From: Sciurus carolinensis
Lineage: Eukaryota; Chordata; Mammalia; Rodentia; Sciuridae
Reading direction: 5' to 3'
Length of the DNA stretch: 64,000 nt
Assembly (NCBI RefSeq): GCF_902686445.1
Contig: NC_062224.1
Location: 51,335,156 to 51,399,155, forward strand
The notes under the pieces are model-generated. The model was given only the letters and a program-made list of their open reading frames with translations. It did no database searches and was not told the origin of the DNA. Positions 1 to 64,000 of the stretch are shown in pieces (within the stretch, counting starts at the first letter, position 1; each line of letters starts with the position of its first letter). Both the position numbers and the translations under genes were made by a program.

Positions 1-2
1 AT

Positions 3-3000
3 CAGCAAGACATAACAATCATAAATATCTATGCCCCGAACATTGGCTCATCCACGTACGTCAAACAAATCCTTCTCAATTCCAGAAACCAAATAGATCA
101 CAACACAATAATACTAGGTGATTTTAACACACCTCTCTCACCACTGGATAGATCGTCCAAACAAAAATTGAATAAAGAAACTATAGATCTCAACAACACA
201 ATCAGTAATTTAGACTTAACGTACATATATAGAATATACCATCCAACACAGAATGAATACACTTTCTTCTCAGCAGCACATGGATCCTTCTCTAAAATAG
301 ACCATATTTTATGCCACAAAGCTACTGTTAGTAAATACAAGAAGATAGAGATACTACCTTGTACTCTATCAGATCATAATGGATTGAAATTAGAAATAAA
401 TGACAGAATAAAAAACAGAAACTTCTCCAATACCTGGAGACTAAATAATACACTATTATATGATGAATGGATAACAGAAGACATCAGGAGGGAAATAAAA
501 AAATTCTTAGAAGTAAACGAGAACAAAGACACATCATATCAAAATCTCTGGGACACTATGAAAGCAGTACTTAGAGGAAGATTTATTTCATGGGGTGCAT
601 TCAAAAAAAGAAGTAGAAATCAACAAATAAACGAGTTAACACTACAGCTCAAAGCACTAGAAAAAGAAGAGCAGACCAATACCAAAAGTAGTAGAAGACA
701 GGAAATAGTTAAAATCAGAGCCGAAATCAACGAAATCGAAACAAAAGAAACAATCGGAAAAATTAATAAAATAAATAGTTGGTTCTTTGAAAAATAAATA
801 AAATTGATAAACCCTTAGCCACACTAACAAAGAGAAAGAGGGAGAAAACTCAAATTACTAAAATTCAGAATGAACAAGGAAACATCACAACAGACACGAG
901 TGAAATACAAAACATAATTAGAAGCTATTTCGAAAATCTATACTCCAACAAAACAGAAAACCTTGAAGACATCAACAAATTTCTAGAGACATATGAACTA
1001 CCTAAACTGAACGAGGAGGACATACACAACTTAAATAAACCAATTTCAAGCAATGAAATAGAAGAGGTCATCAAAAGCCTACCAACAAAGAAAAGTCCAG
1101 GACCAGATGGGTTCTCAGCCGAGTTCTACAAAACCTTTAAAGAAGAGCTCATTCCAATACTCCTCAAACTATTCCATGAAATAGAAGAGGAGGGAACCCT
1201 ACCAAACTCGTTCTATGAAGCCAATATCACCCTGATACATAAACCAGACAGAGACACATCAAGGAAAGAAAATTTCAGACCAATATCCTTAATGAACATC
1301 GATGCAAAAATTCTCAACAAAATTTTAGCAAATCGCATACAAATATATATTAAAAAGATAGTGCACCACGATCAAGTGGGTTTTATCCCAGGGATGCAAG
1401 GTTGGTTCAACATTCGGAAATCAATAAATGTCATTCACCATATCAACAAACTTAAAGTTAAGAATCACATGATTATTTCAATAGATGCAGAAAAAGCATT
1501 TGATAAAATACAGCATCCCTTCATGCTCAAAACACTAGAAAAAATTGGGGTAATGGGAACATTCCTAAACATTATAAAGGCCATCTACGCTAAGCCCATG
1601 GCTAATATCATTCTAAATGGTGAAAAACTGAAAGCGTTCCCCCTAAAAACTGGAACAAGGCAGGGATGCCCTCTTTCACCGCTTCTATTCAACATCATCC
1701 TTGAGACTCTAGCCAGAGCAATCAGACAAACCAAAGAAATTAAAGGGATACGAATAGGAAAAGAAGAACTCAAACTATCCCTGTTCGCTGATGACATGAT
1801 TATATATTTAGAGGAACCTGGAAATTCCACCAGAAAACTTTTAGAACTCATAAGTGAATTCAGTAAAGTAGCAGGTTACAAGATCAATGCTCATAAATCC
1901 AATGCATTTTTATACATAAGTGATGAATCTTCAGAAAGAGAAATTAGGAAAACTACCCCATTCACAATAGCATCGAAGAAAATAAAATACTTGGGAATCA
2001 ATCTCACAAAAGAGGTGAAAGACCTCTACAATGAGAACTACAGAACACTAAAGAAAGAAATTCAAGAAAACCTTAGAAGATGGAAAGATCTCCCATGTTC
2101 CTGGATAGGCAGAATTAATATCGTCAAAATGGCTATACTACCTAAAGTGCTATACAGATTCAATGCAATTCCAATTAAAATCCCAATGATGTACCTCGCA
2201 GAAATAGAGCAAGCAATTATGAAATTCATCTGGAAGAATAAAAAACCTAGAATAGCTAAAGCAATCCTCAGTAACAAGAGCGAAGCAGGGGGTATTGCAG
2301 TACCAGATCTTCAACTCTACTACAAAGCAATAGTAACAAAAACGGCATGGTATTGGTACCAAAATAGACAGGTAGATCAATGGTACAGAATAGAGGACAT
2401 GGACACAAACCCAAATAAATACAATTTTCTCATACTAGACAAAGGTTCCAACAATATGCAATGGAGAAAAGATAGCCTCTTCAACAAATGGTGCTGGGAA
2501 AACTGGAAAACTATATGCAATAGAATGAAACTAAACCCCTATCTCTCACCCTACACAAAACTCAACTCAAAATGGATCAAGGACCTCGGAATCAGACCAG
2601 AGACCCTGCATCTTATAGAAGAAAAAGTAGGTACAAATCTTCAACTTGTTGGCTCAGGATCAGATTTCCTTAACAGGACTCCCATAGTACAAGAAATAAA
2701 AGCAAGAATAAACAACTGGGATAGATTCAAACTAAAAAGCTTTCTCTCAGCAAAGGAAACTATCAGAAATGTGAAGAGAGAGCCTACAGAGTGGGAGAAT
2801 ATCTTTGCCAACCATACCTCAGATAGAGCGCTAATTTCCAGAATATATAAAGAACTCAAAAAACTCTACACGAAGAATACAAATAATCCAATCAACAAAT
2901 GGGCTAAGGAAATGAACAGACACTTCACAGAAGAAGACGTACAAGTAATCACCAGATATATGAAAAATTGTTCAACATCCCTAGTAATAAGGGAAATGCA

Positions 3001-3511
3001 AATCAAAACTACCCTAAGATTTCATCTCACCCCAATTAGAATGGCGATTATCAAGAATACAAGCAACAATAGGTGTTGGCGAGGATGTGGTGAAAAAGGA
3101 ACACTCATACATTGCTGGTGGGGTTGCAAATTAGTGCAGCCACTCTGGAACGCAGTGTGGAGATTCCTCAGAAAGCTTGGAATGGAAACACCATTTGACC
3201 CAGCTATCCCACTCCTTGGCCTATACCCAAAGGACTTAAAAGCAGCATACTACAGAGATACAGCCACATCAATGTTCATTGCTGCTCAATTCACCATAGG
3301 CAGAGTGTGGAACCAACCTAGATGCCCTTCAGTTGATGAATGGATAAAGAAACTGTGGCATATTTATACAATGGAATATTACTCCGCAATGAAGAATGAT
3401 AAAATTATGGCATTTGTAGGCAAATGGTCGAAATTGGAGAATATCATGCTAAGTGAGATAAGCCAATCTCAAAAAACTAAAGGCCGAATGATCTCGCTGA
3501 TAAGCGGATGA
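3..3511 (+). pseudogene. L1 ORF2 (endonuclease C-terminus, reverse transcriptase), one frameshift
   Basis: ORF2 encodes the endonuclease/reverse transcriptase that carries out target-primed reverse transcription. The frame is open from base 3. It shows the endonuclease GDFN motif near 117-128 and the SDHN motif near 367-378. At about 785-797 an A-run is one base short compared with the expected frame, so translation stops at 797. The downstream frame is then open to the natural stop at 3511 (739 codons from the first internal ATG at 1292). It includes the RT catalytic FADD motif near 1786-1797 and the C-terminal cysteine-rich segment near 3080-3130. Of the four L1s here, A has the cleanest RT and C-terminal frame. 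The frameshift alone makes full-length ORF2p impossible. Lesions outside the window cannot be judged. Confidence 0.93.
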
Positions 3512-3735
3512 GGACATATAATGGGGGGTGGGACGGGCTAGCATTAGGTTTAGGGTTAGGTTTAGAGTTAGGCTAAGGAGAGCAGTAAGAATGAAGGAAA
3601 GAAGGACTGTATAGAGGGAAAAGAGGGGTGGGAGGGGTGGGAGGGGTGGGGGGGGAGGGGAAAAATATAATAAACATCATTACCCTATGTAAACGTAAAA
3701 AAAAATAAATAAATAAATAAATAAAAATACTTTTT
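3512..3735 (+). repeat. L1 copy A 3' UTR: telomere-like run, G-rich tract, A/AAAT tail
   Basis: Directly after the ORF2 stop come a run related to TTAGGG (about 3541-3575) and a purine tract. A GGGAGGGGT-type G-rich tract follows at about 3627-3660 and could form a G-quadruplex. The end is an A tail degraded into AAAT units (about 3698-3725). The same order appears in copies B and D. G-rich 3' UTRs are usual for rodent and other mammalian L1s; the telomere-like run is not a feature I know from them. Confidence 0.85.
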
Positions 3736-3747
3736 AGATGTTGCTAT

Positions 3748-3857
3748 TTTATTCATTTATTTTATTCATTTATTTATATGTGGTGCTGAGAATCAAAGCC
3801 AGTGCCTCACACATGCTAGGCAAGCACTCTACCACTGAGCCACAATCCTAGCCCCAG
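3748..3857 (-). repeat. ID-like SINE
   Basis: The reverse complement shows the tRNA-derived ID body: GGCTAGGATTGTGGCTCAGT, then the 'tagagtgcttgcctagcatg' segment, then a CACCACA end and an A/T-rich tail (at the lower coordinates). Such elements are abundant in squirrel genomes. It lies immediately after the tail of L1 copy A. Confidence 0.85.
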
Positions 3858-4773
3858 AAAGGATATTCTAATGAAAATATCAACAAGATGGACAAAAACC
3901 CCAAATGAAAGGCCCCTAACAATGAAAATTTGAGGCCTACTCTCCTTCATTGTTCATTCCAAGTCAATGGGAATACTGGTTAGGAGCATAAATAATAGAC
4001 TGTTTATTATAGGTGAAGAATTTGAAAACACAGTTGAGGTAGACAAAATTGTACAAAAATTAAAATTTTAAAGAACCATAAAAGAAAAAGAACCTGGAAT
4101 ATACAAAAAACCACTGAATAAATTGAACCAGTAATTAAGACAGCCCCTAACCTTTTCCAAAGTAAGAAGTTGGACAATTTAGTACAGATAAATTTTAGTC
4201 AGAGATTAAAATTAGGTGTTGCTACTTACTAGTTTTGACTTTTATGTAATCAGAACTTTAACTGCTCATTTGTAGCCCCTAGGTATCAATTGAAATGACA
4301 ACCCTTAATAAGCAAGAAAGCACAGATGTAAATAATTTGATGAAATAGTCTGAAAAGTGCAAAAATATATTTACTTGTTCTACAGATATTTATTGTAATT
4401 CTAACAGGTGCCAGGCTTTGTAGTTTGATATTTAGTGATGAAGTTTAATATTAAAACTTACTCTGGACTAAATAGGAATTAAGTTACAAGATAGTATAGG
4501 AAATCATTTTGACATATATGATCCTACACAATAAAACATCTAGGTGCAGTCAGGTATTAACAGGAGGCCTTTAGTTCAGCTTGTTCAGTTGGGAGCACAG
4601 ACGATGGATTCACTTCAGGTCTGACACTTGTCACTAAAACATATAGCTTTTTATCTTGCAATTTATCTTCTTAATTGCTAGCAATACAGAAATTAACTGT
4701 ACACTGTTTTTTCTTATGAGTCATCTTTCTAATAAGTTTGATATTATTTATCAATAAAAATATTTTTTCAGGA

Positions 4774-4866
4774 GCTGGGGTTTAGAGCTCAGTTGTAGAG
4801 GGCTTGTATAACATGTGTGGGGCACTGAATTCAATTCTCAGCACCACGTATAAACAAATAAAGGTC
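4774..4866 (+). repeat. ID-like SINE
   Basis: It opens with GAGCTGGGGTTTAGAGCTCA, followed by the 'cttgtataacatgtgtggggc' body (diverged), a CAGCACCACG end and an AAATAAAGG tail. It is somewhat diverged from the other ID copies here. Confidence 0.8.
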
Positions 4867-7506
4867 TATTGATGAATAAAACAAAAAGTAAACTATTTCT
4901 GCACAATGAAACTACATGCATTCTCCTGTCATGTATAACTAAGTAGAACCAATAAAAAATAGTTTAAAAATACATTTTTAACTCTAGATACTTCATCTAT
5001 ATACTTCAAGATAAACAATCCTCATTTTTAGTTTACTTAGAAACATTTTTGTAGTGCTTTGGAAAACTGATAACAAATTCCAAAATATAGTATTAGAAAT
5101 TATAGATTTACAAAGAGTCTGATTTAATTTGTTTTTCCTCAATATTTAAAGTAGATCACCATTCCTAGATAGCCTAGAACCCTTTACAACCAGTATTTGA
5201 TTATGTTTTAGTGAAATCTAAGTTATGTTCTTTTTTCTAGTAGCTTGTCATATAGAACAATTAAGTATATTTTATGGACTTTATTCTTCTTTGCTTTAGG
5301 TAATCTTGCAATTGTCATCTGAAAATCATTCTATAAAATGGATTGGCAATTGATCCATCACAGGGGTGATGAGACAACCAAACTACTATGATATGTTTGG
5401 GAATGTAAGGAACACCATTTTTCCCAGGGAATTTATAATTATTTTAACTTTCTTGACCCTGCTGATACTCACACTGCTTAACAGTCACATGTCAGTGCCA
5501 ATCACATCGGGACAGAGCTGATTCTCCAGTACTGCTTAATTTGAGCTCTCAGAAATTCAAATGAAGTCTGACTGAAATTAAAGTCTCATTAACTGATCAA
5601 GTTTGTCTCTCTAGTCTAGTTTACCTGTGTCAAAAGAAGGACATTGTGAAATCTCTGTCCATTTGGTTTGCAATTTTTATAACATGGATAGTCTACATTT
5701 ATGTTGACATTTTAAAAACTGTTTTTATATATTCCACTATATATGAAAGTCAATTTTTCATTAAGTGAATTTTAATGTTTTTATTTTTATATGCTCTTAG
5801 CTCTTAAGCATTGAACACTGTTGACAGTGAAGAAATTTTCTTAATGTTTTCAGTGGAACTAAAAAAGATGTGAACCTTTTTTCTTTTTAATTCTGCATAT
5901 GCTGAATTGTGCTTGCATACACCCTATAAATAGCTGTGCTTTCCTTTGTATTGTTTTATGTAGAAGATTTATATATTTTTAGTATTAAGAGAAAATATTT
6001 TAAAGACAAAAATTAGTACCAAGGATATCGGTAGTAAAATTTCATTATTTTTTACAATAGACAAAATATGAAACCATATCATATCACTTTTCCCTTTTAG
6101 CTTTCAATTGTGTAAGAACTGCCTTAGAATCTCTTTTCAATTAAAATTAATTAAATGTAATATCCAAGTAACATTTTTATAAAAGTAAAATAATCCATAC
6201 TTAGACAATAAACATTCAAAAAAAATGTTCTGAAGAGCATTTTTAAACTTTGAAATCACTTAGATATTCTTACCTTTTCTCCTCCCTGACAAAAATCTGA
6301 AATGAATAGTCACCAGTTCATACCATCCAGACTGTTATGCTTTCTAGTTGAGCATACTATTTCAAAGATTAGCCCTGATTCTTCCTATAGAAAAATCACA
6401 CCCAACTGATTTATTTACTGTATTAATAGAAGTTTGTTTTCTCTAAATACCTGCAACTGTAATTAACATTTAAAAATCTAATATTTTGAAAGCTCACTGG
6501 TGATAAACTCAAACAAGAAATAAGTGATTTTGTAACACTTTTGTGAGGATAGCCACAATTTTTGATGGATCAGAAAATGTACTGTAATACAAATATCAAA
6601 CTAGGTAATGAAGGCAATGCTTGTGGAAACTGAGACATGATAAACTGCTTTATATTTTACTAATTTGATGGCACCATTAGAAGAAAACCTGGCAAAAATT
6701 CTTCAGGAACCACATCACTGTGGAACTACCTGCAGATACAACAAAGAGATTCTTTGTGTAGTATAGTTTAGAACAGTGATAAAACTTTTTCTGTTCTGTA
6801 AAAAAAAAAAAAAAGGTCATGAGGCACCATTACAGTAGAACCAAACCTATGCATGAAGCAGGAATGTTTCAAAGTAGATAAATGAACTAGAAAGTGTCCA
6901 TTGAAGATTAGGTTAACTGTAATCCTTAACTACAAAGTAACAGAAACCAACTTGAAATGTGACTAAATAGTTGATCCAAACCAGGTATTAAATGGTGGGG
7001 ATTATGAAAAGGCTAAAAAGTGAATGTTAAGAAAACAAATTACTTGAATTTTCAGAAACTAAAATTAAGTTTAGTTAGAAATTTAGATTTTCAATTGGAA
7101 TCAAGCTTCTCTCTCTTGTGTGGAGACACAGATTTTTAGGAAAAAACTTCAACAACTCTAGTATGCTGTAACTGCAAAGTAATGGGACTGGCTCCAAAAT
7201 CCACAGACACTAATGCTACTCCATTATAGGTAAAGTAAATAAAAGAAGCTTGTTCTGGGCAGTGACAATTACTGAAAGTAAAATGTGTGAGCTAGAAACT
7301 AAAAGGGGCCTTTGAGAATGCTTCCCTCCACCTGTTTTTTGATCAGTACAGGTTTGCAGAAAAGCTGAGAGTTGCCTTGGGACACTGAACTCATTAAAGG
7401 TAGAACAGTGATGGGCATTCCAATTTCATTTACCCAAGTCCTAACTGTAATTAACTACTGGTTCAACAGTGTTAGGAAAAAATATTATTAAAAATTGTAG
7501 GAAAAG
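4867..7506. other. AT-rich intergenic sequence, nothing recognised
   Basis: No reading frame longer than chance expectation, no splice-like exon, RNA gene or clear repeat was recognised on either strand. There is a short A-run at about 6800-6814. Decayed old repeats may be hidden here but I cannot name any. Confidence 0.5.
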
Positions 7507-7632
7507 GGCTGGGGTTATAACTCAGTAGGAAAATAGAGCACTTCCCTAGCATGTGTGAGGAACTGGGTTCAGCACCACATATAAATTTAAAAAATAGAGA
7601 TCAATTGACAATTAAATTTAAAAAAAAATACT
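7507..7632 (+). repeat. ID-like SINE with A-rich tail
   Basis: GGGCTGGGGTTATAACTCAG start, 'cttccctagcatgtgtgagg' body, CAGCACCACA end and a diverged A-rich tail to about 7632. Confidence 0.85.
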
Positions 7633-8197
7633 GTAGAATAAAAGAACACATACAAAATGCAAGACTCTTAAAGAGAAACTAAAATAAATCAGTGGTCAAG
7701 AATTTCAAATAAAAAATTAATATATTTTTAAAATTAAATGCTGATTGAAAATATTCTCAATGAACAGAAATCTTTTTCGTTGTATCTTTCTTCCTCAAAA
7801 TACTTTAACTACAGTCTGGATTCACTTACTAGAATTGGGATAATAATTTTTTTTGCATATTTCTTTCTGGTCTTTTTAAGCATATATAATATTTATTTAC
7901 ATGATTGTGATCACACTAATTTTAAAATTATGTAGTATTCTTATTCTATAACACTGTATCTTTACTATTTTCTACATCATTAAGTATTTATCAAGCACAT
8001 TATTTTTTCTTTTTCATCCAAGTAACTAATTTCTTTTCTCCAATGTGCCATCAGGGCACTGAGGACTCTGAGACCCAGGACACTCAGGACTCTGAGGTCC
8101 TACTAGGTTTCTGAAACACTGTGCTAAGCACCGAGAGCAGAGTGGTGAACATTTGTGGCCAGCAGGATGGATGCTATGCCTACTCTCATGTGGCTTT

Positions 8198-8277
8198 TTT
8201 TTTTTTTCTTTGCAGTGCTGGTCTCTTGCATGCTGGGCAAGAACCCTGTTACTTAGCTACACCTCCAGCCTTCATGT
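8198..8277 (-). repeat. ID-like SINE, diverged
   Basis: A T-run (about 8198-8210, the A tail on the minus strand) is followed by the reverse complement of a diverged ID body ending in 'ctacacctccagcc'. It is more diverged than the other copies and the interior is only loosely matched. Confidence 0.65.
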
Positions 8278-11221
8278 GGCTTCTTAATGATTCTATGTAC
8301 TGATAGGTCCTACAAACTCCAAATATCTGCCATTCTTTTAGTCTCCCTCTAGGAAAAGTGGTCTTAGGCATTTCTTTCTCTAGGAAGTAATTATACTCTG
8401 CCAATCTCAGGCATAGATCAAAATGCTCTATACAGGGACAACTGTAGACATGGAGAATAACTCTCAGAGCACTACCTCATGCTGTGTGTGTTCTTAAAAT
8501 AAGTACTTTAGTCAAAATAGGCTCCAAAGGGCAGCAAACCCCCCACCTTCTTTTAATGTTTGCTTGATCAGTGTTAATTTACTGTGGCTCGAGTTTTTTA
8601 GAAGTATACAACCTGAACATTGGTCTCTGTACATGTCTTTTCTTTGATTGCAAATCTTTATTCACTTTCATATATGTATCATTTTTACTGTGACATTATT
8701 TTTGTGAAATAAATACTTTGTGATGAGAGGTGTTTAGAGGTAGTGTGTTCATTTTCTTCCATTTACTTTGAATAACCCAAACTTTACTTTTTCCATATGG
8801 AAACAAGTTTGGAAATGTATTTTGTTACCTACCATTAAATATGGCACATAAAAAAACACTTTAAATACAGATATATGAAGAAGTACCTATAATTATTGAG
8901 GTTGAGCTTGAGAGAGTGGAACGGGTTTAAAATACAGTCCCTTGATCATTTGAATCTTAAATTCTATCAACTGCTATGCACTGAGAAGGGAGAAATGATG
9001 AAGAAAAAACCCTGAACCATTGTTCTTCCTATAGGGTACTTTTTTGATAAAGGAGAATGTGAACTGCCAGGTTTGGTGACAGAGGTTACTAGTCTACCCA
9101 ATCTCACTTCCATGCTGACCCAACTCTGGCCTCCATGGGTGAGTTCAAAAATGTCTCCATCTGTGTCTGATACAGGAAGACTGGTGTGCATGTAGGAGAG
9201 GAGAGGCAGAAGAAAATAATAGAAAAATGGAGACAGACTGACAGGTTCAGTACCTCTACTGTGCCAGAAAGTGTCACAGAGAACTGCTAGTCACACATTT
9301 TATAATGTACTCTTGTATGTAGAGTAGGAAATCATTCAGTTTGTGAAGAAACAAACATTTGAAAATAAATTGTTACAGATACTTCTTCTCATGAAGGAAG
9401 CAGATTTGTTTTGTCCAGTTTATACATAAAATAGTTTAACACAGATTTACAAAATGCCCTTTTATGTTTAAATATGCACAGGCATCTCACCCCCACATGC
9501 ATACTCCCTTTCTTAACATTACCTGGAACTGTAGAGCCCTGCCCACAGAGTTGACACTGGAGAACACACCATATTTACTACCCTCTCCCAGATGAGTCAG
9601 GTCCCTAAGACTGTCTTTTATTTCACTAGATGACATAATTTCAGTAAGTGACAGCAACTATTTATATGCTACTTATCCAGTATAAGTATTGTTCCAAAAT
9701 TTTGTCAGAGCTTACTTTTTCTGTCCTCTGAACAACCTTAGGAGAAACTACTATCATATAGCATTCTGTAGTTAAAGAAATGGAGGCCATAGATGTTGCC
9801 TAACTGGTTCAAGGACACTGGGTTGGCTAGATTTTAAAACCTGCATTAAATATCGATGCTGTGATCTTAACCTATATGTTCTTCAAAAGAATTTAAACTT
9901 ACAACCTGCATCCTTGCACAGAACACTACCTGACATATATAAACCTTATACACATTTGCTATATTGTCATTTTTCTGAGAGAGCAGATTATTGGTCCTTA
10001 TATAGCTGGCCCTACCTAGACTTGTCCCATAGTGACTTTTTTCCCAGTCCTTCTCCCCCAGTGGTGTGTGGTGAGAATATCTTGATTATGGGTTAATTCT
10101 TAAGTCTCTAAAGTTGTACATTTTGACCTGTTAGGAAACAGTTTATCTTCTAATTCTAAACAATTTTTGACTGCTGCAATTGTCTTTGGTTCCATGAGAT
10201 AGAGGAGACAAGATAATTTAATGCAACTGACAAATTTTACTTAGGACCCAGATTTCTTAGGTGTGTCTTCACTCAATCAACACATGTTGCCATTTTCCTA
10301 ACATGTATCAGGTACTAGGGACAGATGAGTGAGATGTAATACTTTTCTTCATGAGGCTTACTACTTAAGTGAGACAAACAAAATGTGAATAATGTTACCA
10401 TAGGGTTAAGCATGAGAATGATAATGGGATGAAGGTAGTAAAATGGCAGGGCATGTAACCCAGTCTATGACAGAGTAGGTCATGGGGCAGGGAAGTCCTG
10501 GAAGAAATAATTAAATGGAGATGGGAGGAAAGAGAGTAGTAAAGAGAAGAACAGAAGAAAAGAACAATCTGAAAAAGAGAAAGGTTAAAGAATAGGTGAG
10601 AGAATAAACATAGTAAGAACACAAAAATCAGTATGATTTGATTTCCCTTCACTGAGAGCACAGCCTATATAAATCATCACCATATGAGACAGTAATGTAG
10701 AATTGGTGTCAACAGATTACAAATTCAGAGGAAATATGGAGCTTCCAGATAATGGAAAAGTAATGGAGTGATTGGCTAGAAGTATTAGAAAAGCAAGATG
10801 ACTAGTGTGGGCCCAAAGTGATCTTTTGCTGATTTTCAGTGTTTCTAGAAAAACTATGTACAAAACCATCCAGAGAACTATGAAGTCTACACTTGACATA
10901 TAATCCATTCATTATCTGATAACCTCAGCTGCATACACACACACATGAAAGAATACATTATGAAAGCTATACAAATGGAGTTAGTGTCAGTACACCGTGG
11001 GAAAATGACTGAAGCTTTTGTGGTTCTTTTAATCAGCACTTTTCCAAGAAAGACTCAAAGAGTCCCAAGTCTGTAGTCACTAGAATTCCATGTTCCAACC
11101 TGAGCACAATGTAGCCATCCTTTTCTAAATATGCAAGACCATTGGCAGATGCAAAGCTTTTCTTAGTTCCTAAACAGTACTATATTATCATCCAGTCACC
11201 AGGCACATCTTTATGCTCATC
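8278..11221. other. Intergenic sequence, nothing recognised
   Basis: No convincing coding, RNA or repeat feature was seen. Short open frames here (for example near 8967-9191 and 10395-10661) lack any recognisable domain and look like chance. Moderately AT-rich. Confidence 0.5.
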
Positions 11222-13441
11222 TTTTTTTTTTTTTATTTTTTTTTATTTTTTTTTTATTTTTTTATGTTTACATAGGGTAATGATGTTTCTTTTTTTTCCC
11301 CTTCCCCCCTACCCCTCCCACCCTTTTCCCTTTATACAGTCCTTCTTTCCTTCATTCTTACCGCTCTCCTTAGCCTAACTCTAAACCTAACCCTAAACCT
11401 AATGCTAACCCCTCCCACCCCCATTATATGTCCTCATCCGCTTATCAGCGAGATCATTCGTCCTTTAGTTTTTTGAGATTGGCTTATCTCACTTAGCATG
11501 ATATTCTCCAATTTCGACCATTTGCCTACAAATGCCATAATTTTATCATTCTTCATTGCGGAGTAATATTCCATTGTATAAATATGCCACAGTTTCTTTA
11601 TCCATTCATCAACTGAAGGGCATCTAGGTTGGTTCCACAATCTGGCTATGGTGAATTGAGCAGCAATGAACATTGATGTGGCTGTATCTCTGTAGTATGC
11701 TGATTTTAAGTCCTTTGGGTATAGACCAAGGAGTGGGATAGCTGGGTCAAATGGTGTTTCCATTCCAAGCTTTCTGAGGAATCTCCACACTGCTTTCCAG
11801 AGTGGCTGCACTAATTTGCAACCCCACCAGCAATGTATGAGTGTTCCTTTTTCACCACATCCTCACCAACACCTATTGTTGCTTGTGTTCTTGATAATCG
11901 CCATTCTAATTGGGGTGAGATGAAATCTTAGGGTAGTTTTGATTTGCATTTCCCTTATTACTAGGGATGTTGAACATTTTTTCATATATCTGTTGATTAC
12001 TTGTACATCTTCTTCTGTAAATTGTCTGTTCATTTCCTTAGCCCATTTGTTGATTGGATTATTTGTATTCTTCGTGTAGAGTTTTTTGAGTTCTTTATAG
12101 ATTCTGGAAATTAGCGCTCTATCTGAGGTATGGTTGGCAAAAATATTCTCCCACTCTGTAGGCTCTCTCTTCACATTTCTGATAGTTTCCTTTGCTGAGA
12201 GAAAGCTTTTTAGTTTGAATCTATCCCAGTTGTTGATTCTTGCTTTTATTTCTTGTGCTATGGGAGTCCTGTTAAGGAAGTCTGATCCTAAGCCAACAAG
12301 TTGAAGATTTGTACCTACTTTTTCTTCTATAAGATGCAGGGTCTCTGGTCTGATTCCGAAGTCCTTGATCCATTTTGAGGTGAGTTTTGTGTAGGGTGAG
12401 AGATAGGGGTTTAATTTCATTCTATTGCATAATGGTTTTCCAGTTTTCCCAGCACCATTTGTTGAAGAGGCTATCTTTTCTCCATTGCATATTGTTGGAA
12501 CCTTTGTCTTGTATGAGAAAATTGTATTTATTTGGGTTTGTGTCCATGTCCTCTATTCTGTATCATTGATCTACCTGTCTATTTTGGTACCAATACCATG
12601 CCGTTTTTGTTACTATTGCTTTGTAGTAGAGTTGAAGATCTGGTATTGCAATACGCCCTGCTTCACTCTTGCTACTGAGGATTGCTTTAGCTATTCTAGG
12701 TTTTTTATTCTTCCAGATGAATTTCATAATTACTTGCTCTATTTCTGCAAGGTACATCATTGGGATTTTAATTGGAATTGCATTGAATCTGTATAGCACT
12801 TTAGGTAGTATAGCCATTTTGACGATATTAATTCTGCCTATCCAGGAATATGGGAGATCTTTCCATCTTCTAAGGTTTTCTTGAATTTCTTTCTTTAGTG
12901 TTCTGTAGTTCTCATTGTAGAGATCTTTCACCTCTTTTGTGAGATTGATTCCCAAGTATTTTATTTTTTTCGATGCTATTGTGAATGGGGTAGTTTTCCT
13001 AATTTCTCTTTCTGAAGATTTATCACTTATGTATAAAAATGCATTGGATTTATGAGCATTGATCTTGTAACCTGCTACTTTACTGAATTCACTTATGAGT
13101 TCTAAAAGTTTTCTGGTGGAATTTCCAGGTTCCTCTAAATATATAATCATGTCATCAGCGAACAGGGATAGTTTGAGTTCTTCTTTTCCTATTCGTATCC
13201 CTTTAATTTCTTTGGTTTGTCTGATTGCTCTGGCTAGAGTCTCAAGGATGATGTTGAATAGAAGTGGTGAAAGAGGGCATCCCTGCCTTGTTCCAGTTTT
13301 TAGGGGGAACGCTTTCAGTTTTTCACTGTTTAGAATGATATTAGCCATGGGCTTAGCGTAGATTGCCTTTATAATGTTTAGGAATGTTCCCACTACCCCA
13401 ATTTTTTCTAGTGTTTTGAGCATGAAGGGATGCTGTATTTT
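11222..13441 (-). mobile_element. LINE-1 copy B, 5'-truncated
   Basis: A T-rich tail (11222-11270, the poly(A) on the minus strand) is followed by the same 3' UTR as copy A and then ORF2 read on the minus strand. Identity to the other L1s ends at about 13441, inside the reverse transcriptase domain, so the element is truncated to about 2.2 kb, as is common for L1 insertions. No direct target-site duplication was found at the two ends. Like copy A, it uses the short 3' end. Confidence 0.94.
11434..13441 (-). pseudogene. L1 ORF2 remnant (RT and C-terminus), disrupted
   Basis: The minus-strand frame runs from the truncation point through the intact FADD catalytic motif (near 13158) to a TGA stop at 12563-12565. 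A one-base insertion near 12430 (in the region about 12421-12440) then shifts the frame. The frame 12420-11863 ends at a second TGA, and 11811-11434 carries the natural C-terminus. Both TGA stops fall at the same codons as in copy D. One replaces a Trp codon present in copy A. The other is a CGA-to-TGA change consistent with CpG decay. The remnant cannot make a functional ORF2 protein. Confidence 0.92.
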
Positions 13442-13687
13442 GATGAGCTATCCAGGGATCTCACCTGCAGCAGGGCTAAGGTGGAAGCAGTGATTATTAT
13501 TCCTTTCCATGTTCCTCCTACTTATTTCTCTGCCTCCCTCTCACAAATATGTATCTGCAACCTAGCCCCTATATACAGTATCTGAAGTAGTAACATGATT
13601 GAAATCTTCTTCCAGTACAATAATTTTCTGATTTCTCTTAGAAGTGCCAATGAAAAGTCATCCTCAACACTAAAGATCAAAAATTTA

Positions 13688-13836
13688 CCAGGCATGGTGG
13701 TGCATGCCTATAATCCCAGCATCTGGGGCAACTGAGGCAGGAGGACAATGAGTTTAAACCCAGCCTCAGCAAAGCAAGGTGCAAAGCAACTCAGTGAGAC
13801 CCTGTCTTTAAAAAATAAATAAATATTAAAAAGATA
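13688..13836 (+). repeat. B1-type (7SL-derived) SINE
   Basis: It has the B1/Alu hallmarks: CCAGGCATGGTGGTGCATGC, 'ataatcccagc', 'ggcaactgaggcaggagga', 'cctcagcaa', 'actcagtgagaccctgtct', then an A/AAAT tail. The internal 'gcaaagcaactcagtgag' segment is typical of squirrel-type B1. Confidence 0.9.
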
Positions 13837-14616
13837 AAAAATTCAAGCAGCTTTACTTTTTACTAATTTAGTGATAGTCTTTCTATCTTATTCTAAAAGA
13901 AATTGGTGAGTTGAATGGATTTTCTAGATCAGTGATGGAAACTTTTGACTTCAGCTAAGAATCATGATAACTGAGGGAATCTCCTGTTGAACTAAACCCA
14001 GAATATAAACTTAGTGTTAGAAAAAAAGTTCCTGTTGTGAATTGAACAGGAAATAGGGGAATATACTGTAATGTTCCTTAAGTGTACAGTAATGCACTAA
14101 AACTTTCGAGATTTCAAGTTTGCTATATATATTTCATAATATGCATTACAAACAAACACATGCACACAGTTTTCTCAGTAGCCCACTCATGAGTTTCTAT
14201 TGCCTCTTACTATTTTTATATGGATGACCTTGTTAATGAAAAATATAATCAATTAAAGAATTTATGTTAGATATTTAAAAAAGAAAACAAATGACATTAG
14301 AAATAATAAATTAAAAGATAAATGTTTTAAAACTACAATATGAAAATAACTAAAAAAACACACAAAAAAGCAGAGAATCAAATGGTACACTACAAAAAAA
14401 CTAACTGAAAAACCAGGAAATATCAGAGGACTCAAAGCACAAAAGTCATCTGAGACAAAACAAATAGCTAATTGGCAGAACTAAGTCCTTCCTTATCAGT
14501 AATTATTTTAATTTTATATGTTTACAAGTCTAAAGTTAAAATGCAGATATTTGAAGGATGATTTTAAAATAGTGCATCAACATACTATCCACAATAGACT
14601 CAGTTTAGATACATAC
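13837..14616. other. AT-rich sequence, nothing recognised
   Basis: No coding or repeat feature is clear. Parts may be decayed L1, since the ancient L1 recognised from about 14.8 kb could extend into this stretch, but I see no motif to prove it. Confidence 0.4.

Positions 14617-14662
<46 letters not shown>
14617..14662. repeat. (CA)n microsatellite
   Basis: An impure ACATACATAC lead is followed by an uninterrupted CA-dinucleotide run to about 14661. Likely length-polymorphic. Confidence 0.95.
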
Positions 14663-14663
<1 letters not shown>

Positions 14664-15289
14664 CACAAAGAGGTTGAAAGTAAAAGAATAGAAAAACACA
14701 TTCCAACCAAATAGTAACCAAAAGTGGAACAGGGTGACCTTACTTTTGTGCAGAAAAAAAATAGACTAAGAAAAGTTACAGGAGATGAAGGATATTATAT
14801 ATAGATAAATGTTCCCTGTATTAAGAAGATAGAGAACCACTATGATCATATATGCACCCAATATAAGAAGTCCAAATTAAAGTAAACACTGACAGACTGA
14901 AAGGAGAAACAGTTATGTAATATTTAGAGATTTCAATAGTCCACTTACGATAAAGAGTAGGATAGCCTTGCAGAAGATCAATAAATACTTAGATGCACTG
15001 AACACTATTAATCAGACACAAGAGACATGTACAAATCTCTACCCAAAAACATTCTTCACAGAATGAGAAGTAAACACAAAATATTCTCAAGTACATGCAA
15101 AACATTCTTCAGAATATACTATGTTGGGTCACAAAATAAATATCAATAATTTTTGAAGAACTGAAACCATGCAAATGTCTTTCCTATCACAATGGAACAA
15201 AACTAGAAATCAATAAAGGAGGAAAAGGAAAACTCATAAATATACACAACTCAGGGGCATTGAAACGCTGAGCCTCATACCCAATTCTA

Positions 15290-15425
15290 ATTTGTATTTT
15301 ACTTAGACAGGGTCTCAGTGAGTTGCCTGTGCCTCACTTTCGATGAGGCTGCTTTGAACTCATGATCCTCTGCCTCAGCCTTTCAAGCCATTGGAATTAC
15401 AGGCATGCACCACCTCGCCCAGCTA
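15290..15425 (-). repeat. B1-type SINE
   Basis: The reverse complement starts GCTGGGCGAGGTGGTGCATG, includes 'ctgtaattcc' and 'ggctgaggcagaggatcatg', and ends 'actgagaccctgtc'. It is diverged and inserted in the ancient L1. Confidence 0.85.
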
Positions 15426-15621
15426 CAACATGCTATTAACCAAGAGATATAGAAGAAATCATAGCAGGCATTAGAAAATTCTTTAAATTAAAAGAAAAAA
15501 AAGCAATATATTTACACATATGGAATAGTCTGAAAACAGTGGTGGGAGAGAGAATTATAGCTTCAAATGCTTACATTGAAAAAGAAAGATGTCAAATCAA
15601 ATATGTAACTCTACACTTCAA

Positions 15622-15652
15622 GAAATAAATAAATAAATAAATAAATAAACAA
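15622..15652. repeat. (AAAT)n simple repeat
   Basis: About six AAAT units between 15622 and 15652. It may be the relic tail of an inserted retroelement or simple slippage. Confidence 0.85.
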
Positions 15653-17730
15653 ACACACCTAGGAAAAGAAAGAAAAGAGTAAAGATTACTGATAAAGAAG
15701 AGAGACTCAGGAAAACCAAAAGTTGGTTCTATTGATTAGATTAATAATATTCTTCACAGAATGAGAAGAAAATACAAAATATTCTGAAGTACTTGTGAAA
15801 TAATCTCCAGAACACACTTTGTTGGATTGATGGGAAGAAGAGATTTGAATTACTAAAATAAGAAATGAAAGAGAAACATTACTACTGAATGTATAGAAAC
15901 AAAAGAATTAGAGGAGAATAGCATGAGCAACTGCATGCCAACAAACTGCTTAACAAAGACAAAATGGATAAATTCCTAGAAAAACAGACTGCCAAAACTG
16001 ATTTGAGATGTAATCTGAAAAGAACTATTACAAGAAAGGGGATTATACAATTAACAGAATGCCCCAACAAAGAAATGCCTAGGACCAGATCACTCTACTG
16101 GTATTCTAACAAACTTTTAAAGAAGAATGAACATCAACCCTCAAAATATTCCAAAAGAATTGGAGAAAATATTTCCTACAATGCCAGCAATACCTGATAC
16201 CAAACCTAGACAGACTCTACAAGAAAAGAAAACTGCAGTTCATAGCCCTTATAAAGAAAGGCCAAAATCCTCAACAAAATCATAGCAGATCAAATTTATC
16301 AGTATGTTCAAAGAAGTCAGGTTCAATCACATTAAATCCCTCATCAAAAAATATGAAATTATTTGAAATCTGAAAATTTTTGAGCAAATAATGCTACAAA
16401 TATTTTGGATTTCAAAACATTTCATATATATTTTTGGAGTAGGGTTGGCCAACTAGTAAAGCATACATGAATATTGTAAAATTCAAACAGCACTGAAATC
16501 AGAAAAACTGCCATTCTGAGCATTTTGATAAGGGATATTCAACCTATATATATCACAAGTAAATGGGATTTTCTCCAGGAATGTGAGAGTGTTTTAACAT
16601 GAAAATCAATCCAAGATAATACACATCAACAGTTAAGAAAACATGACCATTACTATGGATGAATAAAAGCATTTGAAAAAGCCCAATACTCTTTCACAAT
16701 AAAAATATCCAGTGCACTAGGAACAGAAGGAAATTTAATCAGCATGTTGAAAAAGAAAGCCACAGCTAATGGCATAATCAGTGATAACAAGTGAAAGTTG
16801 TTTCCCTAAGATCAGAAACAAGTCAAGGATATCCTTGTTTATAAGTTCTAGACAGAGCAATTAGGCAAGAGAAAGAAAAGGAATCCATACTAGAAAGTAA
16901 GTAGATAACTATCTCTCCTTGCAGATGATATAACCTTCAATGTACTAAATCCTAAAGAATTCACAAAAAGTCTTTTAAACCTAATAAACAAATACAGCAG
17001 CAAGGAACAATATAAAATCAAAACACAAAACCATTTGCATTTCCATATGCAGGCAATGAAAAATTCCCAAACCAAATTTAGAAAACAGTTCCACCTACAA
17101 TAACATCAAAACCAGTAAAATACTTAGGAATAAATTTAATGAATCAGGTAGAAGACCTGTTCACTGAAAAATGTAAAATGTTGCTCAAAGAAATCACACT
17201 AAATAAATGGAAAGACAGATTATGTTCACAGCCTGGAAAACTTAATATTGTTAAGATAATCATACTACCTAAAGTGATCTACAGATTCAAATTCAGTGCA
17301 ATCCTTATCAAAGTCCCAATGGTATTTTCTGTCATTTTTACATTTTGAGAAATAGAAAATTTTTCTCCAATATTCAAAGGGAATATCAAGGGACACAGAA
17401 TAACTATAACAACCTTGAAAAAGAGCAAATTTGAAGAACCCATACTTCCTGATTTCAAAGCTTCTATAAAGTTGTTGTAATCAACACACTGGTACTATCT
17501 GTATGGACAGACATACACGCACACAATACTAATGGAATAGAACTGAGAACCCATAAAGAAACCCTTACAACTGGTTAAAAATTTTTGACAAATAGTTGAC
17601 TTACATCCGTGGTCAACTATTTTTGACAAGAATTTTAATATCATTCAATGGAAAAGGACAGTCATTTCAACAAATGGTTGAAACAAATGGTTATGGAAAA
17701 ATGGATAGTCATATGCAAAAATAATGAATA

Positions 17731-17940
17731 TGGGTTGGGTACAGCAGTGCATGCTGGTAATTCCTGCAGTTTGGGAAGCTGGAACAGGAGTATTCCAAGT
17801 TTAAAGCCAGGATCAGCAGCTTAGCAAAACTCTAAGCAACTCAGTGAAAGTCTCTAAATAAAATATAAAAGAGGACTGGGCCTGGGTTGAGGCTCAGTGG
17901 TAAAGAACCCCTGGGTTCAAATCCTAGTAACAAAAAATAA
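17731..17940 (+). repeat. B1-ID composite (dimeric) SINE
   Basis: The left half is B1-like ('cagcagtgcatgctggtaat', 'actcagtgaaagtctctaaa'). After an A-rich linker the right half is ID-like ('tgggttgaggctcagtggta', 'cccctgggttcaaatcc'). This 7SL-tRNA dimer is characteristic of the squirrel/dormouse rodent branch and is the best single taxonomic marker in the window. Confidence 0.87.
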
Positions 17941-18655
17941 CTGAAGTTGGACCCTAATTTTACACCACAAACAAAAATTATCTCAAAATGGATGATGGCC
18001 TTAAATGTAAGAGCTAAAATTATAAACAGCTTAAAAGAAAATATAGGAATAAATATTTGTGATCTGGAGAAACTGGCAATAATTTCTTATATATGACACC
18101 AAAGTCACAGGCAAAAAAATTAAAAAAGATAAATTGGACTTCTTTAAAATTAATAACATTTGTGCATCACAAGTGTACCTTCAAGAAAGTGAAAGAAAAC
18201 CTACAGAATAAGAGGAAATCATTACAAACAACATACCATATAATGGTATGATATACAGGATCCATAAAGAATTCTAGCAACTCAACAACCAAAAGACAAC
18301 CCTACTTTTAAAATATGCAAAGTATTTAAAGATACTTCTTTAAAGCAGATATACAAATGGCCAAAATACACATGAAAAGATGCCCAACATCAGTAAACAT
18401 TAGGTAAACATATATTAAATTTACAATGTGATACAACTTCACCCCTATTAGGATGAAATTTATAATTAAGGGACAATAATAAGTATTAGTGAGGATGAAG
18501 AGACACTGAAATCCTTGTGCATTACTACTGGGAATGTAAAATAGTAAAAGTTCTATGGAAACCATTTGCTGACTCCACTTGAAGTTAAACAGAATTGTAT
18601 TCCACTTCTGGGTGCAATTCCCATGTCCAGTGTGGTTTTTGTGGGTTTCTTAAAT

Positions 18656-18673
18656 TGGTGCTGTGACTCAGAT
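18656..18673 (+). promoter_or_regulatory. Retroviral primer-binding site, tRNA-His type
   Basis: TGGTGCTGTGACTCAGAT differs at two positions from the site complementary to the 3' end of tRNA-His, and both differences are C-to-T/G-to-A changes at former CpGs. It lies a few bases after the LTR end, as expected for a gammaretrovirus-like ERV. Confidence 0.75.
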
Positions 18674-19187
18674 GGACTCTTCCACTGTCTCTTAAGCAAG
18701 TGGAACCCCATCTGATGCCCCAGTGTCCCCCTGACACAGCCTCACCTTTCATTCTGCCTGGATGCTCTGCTCTGCTCTGCATCTGTCACCAGACTTCAGA
18801 TTGGTGAGTCCCCTAGGTGGGTTCCCCTAGGCCAATTTCAACACTCCTCTGCCAACCTGAGAAGGGACCTTTGAGTAGGTAGCTGAGGGGTGGTGGCACC
18901 CCCAGTCAAGACTTTTATAGTTTCAGCTGGCCCCCTTAGTCTTATCTGCTGGGTGGGTTCCTGACTTTGTGATGGAGATTCTTTCTCAGGTTTGAGGCTC
19001 ATCTTCACGCTCACACTTGTACTCACCTTCAAAAACCCTGATGTCAGGTTCTCAACCCTTGGCTTTATTCTGGCTCCACATTGATACTTGTGTAACAACA
19101 CCTTCGATGTGCTGCCTCCTCATCTCCAGTCAACTGCTCTGACCTTGGGATGCTCTGGCCACAGACTCGGCTGTATCAGTCTCCACC

Positions 19188-19615
19188 ATGGGATCTGGGT
19201 CCTCTATTCCAGCAGATTCACCCCTGGGATGTCTGTTAGAAAACTGTAGAACCCTTTGCCTAACCCCCTGTTTAAAGCCATCAAAAATTAATGATATTTG
19301 GCCACAGTACCCTTTAGATAATCAGTACAAAATGGCCACATAATGGCAAACAGTTTCTGTGAGCCAGCGGGCAGATAGAAAGTGATTCCTAATCTTCAGG
19401 TCTCTTATTTCTTGCTTCTTGGCTCTTCCTGCAAACTCAAATATTTCCTTTTGGCTTCTTCTCCCCTTCTTAACCCCTCCTCCTCCTCTGAGTTCCACTC
19501 AATTCTGCTTCTGCTTCCATTCCATGGCCCAGCCAACCTAGTCCTCCTTCCACAAGGTCCTGCACATGGCAGTGTGGAGAAAGTAACCAACGCAATCAGT
19601 GGCATGTCCCAGTAA
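19188..19615 (+). pseudogene. Gag (matrix region) remnant of the class I ERV
   Basis: The ATG at 19,188 begins MGSGSSIPADSPLGCLL, a gammaretroviral matrix-type N-terminus with an N-terminal Gly for myristoylation and a PLGCLL-type motif. An in-frame TAA follows near 19,341, and a separate frame (19,382-19,615) is rich in Ser, Leu and Pro. The remnant is short and clearly dead. The assignment rests on the N-terminus and on the upstream primer-binding site. Confidence 0.6.
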
Positions 19616-19979
19616 GGTGTATGATATAACAGCCCCATTCCTCAAAAGTAGTGGGAGATAATGTTTCACAATTTTCTGCATCCAATCCTGAATTGATTAC
19701 TAACCAGGAAAAAGGGTTAAAATGCCCTAGATATCAAGTTTCTGCGAGCCTATTAGCTCCTTTCATATCTCAGTCAAGGCTTACATTGAAATGCAAATGG
19801 AAGAAGCCAGAATGCTCAGTGGGAGACCAGTCTCAAACCCAAGGAAAAACAAGTCCATTTTAAGTTTCTCCTGGGCTCCAACACAGAACACTTTATCTCT
19901 CCCTTTTACCTCTTCTCTCTGCCCTTCTCCTTCTCACTCTCTCATGGTATAATTAATGGCCATTATCATTTTTCTTCTG

Positions 19980-19985
19980 GACTTT
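19980..19985. repeat. Target-site duplication, left copy (GACTTT)
   Basis: GACTTT directly precedes the TG of the 5' LTR and is repeated exactly after the CA of the 3' LTR (26,961-26,966). Six-base duplications are typical of betaretroviral (class II) integration. The pair fixes both boundaries and shows that the two LTRs belong to one insertion. Confidence 0.95.
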
Positions 19986-20879
19986 TGAGGGGGCATCTGG
20001 AATCCCATACAGTGCTTGACAAAGATTCTCTGGAGGATGATTGCTCCTGAACATGGTGTTTTTTTCTGCTATGGTTTTCTGATAATATATTACTCATTTC
20101 AGTCTGAACGGATTGCTTAAGGGGACGAGGGGAATACAACAAAAATTCCAGAAAATATTACCTACAATCTGAAAAACAATGAGTCTTTACCACTAACAAA
20201 TTTAAAAATAATTTTGCAACCATGCAATGAGTCCCTGAAAGCATCTGGAGAAAATAGTTATAGATCTGCCTTTGTCTCCAACAGGCTGGTTAAATTTTAA
20301 CGACGTTTTTTTTTGTGTGTGGTGGTGAGGTAAGAGAATAAGGTTCCACAACATTCCTTCCTTCCTACAAAGAATATGTCACCCCTATAATAAATGTTGG
20401 TACACAATAACCATTGGGACTGCTGCCCTCCTGTAACCCTTAACTCAGCAATTTAGATATTAACCAGATGGACCTTGTAGAGATGGTCACATGAGATTAC
20501 TTGTCTATAGCTTTAACCACGAGAATAATAGGAATAGTCTTAGGTCACATAGAGTTTAGATATTAAGGAAATAAACATTGTATTAGCTCATTGACATAGT
20601 TATATATTCTTAAAACAATTGTGATTAGGTAAGGATAATCTGTAAGGTTGCTGTTTTCTGCCTATGCCTTGGAAACTTCTTTAATATTAACCACAAGACT
20701 GCCATTATAGCCTGAAGAAAAATGTATATAAATGCAGCCTTCCCCAGAATAAAGTGGAATTGATTGCACCAGAGCTAGACTCTGTGTCTTTCATTCTCCA
20801 TCCATTGCCAATGCTGTCTCCCCGCGCACCATTTACCTGTGTGGAACCCATGGACTCCTGCTAGGGCTGGACCCCGGCA
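19986..20879 (+). repeat. 5' LTR of the class II provirus
   Basis: It begins TGAGGGGGCATCTGG and ends ACCCCGGCA. It has a TATA element at about 20,725-20,732 and an intact AATAAA at 20,748-20,753, with R/U5 following. Compared with the 3' LTR it lacks about 37 bases after 'gatgattgc' (near 20,044). The missing segment is bounded by short TTGC/TTTGC repeats in the 3' LTR, so it looks like a deletion. Confidence 0.95.
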
Positions 20880-20881
20880 AG

Positions 20882-20899
20882 TGGCATCCAACGTGGGGC
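20882..20899 (+). promoter_or_regulatory. Primer-binding site, tRNA-Lys(1,2) type
   Basis: TGGCATCCAACGTGGGGC lies two bases after the 5' LTR. It is close to the site complementary to the 3' end of tRNA-Lys(1,2), with CpG-decay-type and neighbouring differences. This primer is common in betaretroviruses. Confidence 0.85.
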
Positions 20900-21033
20900 C
20901 CTCTGGTAAACCCCCCACTTATTAATATTAATTTCTTTCTTTTTGAGACAGCTAGGATCCTGCCTGGGGTGCCACGTACCCCTTGGTAGAGAAGGCCAAG
21001 AAGGGAGAGGCAGGGATTGACAGAACAGCTACA

Positions 21034-21810
21034 ATGGGAGGTAGTGAAAGCAAAGAAAGAGCATTATTTATTGGTATTGCTAAGCACTTATTAACTAAAA
21101 GAGAAACTCATGTAGGAACAACTCAATTAAAAAGATTTTTTCATTTTGTGCAAGAATGTGCCCCTTGGTTTCCTGAACAGGGTTCTTTAGATGTTAAAAC
21201 CTGGAAAAAGATAGGCGATGCTATGCATGTGCATCATAGATTATATGGAAATAAAAGAGTGCCCACCGACGCTTTTGCATTGTGGAATCTTTTTAGGGAC
21301 TGTTTAGACCCTAGACATGATAATGAGCAGCTAAGTAAAAGGGTAAGATCACCAGATGAAATGTCAGAAAAGGAGCCTTTGCTGACAGCCTTAGTTAAAA
21401 AATATATAGAGGAAATTCAGGTGAAAGTGAAAGTGAATCAGATGATGATGAAGATGGGAAAAAGAAGAAAGGTCTGCCTGATCAGCTCTCCCCATCTGAT
21501 GAGGAGGACTTGGAAGAAGCCGCTTTCAGATATCATAATGAGGATCCACCTTTGGTGGCTCCTGTTGTGCCATCCCTTCCTAAACCCCCAGATAAAATAA
21601 AAAGGAAAGTCCAAAAGGTAGGATTTCTAGGTGCTGTTAGTGAGGCACAAAAACTGGGAGATGTTAGTATTTGTTGCCTTATAGCATGGGCTATAGATGA
21701 GGGAGGAGAGCCTCATTGGGAGCCTCTCTCTCTTTTAAAATGTTAAAAGAACTAAAAGCAGCTGTAAAAGATTTAGGACCTACTTCCCCTTATACTCTGC
21801 AGCTAGTGGA
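21034..21810 (+). pseudogene. Gag (matrix and start of capsid), frameshifted and truncated
   Basis: The ATG at 21,034 opens a matrix domain beginning MGGSES (myristoylation signal), with the CPWFP-like 'APWFPEQG' motif of betaretroviral matrix. The frame is shifted near 21,420. An acidic Ser/Asp/Glu-rich linker and a proline-rich segment continue in another frame to about 21,746. A third stretch after about 21,737 carries capsid-like text (GPTSPYTL motif). The rest of capsid and all of nucleocapsid are missing: gag is joined directly to RT at about 21,810-21,825. It cannot assemble particles. Confidence 0.85.
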
Positions 21811-24060
21811 GAATGTCATTCTCCTGTGGCTGTCCCTAAAGGCTATCATATTTTAGTCATTGATTTACAAGATTGCTTCTTTACTATTCCTTTAGCTAAA
21901 CTAGATAGATGGCGTTTTGCTTTTATTTTACCATTGCCTAAATTACAAAGGCCTTATCAAAGATTTCAATGGAAAGTATTACCTCAAGGAATGAAAAATA
22001 GTCCTACATTATGTCAAAAGTTTGTAGATCAAGCCTTAATTAATTGTAGACAAAAGTATCCAAACTGCTATATGATTCACTATATGGATGATATATTGAT
22101 TGCACATTCTCAAAGCCATTTGTTACAAATAATATTACAGGATTTAATTAAAGATTTACAGAGGTGGGGTCTGATAGTAGTTCCTGAAAAAATTCAACAG
22201 GAACCTCCTTATAATTATCTAGGAAGAACTATAAAAACAGATTGTGTCAGCTCTCAAAAGTTACAAATTCAAAAAGACAAACTATTAACATTAAATGATT
22301 TTCAAAAATTATTGGGAAATATAAATTGGATTAGACCTTATTTAAAACTCACAATTAATGATTCAAAACCTTTGTTTGAAATATTAAAGGGTGATTCAGA
22401 TCCTAACTCAAGTAGAATATTAACTAAAGAAGGAGAACTAGCCTTACAAGTTGTTGAAACTGCAATTCAAAAACATTAATAGCAACAAGTTAATTATAAC
22501 TTGCCTTGGGTTTTTATTGTGCTAAAACAAAACATACTCCAACAGGTTGTTTATGGCAAAATGATCTACTTGAATGTATACACTTACCAGTATCAGGAAA
22601 GATAATATTAATGTCTTATCCTACTATGGTAGCTTCTTTGGTATTAAAGGCCAGATTTAGAAGTAAAGAATTGTTTGCTTCTGAAATGCATGAAATAATT
22701 ATTCCTTACACAAGAGAACAATTTGACCAATTATTACAAATTGATGATCAATGGACTATTGCATTTCTAAATTTTACAGGAAAAATTTCTTTCCACTTGC
22801 CCAATAATCCTTTACTACATTTTTTACTTCAAACAGAAATATTTCCTAAATGGTGCTCCTCAATTCCAATTAACAATGCTATGTTAATATTTACAGATGT
22901 GTCATCAAATGGAAAAGCAGTTATAATAATTAATTCTCAACCCACAGTTCAATGGACACAAGAAACTTCTGCACAAAGAACTGAATTAGAAGCAGTCATC
23001 TATGCTTTCAAGACTGTTGCTCAACCCTTTAACTTGTACACAGACTCACTATACATTGTTAAACTGTTTCCAACCACAGAAACAGCAATGCTCTCCTTTT
23101 CATCTAAAATTATACATAGGCTACAAGAACTTCAATATCTAATTCATAACAGAACTTCACATTTCTTTATAGGTCATATTCAGGGATGTTCAGGATTACC
23201 TGGTCCCCTTGCTCAGGGGAATACCCATGATGATCACTTAACTAAAATTTTTATTTTAACAGCTATATAAGAAGCTATTATATCACACAAAAATCATCAT
23301 CAAAATTCATCTGCCTTACAAAAGCAATTTCATATTTCTAGAGGAGAAGCTAGAACTATTGTTAAAAATTGTCATGTTTTTCCTAAATTTATTCCTTCTC
23401 CACAGATGGGAGTTAATCTTTGAGGACTTTTACCTAATGTCTTATGGCAAATAGATGTAACTCATATATCAGAATTTGGAAAATTGTCTTATGTTCATGT
23501 TATGGTCGATACCTTTTCTCTTGTTACTGTGGCCTCAGCCAGAACTGGGGAAGTCTACAAGGATGTGAATCAACATTTATTCCGTGTTTATCTGTTTTAG
23601 GAATGCCTAAAAAATTAAAAACTGATAATGCTCCTGCTTATACATCAAAACCATTTATAGATTTCTATTCCAGGTTTAATATATCTCATTCTACAGGAAT
23701 TCCTTATAACCCACAAGGACAAGCAATAGTAAAAAGGAGTCATCAAAAATTAAAAATACAAATAAAAGAGCTAAAAGAGGGAGAGCTTACTCTTCCCCAC
23801 ATCATATTTTACAACATGCTTTATTTGTTTTAAATCATCTAGATACTGACAAAGAGGGAAATACTGCAATAATGAGACATTGGGAAAGTAAAAGGTCAAA
23901 ACAATGTTTAGTAAAATGGAAAAATTATTATCTGGTAAACGGAGAGGACCTGGCATCTTGCTAACATCCAGTCGAGGCTATGCTTGTGTATTTCCACAGG
24001 ATGCAGATACACCTTCATGGATTCCAGACAGATTGATACGTCACTACAATGAGCCTATCC
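21811..24060 (+). pseudogene. Pol remnant: RT (partial), RNase H, integrase with mutated catalytic Glu
   Basis: RT begins mid-domain at VPKGYH and contains the catalytic YMDD (near 22,081-22,092). It hits stops at 22,477-22,482. After a frame change, 22,506-23,270 has the RNase H acidic residues (FTD, TELEA, YTDS and HDD). The integrase N-terminal zinc region lies across stops at 23,268 and about 23,422. The core shows WQID (about 23,450) and TDNAPAYT (about 23,622). The third catalytic residue, expected exactly 35 residues after the second Asp, is Lys (AAA at 23,732-23,734) instead of Glu. The C-terminal '[10 protein letters not shown]' segment lies near 23,972-24,001. Protease is deleted. 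Every enzyme is disabled. Confidence 0.9.
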
Positions 24061-24142
24061 GAAGGAGGAAGCACAAAGAGTATTGGATCCCTTACCAACC
24101 CAATCAGATGGACGAAAATGGACTAGTATTTAAGATGAAAAA

Positions 24143-25955
24143 TTGCGTCTGGCACAAACATCCACAACTCACAACTCAGACCTGCCAACTTGGGGACAAG
24201 TGAAACGCCTGACTGCCACTGCTGAACACATGGTGAACAGCTCTGGAAAATCTAAAACCCCAGAGGCTTTGTTTTTTGCATTGATTGCTCTCATTTCAAC
24301 TCAGGTACTGCCTATTCATGCTTATGATAATGAAGGGAAAGCTTACTGGACCTATTTTCCAAATCCTCCCTATTGAATCCAACTACTTGGAGCAGATGTA
24401 ATATTAAAGTATTTACTAATGAGCCTCAATTACTTGGAGGAATTTCAGATTCTTCAATACCACATAAAATAGCATTTACAATTACATTTCATGGAATTAC
24501 TAAAGAGACACCAATGTGCTTTAATACAGATAATGTACATGTGCCATTGGGATGTCTCCCTTTAGGTTACAGGACTTACATTACTGATTCTTCAGGAGAA
24601 GAAGACAACAAAAGAGATATATGGTCCCTAGAGATAACCTCACTTGGATATGCTAATTATAATGATGCAAATATTTTAGTGGCTTTACCGCCTCCTTTTA
24701 AACTGTGTGAGGATTCTAACAGTCATAAAGACAGTTCATGGAATCTACTCAATTTAGAGACAGATTTCCCAAAATGGTTTGAATGTGGTTTTCATCATAC
24801 TGCACTACAGTTTAAGTCACAAGGCTCTGCTACTACTATTACAGATTATTCTGTGTCTTCTCCTGATTTTGATTATAAACTTTGATTAAAGACAAGACAG
24901 AATAAAATGGTTCATTTTAATTTTAACCCTTTTCTTACCAATAAGTCTATTCATAGATGGTTTACTCCTGGATGGGTAACACCCATCTATCGGAGTGACC
25001 TTATAAATGGTAAATTCTCTTACTTTCCTGACTTGTATAAACTATTAGCAGCTACTAATATAGTATTATTAGAAAGATCTAAGTTAAGTAAACCTAATGA
25101 CTTTACAGTACGTGCTTGTATAAATGCTCCTCATGCTATTCTTATGTCTACCATAAATAATTTCAATATCACTAAAAATAAGGAAGTTTAAAACATTTAT
25201 TGCCATGATTGTGTTCTTACTAACTGTATTAATTCAACCATGTCTAAAGATTTAAGGGTGTTTTTAATTGTACATCAGCCTAATTATGCTATATTGCCAG
25301 TCAATCTTACAGAATCTTGGTATGATGACCCAGGTGTTGAAATTTTAAAAACAGTTAATGAACTTTTAAGACCAAAAAGATTTGTTGCAGCTTTGATCCT
25401 AGGAATAACAGCTTTAATCAGTATAATCACTTCTTCAGCTCTCTTGACCACAGTGTTGTACAGGAAATTCATACTGCTTCACAGGTAAATGATTTATCTC
25501 ATAACGTCTCTGTGGCTTTAGCAGCACAAGAACAAATTGATAAAAAATTAGAAACAAGAATTAATGCTCTTGAAGAAGCTTTTCTCTTTATGGGAAATGA
25601 GATTCAAAATATTCAAACTAGAATGACCACTAGATGTCATGCTAACTTCAAATGGATTTGTATTACTCCCTTAAAGGTTGATAATAATACTAATTGGGAA
25701 AAAGTTAAAACTCACCTTAGAGGAGTTTGGAATAATACTAATATAGCACCAGATATCAATGCTTTACAACTACAAATAAAAATGTTGAGTCAGGCTCATC
25801 TCTCGGTTGTTGCAGCAGATAATTTGATCTCCCAAATGTTTCATAATATAAAAACAACTATATTTAATAGTACATTCCTAAATACAATATTACAATATGG
25901 CTTGATTGGAGTATGTATTTTAATTTTAATTCTTTGTCTTTCAGTCATCCTCTGA
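24143..25955 (+). pseudogene. Betaretrovirus/HML-like env, frameshifts and stops
   Basis: The leader frame (24,143-24,376) has an [10 protein letters not shown] motif and a hydrophobic signal segment (FFALIALIS), overlapping the end of pol. A frame change occurs near 24,373. The surface subunit then runs with in-frame stops at 24,883 and 25,189, and N-glycosylation sites are present. A furin-type RPKR site (near 25,369-25,380) precedes a hydrophobic fusion peptide (FVAALILGITALISI). A second frameshift lies near 25,450-25,500. The TM subunit (25,512-25,955) has a heptad-rich segment, glycosylation sites and a C-terminal anchor (YGLIGVCILILILCLSVIL). There are at least four inactivating lesions. 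Whether it is close to the squirrel syncytin-Mar1 cannot be decided by eye. Confidence 0.87.
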
Positions 25956-26011
25956 GTACTCCTCAGACTAGTCAAAAAAATCAAAATTCAAAAAGGCCTT
26001 TTCACTTTACA

Positions 26012-26029
26012 AAATAAAAAAGGGGGAGC
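26012..26029 (+). promoter_or_regulatory. Polypurine tract
   Basis: AAATAAAAAAGGGGGAGC directly precedes the TG of the 3' LTR. It is the plus-strand primer site expected at this position. Confidence 0.9.
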
Positions 26030-26960
26030 TGCAGGGGCATCTGGAATTCCATCCAGTGATTGACAAAGATCCTCTGGAGGATGATTGCAAAGGCTCATCC
26101 TAAAAGGAATTGTTGAATCTTTTGCTCCGGAGCATGGTGTTTTCTCTGCTGTGTTTTTCTGATAATATATTACTCATTTCAATCTGAACGGATTGCTTAA
26201 GGGGACGAGGGGAATACAACAAAAATTCCAGAAAATATTACCTACAATCTGAAAAACAATGAGTCTTTACCACTAACAAATTTAAAAATAATTTTGCAAC
26301 CATGCAATGAGTCCCTGAAAGCATCTGGAGAAAATAGTTATAGATCTGCCTTTGTCTCCAACAGGCTGGTTAAATTTTAATGATGTTTTTTTTGTGTGTG
26401 TGGTGGTGAGGTAAGAGAATAAGGTTCCACAACATTCCTTCCTTCCTACAAAGAATATGTCACCCCTATAATAAATGTTGGTACACAATAACCATTGGGA
26501 CTGCTGCCCTCCTGTAACCCTTAACTCAGCAATTTAGATATTAACCAGATGGACCTAGTAGAGATGGTCACATGAGATTACTTGTCTATAGCTTTAACCA
26601 CGAGAATAATAAGAATAGTCTTAGGTCACATAGAGTTTAGATATTAAGGAAATAAACATTGTATTAGCTTATTGACATAGTTAGATATTCTTAAAACAAT
26701 TGTGATTAGGTAAGGATAATCTGTAAGGTTGCTGTTTTCTGCCTATGCTTTGGAATCTTCTTTAATGTTAACCACAAGACTGCCATTATAGCCTGAAGAA
26801 AAATGTATATAAATGCAGCCTTCCTCAGAATAATGTGGAATTGATTGCACCAGAACTAGAGTCTGTGTCTTTCATTCTGCATCCATTGCCGACGCTGTCT
26901 CCCCGCGCCCTGTTTACCTATGTGGAACCCATGGACTCCTGCTAGGGCTGGACCCCAGCA
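26030..26960 (+). repeat. 3' LTR of the class II provirus
   Basis: It begins TGCAGGGGCATCTGG and ends ACCCCAGCA. It keeps the segment of about 37 bases missing from the 5' LTR. The TATA element is retained, but the polyadenylation hexamer is AATAAT (26,829-26,834) where the 5' LTR has AATAAA. Confidence 0.95.
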
Positions 26961-26966
26961 GACTTT
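26961..26966. repeat. Target-site duplication, right copy (GACTTT)
   Basis: Exact copy of 19,980-19,985. Confidence 0.95.
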
Positions 26967-28999
26967 TGTTTATCTTAATTGCTATATTTTTGAGCTCACA
27001 ATTTTGATCCTAAATACCTAGGTTAATGATATTTTTGATCAGTTCTTTTTATCCAACTCTAGAGTTATTTTTGAACATCTATTACATTGCAATGGAGATA
27101 AACATTACAAGACCTTTGATTTTGTGTTAAATATAAACACACATTAAATTAAAAAATTAAAAAATGGATCCAAATACTTTAAATTCATGTGATTTAAAGA
27201 GGTTCAATTTAAATTGGGTAAACTAATAGAAGTAAAATGTCTTTAAAATTAACTCACAAGTCTCTAGTTGGTCAAACTAATAAAATTTTGATGTTTATAA
27301 AATGTCTACATCAATTTTTCTAGAACTTTTCTTCAACAGGAAAGAGACTGCAAATACTGTTAGTAAACTTGTCTGATATCTTTGTTTTTCTACAATAAGA
27401 TGAGTGAATTAACATTGATATGTATGGGATTTCTCAAACATGTTTGTTGAAGGCATCTGATTAATTTACAAAGTGATTCCATTGAGTAACATATTTAAAC
27501 ATTATTCTTTGTATATTAAATGTGTTCATATTTTCCAGGTATAAAAGCTCTCTCAGACTTTGTTTATTTCATGTTTTAGATATAATGTTAAATTGTGTTA
27601 AGTAGTGTTCATATAGACTCAGGAGTCAATATATGTAAAATTCTTAATATGACATTTAAGAAAGAGTGTAATGCACAGTAGAACAATGGGATAGCAGTGA
27701 CTGAGATTGGGACTCTGACCTCATGACTGTGGCATGCCTGGTGCCTGGGAGTGTTCCTGCGCAGGGGCACAAGATGCCTAACTGCTGTGGCAGTACCCTT
27801 GCTGGGGGGCTCTATACAGGAGTCCTACCAGCTCTGACATTGATCTCAGGCACACAGCTCTTGGGAAGAAAGGAATTATTTTGCTAGATAACCAGTGTTT
27901 CATCAGCTCCCTTCTCTGGTTCCTGTCCACCTTACAGTAACTTTGGACAGTGGACTTCCTTGAGAACTACACAGAATTCATAACATTGAACTTTTCACTT
28001 GTGAAAAAAAATTACATAGATGTCCTAGTCTGTAACTTTCCTGAAAACAAAGAATAATGCTTACATACATATATAAAAATTGCTGACATAACTCTAGATC
28101 TGCATTTCCATCAGAGAAAAGAGCTCCATCTGATCTCAGTTTAATCTTCAAAAATCTGTATTTATAAACCTTTATTTTCTAATACTCCTTTGCCCCTCAC
28201 TGAACTTGAGAATTTTGTCATGCTGGTCATGGCAAAAGAGGAAAAAATTAGCTTCAGGATTAGAACATTTTACCTAAGATTTGTGAAGAACCCTGCCTTA
28301 CCTCAGATAAGACTCTGCCTCACCCTGATACAAGTTAGAATGACTCCAAAGTAAGTCAGACTTTAACTCATTTAAAGTTGTGCTCAAAAGTTTGATGATT
28401 GTTTTAAAGATTACCGTGATCTCAAACAGGGGATATAGTGAATAACTCAGCCAAAATTCAAGATAGCTATTGCACAAACTGAATGTTTTACTCTTGGTGA
28501 TTCCATTTTGTATTTTCCTTGTAAACTCTAACTTTTGCCTAATTAACATTTTGCTGAAGTACTGCTTCATGAGAAAACACCATAAATTAACTTGAAATCA
28601 TATAGGACAGATAATGTAGACTCCAATTAGATAAAAGGGGGTAAATAACTGTACAGTTATAGACATCTTAAGATGTACACTTGTGTTAGCCCACTAAAAT
28701 AAAGATTGTAAGCTACAAAAGAGATTCTTAGGCAAATGTGCCTGATAACTATTAAGAGAAACTGCCAGAGTCAGAAATTTTTAGTCAGATTAAAGCCTAC
28801 AGACACAGGTAGACTTAATCTATAGAGATCTCTTCTAAATGTTGTGTTTACATTCTTGATAACCTGGACAATGTTAAAGTTCCCAAATAAAGGCCTTGTC
28901 TTCTCCAGCCTTTGGTAGGCCTTGTTATGGGAACAACTTCTCAGTTCTTCCACCTCCTATTGAGGATAATCATTGGCATGTTCCAGATTCTGCAACATT
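26967..28999. other. Mostly unrecognised sequence
   Basis: AT-rich apart from a GC-richer stretch at about 27,690-27,990 that I cannot identify. It could be an old LTR fragment. No coding or RNA feature was recognised. Confidence 0.45.
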
Positions 29000-29873
29000 T
29001 ATCTTGTACTAATCTCATTTCAGTACTCATGTCTTTTTGTTCTTCTCTCATAGAAATATGCACCCCCAGATGCCTTTACAAACTGCTCTTCCCCAACCAG
29101 ATTTCTACCATGGATCCTTTGGTTGACCTGATTTCTAAAAAGGGAACTTCAACCTGCTTGCCCCACACTGCCCACTTCCAGTTCAAAGAAGTCAGAGTGG
29201 TCATCACCCTTCTTTCCCAAAGCAGTAAAGCAGTTCCTAAAATTAGAGAGGGGAATGAAGCCAGAACTGGGGACAGGCAGAAAATGCAGAAATATGGGAT
29301 CATTCAAATTGAGGAAATGAAGTCCATGAAAGCCATATGCCTCTGGAAGTCTAGAAGTTGAAGACTACCCCTGGGAGAATGGACTATTTGCATCTCACCT
29401 GTAAAACCAGGCCTAGTCTTGTAGGCAGGAAGGATAGAAATGGTGGGAAAGAACTGAGGAACAAAAGATTTTCTTATAAAAACAGAGACAGGGAATGTAA
29501 TATAAAACTGCTCCCCTGTCCCTTATGCTGCAGCCATTTCTCCACCTACCAACTACTTGTCAGTCTGTGAACATCCTAGCTAGCTATTGGTTCATCAGTC
29601 AGCTTGCAAGTGTCCTTCTCCATTATTGGTCCCCTGTTGGTCTGGTGGAATTCAACTGCATAAGGATACCTTCCCCACCATCTTTTCTCATGCTTTCTCT
29701 CTCCTATTCACTTTCTTTCTGTCTCCTCCTGGTTTTTTACACTCTCTCTTGCATGTGCCCTTTCTCTTTTCCTTTCATTTTCTCTCTTACCCTGCAGGGA
29801 GACACTCTGATTGCTTAATAAACCCTCTTATGTCAATTTTCATGTCCAGCATGGTTTTCATAGGTTTCTTACA
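29000..29873 (+). repeat. Solitary class I-like LTR (left boundary uncertain)
   Basis: The right end resembles an LTR: a TATA-like CTTATAAAAAC near 29,473-29,483, AATAAA near 29,816, then an end 'catgtccagc...gtttcttaca'. That ending matches the sequence just before the tRNA-His primer site at 18,656, so it belongs to the same ERV family as the remnant at 18.6 kb. A core at about 29,260-29,430 ('gaagccagaactggggacag', 'aaaaccaggcctagtc') is shared with 54,910-55,230. No primer site or internal region follows. The left end is a guess. Confidence 0.6.
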
Positions 29874-30587
29874 GACATTATATTATTTTAAGGACTATGC
29901 CTTTACCCTTTTGAGTTGTTTTCTCAATTTTAATTCGTATTGTTTAATTTGAAGCATCTATCATTTGTGTCAACAGTGTCATGAGAATAAGTATAATAAA
30001 TATTACAATATTTTGTTTTCTTAGTAATAGTTCATTTATTAAAGAAAGCAGTTTAAACAGACATATCATCTATATTACTAAAGCTTAGAGTTTGATTATA
30101 AAATTCCAGTATGTCAACCAAACACAGGCACTTATTCCCTTAAAAAACAATGGGATCTGGGTTAATAACTTTAAATATGGCATTGGACTTGGTGGCTTTA
30201 TGTAAAGTCTCAGGTATCAGAGAGAATAGGGCTTCATACCCTGGCAAATTACTGGTTACAAAAATAACTCAATCATCTTTTAACATCTACCTCCTGGAGA
30301 GTTTAATTTTAGCAATTCCTACTCAGTTTCAAAAGCTGTGATTCAAAAAGGGGTAATGCACTCTAGTGCTCTGAAAAAGCAATTTCTATAAGGCTAATGG
30401 TAGAGGTATTTTGTGTATTGTGATGAAAAGGGAGATGTGGAACACATCTGGATTTTCTGGGGTTACCAAAAATAACCTAAAGTACTGAAGACTCAAGAAT
30501 TACGTTCAATTTACTTGTAGATGAAAACTGACATCTTAATACCAAAAATAAGCCAAGGCAGCTTGTGATGAATGGCAGGAATGCCTC
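29874..30587. other. Intergenic sequence, nothing recognised
   Basis: AT-rich unique sequence. No supported feature. Confidence 0.5.
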
Positions 30588-30783
30588 TGGTAGTTTTTTG
30601 AAGGGGTACAGTAGGGATTGAACTCAAGAGCACTCTAAATCAGAGCTATGCCCCAAACTCTTTTGTATTTTAATTCTGAGACAGGGTCTCATTAAATTGC
30701 TCAGGTTGGCCTCAAGTTTGTAATCTGCCTACCTCAGTTTCCCAAGCAGCTGGTTTGTGGGTTTGCACCACCCTGCCTGGCCT
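30588..30783 (-). repeat. B1-ID composite SINE
   Basis: On the minus strand a B1 half ('ccaggcagggtggtgcaaac', 'aatgagaccctgtctcag') is followed by an ID half ('ggggcatagctctgattt', 'ttgagttcaatccctac'). Diverged dimer. Confidence 0.82.
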
Positions 30784-32074
30784 GAATAAATTGTAAGCTG
30801 TGAAGTTTTCAGACTTCACATTTTATTTGTTTTGAAAACTCTGAAGTTACTACTTTAATGTACTTCTGTTGGGTTGCTTTGGGGTTTCAGTGGTGAACAC
30901 AGCTACATTTCAGTATATTTCTGTTAAATTTTACATTTGGAAAACAGTAAATGTGATTTTAACAAACAATAAAATATTTTCCAACTATTTAGACCTGACT
31001 TAAAAGGCTTCTCAATCCTCTGTCAAATTATGATAATTAAAGACTATTTACTTTCCAAATTAGTGCTAATATAAAAGCAGAAAGAACCAGAATTTTAAAA
31101 ACTGAGATCTACAAATAGCTTCACAACACCTTGCAAAGGAAAATATAAACTATGATGAAAACAATTCTCATGAAATGTTTATGAAAATATTTTTAAAGCC
31201 TTTTTCTAAATTTCTTAGAAATGTGCTAGCCATATATTCAGACCTCTCTTTCAATAACAGAACCTGGCTTCCCTTTATATTTACCAAATTTACTATTAAA
31301 AAATGTAAGTTTGAAGTTACTAATTTACCATCTACAGAATTATAAAGGTCTCAAACACACAAGATGAGACAGTCTATTTTCAAAATAGGTTTCTATAAAC
31401 TGTTGAACTTTGTACAAATAAAATCTTTGAAAATGTAAAATATACCACTCAGAACAATGAAGTCCATAAGAATACAAGTATGTCAATTACTTTTATTTAT
31501 CTAATAACTTCAGGGTTTCTTCTGTATCTGATTATTATAGCAAACTTCTTTAGCATTATTTGAATTCTTAGATGTACTGCAAAAACACAATTATATTACT
31601 ATTCCATCTGACATTACAGATAGTTACTTCAAACAAAGAAATCACAATACCTACATGTTTCTGGCCTTACTTATAGCCCTTATTCATAATCCATAACCCT
31701 GAAATGTCACTGTTATTATATAATTTAATATGATTATAAATATTCCAGGACAGTTTACCATTTAAAGGTGACCTTTTGCAGAATGTATGGATCATTTGGA
31801 TTTTTTCAGAAAGTAAAATATACCTGTAGATGTATTCTACACATGCTGGAAAATCAGTTATAATGTGAAATAAAATATCAAAAATATTTTAGAAGACTTT
31901 TAAAATAAAGCAGTTTTACAAAAAGGTATGATCTCATCCCAGGAAAGCTATAGTATAATAAACAGCAGTTGAGTAAATAAGCCAATTAGAGCCTCTGTGA
32001 TTAATTTATATATAGTTCAAGGTAGGCTTTCTTCTGCTATATTGCTAATCAGTTGCCTCAAACATTATTTATCT
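30784..32074. other. AT-rich sequence, nothing recognised
   Basis: No supported feature. Confidence 0.5.
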
Positions 32075-32275
32075 ATTTATTTATTTGTTTTGGTACCAGG
32101 GATTGAACCTGAGTCACATCCCTAGCCCCTCTGTTTTTCTTTAATTTTTATTTTGAGGCAGGGTCTAGCTAAGTTGCTTAGGTACTCACTAAGTTGCTGA
32201 GGCTGGCTTTGAACATGCCATCCTGCCTTGGCATCCTGAGCCACTGGGAAAGAAGGCATTTACCACTATGTCTGA
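32075..32275 (-). repeat. B1-ID composite SINE
   Basis: On the minus strand a diverged B1 half ends in 'agaccctgcctcaaaa', an A-rich linker follows, then an ID half with 'aggggctagggatgtgact' and 'ggttcaatccctggtacc'. An AAAT-type tail lies at about 32,062-32,090. A short 'aagttgct' segment is duplicated internally. Confidence 0.83.
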
Positions 32276-35200
32276 ATCAAACCAATTTTGAATAATTCAC
32301 TTTTTAAATAAAATGGTATCATGACATGTTTTTATATAGTTCATTTATTTCTTATATTTAATATATGCAGCTAATTTACAGCTACCATGCTTCCCATGTA
32401 CCAATATGTAAAATTTCCTTTTCAGATATTTATCTATGTCAGTACTTTTAATGACTTCATAGTATTTCAATATACATTAAGAATATTAATTTCTTTCTAC
32501 TGAATATGTTAGTTTTAGAAATAATTTTAATGGTCTAATTATATATTCCAGTCACTTATTATTTCTCTCTGCTTTATTTTTTATAATTACTATTATAGAG
32601 CTTTGGTTTTAAAACAGTCTAAATAAATACACTTTCTCTGATAGCTGTACTGGGTGTGCCTTCTTCGTGTTCCAAACAGATTACTTTTAAAACCAGCAAA
32701 TTCTCTGTCAGTTTACTTCTTCTTTATAAACTGTTGAATATGTACCCTATAAAACATATTTTGGAAGAACAATAAAGAACAATAAAGAGCACTAACTGAA
32801 TTTCTAATTTCTAAGCATGCTGAATTGCATCTTGCAAAGAAAACTCCACAAAGTCCAGTATTAGATTTTCTTATGGCAAACATGACTTTCAGTTACATAC
32901 ACATAGCTTCCATGCTTTTATAAGACTAAATAGTGCCTCAAAGGTATAAAGCAGGAATTTAATTTACTTTTTGTGCTTTATTTCAAATTAAGATTTGGAT
33001 CAATAGTACTAAAATCAAAGGTGCTTTCCCTGTAATGGTATATGAATACTGAAGACACTAAGCACATTAAATGAAAGAATAATTATACTGTTAAAACAAA
33101 AACATTGTTTTCAGGTTTCCAAACTTTTCAAAATATTTATGCATTAATTCTTTTAAAAAGAAAAGAAGCTTTCCTATCAGCTGCCTGTTACTTTCTTCCT
33201 GCTATTTATTATTTATTACTTCTAACCTTTTTATTTCTTACTATTTATTTAATATTTTTTACTTATTATTTGCTTGCAATTTATTACTGTGGAAGATGGA
33301 ATGTTTCAAAATTAATAGCATTACAGGTAGTGACAAGTTCAAGAAGAAGCCACATTTTAAGAATTACTTACCCTTCAATGAAATGTTTTTATTTCTAAAG
33401 TTATTTTTCAGAAATTTTATCTCATGCAATTTCCCATGACAGCACAGACAGAAGACTGCTAGGAGGCTAAAAAAACAGATGCCTGTTATGTTACCAAGAA
33501 AGCAAAATATTTTGTGTTTTAATAAAAGATTTTAAGCCTTTAAAATATACTCATTTCCTCTCAAACTAATAGAATACTTTAAAGAATTGAAAGTTTCAAT
33601 CCTCCTAATTTTGTTACCTTTTCAGAGCAAGATATAATTGTTTAGACAATCATGTTCACAATTTTGTATGGTTAACAAAACCATACACTTAGATGATGAA
33701 CAAGAGAGTCTTACATTTTTTAAAAAAGAATTTACTTACCTTTCCAAACTTCCAATTTTATGTAGGTTTCCATTTTCCCAAGCCCAATTTCTGACTGCAA
33801 GTAAAACTATGATAAATTCAGTATTTATTCTTAAAACTTTATCTCTTCCTCAACTTCTAAAACTCTCCAATTCTACAGTGTTTAAGAATAGAAAGAGTTG
33901 GTTATAGTCAAATTGTTGAACATTGATCAAGTTTTAAAATATACTTGATATTGGAATACTGAAAGGGTCAAAAGCATCAGTATTTGTAATTGAAATAGTC
34001 AACCTACCTTACATATGCATTGGATAATGGTCTGCAGTGAATGCCTTGTTTTATTTCAAGACCCCAAATTTTAAACTACCACAGACTTAGATTTTAAGAT
34101 AAGAAAGAATTTGTAAAAATTACTATTTGATTTTCCTTTTAACTAAATCATAAAATAATTTTCTGACTGGTCTTTGAATTTCTATGGAGATTTGAAACCA
34201 AAAAGATGCTACTTGTTTTCAGGTCCTTCAATCAAAATACAATTAAAAAGAAAATCAATTTACATTCTACTATAGATCAGGAAACATGCAAACACAAAAC
34301 CAGTAATGTAAGTCTTATTCTTTCCTCCTTAAAAGCTTTAAAATTGAGTTCCCAAACCCTTCCTTTTTAACCTTAAACTCACTGCTTATTTTGCATTGAG
34401 TCAAAAAATAGAGTATGTGAAATATATCAAAATATGCCACAGAAACCCAATATATACAATGTATATTTTAAAAGAAAATTTTTAAAATTAAGCAACCTTA
34501 ACACCAAAGTTTTGAAAAAATCAGTACAAACAGGTGGAAAATAGAAACTGAGAGAACAAAATTTTAAAAAATAGTAAACAGAAGAATAAGAATTTTCTTA
34601 AAAATATTTTCTAGAATCCATTTGCAATAGTAGAAGATACAATAATAATCTAAAAATGATTTACTTTTTGCATAGATTATGCTAATGTCTTTAAATAAAA
34701 AAGCTAGTTAAAGGATATAATGCAGAACTTCAGTTTTCATAGGTATATAAATCATATTAAATTCTTAAAATATTGCATTGTACTCTAATCCTAGAGAATC
34801 AAATATACATTTTTCTGGAGTTGTCAAATAAAATAAAACTGATACTTGGTGATTAGACTTGGTATCACTTACCACTTTAGACAAAACAATAAATTTTCCA
34901 AACTTGAATGATCAAAAGTAAAAAAAGTCCTGCAAAGAAATTGTTTTTATCCTTTTGCTACAATGATATACACAAAGTCAAAATGATATAGAAAACTTCA
35001 GGTCCAACTAAGAAGTTCTTAATTCAATTTTGATAAATTAAAACTCTACTCATAGATAGTATATTACTATATGACTGAAGAAGTGCTTCTTTTTGGTTTT
35101 TATGTTACCTTTTCTCTTCATATATATGTTTTTCATGAAAAACATTAAATTAGAGAAATGGAGTTTTAGAATCATCATATACTACCTACCCAGGTACTGT

Positions 35201-36792
35201 CTTGTATGTAACTAAGTATTTAATAAGTTCTTGTTTTCTACTACCAATAGTTGTGCAGAATAATGAAGCAAAACTACAAGATACAACACTATCCAGAAAC
35301 AAATAAAGATGTTTTTACCTCATTATGGATAATTAGGTCAACAGCCCACTCTTTGGTACATGACAGTCTGATTCCAATAATTTTGCACTTTATATAAAAA
35401 GTGATGTTTACAAGGTTAACAAAACTATGGCAAAATGACATTATTTCCTTATACCTATCTGTGGAAATCAGATGTTTAAATTTACAAACATGGAACTACT
35501 GCAAATTCAACTTGAATTTTAAGTTTTGGGTCATCTTTTACTGAGAGAAAATAACACTACTTTGAAAGCAAATGTAAGCCAATATGAAAAAAACAATGAA
35601 TATCCATGAAAAAGTTATATAAAGTCATTGTCTATAATGATGAGAGTACATGAGAAGACATGGCTGTGATCTAGAAACCTTTTCTTCAGTAGTAGGGAAA
35701 TTTTCTTACTCATGTGTGTATGTTTAGTGAATATGAGAATGTCCTTAACATGAAGTACACATTGGTCTACTGTTGATCTTGACAAAATCAATGGAGTTTG
35801 CTTTAAAGATTATGCAAGTGAAACAAAAATAGATTATATAAGTGTACTGACTATAAATTAATCATTTTAAAGTTGAAAAGTTACTATACAGTGTAAGCAA
35901 TGACTTTTAAAACTATACATGAAAAATGTAAGACTACAAGAACCACTCTTCAGAGAATAAAATTTAATGACATTAGAATATGCTAAAAAATCTGTTTTTA
36001 TTTTTAAAGAGTAACAGGTTAGTAATAATTAACTGTGTATTTCAGCTAGTGGAGGGGATGTTCCCAACAGAAAGAAATAATGAATATTTAAGGTGCTAGG
36101 TATGCCAGTTACACTCATCTGTTCAGCACACATATATAAATGTATTGAAATGTTAGTATATCCAACAAATAAATAAAATTATGTGCCAATTAAAAATGAA
36201 ATTATATATAAAGAAAAACAATTATCATACTGTAATTATGAAGTTAAATTTGAATAATAAGTGTCTAATATAAACAGCACCACTGAATTCCACCCATGCA
36301 AGAAAGTGGAGAATTCAAACAAAAGGCAGTTACATTAGTGAACTATCAGATCCTAATGCAAAGAGTAAAGCATACTGCAATACCCATTTTAATAATTTCC
36401 AACCTTAAGAATTTAATGATCACACCTGAATAATAATTACCATAATTAATGAATTTTTAAATGGAATTTTTAGAAAAATTTGCTTGCATTTATATCTGTT
36501 GAACACTAGATTAGCAATAGATGTAATCACTAGCTTATTTACATGCTCTCCAGTGGAAATTATTCAGAGAACAGAAGTCAAAACTCATTTATTTAACACC
36601 TAAAAGCACAATGTTAGGGGCTGAGCATACAATGAAGAAGGCAGACATGATCCCTCCTCTCATGAGTTCAAAATCTAAAATGAGTTGCACCTTATTTTGA
36701 ATATTTTGAAAATTTAAAAGTTGTGTAAAAATAGAAATAATAACTAAAAATAACAAAGACCTTTATATTTAAATGTAATATAAAAACTACCT
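32276..36792. other. AT-rich sequence, nothing recognised
   Basis: About 4.5 kb of AT-rich sequence. The open frames at 33,105-33,398 and 33,638-33,907 show no recognisable domain, and AT-rich low-complexity translation is a sufficient explanation. No repeat could be named. Confidence 0.5.
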
Positions 36793-37017
36793 TTTTAAAA
36801 TTCATTTTTATTGTAAACAAATGGGATATATCTTTTTTCTCTGTTTGTACAAGAAGTAGAGACATACCGTTTGTGTATACATACATTTACTTAGGGTAAT
36901 AATTTTTGATTGGTCCTGTTATATTTTTCTTCCCCCACACCCCTCCCTCCCCTCTTATCCCTCATTACAGTCCCTCCTTACTCCATTCTTGCCCCCATCC
37001 CACTACCTTTATGTGTC

Positions 37018-37144
37018 ATCATTCGTTTATCAGCAATATCATTCATCCTTTGGTTTTTTGAGATTGGTTTATCTCACTTAGCACAATATTCTCCAATTTT
37101 ATCCATTTGACTGCAAATGCCATAATATGGCTGAGTAACATTCA

Positions 37145-37188
<44 letters not shown>

Positions 37189-40100
37189 ACTGTTTCTTTA
37201 TCCATTTATCAATTGAAGGACATCTAAGTTGGTTCCACAATCTGGCTATTGTGAATTGAGCAGCTATGAACATTGATGTGGTTGTATCTCTGTAGTATGC
37301 TTATTTTAAGTCCTTTGGGTATAGGCCAAGGAGTAAGATAGCTGGGTCAAATGATGGTTCCATTCCAAGTTCTAAGGAATCTCCACACTGCTTTCCAGAG
37401 TGGCTGCACTAATTTGCAGTCCCACCAGCAATGTATGAGTGTACATTTTTCCCCACATCCTTGCCTACAACTATTATTGCTAGTATTCTTGATAATCGCT
37501 ATTCTAATTGGGGTGAGATGGAATCTTAGGGTAGTTTTGATTTGCATTTCTCTTATTACTAGAGATGTTGAACATTTTTTCATATATTTTTGATTGCATG
37601 TAATTCTTTTTCTGTGAAGTGTCTGTTCATTTTCTTAGTTCATTTGTTGATTGGGTTATTTGTATTCTTGGTGTAGAGATTTTTGAGTTCTTTATATATT
37701 CTGGAAATTAGTGCTTTATCTGAAGTATGAGTGGCAAAGATTTTTTTCCACTTTGTTAGTTCTCTCTTTGCATTGCTGATAGTTTCCTTTGCTGAGAAAA
37801 AGCTATTTAGTTTGAATCTGTCCCAGTTATTGATGCTTGCTTTTATTTCTTGTGCTATGGGAGTCCTGTTAAGGAAGTCTGATCCTAAGCAAACATGTTG
37901 AAGATTTGGACCTACATTTTCTTCTATAAGATGAAGGGGCTCTGGTCTGATTTCAAGGTCCTTGATCCATTTTGAGTTGATTTGTGTGCAAGGTGAGTGA
38001 TAGGGGTTTAGTTTCATTCTGTTGCATATGGATTTCCAGGTTTCCCAGCACCATTTGTTGAAGAGGCTATCTTTTCTCAATTGCATATTTTTGTCCACTT
38101 TGTCTAGTATGAGAAAATTGTATTTATTTTGGTTTGTGTCCATGTGCTCTATTCTGTATTTTTGATCTACCTGTCTAATTTGGTAACAATACCATGCCAT
38201 TTTTGTTAATATTGCTTTGTAGAATAGTTGAATTTCTGGTATTGTGGTACACCCTGCTTCACTCTTCCTGCTAAGAATTGCTTTATGTAGTCTGGGTTTC
38301 TTATTCTTCCAGATGATTTTCATGATTGCTTTATCTATTTCTGTAATGTACATCATTGGGATATTAATTGGATTTGCATTGAATCTGTATAGCACTTTTG
38401 GTAGTATGTCCATTTTGACAATATTAGTTCTGCCTATCCAAGAACATGAGAGATCTTTCCAGATTCTAAGGTTTTCTTTAATTTATTTCTTTAGTGTTCT
38501 GTAGTTATCATTGTAGAGGTCTTTCCCCTCTTTTGTTAGATTGATTCCCAAGTATTTTTTTTTTCAAAGCTATTGTGAATGGGGTAGTTTTCCTAACTTC
38601 TCTTTCTGAAGATTCATCACTTATGTATAAAAATGCAATGGATTCGTGAGCATTGATCTTATATCCTGCTACTTCACTGAATTCATTTACGAGTTTTAAA
38701 AGTTTTCTGGTGAAATTTCCTGATTCCTCTAAATATATAATCATGTCATCAGCAAATAGGAATACTTTGAGTTCTTCTTTTCCTATTCATATTCCTTTAA
38801 TTTTCATGGTCGTTAAATTGCTCTGGCTAGTTTCCAGGACAATGTTGAATAGAAGTAGTGAAAGAGGGTTCCCTGCCTTGTTCCAGTTTTTAGGGGGAAT
38901 GCTTTCAGTTTTTCACCTTTTAGAATGATATTGGCCATGGGCTTAACATATATGACCTTTACAGTGTTAAGGAATGTTTCCACTATCCCTATTTTTTCTA
39001 ATGTTTTGAGCATAAAGGAATGCTGTATTTCATCAAATGCTTTTTCTGCATCTATTGAAATAATCATGTGATTCTTGACCTTAAGTCTGTTGAAATGGTG
39101 AATGATATTTATTGATTTCCAAATGTTGAACCAACCTTGTATCCCTGGGATAAAACCCACTTGATCGTGGTGCACTATCTTTCTAATATATTTTTGTATG
39201 TGTTTTGCTAAAATTTTGTTGAGAATTTTTACATCAAGGTTAACTAAGGATATTGGTCTGAAATTTTCTTTCCTTGATATGTCTCTGTCTGCTTTAGGTA
39301 TCAGGGTGATACTGGCTTCATAGAATGAGTTTGGATGGGTTCCTTCCTCTTCTAATTCATTAAATAGTTCAAGAAATATTGGAATGAGCTCTTCTTTAAA
39401 GGTTTTGTAGAACTCAGTTGAGAACACATCTGGTCCTGGATTTTTCTTTGTTTGTAGGGTTTTGATGACTTCTTTTATTTCATTACTTGAATTAGATCTA
39501 TTTTAATCTTGTATTCCTCCTCGCTCAGTTTAGGTAATTCATATGTCACTAGAAACCTGTTAATGCATTTGAGAATTTCTATTTTGTTGTATATATTTTC
39601 AAAATAGCTTCTGATTATGTTTTGCATTTCATTCTTGTCTGTTGTGATATTTCCTTGTTCATTCCGAATTTTAGTAATTTGTGTTATCTCTCCCCATCTC
39701 TTTGTTAGCATTCCTAAGGGTTTATCAATTTGGCTTATTTTTTCAAAGAACCAACTATTTAATTTGTCAATTTTTTCTATTGTTTCTTTTGTTTCAACTT
39801 CGTTGATTTCAGCTCTGTTTTTAACCATTTCCTGTCTTCTACTACTTTTGGTGTTTCTTCTTTTTCAAGGGCTTTGAGCTGTAGTGTTAGGTCATTTATT
39901 TGTTGATTTTTTCTTCTTTTATTGAATGTACTCCATGAAATAAATTTTCCTCTAAGTATTGCTTTCATAGTGTCCCAGAGATTTTGATATGTTGTTTCTT
40001 TAATCTCACTTACCTCTAAGAATTTTTTAAGTTCATTTCTGATATCTTCTGTTATCTATTCATCATACAACAGTATATTAATTATTCTCCAGGTGTTGGA

Positions 40101-40850
40101 GTAGTTTCTGTTTTTTACTGTCATTTATTTCTAATTTCAAACCATTATGATCTGATATAATACAAGGTAGTATCTCTATGTTCTTGTATTTGCTAACATT
40201 ACCTTTGTTGCATAAACTATGGTCTACTTTAGAGAAGGAATCATGTGCTGCTGAGAAGAAAGTGTATTCGTTCTTTGTTGGATGGTATATTCTATAAGTA
40301 TCCATGAAGTCTAAATTATTGATTGTGTTATTTAGACGTATGGTTTCTTTGTTCAATTTTTTGTTGGCAGGATCTTTCCAGTGGTGAGAGAAGTGTGTTA
40401 AAATCACCTAGCATTATTTTGTTGTGGTCTATTTGATTTCTGGAATTCAGAAGGATTTGTTTGATGTATATGGATGAGTCACTGTTTGGGGCATAGATAT
40501 GGATGATTGTTATGTCTTGTTGATTTACACTTCCCTTAAGCAGTACGAAATGTCCTTCTTTATCCCTTTTGGCTAACTTTGACTCGAAGTCCACATTAAC
40601 TGATAGGAGGATGGATACTCTGGCTTTTTTGCTGTGTCCATGTGCATGGTATATTTTTTCCCATCCTTTCACCTTTAGTCTGTGGGTATCTTTTTCTATG
40701 AGATGAGTCTCTTGCAGGAACAAAATTGTTGGATCATTTTTTTTTTAATTCAATCTGCCAGTCTGTCTTTTGATTGATGAGTTCCGGCCATCAACATTCA
40801 TGGTTATTATTCAGATATGATTTGTATTCCTGGTCATTTGGCTCTTTTTT
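37018..40850 (-). pseudogene. L1 ORF2, heavily disrupted
   Basis: Fragments in changing frames keep the ORF2 order on the minus strand: endonuclease (about 40,078-40,723), linker (about 39,475-39,968), RT palm and fingers (about 38,813-39,427), thumb and C-terminal parts (about 37,347-38,413). Several frameshifts and stops separate them. The FADD-type motif region (about 38,730-38,760) is still recognisable. A TA microsatellite interrupts the C-terminal part at 37,149-37,186. Confidence 0.9.
37149..37186. repeat. (TA)n microsatellite inside L1 copy C
   Basis: About 19 TA units. In copies A, B and D the same place is a short TATTTATACAATGG-like stretch, so the repeat grew in place after insertion. 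Confidence 0.95.
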
Positions 40851-40989
40851 TTTTTTTTTTGACACGACTTGGTTGTTCCTTTAGGGTAGTTCCTCCCTTT
40901 ACTAATTTACATCATTGTTTTTCATCTGTTCCTCATGGAATATTTTGCTGATAATGTTCTGCAGTGCCGGCTTTCTTTTTGTAAATTCT

Positions 40990-41923
40990 TTTAACTTTTG
41001 TTTATCATGGGAGGATTTTATTTTGTCGTCAAATCTGAAGGTAAGTTTTGCTAGGTGTAAGATTTTTGGTTGGCATCCCTTTTCTTTCAGGGCTTGAAAA
41101 ATGGTGTTCCAGGCCCTTCTAGCTTTTAGGGTCTGGATTGAAAAATCTGCTGATATCTGTATTGGTTTCCCCTGATTGTAATTTGATTCTTTCCTATCGC
41201 ACCCTTTAAAATTCTTTCTTTATTTTGTATGTCAGGTATTTTCATTTTAATGTGTCTTGGTGTGGGTTTGCTGTAATTTTGTGTACTTGGAATCCTATAA
41301 TCCTCTTGTACTTGATTTTCCACTTCATTCTTCAGATGTGGGAAATTTTCTGATATTGTTTTATTGAACAGATTGCTCACTCCTTTGGTTTGTTTCTCTA
41401 AGCTTTCCTCAATCCTAATAATTCTTAAATTTAGCCTTTTCAAGATATCCCTTTGCTCTTGTTGGTTCTGTTCATGATTTCTTACCATCTTCTTTGTTTG
41501 GTAAAGTATGTCTCCAAGATTAATTATTTTGTCTTCCATATCTGAGTTTCTGACTTCCAGGTGTTCTATCCTATTGGTTATGCTGTCTATGGAGTTTTTA
41601 ATTTGATTTATTTTTTCCTTCATTTCAAGGATTTCTCTTTGATTTTTTTTAATCTCTAACACTTTATTGAAATGATCTTTTTCTTCCTGTATTTGCTCTT
41701 TTAACTCTTGATTGATGTAATTAATCAATTCCTGCATTTCTTCTTTCATCCCGTCATTCAATGCTTGCATTTGCTCTTTCAACTTCTTGTTTGCTTCCCT
41801 GATTATTTTAATTATGTACATTCTGAACTCCCTTTTTGATATATCTTCTGCCATGCTGTCATCGGATTTTATTGATGTAGCATCTAGGTTTGTTTGGGAA
41901 ATTTTCTTCCCTTGTTTTCTCAT
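40990..41923 (-). pseudogene. L1 ORF1 (RNA-binding chaperone), frameshifted near the C-terminus
   Basis: ORF1p is the trimeric nucleic-acid chaperone of L1. From the ATG at 41,923 (MRKQGKKISQTNL) the frame shows a long heptad-rich coiled coil (about residues 35-150). It continues through the central RNA-binding domain (LNLRIIRIEE) to about 41,190, where it shifts. The remaining C-terminal domain text (KVSFA/GCQPKI-type region) continues in another frame to about 40,990. It aligns with ORF1 of copy D but is clearly older. Confidence 0.88.
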
Positions 41924-41932
41924 ATTGCTCAA

Positions 41933-43305
41933 GTATCTACCCCTCTAGTAGTGAAACTCTGGGATATTGCAGATTTCCTCTATTGACTAATATTGACTCT
42001 GTAGATTTCCAAGAATTCACCTCTTAACCTTCAGTAGCCTGAAGTCTTGGAGGAACTTCATAATGTGGTGCTCCACTAGGAAGCTGCTCCTCTAGGGGTC
42101 CTGGCCTTCAGGTGAGTTATATTCCCTGTCAGTGAGCAGACGCGCCTCCAGTCATTGACTGATGGTCAGTGAAAGGAGGACTAGACTGCAGACTCTGGCA
42201 TATCTGATCTGGGCCTGTGTCTCTGGTTCTACTGTCCTGGTGAGAAAGTCTTGCCCAGCAGGGATGACTCATCTGGTAGGGAAGTTTCACTGGCAAGTTC
42301 TCCTCTGAGAAGTTCTCTTGGGTCCAGAATTACCACCTGGACTGGGAAGCCCTCCTCTGTGATGTTTCCAGGAGTCCTGACCTACCGCCTTGGCTGAGGA
42401 GCCTGGCCCTGCTACAGACTCCCTTGCTGAGCAGCCCTCCTCTACTATGTTCCCTGGGAACTGGAGCTACCACATGGGTTTCAGACCCTCACTCTGTGTT
42501 GAAGACTCTCACTGTGCAGCCCTCCTCTGCATTGCTCCTGTTTGACTGGGTTCTTGGCTCCAGCAGGGGAGTCTCACTGGTCCACTCTACTCCATGTTGT
42601 TCCCTGCATTTCGGGACTACTGCCCCATCCAGGGAGCCCAACGAGTGGGAGAGACTCATCCAGTGGCTGTGAGTTTGTCCCGAGTCTCAAAATCACCTCT
42701 TCTTGACTCCTGGTTCTTGTCAAAGGTCCTCTAGCCTCCTGTAGGTGTCTCAGGAAGGGAGCTGCCCTTCCAATGATGATGGCCACACCCTCAGGAATAA
42801 TTCAAAATGCCTGCATGAGCCTATAAAGAAGTGTCTGGCTGGCTCCACCATGCAGGAGAGCTGTCTCATCTGCCGGCTTGCTCCGCTATGGTGACAGACC
42901 ACAGAGTGGTGGTTGGGTGGAGTCATTCAGTGATGGCATCAGTCTTTGGCCTGGTGTTTGTGTGGGTTGGCTACCTGTCACCTAGCTTTGCAAGGCAGGT
43001 GGGTGGGTGCCCACCTGCTACCTCTGGAATGCAGGTGACCTGACTCACCTGCCAGCTCACTCCACTACTGTGACCAACCAGTGATGGCACTGACATTGGT
43101 GCAAGGGTCAGGCAGGGTCACTCAGTGATGACATCTATCTTTGGCCTGGTGGTTGGGCGGGTTGGCTGCCCGCTGCCTAGCTCCACAAGGCAGGTGGTTT
43201 GGGTGCCCTCCTGCAACATCCATGATGCAGGCGGCCTGACTCACCCGTCAGCTCGCTCTGTGACTATGACTGACCAGTGATGGTGCTAACCTCGGTGCCT
43301 AAAAA
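41933..43305 (-). promoter_or_regulatory. L1 copy C 5' UTR with tandem monomers
   Basis: Upstream of ORF1 is about 0.9 kb of non-repeated 5' UTR. Tandem units of roughly 180-196 bp follow at about 42,840-43,305. Equivalent anchor points ('ctgactcacc' and relatives) fall at 42,861, 43,040 and 43,236, and 'tttggcctggtg' falls at 42,945 and 43,140. Tandem monomers carry the promoter in rodent L1s. This monomer is not similar to that of copy D. Confidence 0.75.
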
Positions 43306-46300
43306 CTCCCTTAAGTCTTCTTTCCAGACAAAAGATGATCATTTTCCTATATTTCATTTTTCTAAGAAAATATTTCACTTTTTGACAACCCATGCAAATT
43401 TCTATTCAGATAGTTCTTACAGGAAAAGCACATGAACACTAAAAAATACATACATAAGACATATTACAACTTGTAATCGATCTTCCTGTAATTCAGTGTA
43501 CTTTGTAAGCAGTAGTAAGTGCAACAAGAGACTTCTAGGTGGCTTTGTTTCTAGTAACATAATTCATGAATCACAGTCATCAAACTGTATTAAGCTGGAG
43601 ATGTAATTTCCAATTTAGCTTTAGAACAGGTGAAGAATATATTGAGGTTCTACAGGTGCCATGTTCAAGGTGAGTATATATTGAAAAACACTATGGACAG
43701 CAGGAAGTTACTTCAAACACCCATTTCCCTCCCTGTGAGAATTACTGAATTGCTCTATTTGACAGCAATGGATTTTGTTCCTTGACCTGTTGAGACAGAA
43801 AAGAGAATGAAAACCTCAATTCTACTGGCCATTTTTTTTATAAAAATTATCAGCAAAGGAATGAGGAATCCACACAGTGGGAAGAAATAAGCACTTCTAA
43901 TGTACCTAATCTCTAATTTTAATATAATGATACTTGTTCATATATAGAATTTCATTCTATTAATGTTACACTTAAAAGTCTCATAAAACCTCTACTGTGT
44001 ATGCTATTTTTGGAAATGCAGCAAAATTGATGAATTCTGACTATCAGCATATAATATTTTCCATTAGTTTAATATTTAACTGTGTTAAGAGAATATTCAT
44101 TTATTATCATATATAAGTATTACACAGCACTTCCCAATGCAGTAACCAGTACCTTTAATATGAGATATAATTACTAAATATAAAATGGTATCCTGGATGG
44201 GATTCTGGGACAAAAATAGTTGGTAGTAAAAAAAACTAGTGAAATTTAAATAAATTAGGGAGTTTAGTAAATAGTAATGTACCAATATTTTTTCCTTAGT
44301 TGTACAAAATGTATTAAAGTACATTCTACTAATAATAGGAATAACTGTGTGTATGGTAACATAACTGTATTTACTTTCTAATTTCTATGCTTATCTAAAA
44401 TTAAAAGTTTATTTAAATAGAAAGTCAATGGGAAGGATGAAGATAAGAAAGGGAGACTGAATATAAAAGAGTTTTATAGGTATAACAGATATTCCAATAA
44501 CCCTGAGCAGATGAGATGGGACAAAAGGGCAACATGATTGAAAAGAATACAGTAAGCGTAGATGGATTTACATTGTTATTCAGAAAGTGGGGGAGTTTCA
44601 TGTTTACAGCATTTAGAATTAAGACAGTACAATATGTAAAACTGAGGGTCCATTGGAGGTAGATGACCATGGATTTATAGATCCCATCAGCCTTCCTTGT
44701 CACTCCCTCCAGCAAAAATAAATTCTAGGATTCATTTTCTTAATTCCCATCTAAGATGAAGTGTATGTTACCCATGGAAACCTGGACTTTTAAAAATATC
44801 TGTGAAGAATATTTGTTCTTACACAACTGCTTTCCATCCATTGCTAACCTCACCCTTGTCCTTCAAACATAAAGTCATATTGAAGAATAGACCTCACTGA
44901 AGAAAAAATCTAATTTTAGATACATGATGAATATGACATCTATGTAAATTTGAATTCTAAGTTTAAAAATAATTTTCTTTTCCCACCCCTTTTCCACTAT
45001 CCCATTCATTTGCCTACTTCCCACCTTCAAATATAAACACAAGGTAAAGATCTTTCATTTTGAAGAATAATTTTTGATTATATATTTTAAAAACTCTGCT
45101 TAGTAATGTAAATGGTAACAAAAGGGGTGTATGGATAGAAACCAAAATATAGCTGGCATGATTAATCTGAAAATTATAAGCCATTTCAAAATCAAAAAGC
45201 ATGGGAAATCAATAGGAACAGACAACAATAATAAAAACCCTAATCATTAAGCATTTGTAATAGGATTTCACATAGACTGGAAGAGACAACTATTTTTAAA
45301 TGACAGCTTTGAGAACTGCATGATAAGTTTTGGGGATGGAGCTAATCCATAGAGCACTTACTTAGTATGCTGGAGACCCTGAGTTTGTTAATCCTCCCAA
45401 AAAGCTATCACATGGTATTAATTCACTCTTTCCCTCCCAATCAGAACAAATATAATTTAGAATTCATTGAAGTACAAATCTTTTATAAAAATTGATAGTC
45501 AAAAAATGTTTTGACTAGAAAATTAAGTGACAAAATATATTTTAAAATGTTTTAAGCAGTGATGTGCAAATCTGTAATAATCACAGACTTGTACCAAAAT
45601 CAAGATGGTTACACTTTGTCAATGTGCTCAGAGTGTATGCAGAATAAAGTAATTATACACTTTAGAATATCTAATCTAAAACAGAAGCTTTTGTGAATAA
45701 TAAAAATTCCATGATATAATATGTCAAAATGAGCTGTGAGAACCACAGAAGTCATCATCAATAGATCCTCCCTCAGACACAAATTTCAGCTGGGTACCAT
45801 GTCCTGACTATCTTCTCTCAGCATGTCCTCTAGGGTCTGTGTTCTACTTTCTATTTCCATATTATGGTCACGCCATTCTTAATTTGGCATAAATTTCTAA
45901 TTCATCTACATCCCTCTTGTCTATCTCTCCCTATATTTCATCATCTCTACTTTTCCTGAAGCTATTATTTGAAAGAAAAATGTGATCTTGTCAGCCCTTG
46001 TTTAAATAAACACTTTTATTACATGGGAGGTTCAGACTCTTTGAATGGATACCTCATGCTTTTTATACTCTGGTTCATCCTATTTTTTTTAAATCCTATT
46101 TTAAAATAAATTATTACATATTTACCCTTCTTATCTGTTACAATTTTTCTAACATAACATACACATTCTCATCTCTGAGTTTACTGTATGAAATTGCCTC
46201 TGCTTAGAATGCTCTTCACACATAGACTTATTTTCAAATTGACAAATTCCTTCCCATCTTTCAAAGACTATCTCAAGTGCTTCCTTCTTTGAAGACTTAC

Positions 46301-46399
46301 GATTTGCAGATCACTTACTTTTTACCCATTTTACTTATTATAATGCTTTATATGTATCCTTAGTAGAGGACTGTAGTCATCCAAAAGATATAATATGCA
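43306..46399. other. Intergenic sequence, mostly unrecognised
   Basis: AT-rich. It contains one degraded ID-like SINE (45,327-45,396). No coding feature was recognised. Confidence 0.5.
45327..45396 (+). repeat. Degraded ID-like SINE
   Basis: 'tttggggatggagctaatcc', 'agagcacttacttagtatgc', then 'ctgagtttgttaatcctccc'. The pattern follows the ID body but is strongly diverged and lacks a clear tail. Confidence 0.55.
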
Positions 46400-47175
46400 A
46401 TCATTTGAACTTATGTCAAAGATCAAGTGCACCAGGAAAAGATGTCCTTTCAATAACAAATTCTAGGACAATTGCTACATTCTAGAAAATGTTGGTAAAA
46501 CATAAAACTGACAAAGTTCCTTTATGTGAGAATTCCTATAAATCAGTAACAAAAAGGTACAAAAACCAGTAGGAAATAGGCAAAAGATATGGGCAATTAA
46601 TTTACAAAGAGGACACCTAAATGACCAACAAACATATTTAAAAGTGTTTAACTTAGACAATGAAATGCAAAATAAAGTCACAATGAGACCACTATTTTAC
46701 CAGAAAAGTTAAAATTAAAAAAGAAAAAGACAGCCTCAAAAATAGGCAAGAAGATAAAATAGAACTATCATACAGTGATGTTGGAAGTATAAATTAGTAC
46801 AACTACTTTGGAAAACTTTTTATATTTTCTAGGAAGTCTGAACATATATCTATAACATAACCCAATATTCCACTCCTAGCTATAATGTGTTACATATGTT
46901 AAGCAAAAAAAAAACATTCACAGGAAAGGTTTTAACACTATCTGATAAGAGTAAAAAACTGACTAGAAGCAAAATGACCATCAACAGAATTGAAAAAGTG
47001 TAATACATTAAAAAAGTACAATATATTTATACAGTAAACTAGCATGCAACAAAACAAATGAATTATCACTATATGCAACAACATAGATAAAACTCACAAA
47101 CTTACAGCAAAAGGAACCAACCACAAAAAATGCATACTGTATACTTTCATCACATCAAGATACAAAACATTTAGT
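46400..47175 (+). mobile_element. Ancient L1 3' fragment
   Basis: The sequence follows the end of a mammalian L1 ORF2 and its 3' region: 'caactactttggaaaac', 'cccaatattccactcctagc', 'gaatgaattatcacta'-like text and 'aacatagataaaactcac'. No frame is preserved. Boundaries are approximate. Confidence 0.55.
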
Positions 47176-47756
47176 ACATATGTGTATGTGCATATATACA
47201 AACTATATAAATAAATATACATTTCCATGTCTATGTAAATTTTTGAAAACATATTTCTATACTAAATTGCACAAAGTTCAGTGGTTTAAATAAGAATAAA
47301 CAGAAAAGAAGTATTAAGCATTTTAAAGGTAATTAATAATGTGTATTTATGAGAATAAGAAAGTTCCAGGTATTAAAACATACTCTAAAATAATATGGTC
47401 AAAATAATATGATGCATGCAGGTAAAACTAATCTTTGGTATAAAAGAGACAGGAATCATGGCTACAGGTGAGGGGTATTAAATGAAATGAAAGGTAATAG
47501 AAGGGGCTTTCTGGGATTTTAAAAAGTTTATTCAACTGCATACTACTCATAGAGGCATGTTAATGCTGCATATACTCATTGAGTTGTAGGGTGATGGTTT
47601 GGGTGCTTCACTAGATAATCCATATATATTAGCAAATGTTCATTGTATCTAGTACAGAACATCTAAGAAGATATATGTGGCAAATATCCTGCATAACTAG
47701 CATATATCAATAAAATTACCAAAAATAAAATACAACAAGGCTTAAAACCCATTCTG
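47176..47756. other. AT-rich sequence, nothing recognised
   Basis: Left flank of L1 copy D. No feature was recognised, and no duplicate of the sequence after the L1 tail (54,112 on) was seen. Confidence 0.5.
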
Positions 47757-48920
47757 GATCCGCAAGCAGCCTCTGGGATCAGGGCAGGGCAGCCAGAGAC
47801 CTCTTCAGGCGGCTCTGCCCACTCCGGCCGCAGGCTCTCTTCAAGGGGTGATCCAAGATGGCGGCCTAGAGGGTGACTGCACCCCCAGTCGCTCCAGAAC
47901 CCAGGAGTTAAGGGGAGGCATTGAGAGACTTGGACTGAAATAGAGCCACGGTTGAGTCTGCCCACTGGGTAAACCTTGGCCCGGGTGGCAGGCCCAGATA
48001 GAGGTGGCTTATCGGAGCCGGGCAGGGCAGCTAGAGTCTTCCACAGGCAGCCATGCGCACTCCGGCGGTGGGCCCCGCCCACACAGAAAGCTTCTCCAGG
48101 TTCTTGGAGCGGGCCCCCTAGTGAGAGCCTTTCTGACCAGAACAAGATCCAAGTCCTGGAGCCAGCGCAGCACAGTGTACTCCAACATGCAAGTAGCTTC
48201 AGGGACCAGGATAGGGCAGCCAGAAACTTACCCAAGTAGCCTGGACCCCTGCAGTGGGAGGTGCCTTTAAAGGCTAGCTTCTCAGAAAAGACTGCCCAGT
48301 GAGAGGCTTTCTACATAGAACCAGCCACAAGTCCCCAAACCAACGGAGAGATTCAATCCGCAAGCAGCCTCTGGGATCAGGGCAGGGCAGCCAGAGACCT
48401 CTTCAGGCGGCTCTGCCCACTCCGGCCGCAGGCTCTTTCCATGGGGTGATCGAAGATGGCGGCCTAGAGGGTGACTGCATCCCCAGTCGCTCCAGAACCC
48501 AGGAGTTAAGAAGGGGAGGCATTGAGAGACTCAGACTGAAATAGAGCCATGGGTGAGTCTGCCCACTGGGTAAAGCTCAGCCCAGGTGGCAGGCACAGAT
48601 AGGGGTGGCTTATCAGAGCAGGGCAGGGCAGCTAGAGTCTTCCCCAGGGAGTTTTCCACACTCCGGTGGTGGGCTCCTCCCACATGGCCAGCTGCACAGT
48701 GCAGGTCCCCAGTGAGAGCCTTTCCGTACAGAGCCAGCTCCAAACCCTGAAACCAGTAGGGGGCTAGGGGCAGCTTTCTTCAGATGCGCTGCATTATCAA
48801 ATTCCTCCAAGACATTAGGCTACTGAAGGCTGGGAGGTGTTACACTGGAAATCTACTGGAACACTATAAGCCAATAGCGGGAATCTGCAAAATCTCAGGG
48901 TCCCACTGATAGCTGACAAT
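47757..48920 (+). promoter_or_regulatory. L1 copy D 5' UTR: higher-order tandem monomers
   Basis: A unit beginning CGCAAGCAGCCTCTGGGATC occurs at 47,761 and 48,359, a period of 598 bases. Within it a GCAGGGCAGCC-type anchor recurs at about 47,781, 48,022, 48,210, 48,379 and 48,619. The larger unit therefore consists of three diverged sub-monomers of about 241, 188 and 169 bases, followed by most of a second round. GC-rich and CpG-containing, as expected of an L1 promoter. Confidence 0.85.
47853..47864 (+). promoter_or_regulatory. YY1-type motif in monomer 1
   Basis: CAAGATGGCGGC matches the YY1 consensus core (AAGATGGCGGC). A second copy with CG in place of CA lies at about 48,451-48,462. 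YY1 sites direct correct transcription start in primate L1s. A role here is inference. Confidence 0.6.
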
Positions 48921-49967
48921 ATGAGAAAACAAGGGAAGAAAATGTCCCAAACAAACCTAGATACTACATCAATAAAACCCAATGACAGCACAGCAGAAGA
49001 AATGTCAGAAAGGGAGTTCAGAATGTACGTAATTAAAACGATCAGGGAAGCAAATGAGGAGATGAGAGAGCAAATGCAGGCATTGAAGGAGGTGATGAAA
49101 GAGCAATTGCAGGCATTAAATGATCGCACCAATCAACAGTTAAAAGACCAAATACGAGAAGCAAGATATCATTTCAATAAAGAGTTAGAGATACTGAAAA
49201 AAAAAGAAACTGAAATACTTGAAATGAAGGAAACAATAAACCAAGTTAAAAACTCCATAGAAAGCATAACCAATAGGATAGAACACCTGGAAGACAGAAC
49301 CTCAGACATTGAAGACAAATTATTTAATCTTGAAAACAAAGTTGGCCAAACAGAAAAGATGGTAAGAAATCATGAATAGAATCTACAAGAATTATGGGAT
49401 ATCATGAAAAGTCCAAATTTAAGAATTATTGGGATTGAGGAAGGCTTAGAGAAACAAACCAAAGGAATGAACAATCTATTCAATGAAATAATATCAGAAA
49501 ATTTCCCAAATCTGAAGAATGAAATGGAAAACCAAGTACAAGAGGCTTATAGAACTCCAAACATACAAAATTACAACAGACCCACACCAAAGCACACTAT
49601 TATGAAAATACCTAACATACAAAATAAAGACAGAATTTTAAAGGCCGTGAGAGAAAAGAATAAAATTATATTCAGAGGGAAACCAATAAGAATATTAGCA
49701 GATTTTTCAATCCAGACCCTACAAGCTAGAAGGGCCTGGAAAAACATATACCAAGCCCTGAAAGAAAACGGACGCCAACCAAGAATCTTATACCCAGCAA
49801 AACTTACCTTCAAATTTGACGATTAAATAAGATCCTTCCATGATAAACAAAAGCTAAAGGAATTTACAAAAAGAAAGCCAGCATTACAGAACATTCTCAG
49901 CAAAATATTCCATGAGGAGGAGATGAAAAACAACGATGCAAAACAGCAACAGGAGGCGCTAGCCTAA
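48921..49967 (+). pseudogene. L1 ORF1, two nonsense mutations
   Basis: The ATG at 48,921 begins MRKQGKKMSQTNL. The frame is continuous over 348 codons to the TAA at 49,965, but an in-frame TAG (49,377-49,379) interrupts it after the coiled coil. An in-frame TAA near 49,824-49,826 cuts off the C-terminal domain. The coiled coil (about residues 35-150) and the central RNA-binding part (LRIIGIEE) are otherwise intact. No frameshift is seen in ORF1. Confidence 0.92.
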
Positions 49968-49998
49968 AGGAATAGCCAAATAATGGAGAAACCAATTC

Positions 49999-52900
49999 AT
50001 GTCAAAAACAAATATGAGTCAATTGACTGGGAATACAAATCATATCACAATAATAACCCTGAATGTTAATGGCCTGAACTCATCAATCAAAAGACACAGA
50101 CTGGCAGATTGAATTAAAAAGAAAAATCCAACAATATGCTGTCTGCAAGAGACTCATCTCATAGAAAGAGACACCCATAGACTAAAGGTGAAAGGATGGG
50201 GAAAAACATACCATGCACACGGACACAGCAAAAAAGCTGGAGTATCCATCCTCATTTCAGATAATGTGGACTTCAAACCAAAACTAGTCAGAAGGGATAA
50301 AGAAGGACATTACATGCTGCTTAAGGGAAGCATAAATCAGCAAGACATAACAATCATAAATATCTATGCCCCAAACATTGGCTCATCCACATATGTCAAA
50401 CAAGTCCTTCTCAATTCCAGAAATCAAATAGACCACAACACAATAATACTAGGCGATTTTAACATACCTCTCTCACCACTGGATAGATCGTCCAAACAAA
50501 AATTGAATAAAGAAACTATAGATCTCAACAACACAATCAACAACTTAGACTTAACGGACATATATAGAATATACCATCCAACAAAGAACGAATACACTTT
50601 CTTCTAAGCAGCACATGGATCCTTCTCTAAAATAGACCATATTTTATGCCACAAAGCTACTGTTAGCAAATACAAGAAGATAGAGATACTACCTTGTACT
50701 CTATCAGATCATAATGGATTGAAATTAGAAATAAATGACAGAATAAAAAACAGAAACTTCTCCAATACCTGGAGATTAAATAATACACTATTATATGATG
50801 AATGGATAACAGAAGACATCAGGAGGGAAATAAAAAAATTCTTAGAAGTAAACGAGAACAAAGACACATCATATCAAAATCTCTGGGACACTATGAAAGC
50901 AGTACTTAGAGGAAGATTTATTTCATGGGGCGCATTCAAAAAAAGAAGTAGAAATCAACAAATAAACGACTTAACACTGCAGCTCAAAGTGCTAGAAAAA
51001 GAAGAGCAGACCAATACCAAAAATAGTAGAAGACAGGAAATAGTTAAAATCAGAGCCAAAATCAACGAAATCGAAACAAAAGAAACAATTGGAAAAATTA
51101 ACAAAATAAACAGGTGGTTCTTGAAAAAATAAATAAAATTGATAAACCCTTAGCCACACTAACAAAGAGAAAGAGGGAGAAAACTCAAATTACTACAATT
51201 CTGAATGAACAAGGAAACATCACAACAGACACGAGTGAAATACAAAACATAATTAGAAGCTATTTCAAAAATCTATACTCCAACAAAATAGAAAACCTCG
51301 AAGACATCAACAAATTTCTAGAGACATATGAATTACCTAAACTGAACGAGGAGGACATACACAACTTAAATAAACCAATTTCAAGCAATGAAATAGAAGA
51401 GGTCATCAAAAGCCTACCAACAAAGAAAAGTCCAGGACCAGATGGGTTCTCAGCCGAGTTCTACAAAACCTTTAAAGAAGACCTCATTCCAATACTCCTC
51501 AAACTATTCCTTGAAATAGAAGAGGAGGGAACCCTCCCAAACTCGTTCTATGAAGCCAATATCACCCTGATACCTAAACCAGACAGAGACACATCAAGGA
51601 AAGAAAATTTCAGACCAATATCCTTAATGAACATCGATGCAAAAATTCTCAACAAAATTTTAGCAAATCACATACAAATACATATTAAAAAGATAGTGCA
51701 CCACGATCAAGTGGGTTTTATCCCAGGGATGCAAGGTTGGTTCAACATTCGGAAATCAATAAATGTCAATCACCATATCAACAGACTTAAAGTTAAGAAT
51801 CACATGATTATTTCAATAGATGCAGAAAAAGCATTCAATAAAATACAGCATCCCTTCATGCTCAAAACACTAGAAAAAATTGGGGTAGTGGGAACATTAC
51901 TTAACATTATAAAGGCCATCTACGCTAAGCCCATGTCTAATATCATTCTAAATGGTGAAAAACTGAAAGCGTTCCCTCTCAAAACTGGAACAAGGCAGGA
52001 ATGCCCTCTTTCACCACTTCTATTCAACATCGTCCTTGAGACTCTAGCCAAAGCAATTAGACAAACCAAAGAAATTAAAGGGATACGAATAGGAAAAGAA
52101 GAACTCAAACTATCCCTGCTCACTGATGACATGATTATATATTTAGAGGAACCTGGAAATTCCACCAGAAAACTTTTAGAACTCATAAGTGAATTCAGTA
52201 AAGTAGCAGGTTACAAGATCAATGCTCATAAATCCAATGCATTTTTATACATAAGTGATGAATCTTCAGAAAGAGAAATTAGGAAAACTACCCCATTCAC
52301 AATAGCATCAGAAAAAATAAAATACTTGGGGATCAATCTCACAAAAGAGGTGAAAGACCTCTACAATGAGAACTACAGAACACTAAAGAAAGAAATTAAA
52401 GAAAACCTTAGAAGATGGAAAGATTTCCCATGTTCCTGGATAGGCAGAATTAATATTGTCAAAATAGCTATACTACCTAAAGTGCTATACAGATTCAATG
52501 CAATTCCAATTAAAATCCCAATGATGTACCTTGCAGAAATAGAGCAAGCAATTATGAAATTCATCTGGAAGAATAAAAAACCTAGAATAGCTAAAGCAAT
52601 CCTCAGTAGCAAGAGCGAAGCAGGGGGTATTGCAATACCAGATCTTCAACTCTACTACAAAGCAATAGTAACAAAAACGGCATGGTATTGGTACCAAAAT
52701 AGACAGGTAGATCAATGATACAGAATAGAGGACATGGACACAAACCCAAATAAATACAATTTTCTCATAGTAGACAAAGGTTCCAAAAATATGCAATGGA
52801 AAAATGATAGCCTCTTCAACAAATGGTGCTGGGAAAACTGGAAAACCATATGCAATAGAATGAAATTAAACCCCTATCTCTCACTCTACACAAAACTCAA

Positions 52901-53843
52901 CTCAAAATGGATCAAGGAACTCGGAATCAGACCAGAGACCCTGTATCTTATAGAAGAAAAAGTAGGTCCAAATCTTCAACTTGTTGGCTTAGGATCAGAC
53001 TTCCTTAACAGGACTCCCATAGCACAAGAAATAAAAGCAAGAATCAACAACTGGGATAGATTCAAACTAAAATACTTTCTCTCAGCAAAGGAAACTATCA
53101 GCAATGTGAAGAGAGAGCCTACAGAGTGGGAGAATATCTTTGCCAACCATACTTCAGATAGAGCGCTAATTTCCAGAATCTATAAAGAACTCAAAAAACT
53201 CTACACGAAGAATACAAATAATCCAATCAACAAATGGGCTAAGGAAATGAACAGACACTTCACAGAAGAAGATGTACAAGTAATCAACAGATATATGAAA
53301 AAATGTTCAACATCCCTAGTAATAAGGGAAATGCAAATCAAAACTACCCTAAGATTTCATCTCACCCCAATTAGAATGGCGATTATCAAGAATACAAGCA
53401 ACAATAGGTGTTGGTGAGGATGTGGTGTAAAAGGAACACTCATACATTGGTGGGGTTGCAAATTAGTGCAGCCACTCTGGAAAGCAGTGTGGAGATTCCT
53501 CAGAAAGCTTGTAATGGAAACACCATTTGACCCAGCTATCCCACTCCTTGGCCTATACCCAAAGGATTTAGAATCAGCATACTACAGAGATACAGCCACA
53601 TCATTGTTCATTGCTGCTCAATTCACCATAGCCAGATTGTTGAACCAACCTAGATGCCCTTCAGTTGATGAATGGATAAAGAAACTGTGGCATATATATA
53701 CAATGGAATATTACTCCGCAATGAAGAATGATAAAATTATGGCATTTACAAGCAAATGAATGAAATTGGAGAATATCATGCTAAATGAGATAAGCCAATC
53801 TCAAAAAACTAAAGGACGAATGATCTCGCTGATAAGCGGATGA
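49999..53843 (+). pseudogene. L1 ORF2, several nonsense mutations and one frameshift
   Basis: The start is the ATG at 49,999, 31 bases after the ORF1 stop. In-frame stops are TGA at 50,110 (a former Trp codon by comparison), TAA at 50,605, TGA at 52,716, TGA at 53,415 and TGA at 53,757. One base is missing near 51,121, shifting the frame. The endonuclease SDHN motif (near 50,704-50,718) is kept. The RT catalytic motif reads LTDD (near 52,119-52,130) where copy A has FADD, so two positions before the catalytic Asp pair are changed. The natural stop is at 53,841-53,843. Confidence 0.92.
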
Positions 53844-54111
53844 GGACATATAATGGGGGGTGGGAGGGGTTAGCATTAGGTTTAGGGTTAGGTTTAGGGT
53901 TAGGGATAAGGAGAGCGGTAAGAATGAAGGAAAGAAGGACTGTATAGAGGGAAAAGAGGGGTGGGAGGGGTGGGAGGGGTGGGGGGAAGGAAAAAAATAA
54001 TCAACCATCATTGCCCTATGTAAATGTATGATTACACAAATGGTATGCCTTGACTCTATGTACAAATAGAGAAACAACATGTATCCCATTTGTATACAAT
54101 AATAAAAAAAA
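53844..54111 (+). repeat. L1 copy D 3' UTR with TTAGGG-type run and G-rich tract
   Basis: At about 53,876-53,907 the sequence is an alternation of TTAGGT and TTAGGG, with three perfect TTAGGG hexamers. A GGGAGGGGT tract follows at about 53,957-53,985. About 110 further bases lead to an AATAAA tail. Confidence 0.88.
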
Positions 54112-54904
54112 CATACCTTTCCAATATGCATGCATGTTAAGGGTTTCAATAAACCCTAAAGAATGGAAAATGATAAAACCCAGAAAGTTTACATAATACT
54201 AAGTTAAGGGCTGACATTTTAGCTCATTGACAGAGCTTGCCTAGCTTGTGGAATTTTGGGGTTCATTCCCATAATTGCCAAAAATTTAAAGGTTTACAAT
54301 CAGATAATAGAAAAAGCAGATATGATGATGCATGTAGGATACAAAAACTTACTAAGAAAGTTCTATGACACCTCCAGTTCAATGGTTGATGAAATGGTGG
54401 ACTGTTGGTTATCTGCAACTTTTCCAGTTATCCATCAGGTATTCTGATATCTGCAGGTAGGGATAACCATTTCTTAAAATACTACAAAAAGAAATAAAAG
54501 GAATCAAAACGAAAAAGAAGGGCATTTGACTTTTGATTCATGTATGTTAGAGTATTATTTTTTAGCAAAAATTAGCTGAAGTTAACTGTAGTTTAAAAGT
54601 TACCTACATTGATTATATACAATATATTCAAGGCAAAACATTTACTAGTGTAAGCAAACGTATTTGATGCAGTTTTACAGAAATGATTTAAGACAAATGA
54701 AACTCAGTTATTTTGGGATCATTGCATTAGTAAATTTATTTTGGATTTACTTTAAAATTATTACACCATATGGTAGGAACATGCATATACAACATGTGAT
54801 CAATGTAAATAATTAAACAAATAGATATTGTTTTAAATAGAACATGTGAAAGAAAATTAAAATGTTTTCTTTTTGCTGTTACTAGAAGTAAAAGTTGTTC
54901 TATT
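54112..54904. other. Unique sequence with one ID fragment
   Basis: A diverged ID-like SINE fragment lies at about 54,207-54,292 ('gacagagcttgcctagcttg', 'ggggttcattcccataat'). Nothing else was recognised. Confidence 0.5.
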
Positions 54905-55432
54905 TCATTTAACTGAAGCCAGAATTGTGGACAGGAAGTTAGTGTAGAAATAGGGTATGGGGTCAAATCCAGGAAATGGAAGCCATAAAATCCATCTGCC
55001 TTTGGAAGTTGGAGACTGCCCCAGGGATAATGGAATGTCAATGAACTCTGGAGCCCATTGATTAACAAATTTATCTGCTCTTATCAAGGACTGCAAGCAA
55101 GGAGCTGCTAATTAATGCCTCCTGGGCCCTTGCCTGGTTGAATCACTTTGGCTCTCCCTGTGCCCCATCTGCTTCTCACTTTATTCATCTCACCTGCAAA
55201 ACCAGGCCTAGTCATGCAGGCAGGAGGGAGAGATAAGGATGGAGAGAACTGGAGAACAAAAGAGACCTTCACATATAAAAGATGTAGTGTGCACTCACTT
55301 CTTGGGACTTTAGAACATTGGCCATGGCCCCCTTCTACCTCCAGGGAGAACTCTGTATTATTACCTTTAAATAAAACCTGCTTAATATGCTTTTCTTGGC
55401 ATGCTTCTCTAGTGTTCAAACTTCAACATTAG
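54905..55432 (+). repeat. Solitary class I-like LTR, related to the one at 29 kb
   Basis: It shares 'gaagccagaa', the following 'ggacaggaag' region and 'tctcacctgcaaaaccaggc' with the 29 kb LTR, in the same order. It has an AATAAA at about 55,369-55,374 and the same style of LTR end ('atgcttctct'). No internal region follows. The boundaries are approximate. Confidence 0.58.
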
Positions 55433-55974
55433 AGGAAGCAGGATTCACTGGTGGTAACCGGAAATAGCAAAACTGTAGAATGTGAGCTGAGACAAACTTC
55501 AAGGAGAAACTTGCTTCTATCATCACATCAAGAAATGTAAATTGTATAAAAAGAAATTCTTTTAAAATAAAATCATAAAGAACGAAAGAGATAAAAAAGG
55601 AACTGTGTAAATATTTACTGAGAGATAAAAGATGTAAATACAGATATATAGCATATTTGAAATGGTTAGCCTAAACAAGACAATAGTGGTTATCACCATA
55701 TTAATTTTAATATTTTATATAACCAAAATCAAATACCAAGATTATTTTTCCAAAAACAATAAAATGCCTAAAACTCACTTAGAATAATAAACAAAAAAAT
55801 CTCCAAAATTATTCTCAAATAAGAGTACATGCTCTTCAACTAACTATGAGATTATGTATTGATAAATCCCTTGTAAGATGAAAATAACATTAAGTTGAAA
55901 ATGTACTTAAATGTACCTAACTCACTGAATATCACAGTTTACCAACACAGAACTCTAGCTAGACTTCTCTGAGT
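55433..55974. other. AT-rich sequence, nothing recognised
   Basis: Unique AT-rich sequence between the solitary LTR and the right-hand provirus. Confidence 0.5.
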
Positions 55975-56214
55975 TGCCAATCAGAGGACGACGAGACGTA
56001 CGGGATTGAGGACACGATCACACGGAGATGGCAAACCAACGAATGGTTTATTTTATGATGCTCTCACACACAGGGGGGCACGCCAGCCTGCTTAATAACC
56101 TGACCGTGACCGTGCGCAGACGGTTGCGGAGCAGGTATAGCCCCAGGCAGGGTTACAATCCGGGGTTTTTATATGTTTCACACAGGGCATATCTTATCTA
56201 CCACACACAGCTTA

Positions 56215-56350
56215 GTACTTTATCTAGTCCTACAGCTTAGGGTTGCCTAATTTGCATAATTAGTATCAGTGCACTCCTCTTAGTACTTTATCTAGTCTTA
56301 CAGCTTAGGGTTACCTAATTTGCATAATTAGTATCAGTGTACTCCTCTTA
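56215..56350. repeat. U3 tandem repeat, family 1 (68 bp x 2)
   Basis: Two 68-base units start at 56,215 and 56,283. Each contains ATTTGCAT (the octamer motif read on this strand) inside TAATTTGCATAATTAG, a small palindrome-like core. Such duplications in a retroviral U3 usually act as enhancers. Confidence 0.85.
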
Positions 56351-56600
56351 GTCTGAGCTTAGAGAGCTCTTGTTTTACATTTGCAAAGTACTCCTCTTAG
56401 TCTGAGCTTAGAGAGCTCTTGTTTTACATTTGCAAAGCACTCCTCCTGGCCTGAGCTTTAGAGAGCTCTTGTTTTACATTTACAAAGCACTCCTCCTGGC
56501 CTGAGCTTTAGAGAGCTCTTGTTTTACATTTACAAAGCACTCCTCCTGGCCTGAGCTCAGAGAGCTCTTATTTTACATTTATAAAGCTTTGTTTTACATT
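56351..56600. repeat. U3 tandem repeat, family 2 (49-50 bp x 5)
   Basis: Units begin at 56,351, 56,400, 56,449, 56,499 and 56,549. The first four are full; the last runs into a shorter diverged copy. The repeated core is CTGAGCTTAGAGAGCTCTTG, which contains the palindrome AGAGAGCTCT. The units differ by few bases, so the array is recent. Confidence 0.9.
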
Positions 56601-56923
56601 TATAAATCTTTGCTCCATTCAGTCCGTCCCCTGGAGCGGGGGCGACCCCCAAGGAGGGGCGTCGCCGCTCCACACAAATGTACCAGGTCTCCAACATAAC
56701 AATATTTGGTAAGGAGATGGAGGAGGTTTTCATGGCCTGGCAGGTTAAGTACATAGAAGGGGAGTGTTTTATTGCAAAATTTATAGAGGAAAACCTGGTG
56801 GCTATCGGGGAGGACAGAAGGAGGAAGACGATTAAGATCAAAAACAGAGCCGTCGATGGCGATGAATTTGGGGCTTGAAGACCGGGGGAGGCCCACCACA
56901 TAGCGCCAGAAGAGGTGTTCCAT
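56600..56923 (-). CDS. Candidate small accessory protein, 107 aa, function unknown
   Basis: A frame from a true ATG at 56,923 (MEHLFWRYVVGLP) ends at 56,600, overlapping the presumed start of U3. Its composition is protein-like (mixed hydrophobic and charged residues, four Cys). I do not recognise a family. It lies 42 bases after the end of the 243-codon frame. It also sits directly behind a strong polypyrimidine-AG candidate splice acceptor (56,965-56,990), so it could be the coding exon of a spliced transcript. A frame reaching into U3 next to the LTR is a known retroviral layout. It is short enough to be chance. Confidence 0.35.
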   Translation of the reverse strand: MEHLFWRYVVGLPRSSSPKFIAIDGSVFDLNRLPPSVLPDSHQVFLYKFCNKTLPFYVLNLPGHENLLHLLTKYCYVGDLVHLCGAATPLLGGRPRSRGRTEWSKDL

Positions 56924-56964
56924 GAGTGTGTCCCTGAGGAATAGACGAAGGTACGTAGATAGTA

Positions 56965-56992
56965 CTAAAGAAGAGAGAAAGAGAGAGAGTTA
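56965..56992 (-). promoter_or_regulatory. Candidate 3' splice acceptor
   Basis: On the minus strand, AACTCTCTCTCTTTCTCTC continues into TTCTTTAG, a near-uninterrupted pyrimidine tract ending in AG at 56,965-56,966. It is one of the best acceptor-like tracts in the provirus and precedes the ATG at 56,923 by about 40 bases. The TAG is also the stop of the upstream frame. Confidence 0.5.
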
Positions 56993-57696
56993 AATGGAGG
57001 AATAGGGTCCGTGCGAGAGGATAGAAGAGGAGGTAAAGTATAATGTAAGTAGACATACTTAGTAAGCCTAATAAGATAGGGTCGCATGATGGCTTTAAGA
57101 GCCAAGAAAGAAAGGGGGTGTATAACAGACTTATTTCTGAAAGATAAAAGAGAAAGAAAGAAATTCATAGTATGAGGCTGAAAAGAATGTTCCAAGGCCA
57201 AGAACCAGTCACATGCTTTTATACTAGGGGCATCAGGATTATTCAAAGAAGCAAATAGAAGACCTAAAAGGGCTTGGTTATGGTAAGGGAACTTAATATA
57301 ATAACAATCAGCAAGCAAAAGGGAAGGTGGATGTTTATGAAACCAAAGATGGTTGAGAATCATATATGGGGAAGGAAGGGGCGAGAAAACATAAGGGTTA
57401 TGAGGTTGTTGGCAAACATAAGAGCAAAGGTTGCATGGTAACAATGTTGGAGTTAAGCTTTTAACAATATGTGATAACATATCAAAGGAGTAGGTGGTAT
57501 AAGTTTTCAGAGCTGCAAGTTTGAAAAAGTCATATACATGGAATTGGATGCATAGTGGACAGGAAGCATGATGGATGCGTTCCAGTTCAAATATGCGTGC
57601 TCTTTCCAGGCGTCTGATATGTCTATGGCGGTTGTGGCATCTCCGGCGGTAGGTAATGCCGGGGGTTGTACAGTTCGGCCTTGCGAAGTTCATCAT
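56965..57696 (-). CDS. Candidate accessory protein overlapping env 3' end, 243 aa
   Basis: The first ATG pair is at 57,696/57,693, inside the last 74 bases of env in a different frame. The frame stays open to the TAG at 56,965 and is also open upstream, to about 57,756. The N-terminus is Arg/His-rich (YRRRCHNRHRHIRRLERAR), resembling a nuclear-localisation or RNA-binding patch. CPLC and CNLCSYVC follow about 47 residues apart, a possible zinc-binding pair. The rest is Leu/Phe/His-rich. I recognise no family. In foamy viruses the transactivator frame overlaps the env end in the same way, so position suggests a regulatory protein. That is analogy, not homology. Confidence 0.5.
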   Translation of the reverse strand: MMNFARPNCTTPGITYRRRCHNRHRHIRRLERARIFELERIHHASCPLCIQFHVYDFFKLAALKTYTTYSFDMLSHIVKSLTPTLLPCNLCSYVCQQPHNPYVFSPLPSPYMILNHLWFHKHPPSLLLADCYYIKFPYHNQALLGLLFASLNNPDAPSIKACDWFLALEHSFQPHTMNFFLSLLSFRNKSVIHPLSFLALKAIMRPYLIRLTKYVYLHYTLPPLLSSRTDPIPPFNSLSFSLL

Positions 57697-60600
57697 ACTT
57701 CGAAGAAGTGGTGTTATTGCAGATGCAAAGCAAAATTTTAATGATGAAGAAAGCACCTAAAAGGAAACAAACAACAGTAAATGATTCTTTGAGCCAATGG
57801 AATGGGTTCCATCTGGTAATGCAGGCGAAGTCAGCAGCTATCAGTCTGCGGAAGAAACCAATAAAGGAACAGTCAGTGGTACTGGAAGAAAAGATGTGCG
57901 TTGGGATAAGATAAGAGTTATCCACGAGGGCTTTAACTTTGTTCAAAGAATAATCCAGGTGACGGAGATCCTTAGCAATAGAGTCATTGAATGCTTTGTA
58001 TACTTTCTCATTTTGTTCATATACTCTGTTCAAAGCAGAGATGGAGGACTGAAGTTTCTGCATCAAATCTTGTTGATAAGCCGGCGTCCTGAAGAAAATT
58101 CCAAGTCCAAAGGTGTGGTTGGAGATGATGGAAACATGAGTGGTTGTAGCTTTGTTAAGGTCATTATGAAGCACACGGATGACGTTGGAAGATAGGTGGC
58201 ACCCAGGATCCAGGTAGACTGTATCATTATAGGTAACATTCTGCCATCGGGTGATAGAGTAATTGGAGTGATGACAGGTGAGAATCCTGTAATTTCCCAA
58301 ATCAGCAATGGATGAAGCAGGAAGATGTACTACAACGTCCGTAGTAGGAGGTTTATCAGAAATAACCTGAAAGGTCAAAGCCGTTTGTTTTCCAAGGTGC
58401 CAAACTGAGGAAGAAGGAATAAACCAAGAATGTTTGTCAAGTTGAGCCCAATACATGTCTTCCAAAGGGAGAACCCATGAGTCATGAATTCTCCGAGGTG
58501 TAGGTTTAGTTTTGTAAGCCACAATAGCAGTAGAAGTAGAGATTTCCCAAAGATGTAAAGAGCAACGTCCAGAGTCGCAGTGGCTTTCTTTGGTAGGGTC
58601 CAGTATGGTTATCATTGATGCGGTTTCTTGTCCAATTCCCGTGATGAAGAGTGTGCGTAGATCAGTGAAAGATGCCTGAAGCAATGCTTCCACGTGATGG
58701 CATTCCTGTTGTTGTTGGAGGTGAGTTATAGCAGCTTGCATCATGTTAGTAGTAGTAGTATAAGATTGTTGGAGGGAACGGAGTTCAGAATGTAAGACCT
58801 GTTGTTCAGCCTGGAGTTTCTGTAGCAAGACGCTCATAGTATGCATATTTCTGGAAATTCCATGTATGATTCTTGTGTGTTGATTGGTGAGCGCTCTAAC
58901 GGAGTTGATTTCAGCTCTAAGTTCTTCAGTCATAGCTGCAGCAATTAAAGCTCCAATAGCGGCGCCAGCCAAGAAGGCGCCGACAGCAGCCGCCTGTAGA
59001 GGGCGTCTGAGGTTCATACCACCATTAGGACTATAATATAAGTCAGGAAGAATGGTAGCTACAGAGGTTTTACAAGGTTCCATATTAGACGCGAATTCAT
59101 GAAGGTCTAGGATTAGGTGTATGGGAGTGATAGAGGGTTGGAGAAGCAAGTGAGTAGGAGCATACAGAAGAGGTAAGTACATAGGAGCAGTATGGGTAAC
59201 GGGTAGGTCATGTGGTGGAAACAAAACAGATCTGGGGAAATGGGCTGTAATCCATGAGTGGGTCTCATTAAAACCACCCCGATGAATAAGACAAGGTTCA
59301 AAATCGGTAGTTCTATAACACATCTTATGATCCATCTTAACTTCATAAATCTCAGAAAATCTGTAATTATCAACCAAGTCTGTTTTGTTCTTAAGGATAG
59401 AATGGGAGATCATATCATACATATACCATTTGTTATTTTGCCCTGGGGCTACCATGTAAAAATAGTAAGGTAAATAGCCAATTTTGCGTGGTGAGGGCCA
59501 TTTAGAAAAGTCCATACCAGCATGGAGCCACCAATTAATGGATCTATTGTCAGCTGCGGCGATATGGTATCGGGGAATAGAGTGAGAAATGGATAGATTA
59601 GAACAACCATAGGGGGTACTGTGATAAGGTGTAAGAGGAAAAGGACGTTGGTCCAGATGGAGAGTTACTTCCTGGATACAGGGGTATTTGTAATTTAAAA
59701 TGGTAACGGTAGGTTTCAATTGTAGCAGGGTGGAACGTTCTGGGTAGTAAGTGGAATTAACAACAGAGGCATTAAAAACATCCATGGGTACATCATAGAA
59801 AGAATGGTTATACATAATAGATCGCTGGGTCACATAGAGAAGCTTGGTAGCAAGGGGACACCAATGACATCGCTTGAGGCCTGATTGAGGAATGTACGGC
59901 AAACCCAGGGTATCATTGTGCACATTGATAGGTAAAGGGGGCATGCAAGGAATGTCCATATAATGTACCATAGAAGCAAGTGAGGGGTCAGAAATATTAA
60001 TAATAGGGAAGAATTCAGGAAAGAATCTGGTAGTAGAGGAAGTGCCGGTAGCACCACGAAGGGAAGGGCGCATATAAGAATCTGGTCTATAAAGGGAAAT
60101 GTTAAAAGAGCGCGGCGAAGGTTTTGAAGAAACATTAAGAGGCAGAAAGAAAACAGGGGATTTAGTGGCATAATAGGGGAGTAGGTTCATTGTAGAACTA
60201 TTAAAAGTACTGGAGTTAAAGAGGTAAATATGAGAAAGGTTCCATATAGGAATGCTGTTATGTAACTCCTGGGAATCATTCTTCCATACCCAACGTAGAC
60301 GCCTCATAGAGGAGGCATTATTGTTATGGGAGTTGCTATAAGAGTAATAATCTGGTTCAGTATGGAGTGACTTATTGTAGAATGTAATATCAGAATATTC
60401 TGAGTAAAGGACAACACCATCAGTGGAGTTGCCAGCATAAACAAAACCTGTGACGTTGAGGTATTTAAGCAAGAATGAATTGGCAGGAGTCACATATGAT
60501 TTGGGCATAGTAATAGGTTTAGGAGAATTCTGAAGAAAGATGGAGATAGATAGTTCCTGGTAAGGGGGAATGGGGAAACAGAACCAGCCTAGTTCAGCTG

Positions 60601-61960
60601 ATCCATTGTGAAGCGGTACCATAGTAGCAAAAACAGCACGGATACAGAACATTTTGTAAGGGGAAAAGTGGTTTTGGAAAGATGTAGGAGGGAGAGTACT
60701 GGGTGCCAAAAGGTTAGCAAAAGGTTGAGGGACAGGGTCAGTAATGACCACTGGGTATCTCCAGGTTTGAGTACCTAAAGCCATAATTTCCCACCATTGA
60801 TCAACCGGTGGGAAGGAAATATTGGAGACAATGTAACGACTATGAGCATTGAGGAGTTCAAAGCGGCCAAAGATAGGTAGATTGGGAAAATCTGCTACAC
60901 AGGTAACTTTTGCTTTCAATAATCCACCCTTAAGTTCATTAACATCATTAGAGGCATTAAAGGGTAAGTTCAATCTTTTAAAAAGAAGGGAAATATTAAC
61001 AGGGCACAGATTTCCAAAAGGTTCTGGAAGAAAGGGAGGCCATCTAAAAGAAGGAGTGCAATATTGTATAGAGGTGCCTGTATTGCATAAATTATAAGGT
61101 TTCCTGGTGGTGGTAGAAGGAGGTGCGGTAGTTGTGAGAGTTGTTGATGTTGTAGAATTTGTGGGAACCTCATCCTTAGAGTCATCCTCTTCCTCATCCT
61201 CATAATTATAATCCCCGTATTCCTCATAATACTCATCATACCAAGGGTTACCTTTAGGGCCCTCATTTTCCCATAAGGCTAACATGCGGGCGAAGAGAGA
61301 TAATTTCGCCGCCGCATAGCAGGTGAAAGGGGGATCTGTATCTAAAGCATAGGTGATAGTAATGTTGTGGTTTTCAAACTTAACAGCTATAGGAAAATGT
61401 TGCAGGCCAAGCTGTTGAAAATGATAAATATAATGAGGTGAATGAGCCCAGACAGTTTTAACCAATTCCATATGATGGCAACATAAAGGGTTAGATTCCA
61501 AAATATTAGAATCATCCCAAGCGTATTGAACATCCGTAGAATGCCAAACAGGGCTAAAAAGGCCTGTAATGTTGGCTTTATGATATTCTTCACAAGGGAG
61601 AACAGAATCGTGAGAAAAGTGTTGAAGCCTATGGGTGCAAAAGGCATATTTAGTCCAAAACAATTGCTGGGCAGCAGTGTAATTATTAAGAAAAAGCTGG
61701 GAGAGCCAAAAGTGAGGAACTATGGAATCATTTTTATGTAGGGAAATGTATCCTTTGACAAAGGATCGAAATGATGCTGCATGGGCTTGGGTCCAGGTTG
61801 ACAGATTAACTGAATACCATGGAGTAGTAGGAACAGTGCTGACAGGAGAAGTGTCAGTCCCAATAGTAGCTCCATTTGGGCTACTGAGGGAGCCAACAAA
61901 TAGTAACGTTAAGGACAACACAAACCCAATACCGGAAGTGGTGGGAGGAGTTAGTATCAT
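57623..61960 (-). CDS. env: Giant retroviral envelope-like glycoprotein, 1,445 aa, intact frame
   Basis: The ATG at 61,960 is the first Met codon of an open frame that extends upstream without Met to about 62,080. In order: a signal-like hydrophobic core (GIGFVLSLTLLFVGS, residues about 11-25); a very long surface region with about 30 N-X-S/T sites; an acidic Tyr-rich patch (241-263) followed by a Ser/Thr-rich mucin-like stretch (268-285); and a weak dibasic site (NLRR, about 983-986). A hydrophobic Ala/Gly-rich fusion-peptide candidate follows (988-1010), then a heptad-rich coiled coil (1011-1094). A second helical repeat (about 1300-1350), a membrane anchor (1393-1414) and a 31-residue tail with Tyr/Pro motifs complete it. 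No CX6CC motif is present. Foamy env is just under 1,000 residues and most retroviral env are 500-700. No stop or frameshift is seen. Confidence 0.83.
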   Translation of the reverse strand: MILTPPTTSGIGFVLSLTLLFVGSLSSPNGATIGTDTSPVSTVPTTPWYSVNLSTWTQAHAASFRSFVKGYISLHKNDSIVPHFWLSQLFLNNYTAAQQLFWTKYAFCTHRLQHFSHDSVLPCEEYHKANITGLFSPVWHSTDVQYAWDDSNILESNPLCCHHMELVKTVWAHSPHYIYHFQQLGLQHFPIAVKFENHNITITYALDTDPPFTCYAAAKLSLFARMLALWENEGPKGNPWYDEYYEEYGDYNYEDEEEDDSKDEVPTNSTTSTTLTTTAPPSTTTRKPYNLCNTGTSIQYCTPSFRWPPFLPEPFGNLCPVNISLLFKRLNLPFNASNDVNELKGGLLKAKVTCVADFPNLPIFGRFELLNAHSRYIVSNISFPPVDQWWEIMALGTQTWRYPVVITDPVPQPFANLLAPSTLPPTSFQNHFSPYKMFCIRAVFATMVPLHNGSAELGWFCFPIPPYQELSISIFLQNSPKPITMPKSYVTPANSFLLKYLNVTGFVYAGNSTDGVVLYSEYSDITFYNKSLHTEPDYYSYSNSHNNNASSMRRLRWVWKNDSQELHNSIPIWNLSHIYLFNSSTFNSSTMNLLPYYATKSPVFFLPLNVSSKPSPRSFNISLYRPDSYMRPSLRGATGTSSTTRFFPEFFPIINISDPSLASMVHYMDIPCMPPLPINVHNDTLGLPYIPQSGLKRCHWCPLATKLLYVTQRSIMYNHSFYDVPMDVFNASVVNSTYYPERSTLLQLKPTVTILNYKYPCIQEVTLHLDQRPFPLTPYHSTPYGCSNLSISHSIPRYHIAAADNRSINWWLHAGMDFSKWPSPRKIGYLPYYFYMVAPGQNNKWYMYDMISHSILKNKTDLVDNYRFSEIYEVKMDHKMCYRTTDFEPCLIHRGGFNETHSWITAHFPRSVLFPPHDLPVTHTAPMYLPLLYAPTHLLLQPSITPIHLILDLHEFASNMEPCKTSVATILPDLYYSPNGGMNLRRPLQAAAVGAFLAGAAIGALIAAAMTEELRAEINSVRALTNQHTRIIHGISRNMHTMSVLLQKLQAEQQVLHSELRSLQQSYTTTTNMMQAAITHLQQQQECHHVEALLQASFTDLRTLFITGIGQETASMITILDPTKESHCDSGRCSLHLWEISTSTAIVAYKTKPTPRRIHDSWVLPLEDMYWAQLDKHSWFIPSSSVWHLGKQTALTFQVISDKPPTTDVVVHLPASSIADLGNYRILTCHHSNYSITRWQNVTYNDTVYLDPGCHLSSNVIRVLHNDLNKATTTHVSIISNHTFGLGIFFRTPAYQQDLMQKLQSSISALNRVYEQNEKVYKAFNDSIAKDLRHLDYSLNKVKALVDNSYLIPTHIFSSSTTDCSFIGFFRRLIAADFACITRWNPFHWLKESFTVVCFLLGAFFIIKILLCICNNTTSSKYDELRKAELYNPRHYLPPEMPQPP

Positions 61961-62072
61961 TGCAAGGGGGGCGATGTTCGGTGGTACAAATAGTGAAATG
62001 GGTGACAAGGACCGTAATAAGGTAAAGCAGGCAAAGAGTAAGAGTAGCAGAAATAATTCTAGTGGGGTGCAT
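61881..62072 (-). other. Alternative ATG frame with hydrophobic leader upstream of env
   Basis: From an ATG at 62,072 a 63-codon frame begins MHPTRIISATLTLCLLYLIT, a good signal-anchor pattern, with glycosylation sites, and ends at 61,881. It overlaps the first 27 codons of the env frame in another phase. The env frame itself is hydrophobic and Met-free in 62,080-61,961. Either this is a separate small leader frame, or env starts differently from the ATG at 61,960 (through splicing or a past frame change). Confidence 0.35.
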
Positions 62073-62190
62073 GATCCTAACTATCCTACAATAGTGGGGT
62101 GCGAGGGGCCATAACATAAAAAAGGGGGTACAACAAACCAGAACAGGGAGGCGAAGAGGAGAAGAATGCAAAGAAATGTATACATACAAA

Positions 62191-64000
62191 TTATAAAGGA
62201 GTGATGTCCTTAGCTTTCACGAGGGAAAGTTCTCCCTTAGAGCTGGAAGTCCAATAAGTATTGCCAGGTCCAAAAGCAACAATGTCCTTTTCTTGCAAGG
62301 AAGAGTCTTTGCGGTGTTTATGAAGAACCTTAGAAGACGTCAGAGGCGGTGAGGGGGGTTCAGGAGGGTAAGAAGAAAGGTGTTTGGGGAAGGCTTCGTC
62401 CAAAGGAGAATCTCGATGGAAACGAGGACGAGAATTCAGTTCAAAAAGGGCGATCTGGAGAGCACGGGTGAAAGGTAAGTCCTTGAGGGCAGAAAGGCGC
62501 TGTTTCAGTAGTCCATTAAAGCGTTCGACGTGACCAGCAGCTGTGGGGTTATAAGCAAGGTGGAAGTTCCAAGCGATGTCCAAGTCACTGGCTAGTTTCT
62601 GCACAAGAGTTCCAGTAAAATGTGTGCCTTGATCAGATTCAATCAAAATGGGAGGTCCAAAATGAGAGATCCAATCCCAAAGTGCAAAGATGGTGGCAGC
62701 CTGATTAGGTTTGGCAGAGTCATGAGCCGAAGCAAGTCCTGTAGATACATCCAGAATAACGCAAACAAAACGTTTATTTGAAAGAGGACCAATAAAATCA
62801 ATTTGTAAGGTGTGATTAAAGGATTGGGGTGATGCAGTAGAAGCAGGGGGGTTACGACGAAAACGGGTGAGGGATTGAGGGCAGTGTTGGCAATGTCTGA
62901 CAGCTAGTTTACATTGATGCCAGGTAACGCCCAAATTTCGGTGTGAACACCACTGATAAAGCCCATGAGTACCAATATGTCCCAGAGCGATATGTAACTT
63001 AGTAATCTCGGAGACATGAATAGGCAATTCAGTGGGAGGAGGAGAGACTTTCCAGTCAGGTTTTCTGGTTAATTTTAATTTAGTGTCTCCAATTTGTTCT
63101 GAGGACCAAGGCGTTTTGTTAACCAATTTAAGAGTATAAGATTTAGCGATTTTATCAACAATGTCGTTATTTTTGGAGTGGGCGTCAGTGCGTCCAGTAT
63201 GTGCATCAACATGAGTAATTAGAATGGTAATGTTGGAAGAAGCAAGTTCTTTCCAACAGTCACGACCCCACACTGGCTTGCCATTTATAGTAAAATCAGT
63301 CAAGAGCCATTTAGAGGACCATATTGCTATACCATTGCAAACTGACCATGAATCAGAAAATATGTGAATTACCTTGTGACCTTCATTCACAGAATGTCTG
63401 ACAGCCAAAAGAACTGCTATTAATTCAGCAATTTGGGCTGATTTATCCGTCCCCTGGTCTTCCAGGACACAACCATCCGATGGTCTGAAGGCAGCTGCTT
63501 TCCAATGGACTATAGAGTTAAGTACTGAAGCTGAGCCATCAGTGTACCATACATTGGTGGTGGAGGGGGAATTAGGGCCCCAATGACCGATAGGTTTTAA
63601 CACACGTTCGGGGGGAATGTCGGGGGGTTCTACAAGAGGAGCAGCCGCTATCAGTTCGGAAAGTTTGCCTGGGGAGGAGGAGGATTTAAATTGGCCTTGA
63701 GAGATCAAATTTTGGAGGAACCATTTCCAAGTAAGGACCTTAGGTTCCATAGGGAGTCCTTTGAGGGACTCATCAGGCATTTTAATCCAATCCAGTAGGG
63801 CAACTGGGGTCCTAATCAGGAATTCACGTCTGTGAAGGTCAAAAGTAAAATGTTGTAGTGCGGTCATAAGTGTCCACACATACTTTTCAAATAAAGAATA
63901 TTTATTAGAAGAATAGGGGAAACGTTTGCAATAGAAGCCTACAGGTCTTGAAGTGCCTTCAGACTTAGCAAAAATGCCCCAGGTTCCATAACCATTTAAA
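62191..64000 (-). CDS. pol: Pol, C-terminal part: RT connection, RNase H, integrase (5' end outside window)
   Basis: The frame is open from the window edge; the connection text RPVGFYCKRFPYS lies near 63,910-63,950. RNase H has its four acidic residues: WYTDGS, IAELIAV, FSDSW and the late Asp in NNDIVDK. Integrase has an HHCC zinc finger (HIALGHIGTH, then CQHC). The catalytic core is LQIDFIG, ESDQGTHFTG and VERFNG, with exactly 35 residues between the second Asp and the Glu. The GTHFTG and ERFNGLLK motifs resemble ERV-L integrase. The stop is at 62,191. No dUTPase domain follows, unlike typical ERV-L. It is apparently intact over the visible 603 codons, so the enzyme core could be functional. 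Confidence 0.9.
   Translation of the reverse strand, partial: LNGYGTWGIFAKSEGTSRPVGFYCKRFPYSSNKYSLFEKYVWTLMTALQHFTFDLHRREFLIRTPVALLDWIKMPDESLKGLPMEPKVLTWKWFLQNLISQGQFKSSSSPGKLSELIAAAPLVEPPDIPPERVLKPIGHWGPNSPSTTNVWYTDGSASVLNSIVHWKAAAFRPSDGCVLEDQGTDKSAQIAELIAVLLAVRHSVNEGHKVIHIFSDSWSVCNGIAIWSSKWLLTDFTINGKPVWGRDCWKELASSNITILITHVDAHTGRTDAHSKNNDIVDKIAKSYTLKLVNKTPWSSEQIGDTKLKLTRKPDWKVSPPPTELPIHVSEITKLHIALGHIGTHGLYQWCSHRNLGVTWHQCKLAVRHCQHCPQSLTRFRRNPPASTASPQSFNHTLQIDFIGPLSNKRFVCVILDVSTGLASAHDSAKPNQAATIFALWDWISHFGPPILIESDQGTHFTGTLVQKLASDLDIAWNFHLAYNPTAAGHVERFNGLLKQRLSALKDLPFTRALQIALFELNSRPRFHRDSPLDEAFPKHLSSYPPEPPSPPLTSSKVLHKHRKDSSLQEKDIVAFGPGNTYWTSSSKGELSLVKAKDITPL

What the first reader, a model, noticed from the sequence alone, without database searches (positions are those of the whole stretch)
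57623..61960. Uninterrupted 1,445-codon env in an ERV-L/foamy-like provirus
The frame has every hallmark of a class I fusion glycoprotein: signal, dense N-glycosylation, fusion-peptide-like segment, coiled coil, anchor and short tail. It is roughly half as long again as foamy env and two to three times ordinary retroviral env. It follows an integrase that looks ERV-L-like, a group generally described as lacking env. A 4.3-kb frame without a stop in a genome full of dead elements means either a very recent insertion or selection to keep the protein.
Basis: partly seen in the sequence, partly recalled or inferred. Interest (0 to 1): 0.88.

Follow-up and report, generated by a model that had tools for sequence, protein, structure and literature searches.

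The report
Spike-sized envelope gene of squirrel retrovirus
A piece of retrovirus in this (probably squirrel) genome carries an unbroken gene for a giant virus-entry protein, about as long as a coronavirus spike and half again as long as a foamy-virus envelope, and related genes in a ground squirrel and a marmot point to a little-described group of retroviruses.

Summary
The minus strand of 57623-61960 encodes an unbroken 1,445-residue protein with signal segment, 36 N-glycosylation sequons, an invariant RR before a fusion-peptide-like segment, two heptad-repeat helices, anchor and short tail. It lies between an intact RNase H-integrase frame and LTR-like DNA. It is not a one-off: five relatives (34-61% identity; two named hosts, a ground squirrel and a woodchuck) share the layout, with 20 cysteines invariant in the five full-length proteins. 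No curated family matched above cut-off. A low-confidence model of the membrane-proximal part finds class I viral fusion proteins in all 50 listed PDB rows (best E 5.7e-7), the fold reported for foamy Env, but a second aligner stays in its noise range. A coding-like 243-codon frame overlaps the env end. Best reading: the 3' half of a recently inserted complex retrovirus, distantly spuma-like, with a spike-sized Env kept open by selection on replicating virus. ERV-L is not supported: env is present and no dUTPase follows integrase. Not shown: cleavage, fusion, age, orthology, dN/dS, or the 5' half, outside the window.

The parts
57623..61960 (-). env: 1,445-codon open reading frame for the giant envelope protein
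   Evidence: homologues
61874..61942 (-). signal-like hydrophobic segment, residues 7-29
   Evidence: hydropathy
59003..61960 (-). outer (SU-like) part, residues 1-986, ending in an RR pair present in 6 of 6 aligned proteins; no RXXR at that site in 6 of 6
   Evidence: that this is the subunit border is inferred
59891..60550 (-). most variable large SU region, residues 471-690 (17-47% identity between pairs); candidate receptor-contact and antibody-facing region
   Evidence: function inferred
57626..59002 (-). membrane-proximal (TM-like) part, residues 987-1445
58928..59002 (-). fusion-peptide-like Ala/Gly-rich hydrophobic segment, residues 987-1011
58706..58933 (-). HR1 heptad-repeat helix, residues 1010-1085
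57911..58069 (-). HR2 heptad-repeat helix, residues 1298-1350
57704..57796 (-). membrane anchor, residues 1389-1419, followed by a short tail
62191..64000 (-). 3' part of pol: tether-type RNase H-like domain, RNase H and integrase; open to the window edge (RT, pro and gag would lie outside)
56965..57696 (-). acc1: 243-codon frame beginning inside the env end, basic (pI 9.5), with CXXC pairs; candidate accessory gene in the place of foamy tas
   Evidence: 0 of 300 shuffles; codon usage (with a caveat); 2-residue-different unnamed record P0008; pI
56600..56923 (-). acc2: 107-codon frame, coding status unclear
55970..56675 (-). 3' LTR-like region, both ends approximate; no purine run of nine or more was found to fix its start, and no second copy is in the window
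   Evidence: inference
56204..56587 (-). tandem repeats spaced 49-50 bp (5 copies) and 68 bp (2 copies), U3-like
56168..56173 (-). TATA-like box (one of five TATAAA in 55800-57700)
56047..56052 (-). AATAAA polyadenylation signal (another AATAAA starts at 56773)

Best explanation
This is the 3' half of a young endogenous copy of a complex retrovirus, distantly spuma-like, from a group found in squirrels. Its env makes a very long class I entry glycoprotein. Shown: the frame, its parts, its protein family and the conserved cysteine frame. Inferred: the protein forms a trimer; a glycosylated outer part of about 985 residues with a variable centre binds a receptor; an F-like lower part (fusion peptide, long HR1 helix, beta domain, HR2, anchor) refolds to merge membranes, as in foamy Env, paramyxovirus F and coronavirus S2. 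The RR site is invariant but is not an RXXR furin site and is followed by Pro in 5 of 6, so activation by another protease, or fusion without cleavage, is likelier than furin. acc1 is probably a regulatory or accessory protein. The frame is open because the insertion is recent and the parent virus was under selection.
For: Homologues of 1,454-1,524 aa at 61, 42, 39 and 38% identity in the TM part (only the 7,999 best candidates were scored) and one of 1,050 aa. Twenty Cys invariant in 5 of 5 full-length proteins, 15 of them also in the shorter one; ten N-glycosylation columns shared by 5 of 5. HR1 periodicity reached by 1-43 of 1,000 shuffles (6 of 6 proteins) and HR2 by 0-4 (5 of 5); three control regions by 213-976. 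Foldseek on the TM model: 50 of 50 listed PDB rows, of 406 matches at E up to 10, are class I viral fusion proteins, best E 5.7e-7. Foamy Env is reported to share this fold (PMC12390576, section 2.4 read). RNase H acidic residues and DD35E present (motifs named from recall). CpG observed/expected averages 0.46 over 16 provirus blocks against 0.24 over 12 flanking blocks (from the values). acc1.
Confidence: 0.72

Rival explanations
1. Host-domesticated envelope (syncytin- or restriction-like): the env is kept open by selection on the squirrel, not on the virus.
For: Open frames in several sources; NCBI gene models in two species.
Against: The neighbouring pol frame is also open with its catalytic motifs and LTR-like DNA adjoins, so the whole provirus looks young. 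Relatives differ from it in 39-66% of residues, with a most variable large region in SU, as in a virus (inference). Orthology could not be tested.
Confidence: 0.1
2. Env captured from a non-retroviral virus (coronavirus-, paramyxovirus- or aquatic-herpesvirus-like) by an env-less ERV-L.
For: Structure matches are to RSV F and coronavirus S2. Viro3D describes very long class I glycoproteins in coronaviruses and aquatic herpesviruses (PMC12583693, passages seen).
Against: Foamy Env is reported to have the same fold (PMC12390576), so no capture is needed. No sequence similarity to any of these was found. Divergent members share the gene, so a capture would be old.
Confidence: 0.1
3. True foamy virus (Spumaretrovirinae) endogenised in a squirrel, with an enlarged SU.
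For: Fold match (low confidence), a frame overlapping the env end, large 3' half.
Against: No foamy family among Pfam matches at E up to 10 in 5 of 5 Env proteins scanned; no RXXR at the RR site; the integrase matches PFV (45.7 bits) no better than the top chain, 7pel_A (49.3 bits, an STLV integrase by my recall), or HTLV-2 (46.9 bits).
Confidence: 0.12
4. Chance open frame or assembly artefact.
For: None found.
Against: 0 of 300 shuffles; a homologous family.
Confidence: 0.01

Closest known systems
Foamy virus (spumaretrovirus) Env
   Same: Long Env with an F-like TM ectodomain between two heptad repeats (fold match only, low confidence); an extra frame between env and LTR.
   Different: About 460 residues longer than the 981-aa feline foamy Env; no detectable sequence match; no RXXR at the RR site; no WXXW near the N terminus.
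XtERV-S of Xenopus (class III ERV with env; PMC8278194, passages seen)
   Same: An env-bearing element discussed beside ERV-L; SU unrelated to known retroviruses.
   Different: XtERV-S Env is 441 aa with a gamma-type TM and a dUTPase-like segment after integrase; here 1,445 aa, no CX6CC, no dUTPase match.
Mammalian ERV-L / MuERV-L
   Different: Env present; no dUTPase match after integrase.
Coronavirus spike / paramyxovirus-pneumovirus F
   Same: Spike-like length, large outer part plus F/S2-like fusion part (Foldseek matches).
   Different: Retroviral setting; no sequence similarity found; fold confidence low.
Gunnison's prairie dog retrovirus (PMC7354474, passages seen)
   Same: A retrovirus of a squirrel relative.
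   Different: Betaretrovirus with a 605-aa Env that has CX6CC.

Membership tests
Class I viral fusion glycoprotein (works like) | Signal, fusion-peptide-like segment, HR1, HR2, anchor | tested here: met
Class I viral fusion glycoprotein (works like) | Class I core fold | tested here: inconclusive
Foamy virus (Spumaretrovirinae) | Recognisable sequence match to foamy Env | tested here: inconclusive
   no foamy family in Pfam at E up to 10 for 5 of 5 Env proteins scanned (P0006 not scanned); that Pfam holds a foamy Env family is recalled, and HMMER filters limit the test
Foamy virus (Spumaretrovirinae) | RXXR furin site at SU/TM (recalled) | tested here: not met
   0 of 6 at the RR site
Foamy virus (Spumaretrovirinae) | WXXW in the leader (recalled) | tested here: not met
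   0 of 6 in the first 60 residues; start codon uncertain
Foamy virus (Spumaretrovirinae) | Accessory frame between env and the LTR (overlap with the env end recalled) | tested here: inconclusive
   acc1 is there but its coding status rests on one sequence and its function is unknown; foamy tas and orf-2 described in PMC3814592 (passages seen)
Foamy virus (Spumaretrovirinae) | Pol phylogeny, separate pol mRNA, internal promoter | not testable with these tools
   RT outside the window; no reference pols at hand
ERV-L | dUTPase after integrase | tested here: not met
   no dUTPase family in the pol 3' end (at E up to 1, at E up to 0.01); feature from PMC4299795 and PMC8278194, where some class III lineages lack it
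ERV-L | No env | tested here: not met
ERV-L | tRNA-Leu primer site and RT phylogeny | not testable with these tools
   5' end outside the window
Gamma-/D-type Env | CX6CC motif | tested here: not met
   0 of 5 full-length proteins
Gamma-/D-type or GP41-type Env | Pfam envelope family | tested here: not met
   none for 5 of 5 proteins scanned, while Pfam finds GP41 at E 2.7e-33 in another, broken ERV of this window
Retrovirus | RNase H plus DD35E integrase upstream of env | tested here: met
Retrovirus | Paired LTRs | tested here: inconclusive
   one LTR-like region; its partner would lie outside the window

The most novel reading that the evidence does not exclude
A separate, genus- or subfamily-level lineage of complex retroviruses, possibly still circulating in squirrels, carries a coronavirus-spike-sized Env with an F-like fusion core and an otherwise unknown outer part. 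It would be a second retroviral branch beside foamy viruses using the paramyxovirus-type fusion module, and a missing env-bearing relative of the env-less mammalian class III elements.
Probability: 0.35. Interest if true: 0.87.

Novelty: new variant of a known kind. Interest (0 to 1): 0.74.

Why it matters
If right, some retroviral envelopes are as long as coronavirus spikes, and the F-type fusion module is older or wider in retroviruses than foamy viruses alone. The window protein and its five relatives give the material to test where this module came from, what the giant outer part binds, and whether such viruses still spread among squirrels. The two named members are only 'uncharacterized protein' models in the database listing.

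Tried and rejected
ERV-L membership was rejected on features (dUTPase, env), not on a tree; RT lies outside the window and no reference pols were at hand. Gamma-type TM was rejected (no CX6CC). A link to Gunnison's prairie dog retrovirus was rejected (605-aa Env, passages). Scans of viral contigs with the Env profile and with the RNase H-integrase protein found no relative. PDB sequence searches with the single Env and with the family profile gave only weak coiled-coil or unrelated hits (E 0.058 to 8.1). Pfam matches to the Env proteins were all below the curated cut-offs, best Lebercilin at E 0.0045, a coiled-coil family. acc1 and acc2 had no PDB match at E up to 10; in Pfam acc1 had none and acc2 one below cut-off. 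The SU fold failed and was not searched. No foamy Env row is among those shown; this is no evidence either way.

Dropped or corrected rows: one search prints 16 Cys shared by six proteins, but the one at 1364 is there only because the frayed end of P0007 was aligned to it, so I report 15. The pair identities leave out P0006, a close variant of P0005; independent lineages number about five. acc2 scores between coding and non-coding and is left open. LTR ends stay approximate. No DNA of relatives was at hand, so dN/dS, orthology and insertion age were not measured. Ten paper searches (CC-licensed PMC only; listings seen, not every hit) showed no description of this family; one in other journals is not excluded. 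The foamy Env structure paper that I asked for was not held; its result is known to me through PMC12390576 and PMC12583693.

Full report
What is there. On the minus strand, 61960 to 57623 is one open frame of 1,445 codons. The stop-free stretch is 1,485 codons, against a maximum of 203 in 300 dinucleotide shuffles. Upstream, from the window edge to 62191, an open frame encodes a tether-type RNase H-like domain, RNase H and integrase, with the D, D-35-E triad and the RNase H acidic motifs in place (motifs named from recall). Downstream come a 243-codon frame starting inside the env end, a 107-codon frame, U3-like tandem repeats, a TATA-like box and AATAAA. CpG observed/expected averages about 0.46 over 16 provirus blocks and 0.24 over 12 flanking blocks (from the values), as expected of a young insertion. 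The 5' half would lie beyond the window.

Family. A search with residues 940-1445 gave 4 proteins among the 7,999 candidates that were scored: P0003 (61% identity, 1,454 aa, longest contig 11,450 bases), P0004 (Ictidomys tridecemlineatus, 42%, 1,508 aa), P0005 (Marmota monax, 39%, 1,524 aa) and P0006 (38%, 1,519 aa). A profile search with words from the first 500 residues returned two of these and P0007 (34%, 1,050 aa, 65 member sequences), which parts from the others soon after the cysteine aligned to residue 1133. Over the whole alignment P0003 to P0006 are 61, 37, 35 and 34% identical to the window protein. Both named hosts are Sciuridae, tribe Marmotini. P0005 and P0006 are near variants, so there are about five lineages, window included. 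With this divergence an unselected 4.3-kb frame would have gathered many stops (inference); the frame was therefore under selection, most simply in a replicating virus.

Anatomy. Twenty cysteines are invariant in the 5 full-length proteins, 15 of them also in P0007; ten N-glycosylation columns are shared by the 5. The window protein has 36 sequons against 13.4 in shuffles. Identity between pairs is 38-71% in the fusion-peptide/HR1 region and 42-68% in the next 200 residues, but 17-47% in residues 471-690 of SU. The signal, the acidic linker, HR2 (17-59%) and the tail vary as well. The variable SU centre is the kind of pattern expected of an outer face under immune or receptor-driven change (inference). 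An RR pair precedes an Ala/Gly-rich hydrophobic segment in 6 of 6; there is no RXXR there in 6 of 6 and Pro follows in 5 of 6, so furin cleavage is unlikely. HR1 shows heptad periodicity (1-43 of 1,000 shuffles reach it, 6 of 6) and so does HR2 (0-4 of 1,000, 5 of 5); three control regions do not (213-976 of 1,000).

Accessory frame. acc1 (56965-57696) keeps 218 codons open after env, against a maximum of 184 in 300 shuffles of the region. Its codon score in frame (0.114 for the part outside env) lies just under real coding windows (15 windows, minimum 0.136) and above all 30 out-of-frame windows (maximum -0.022); but one antisense frame of the region scores 0.124, which weakens this. A predicted protein differing in 2 of 243 residues exists in an unnamed source, 5 member sequences; it was the only match among 593 candidates. 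acc1 is basic (pI 9.5) with CXXC pairs. Its place recalls foamy tas; its function is inferred only.

ERV-L question. Mammalian ERV-L has a dUTPase after integrase and no env (PMC8278194 and PMC4299795, passages seen). Neither holds here. But class III ERVs with env, and some without dUTPase, are described in the same papers, so a wider class III or spuma-related position stays open. In PDB the integrase matches 7pel_A (49.3 bits; an STLV integrase by my recall), HTLV-2 (46.9) and PFV (45.7) about equally, which decides nothing.

Verdict. A real, spike-sized retroviral Env of a family that my ten paper searches did not show as described (CC-licensed PMC only, listings seen). It probably works as a class I trimer with an F-like core. 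It is a new variant of a known kind; whether it marks a separate retroviral lineage depends on the 5' half and on a pol tree.

Noticed in passing
window 20956-25952 (+): A second, broken retrovirus-like element with Gag_p10, RT, RNase H and GP41-type envelope matches in separate frames (class II type).
   Followed up: partly
window 3-3508 (+), 11866-13447 (-), 37643-39502 (-), 50113-53414 (+): Long open pieces of what reads as LINE-1 ORF2 (by eye, no family search); the longest has 906 codons open.
   Followed up: no
window 56600-56923 (-): 107-codon frame between acc1 and the LTR-like region; codon score between coding and non-coding.
   Followed up: partly
window 61881-62189 (-): Small 102-codon frame between pol and env, overlapping the env start in another frame.
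   Followed up: no
BFVD A0A384ZVF2: Best viral structure match to the TM part is an unnamed 928-aa viral protein, 15% identity over 623 columns, E 2.8e-3; its owner was not identified.
   Followed up: no
P0007: Relative with 65 member sequences from unnamed assemblies, so perhaps common or transcribed in some host; its C terminus ends early.
   Followed up: no
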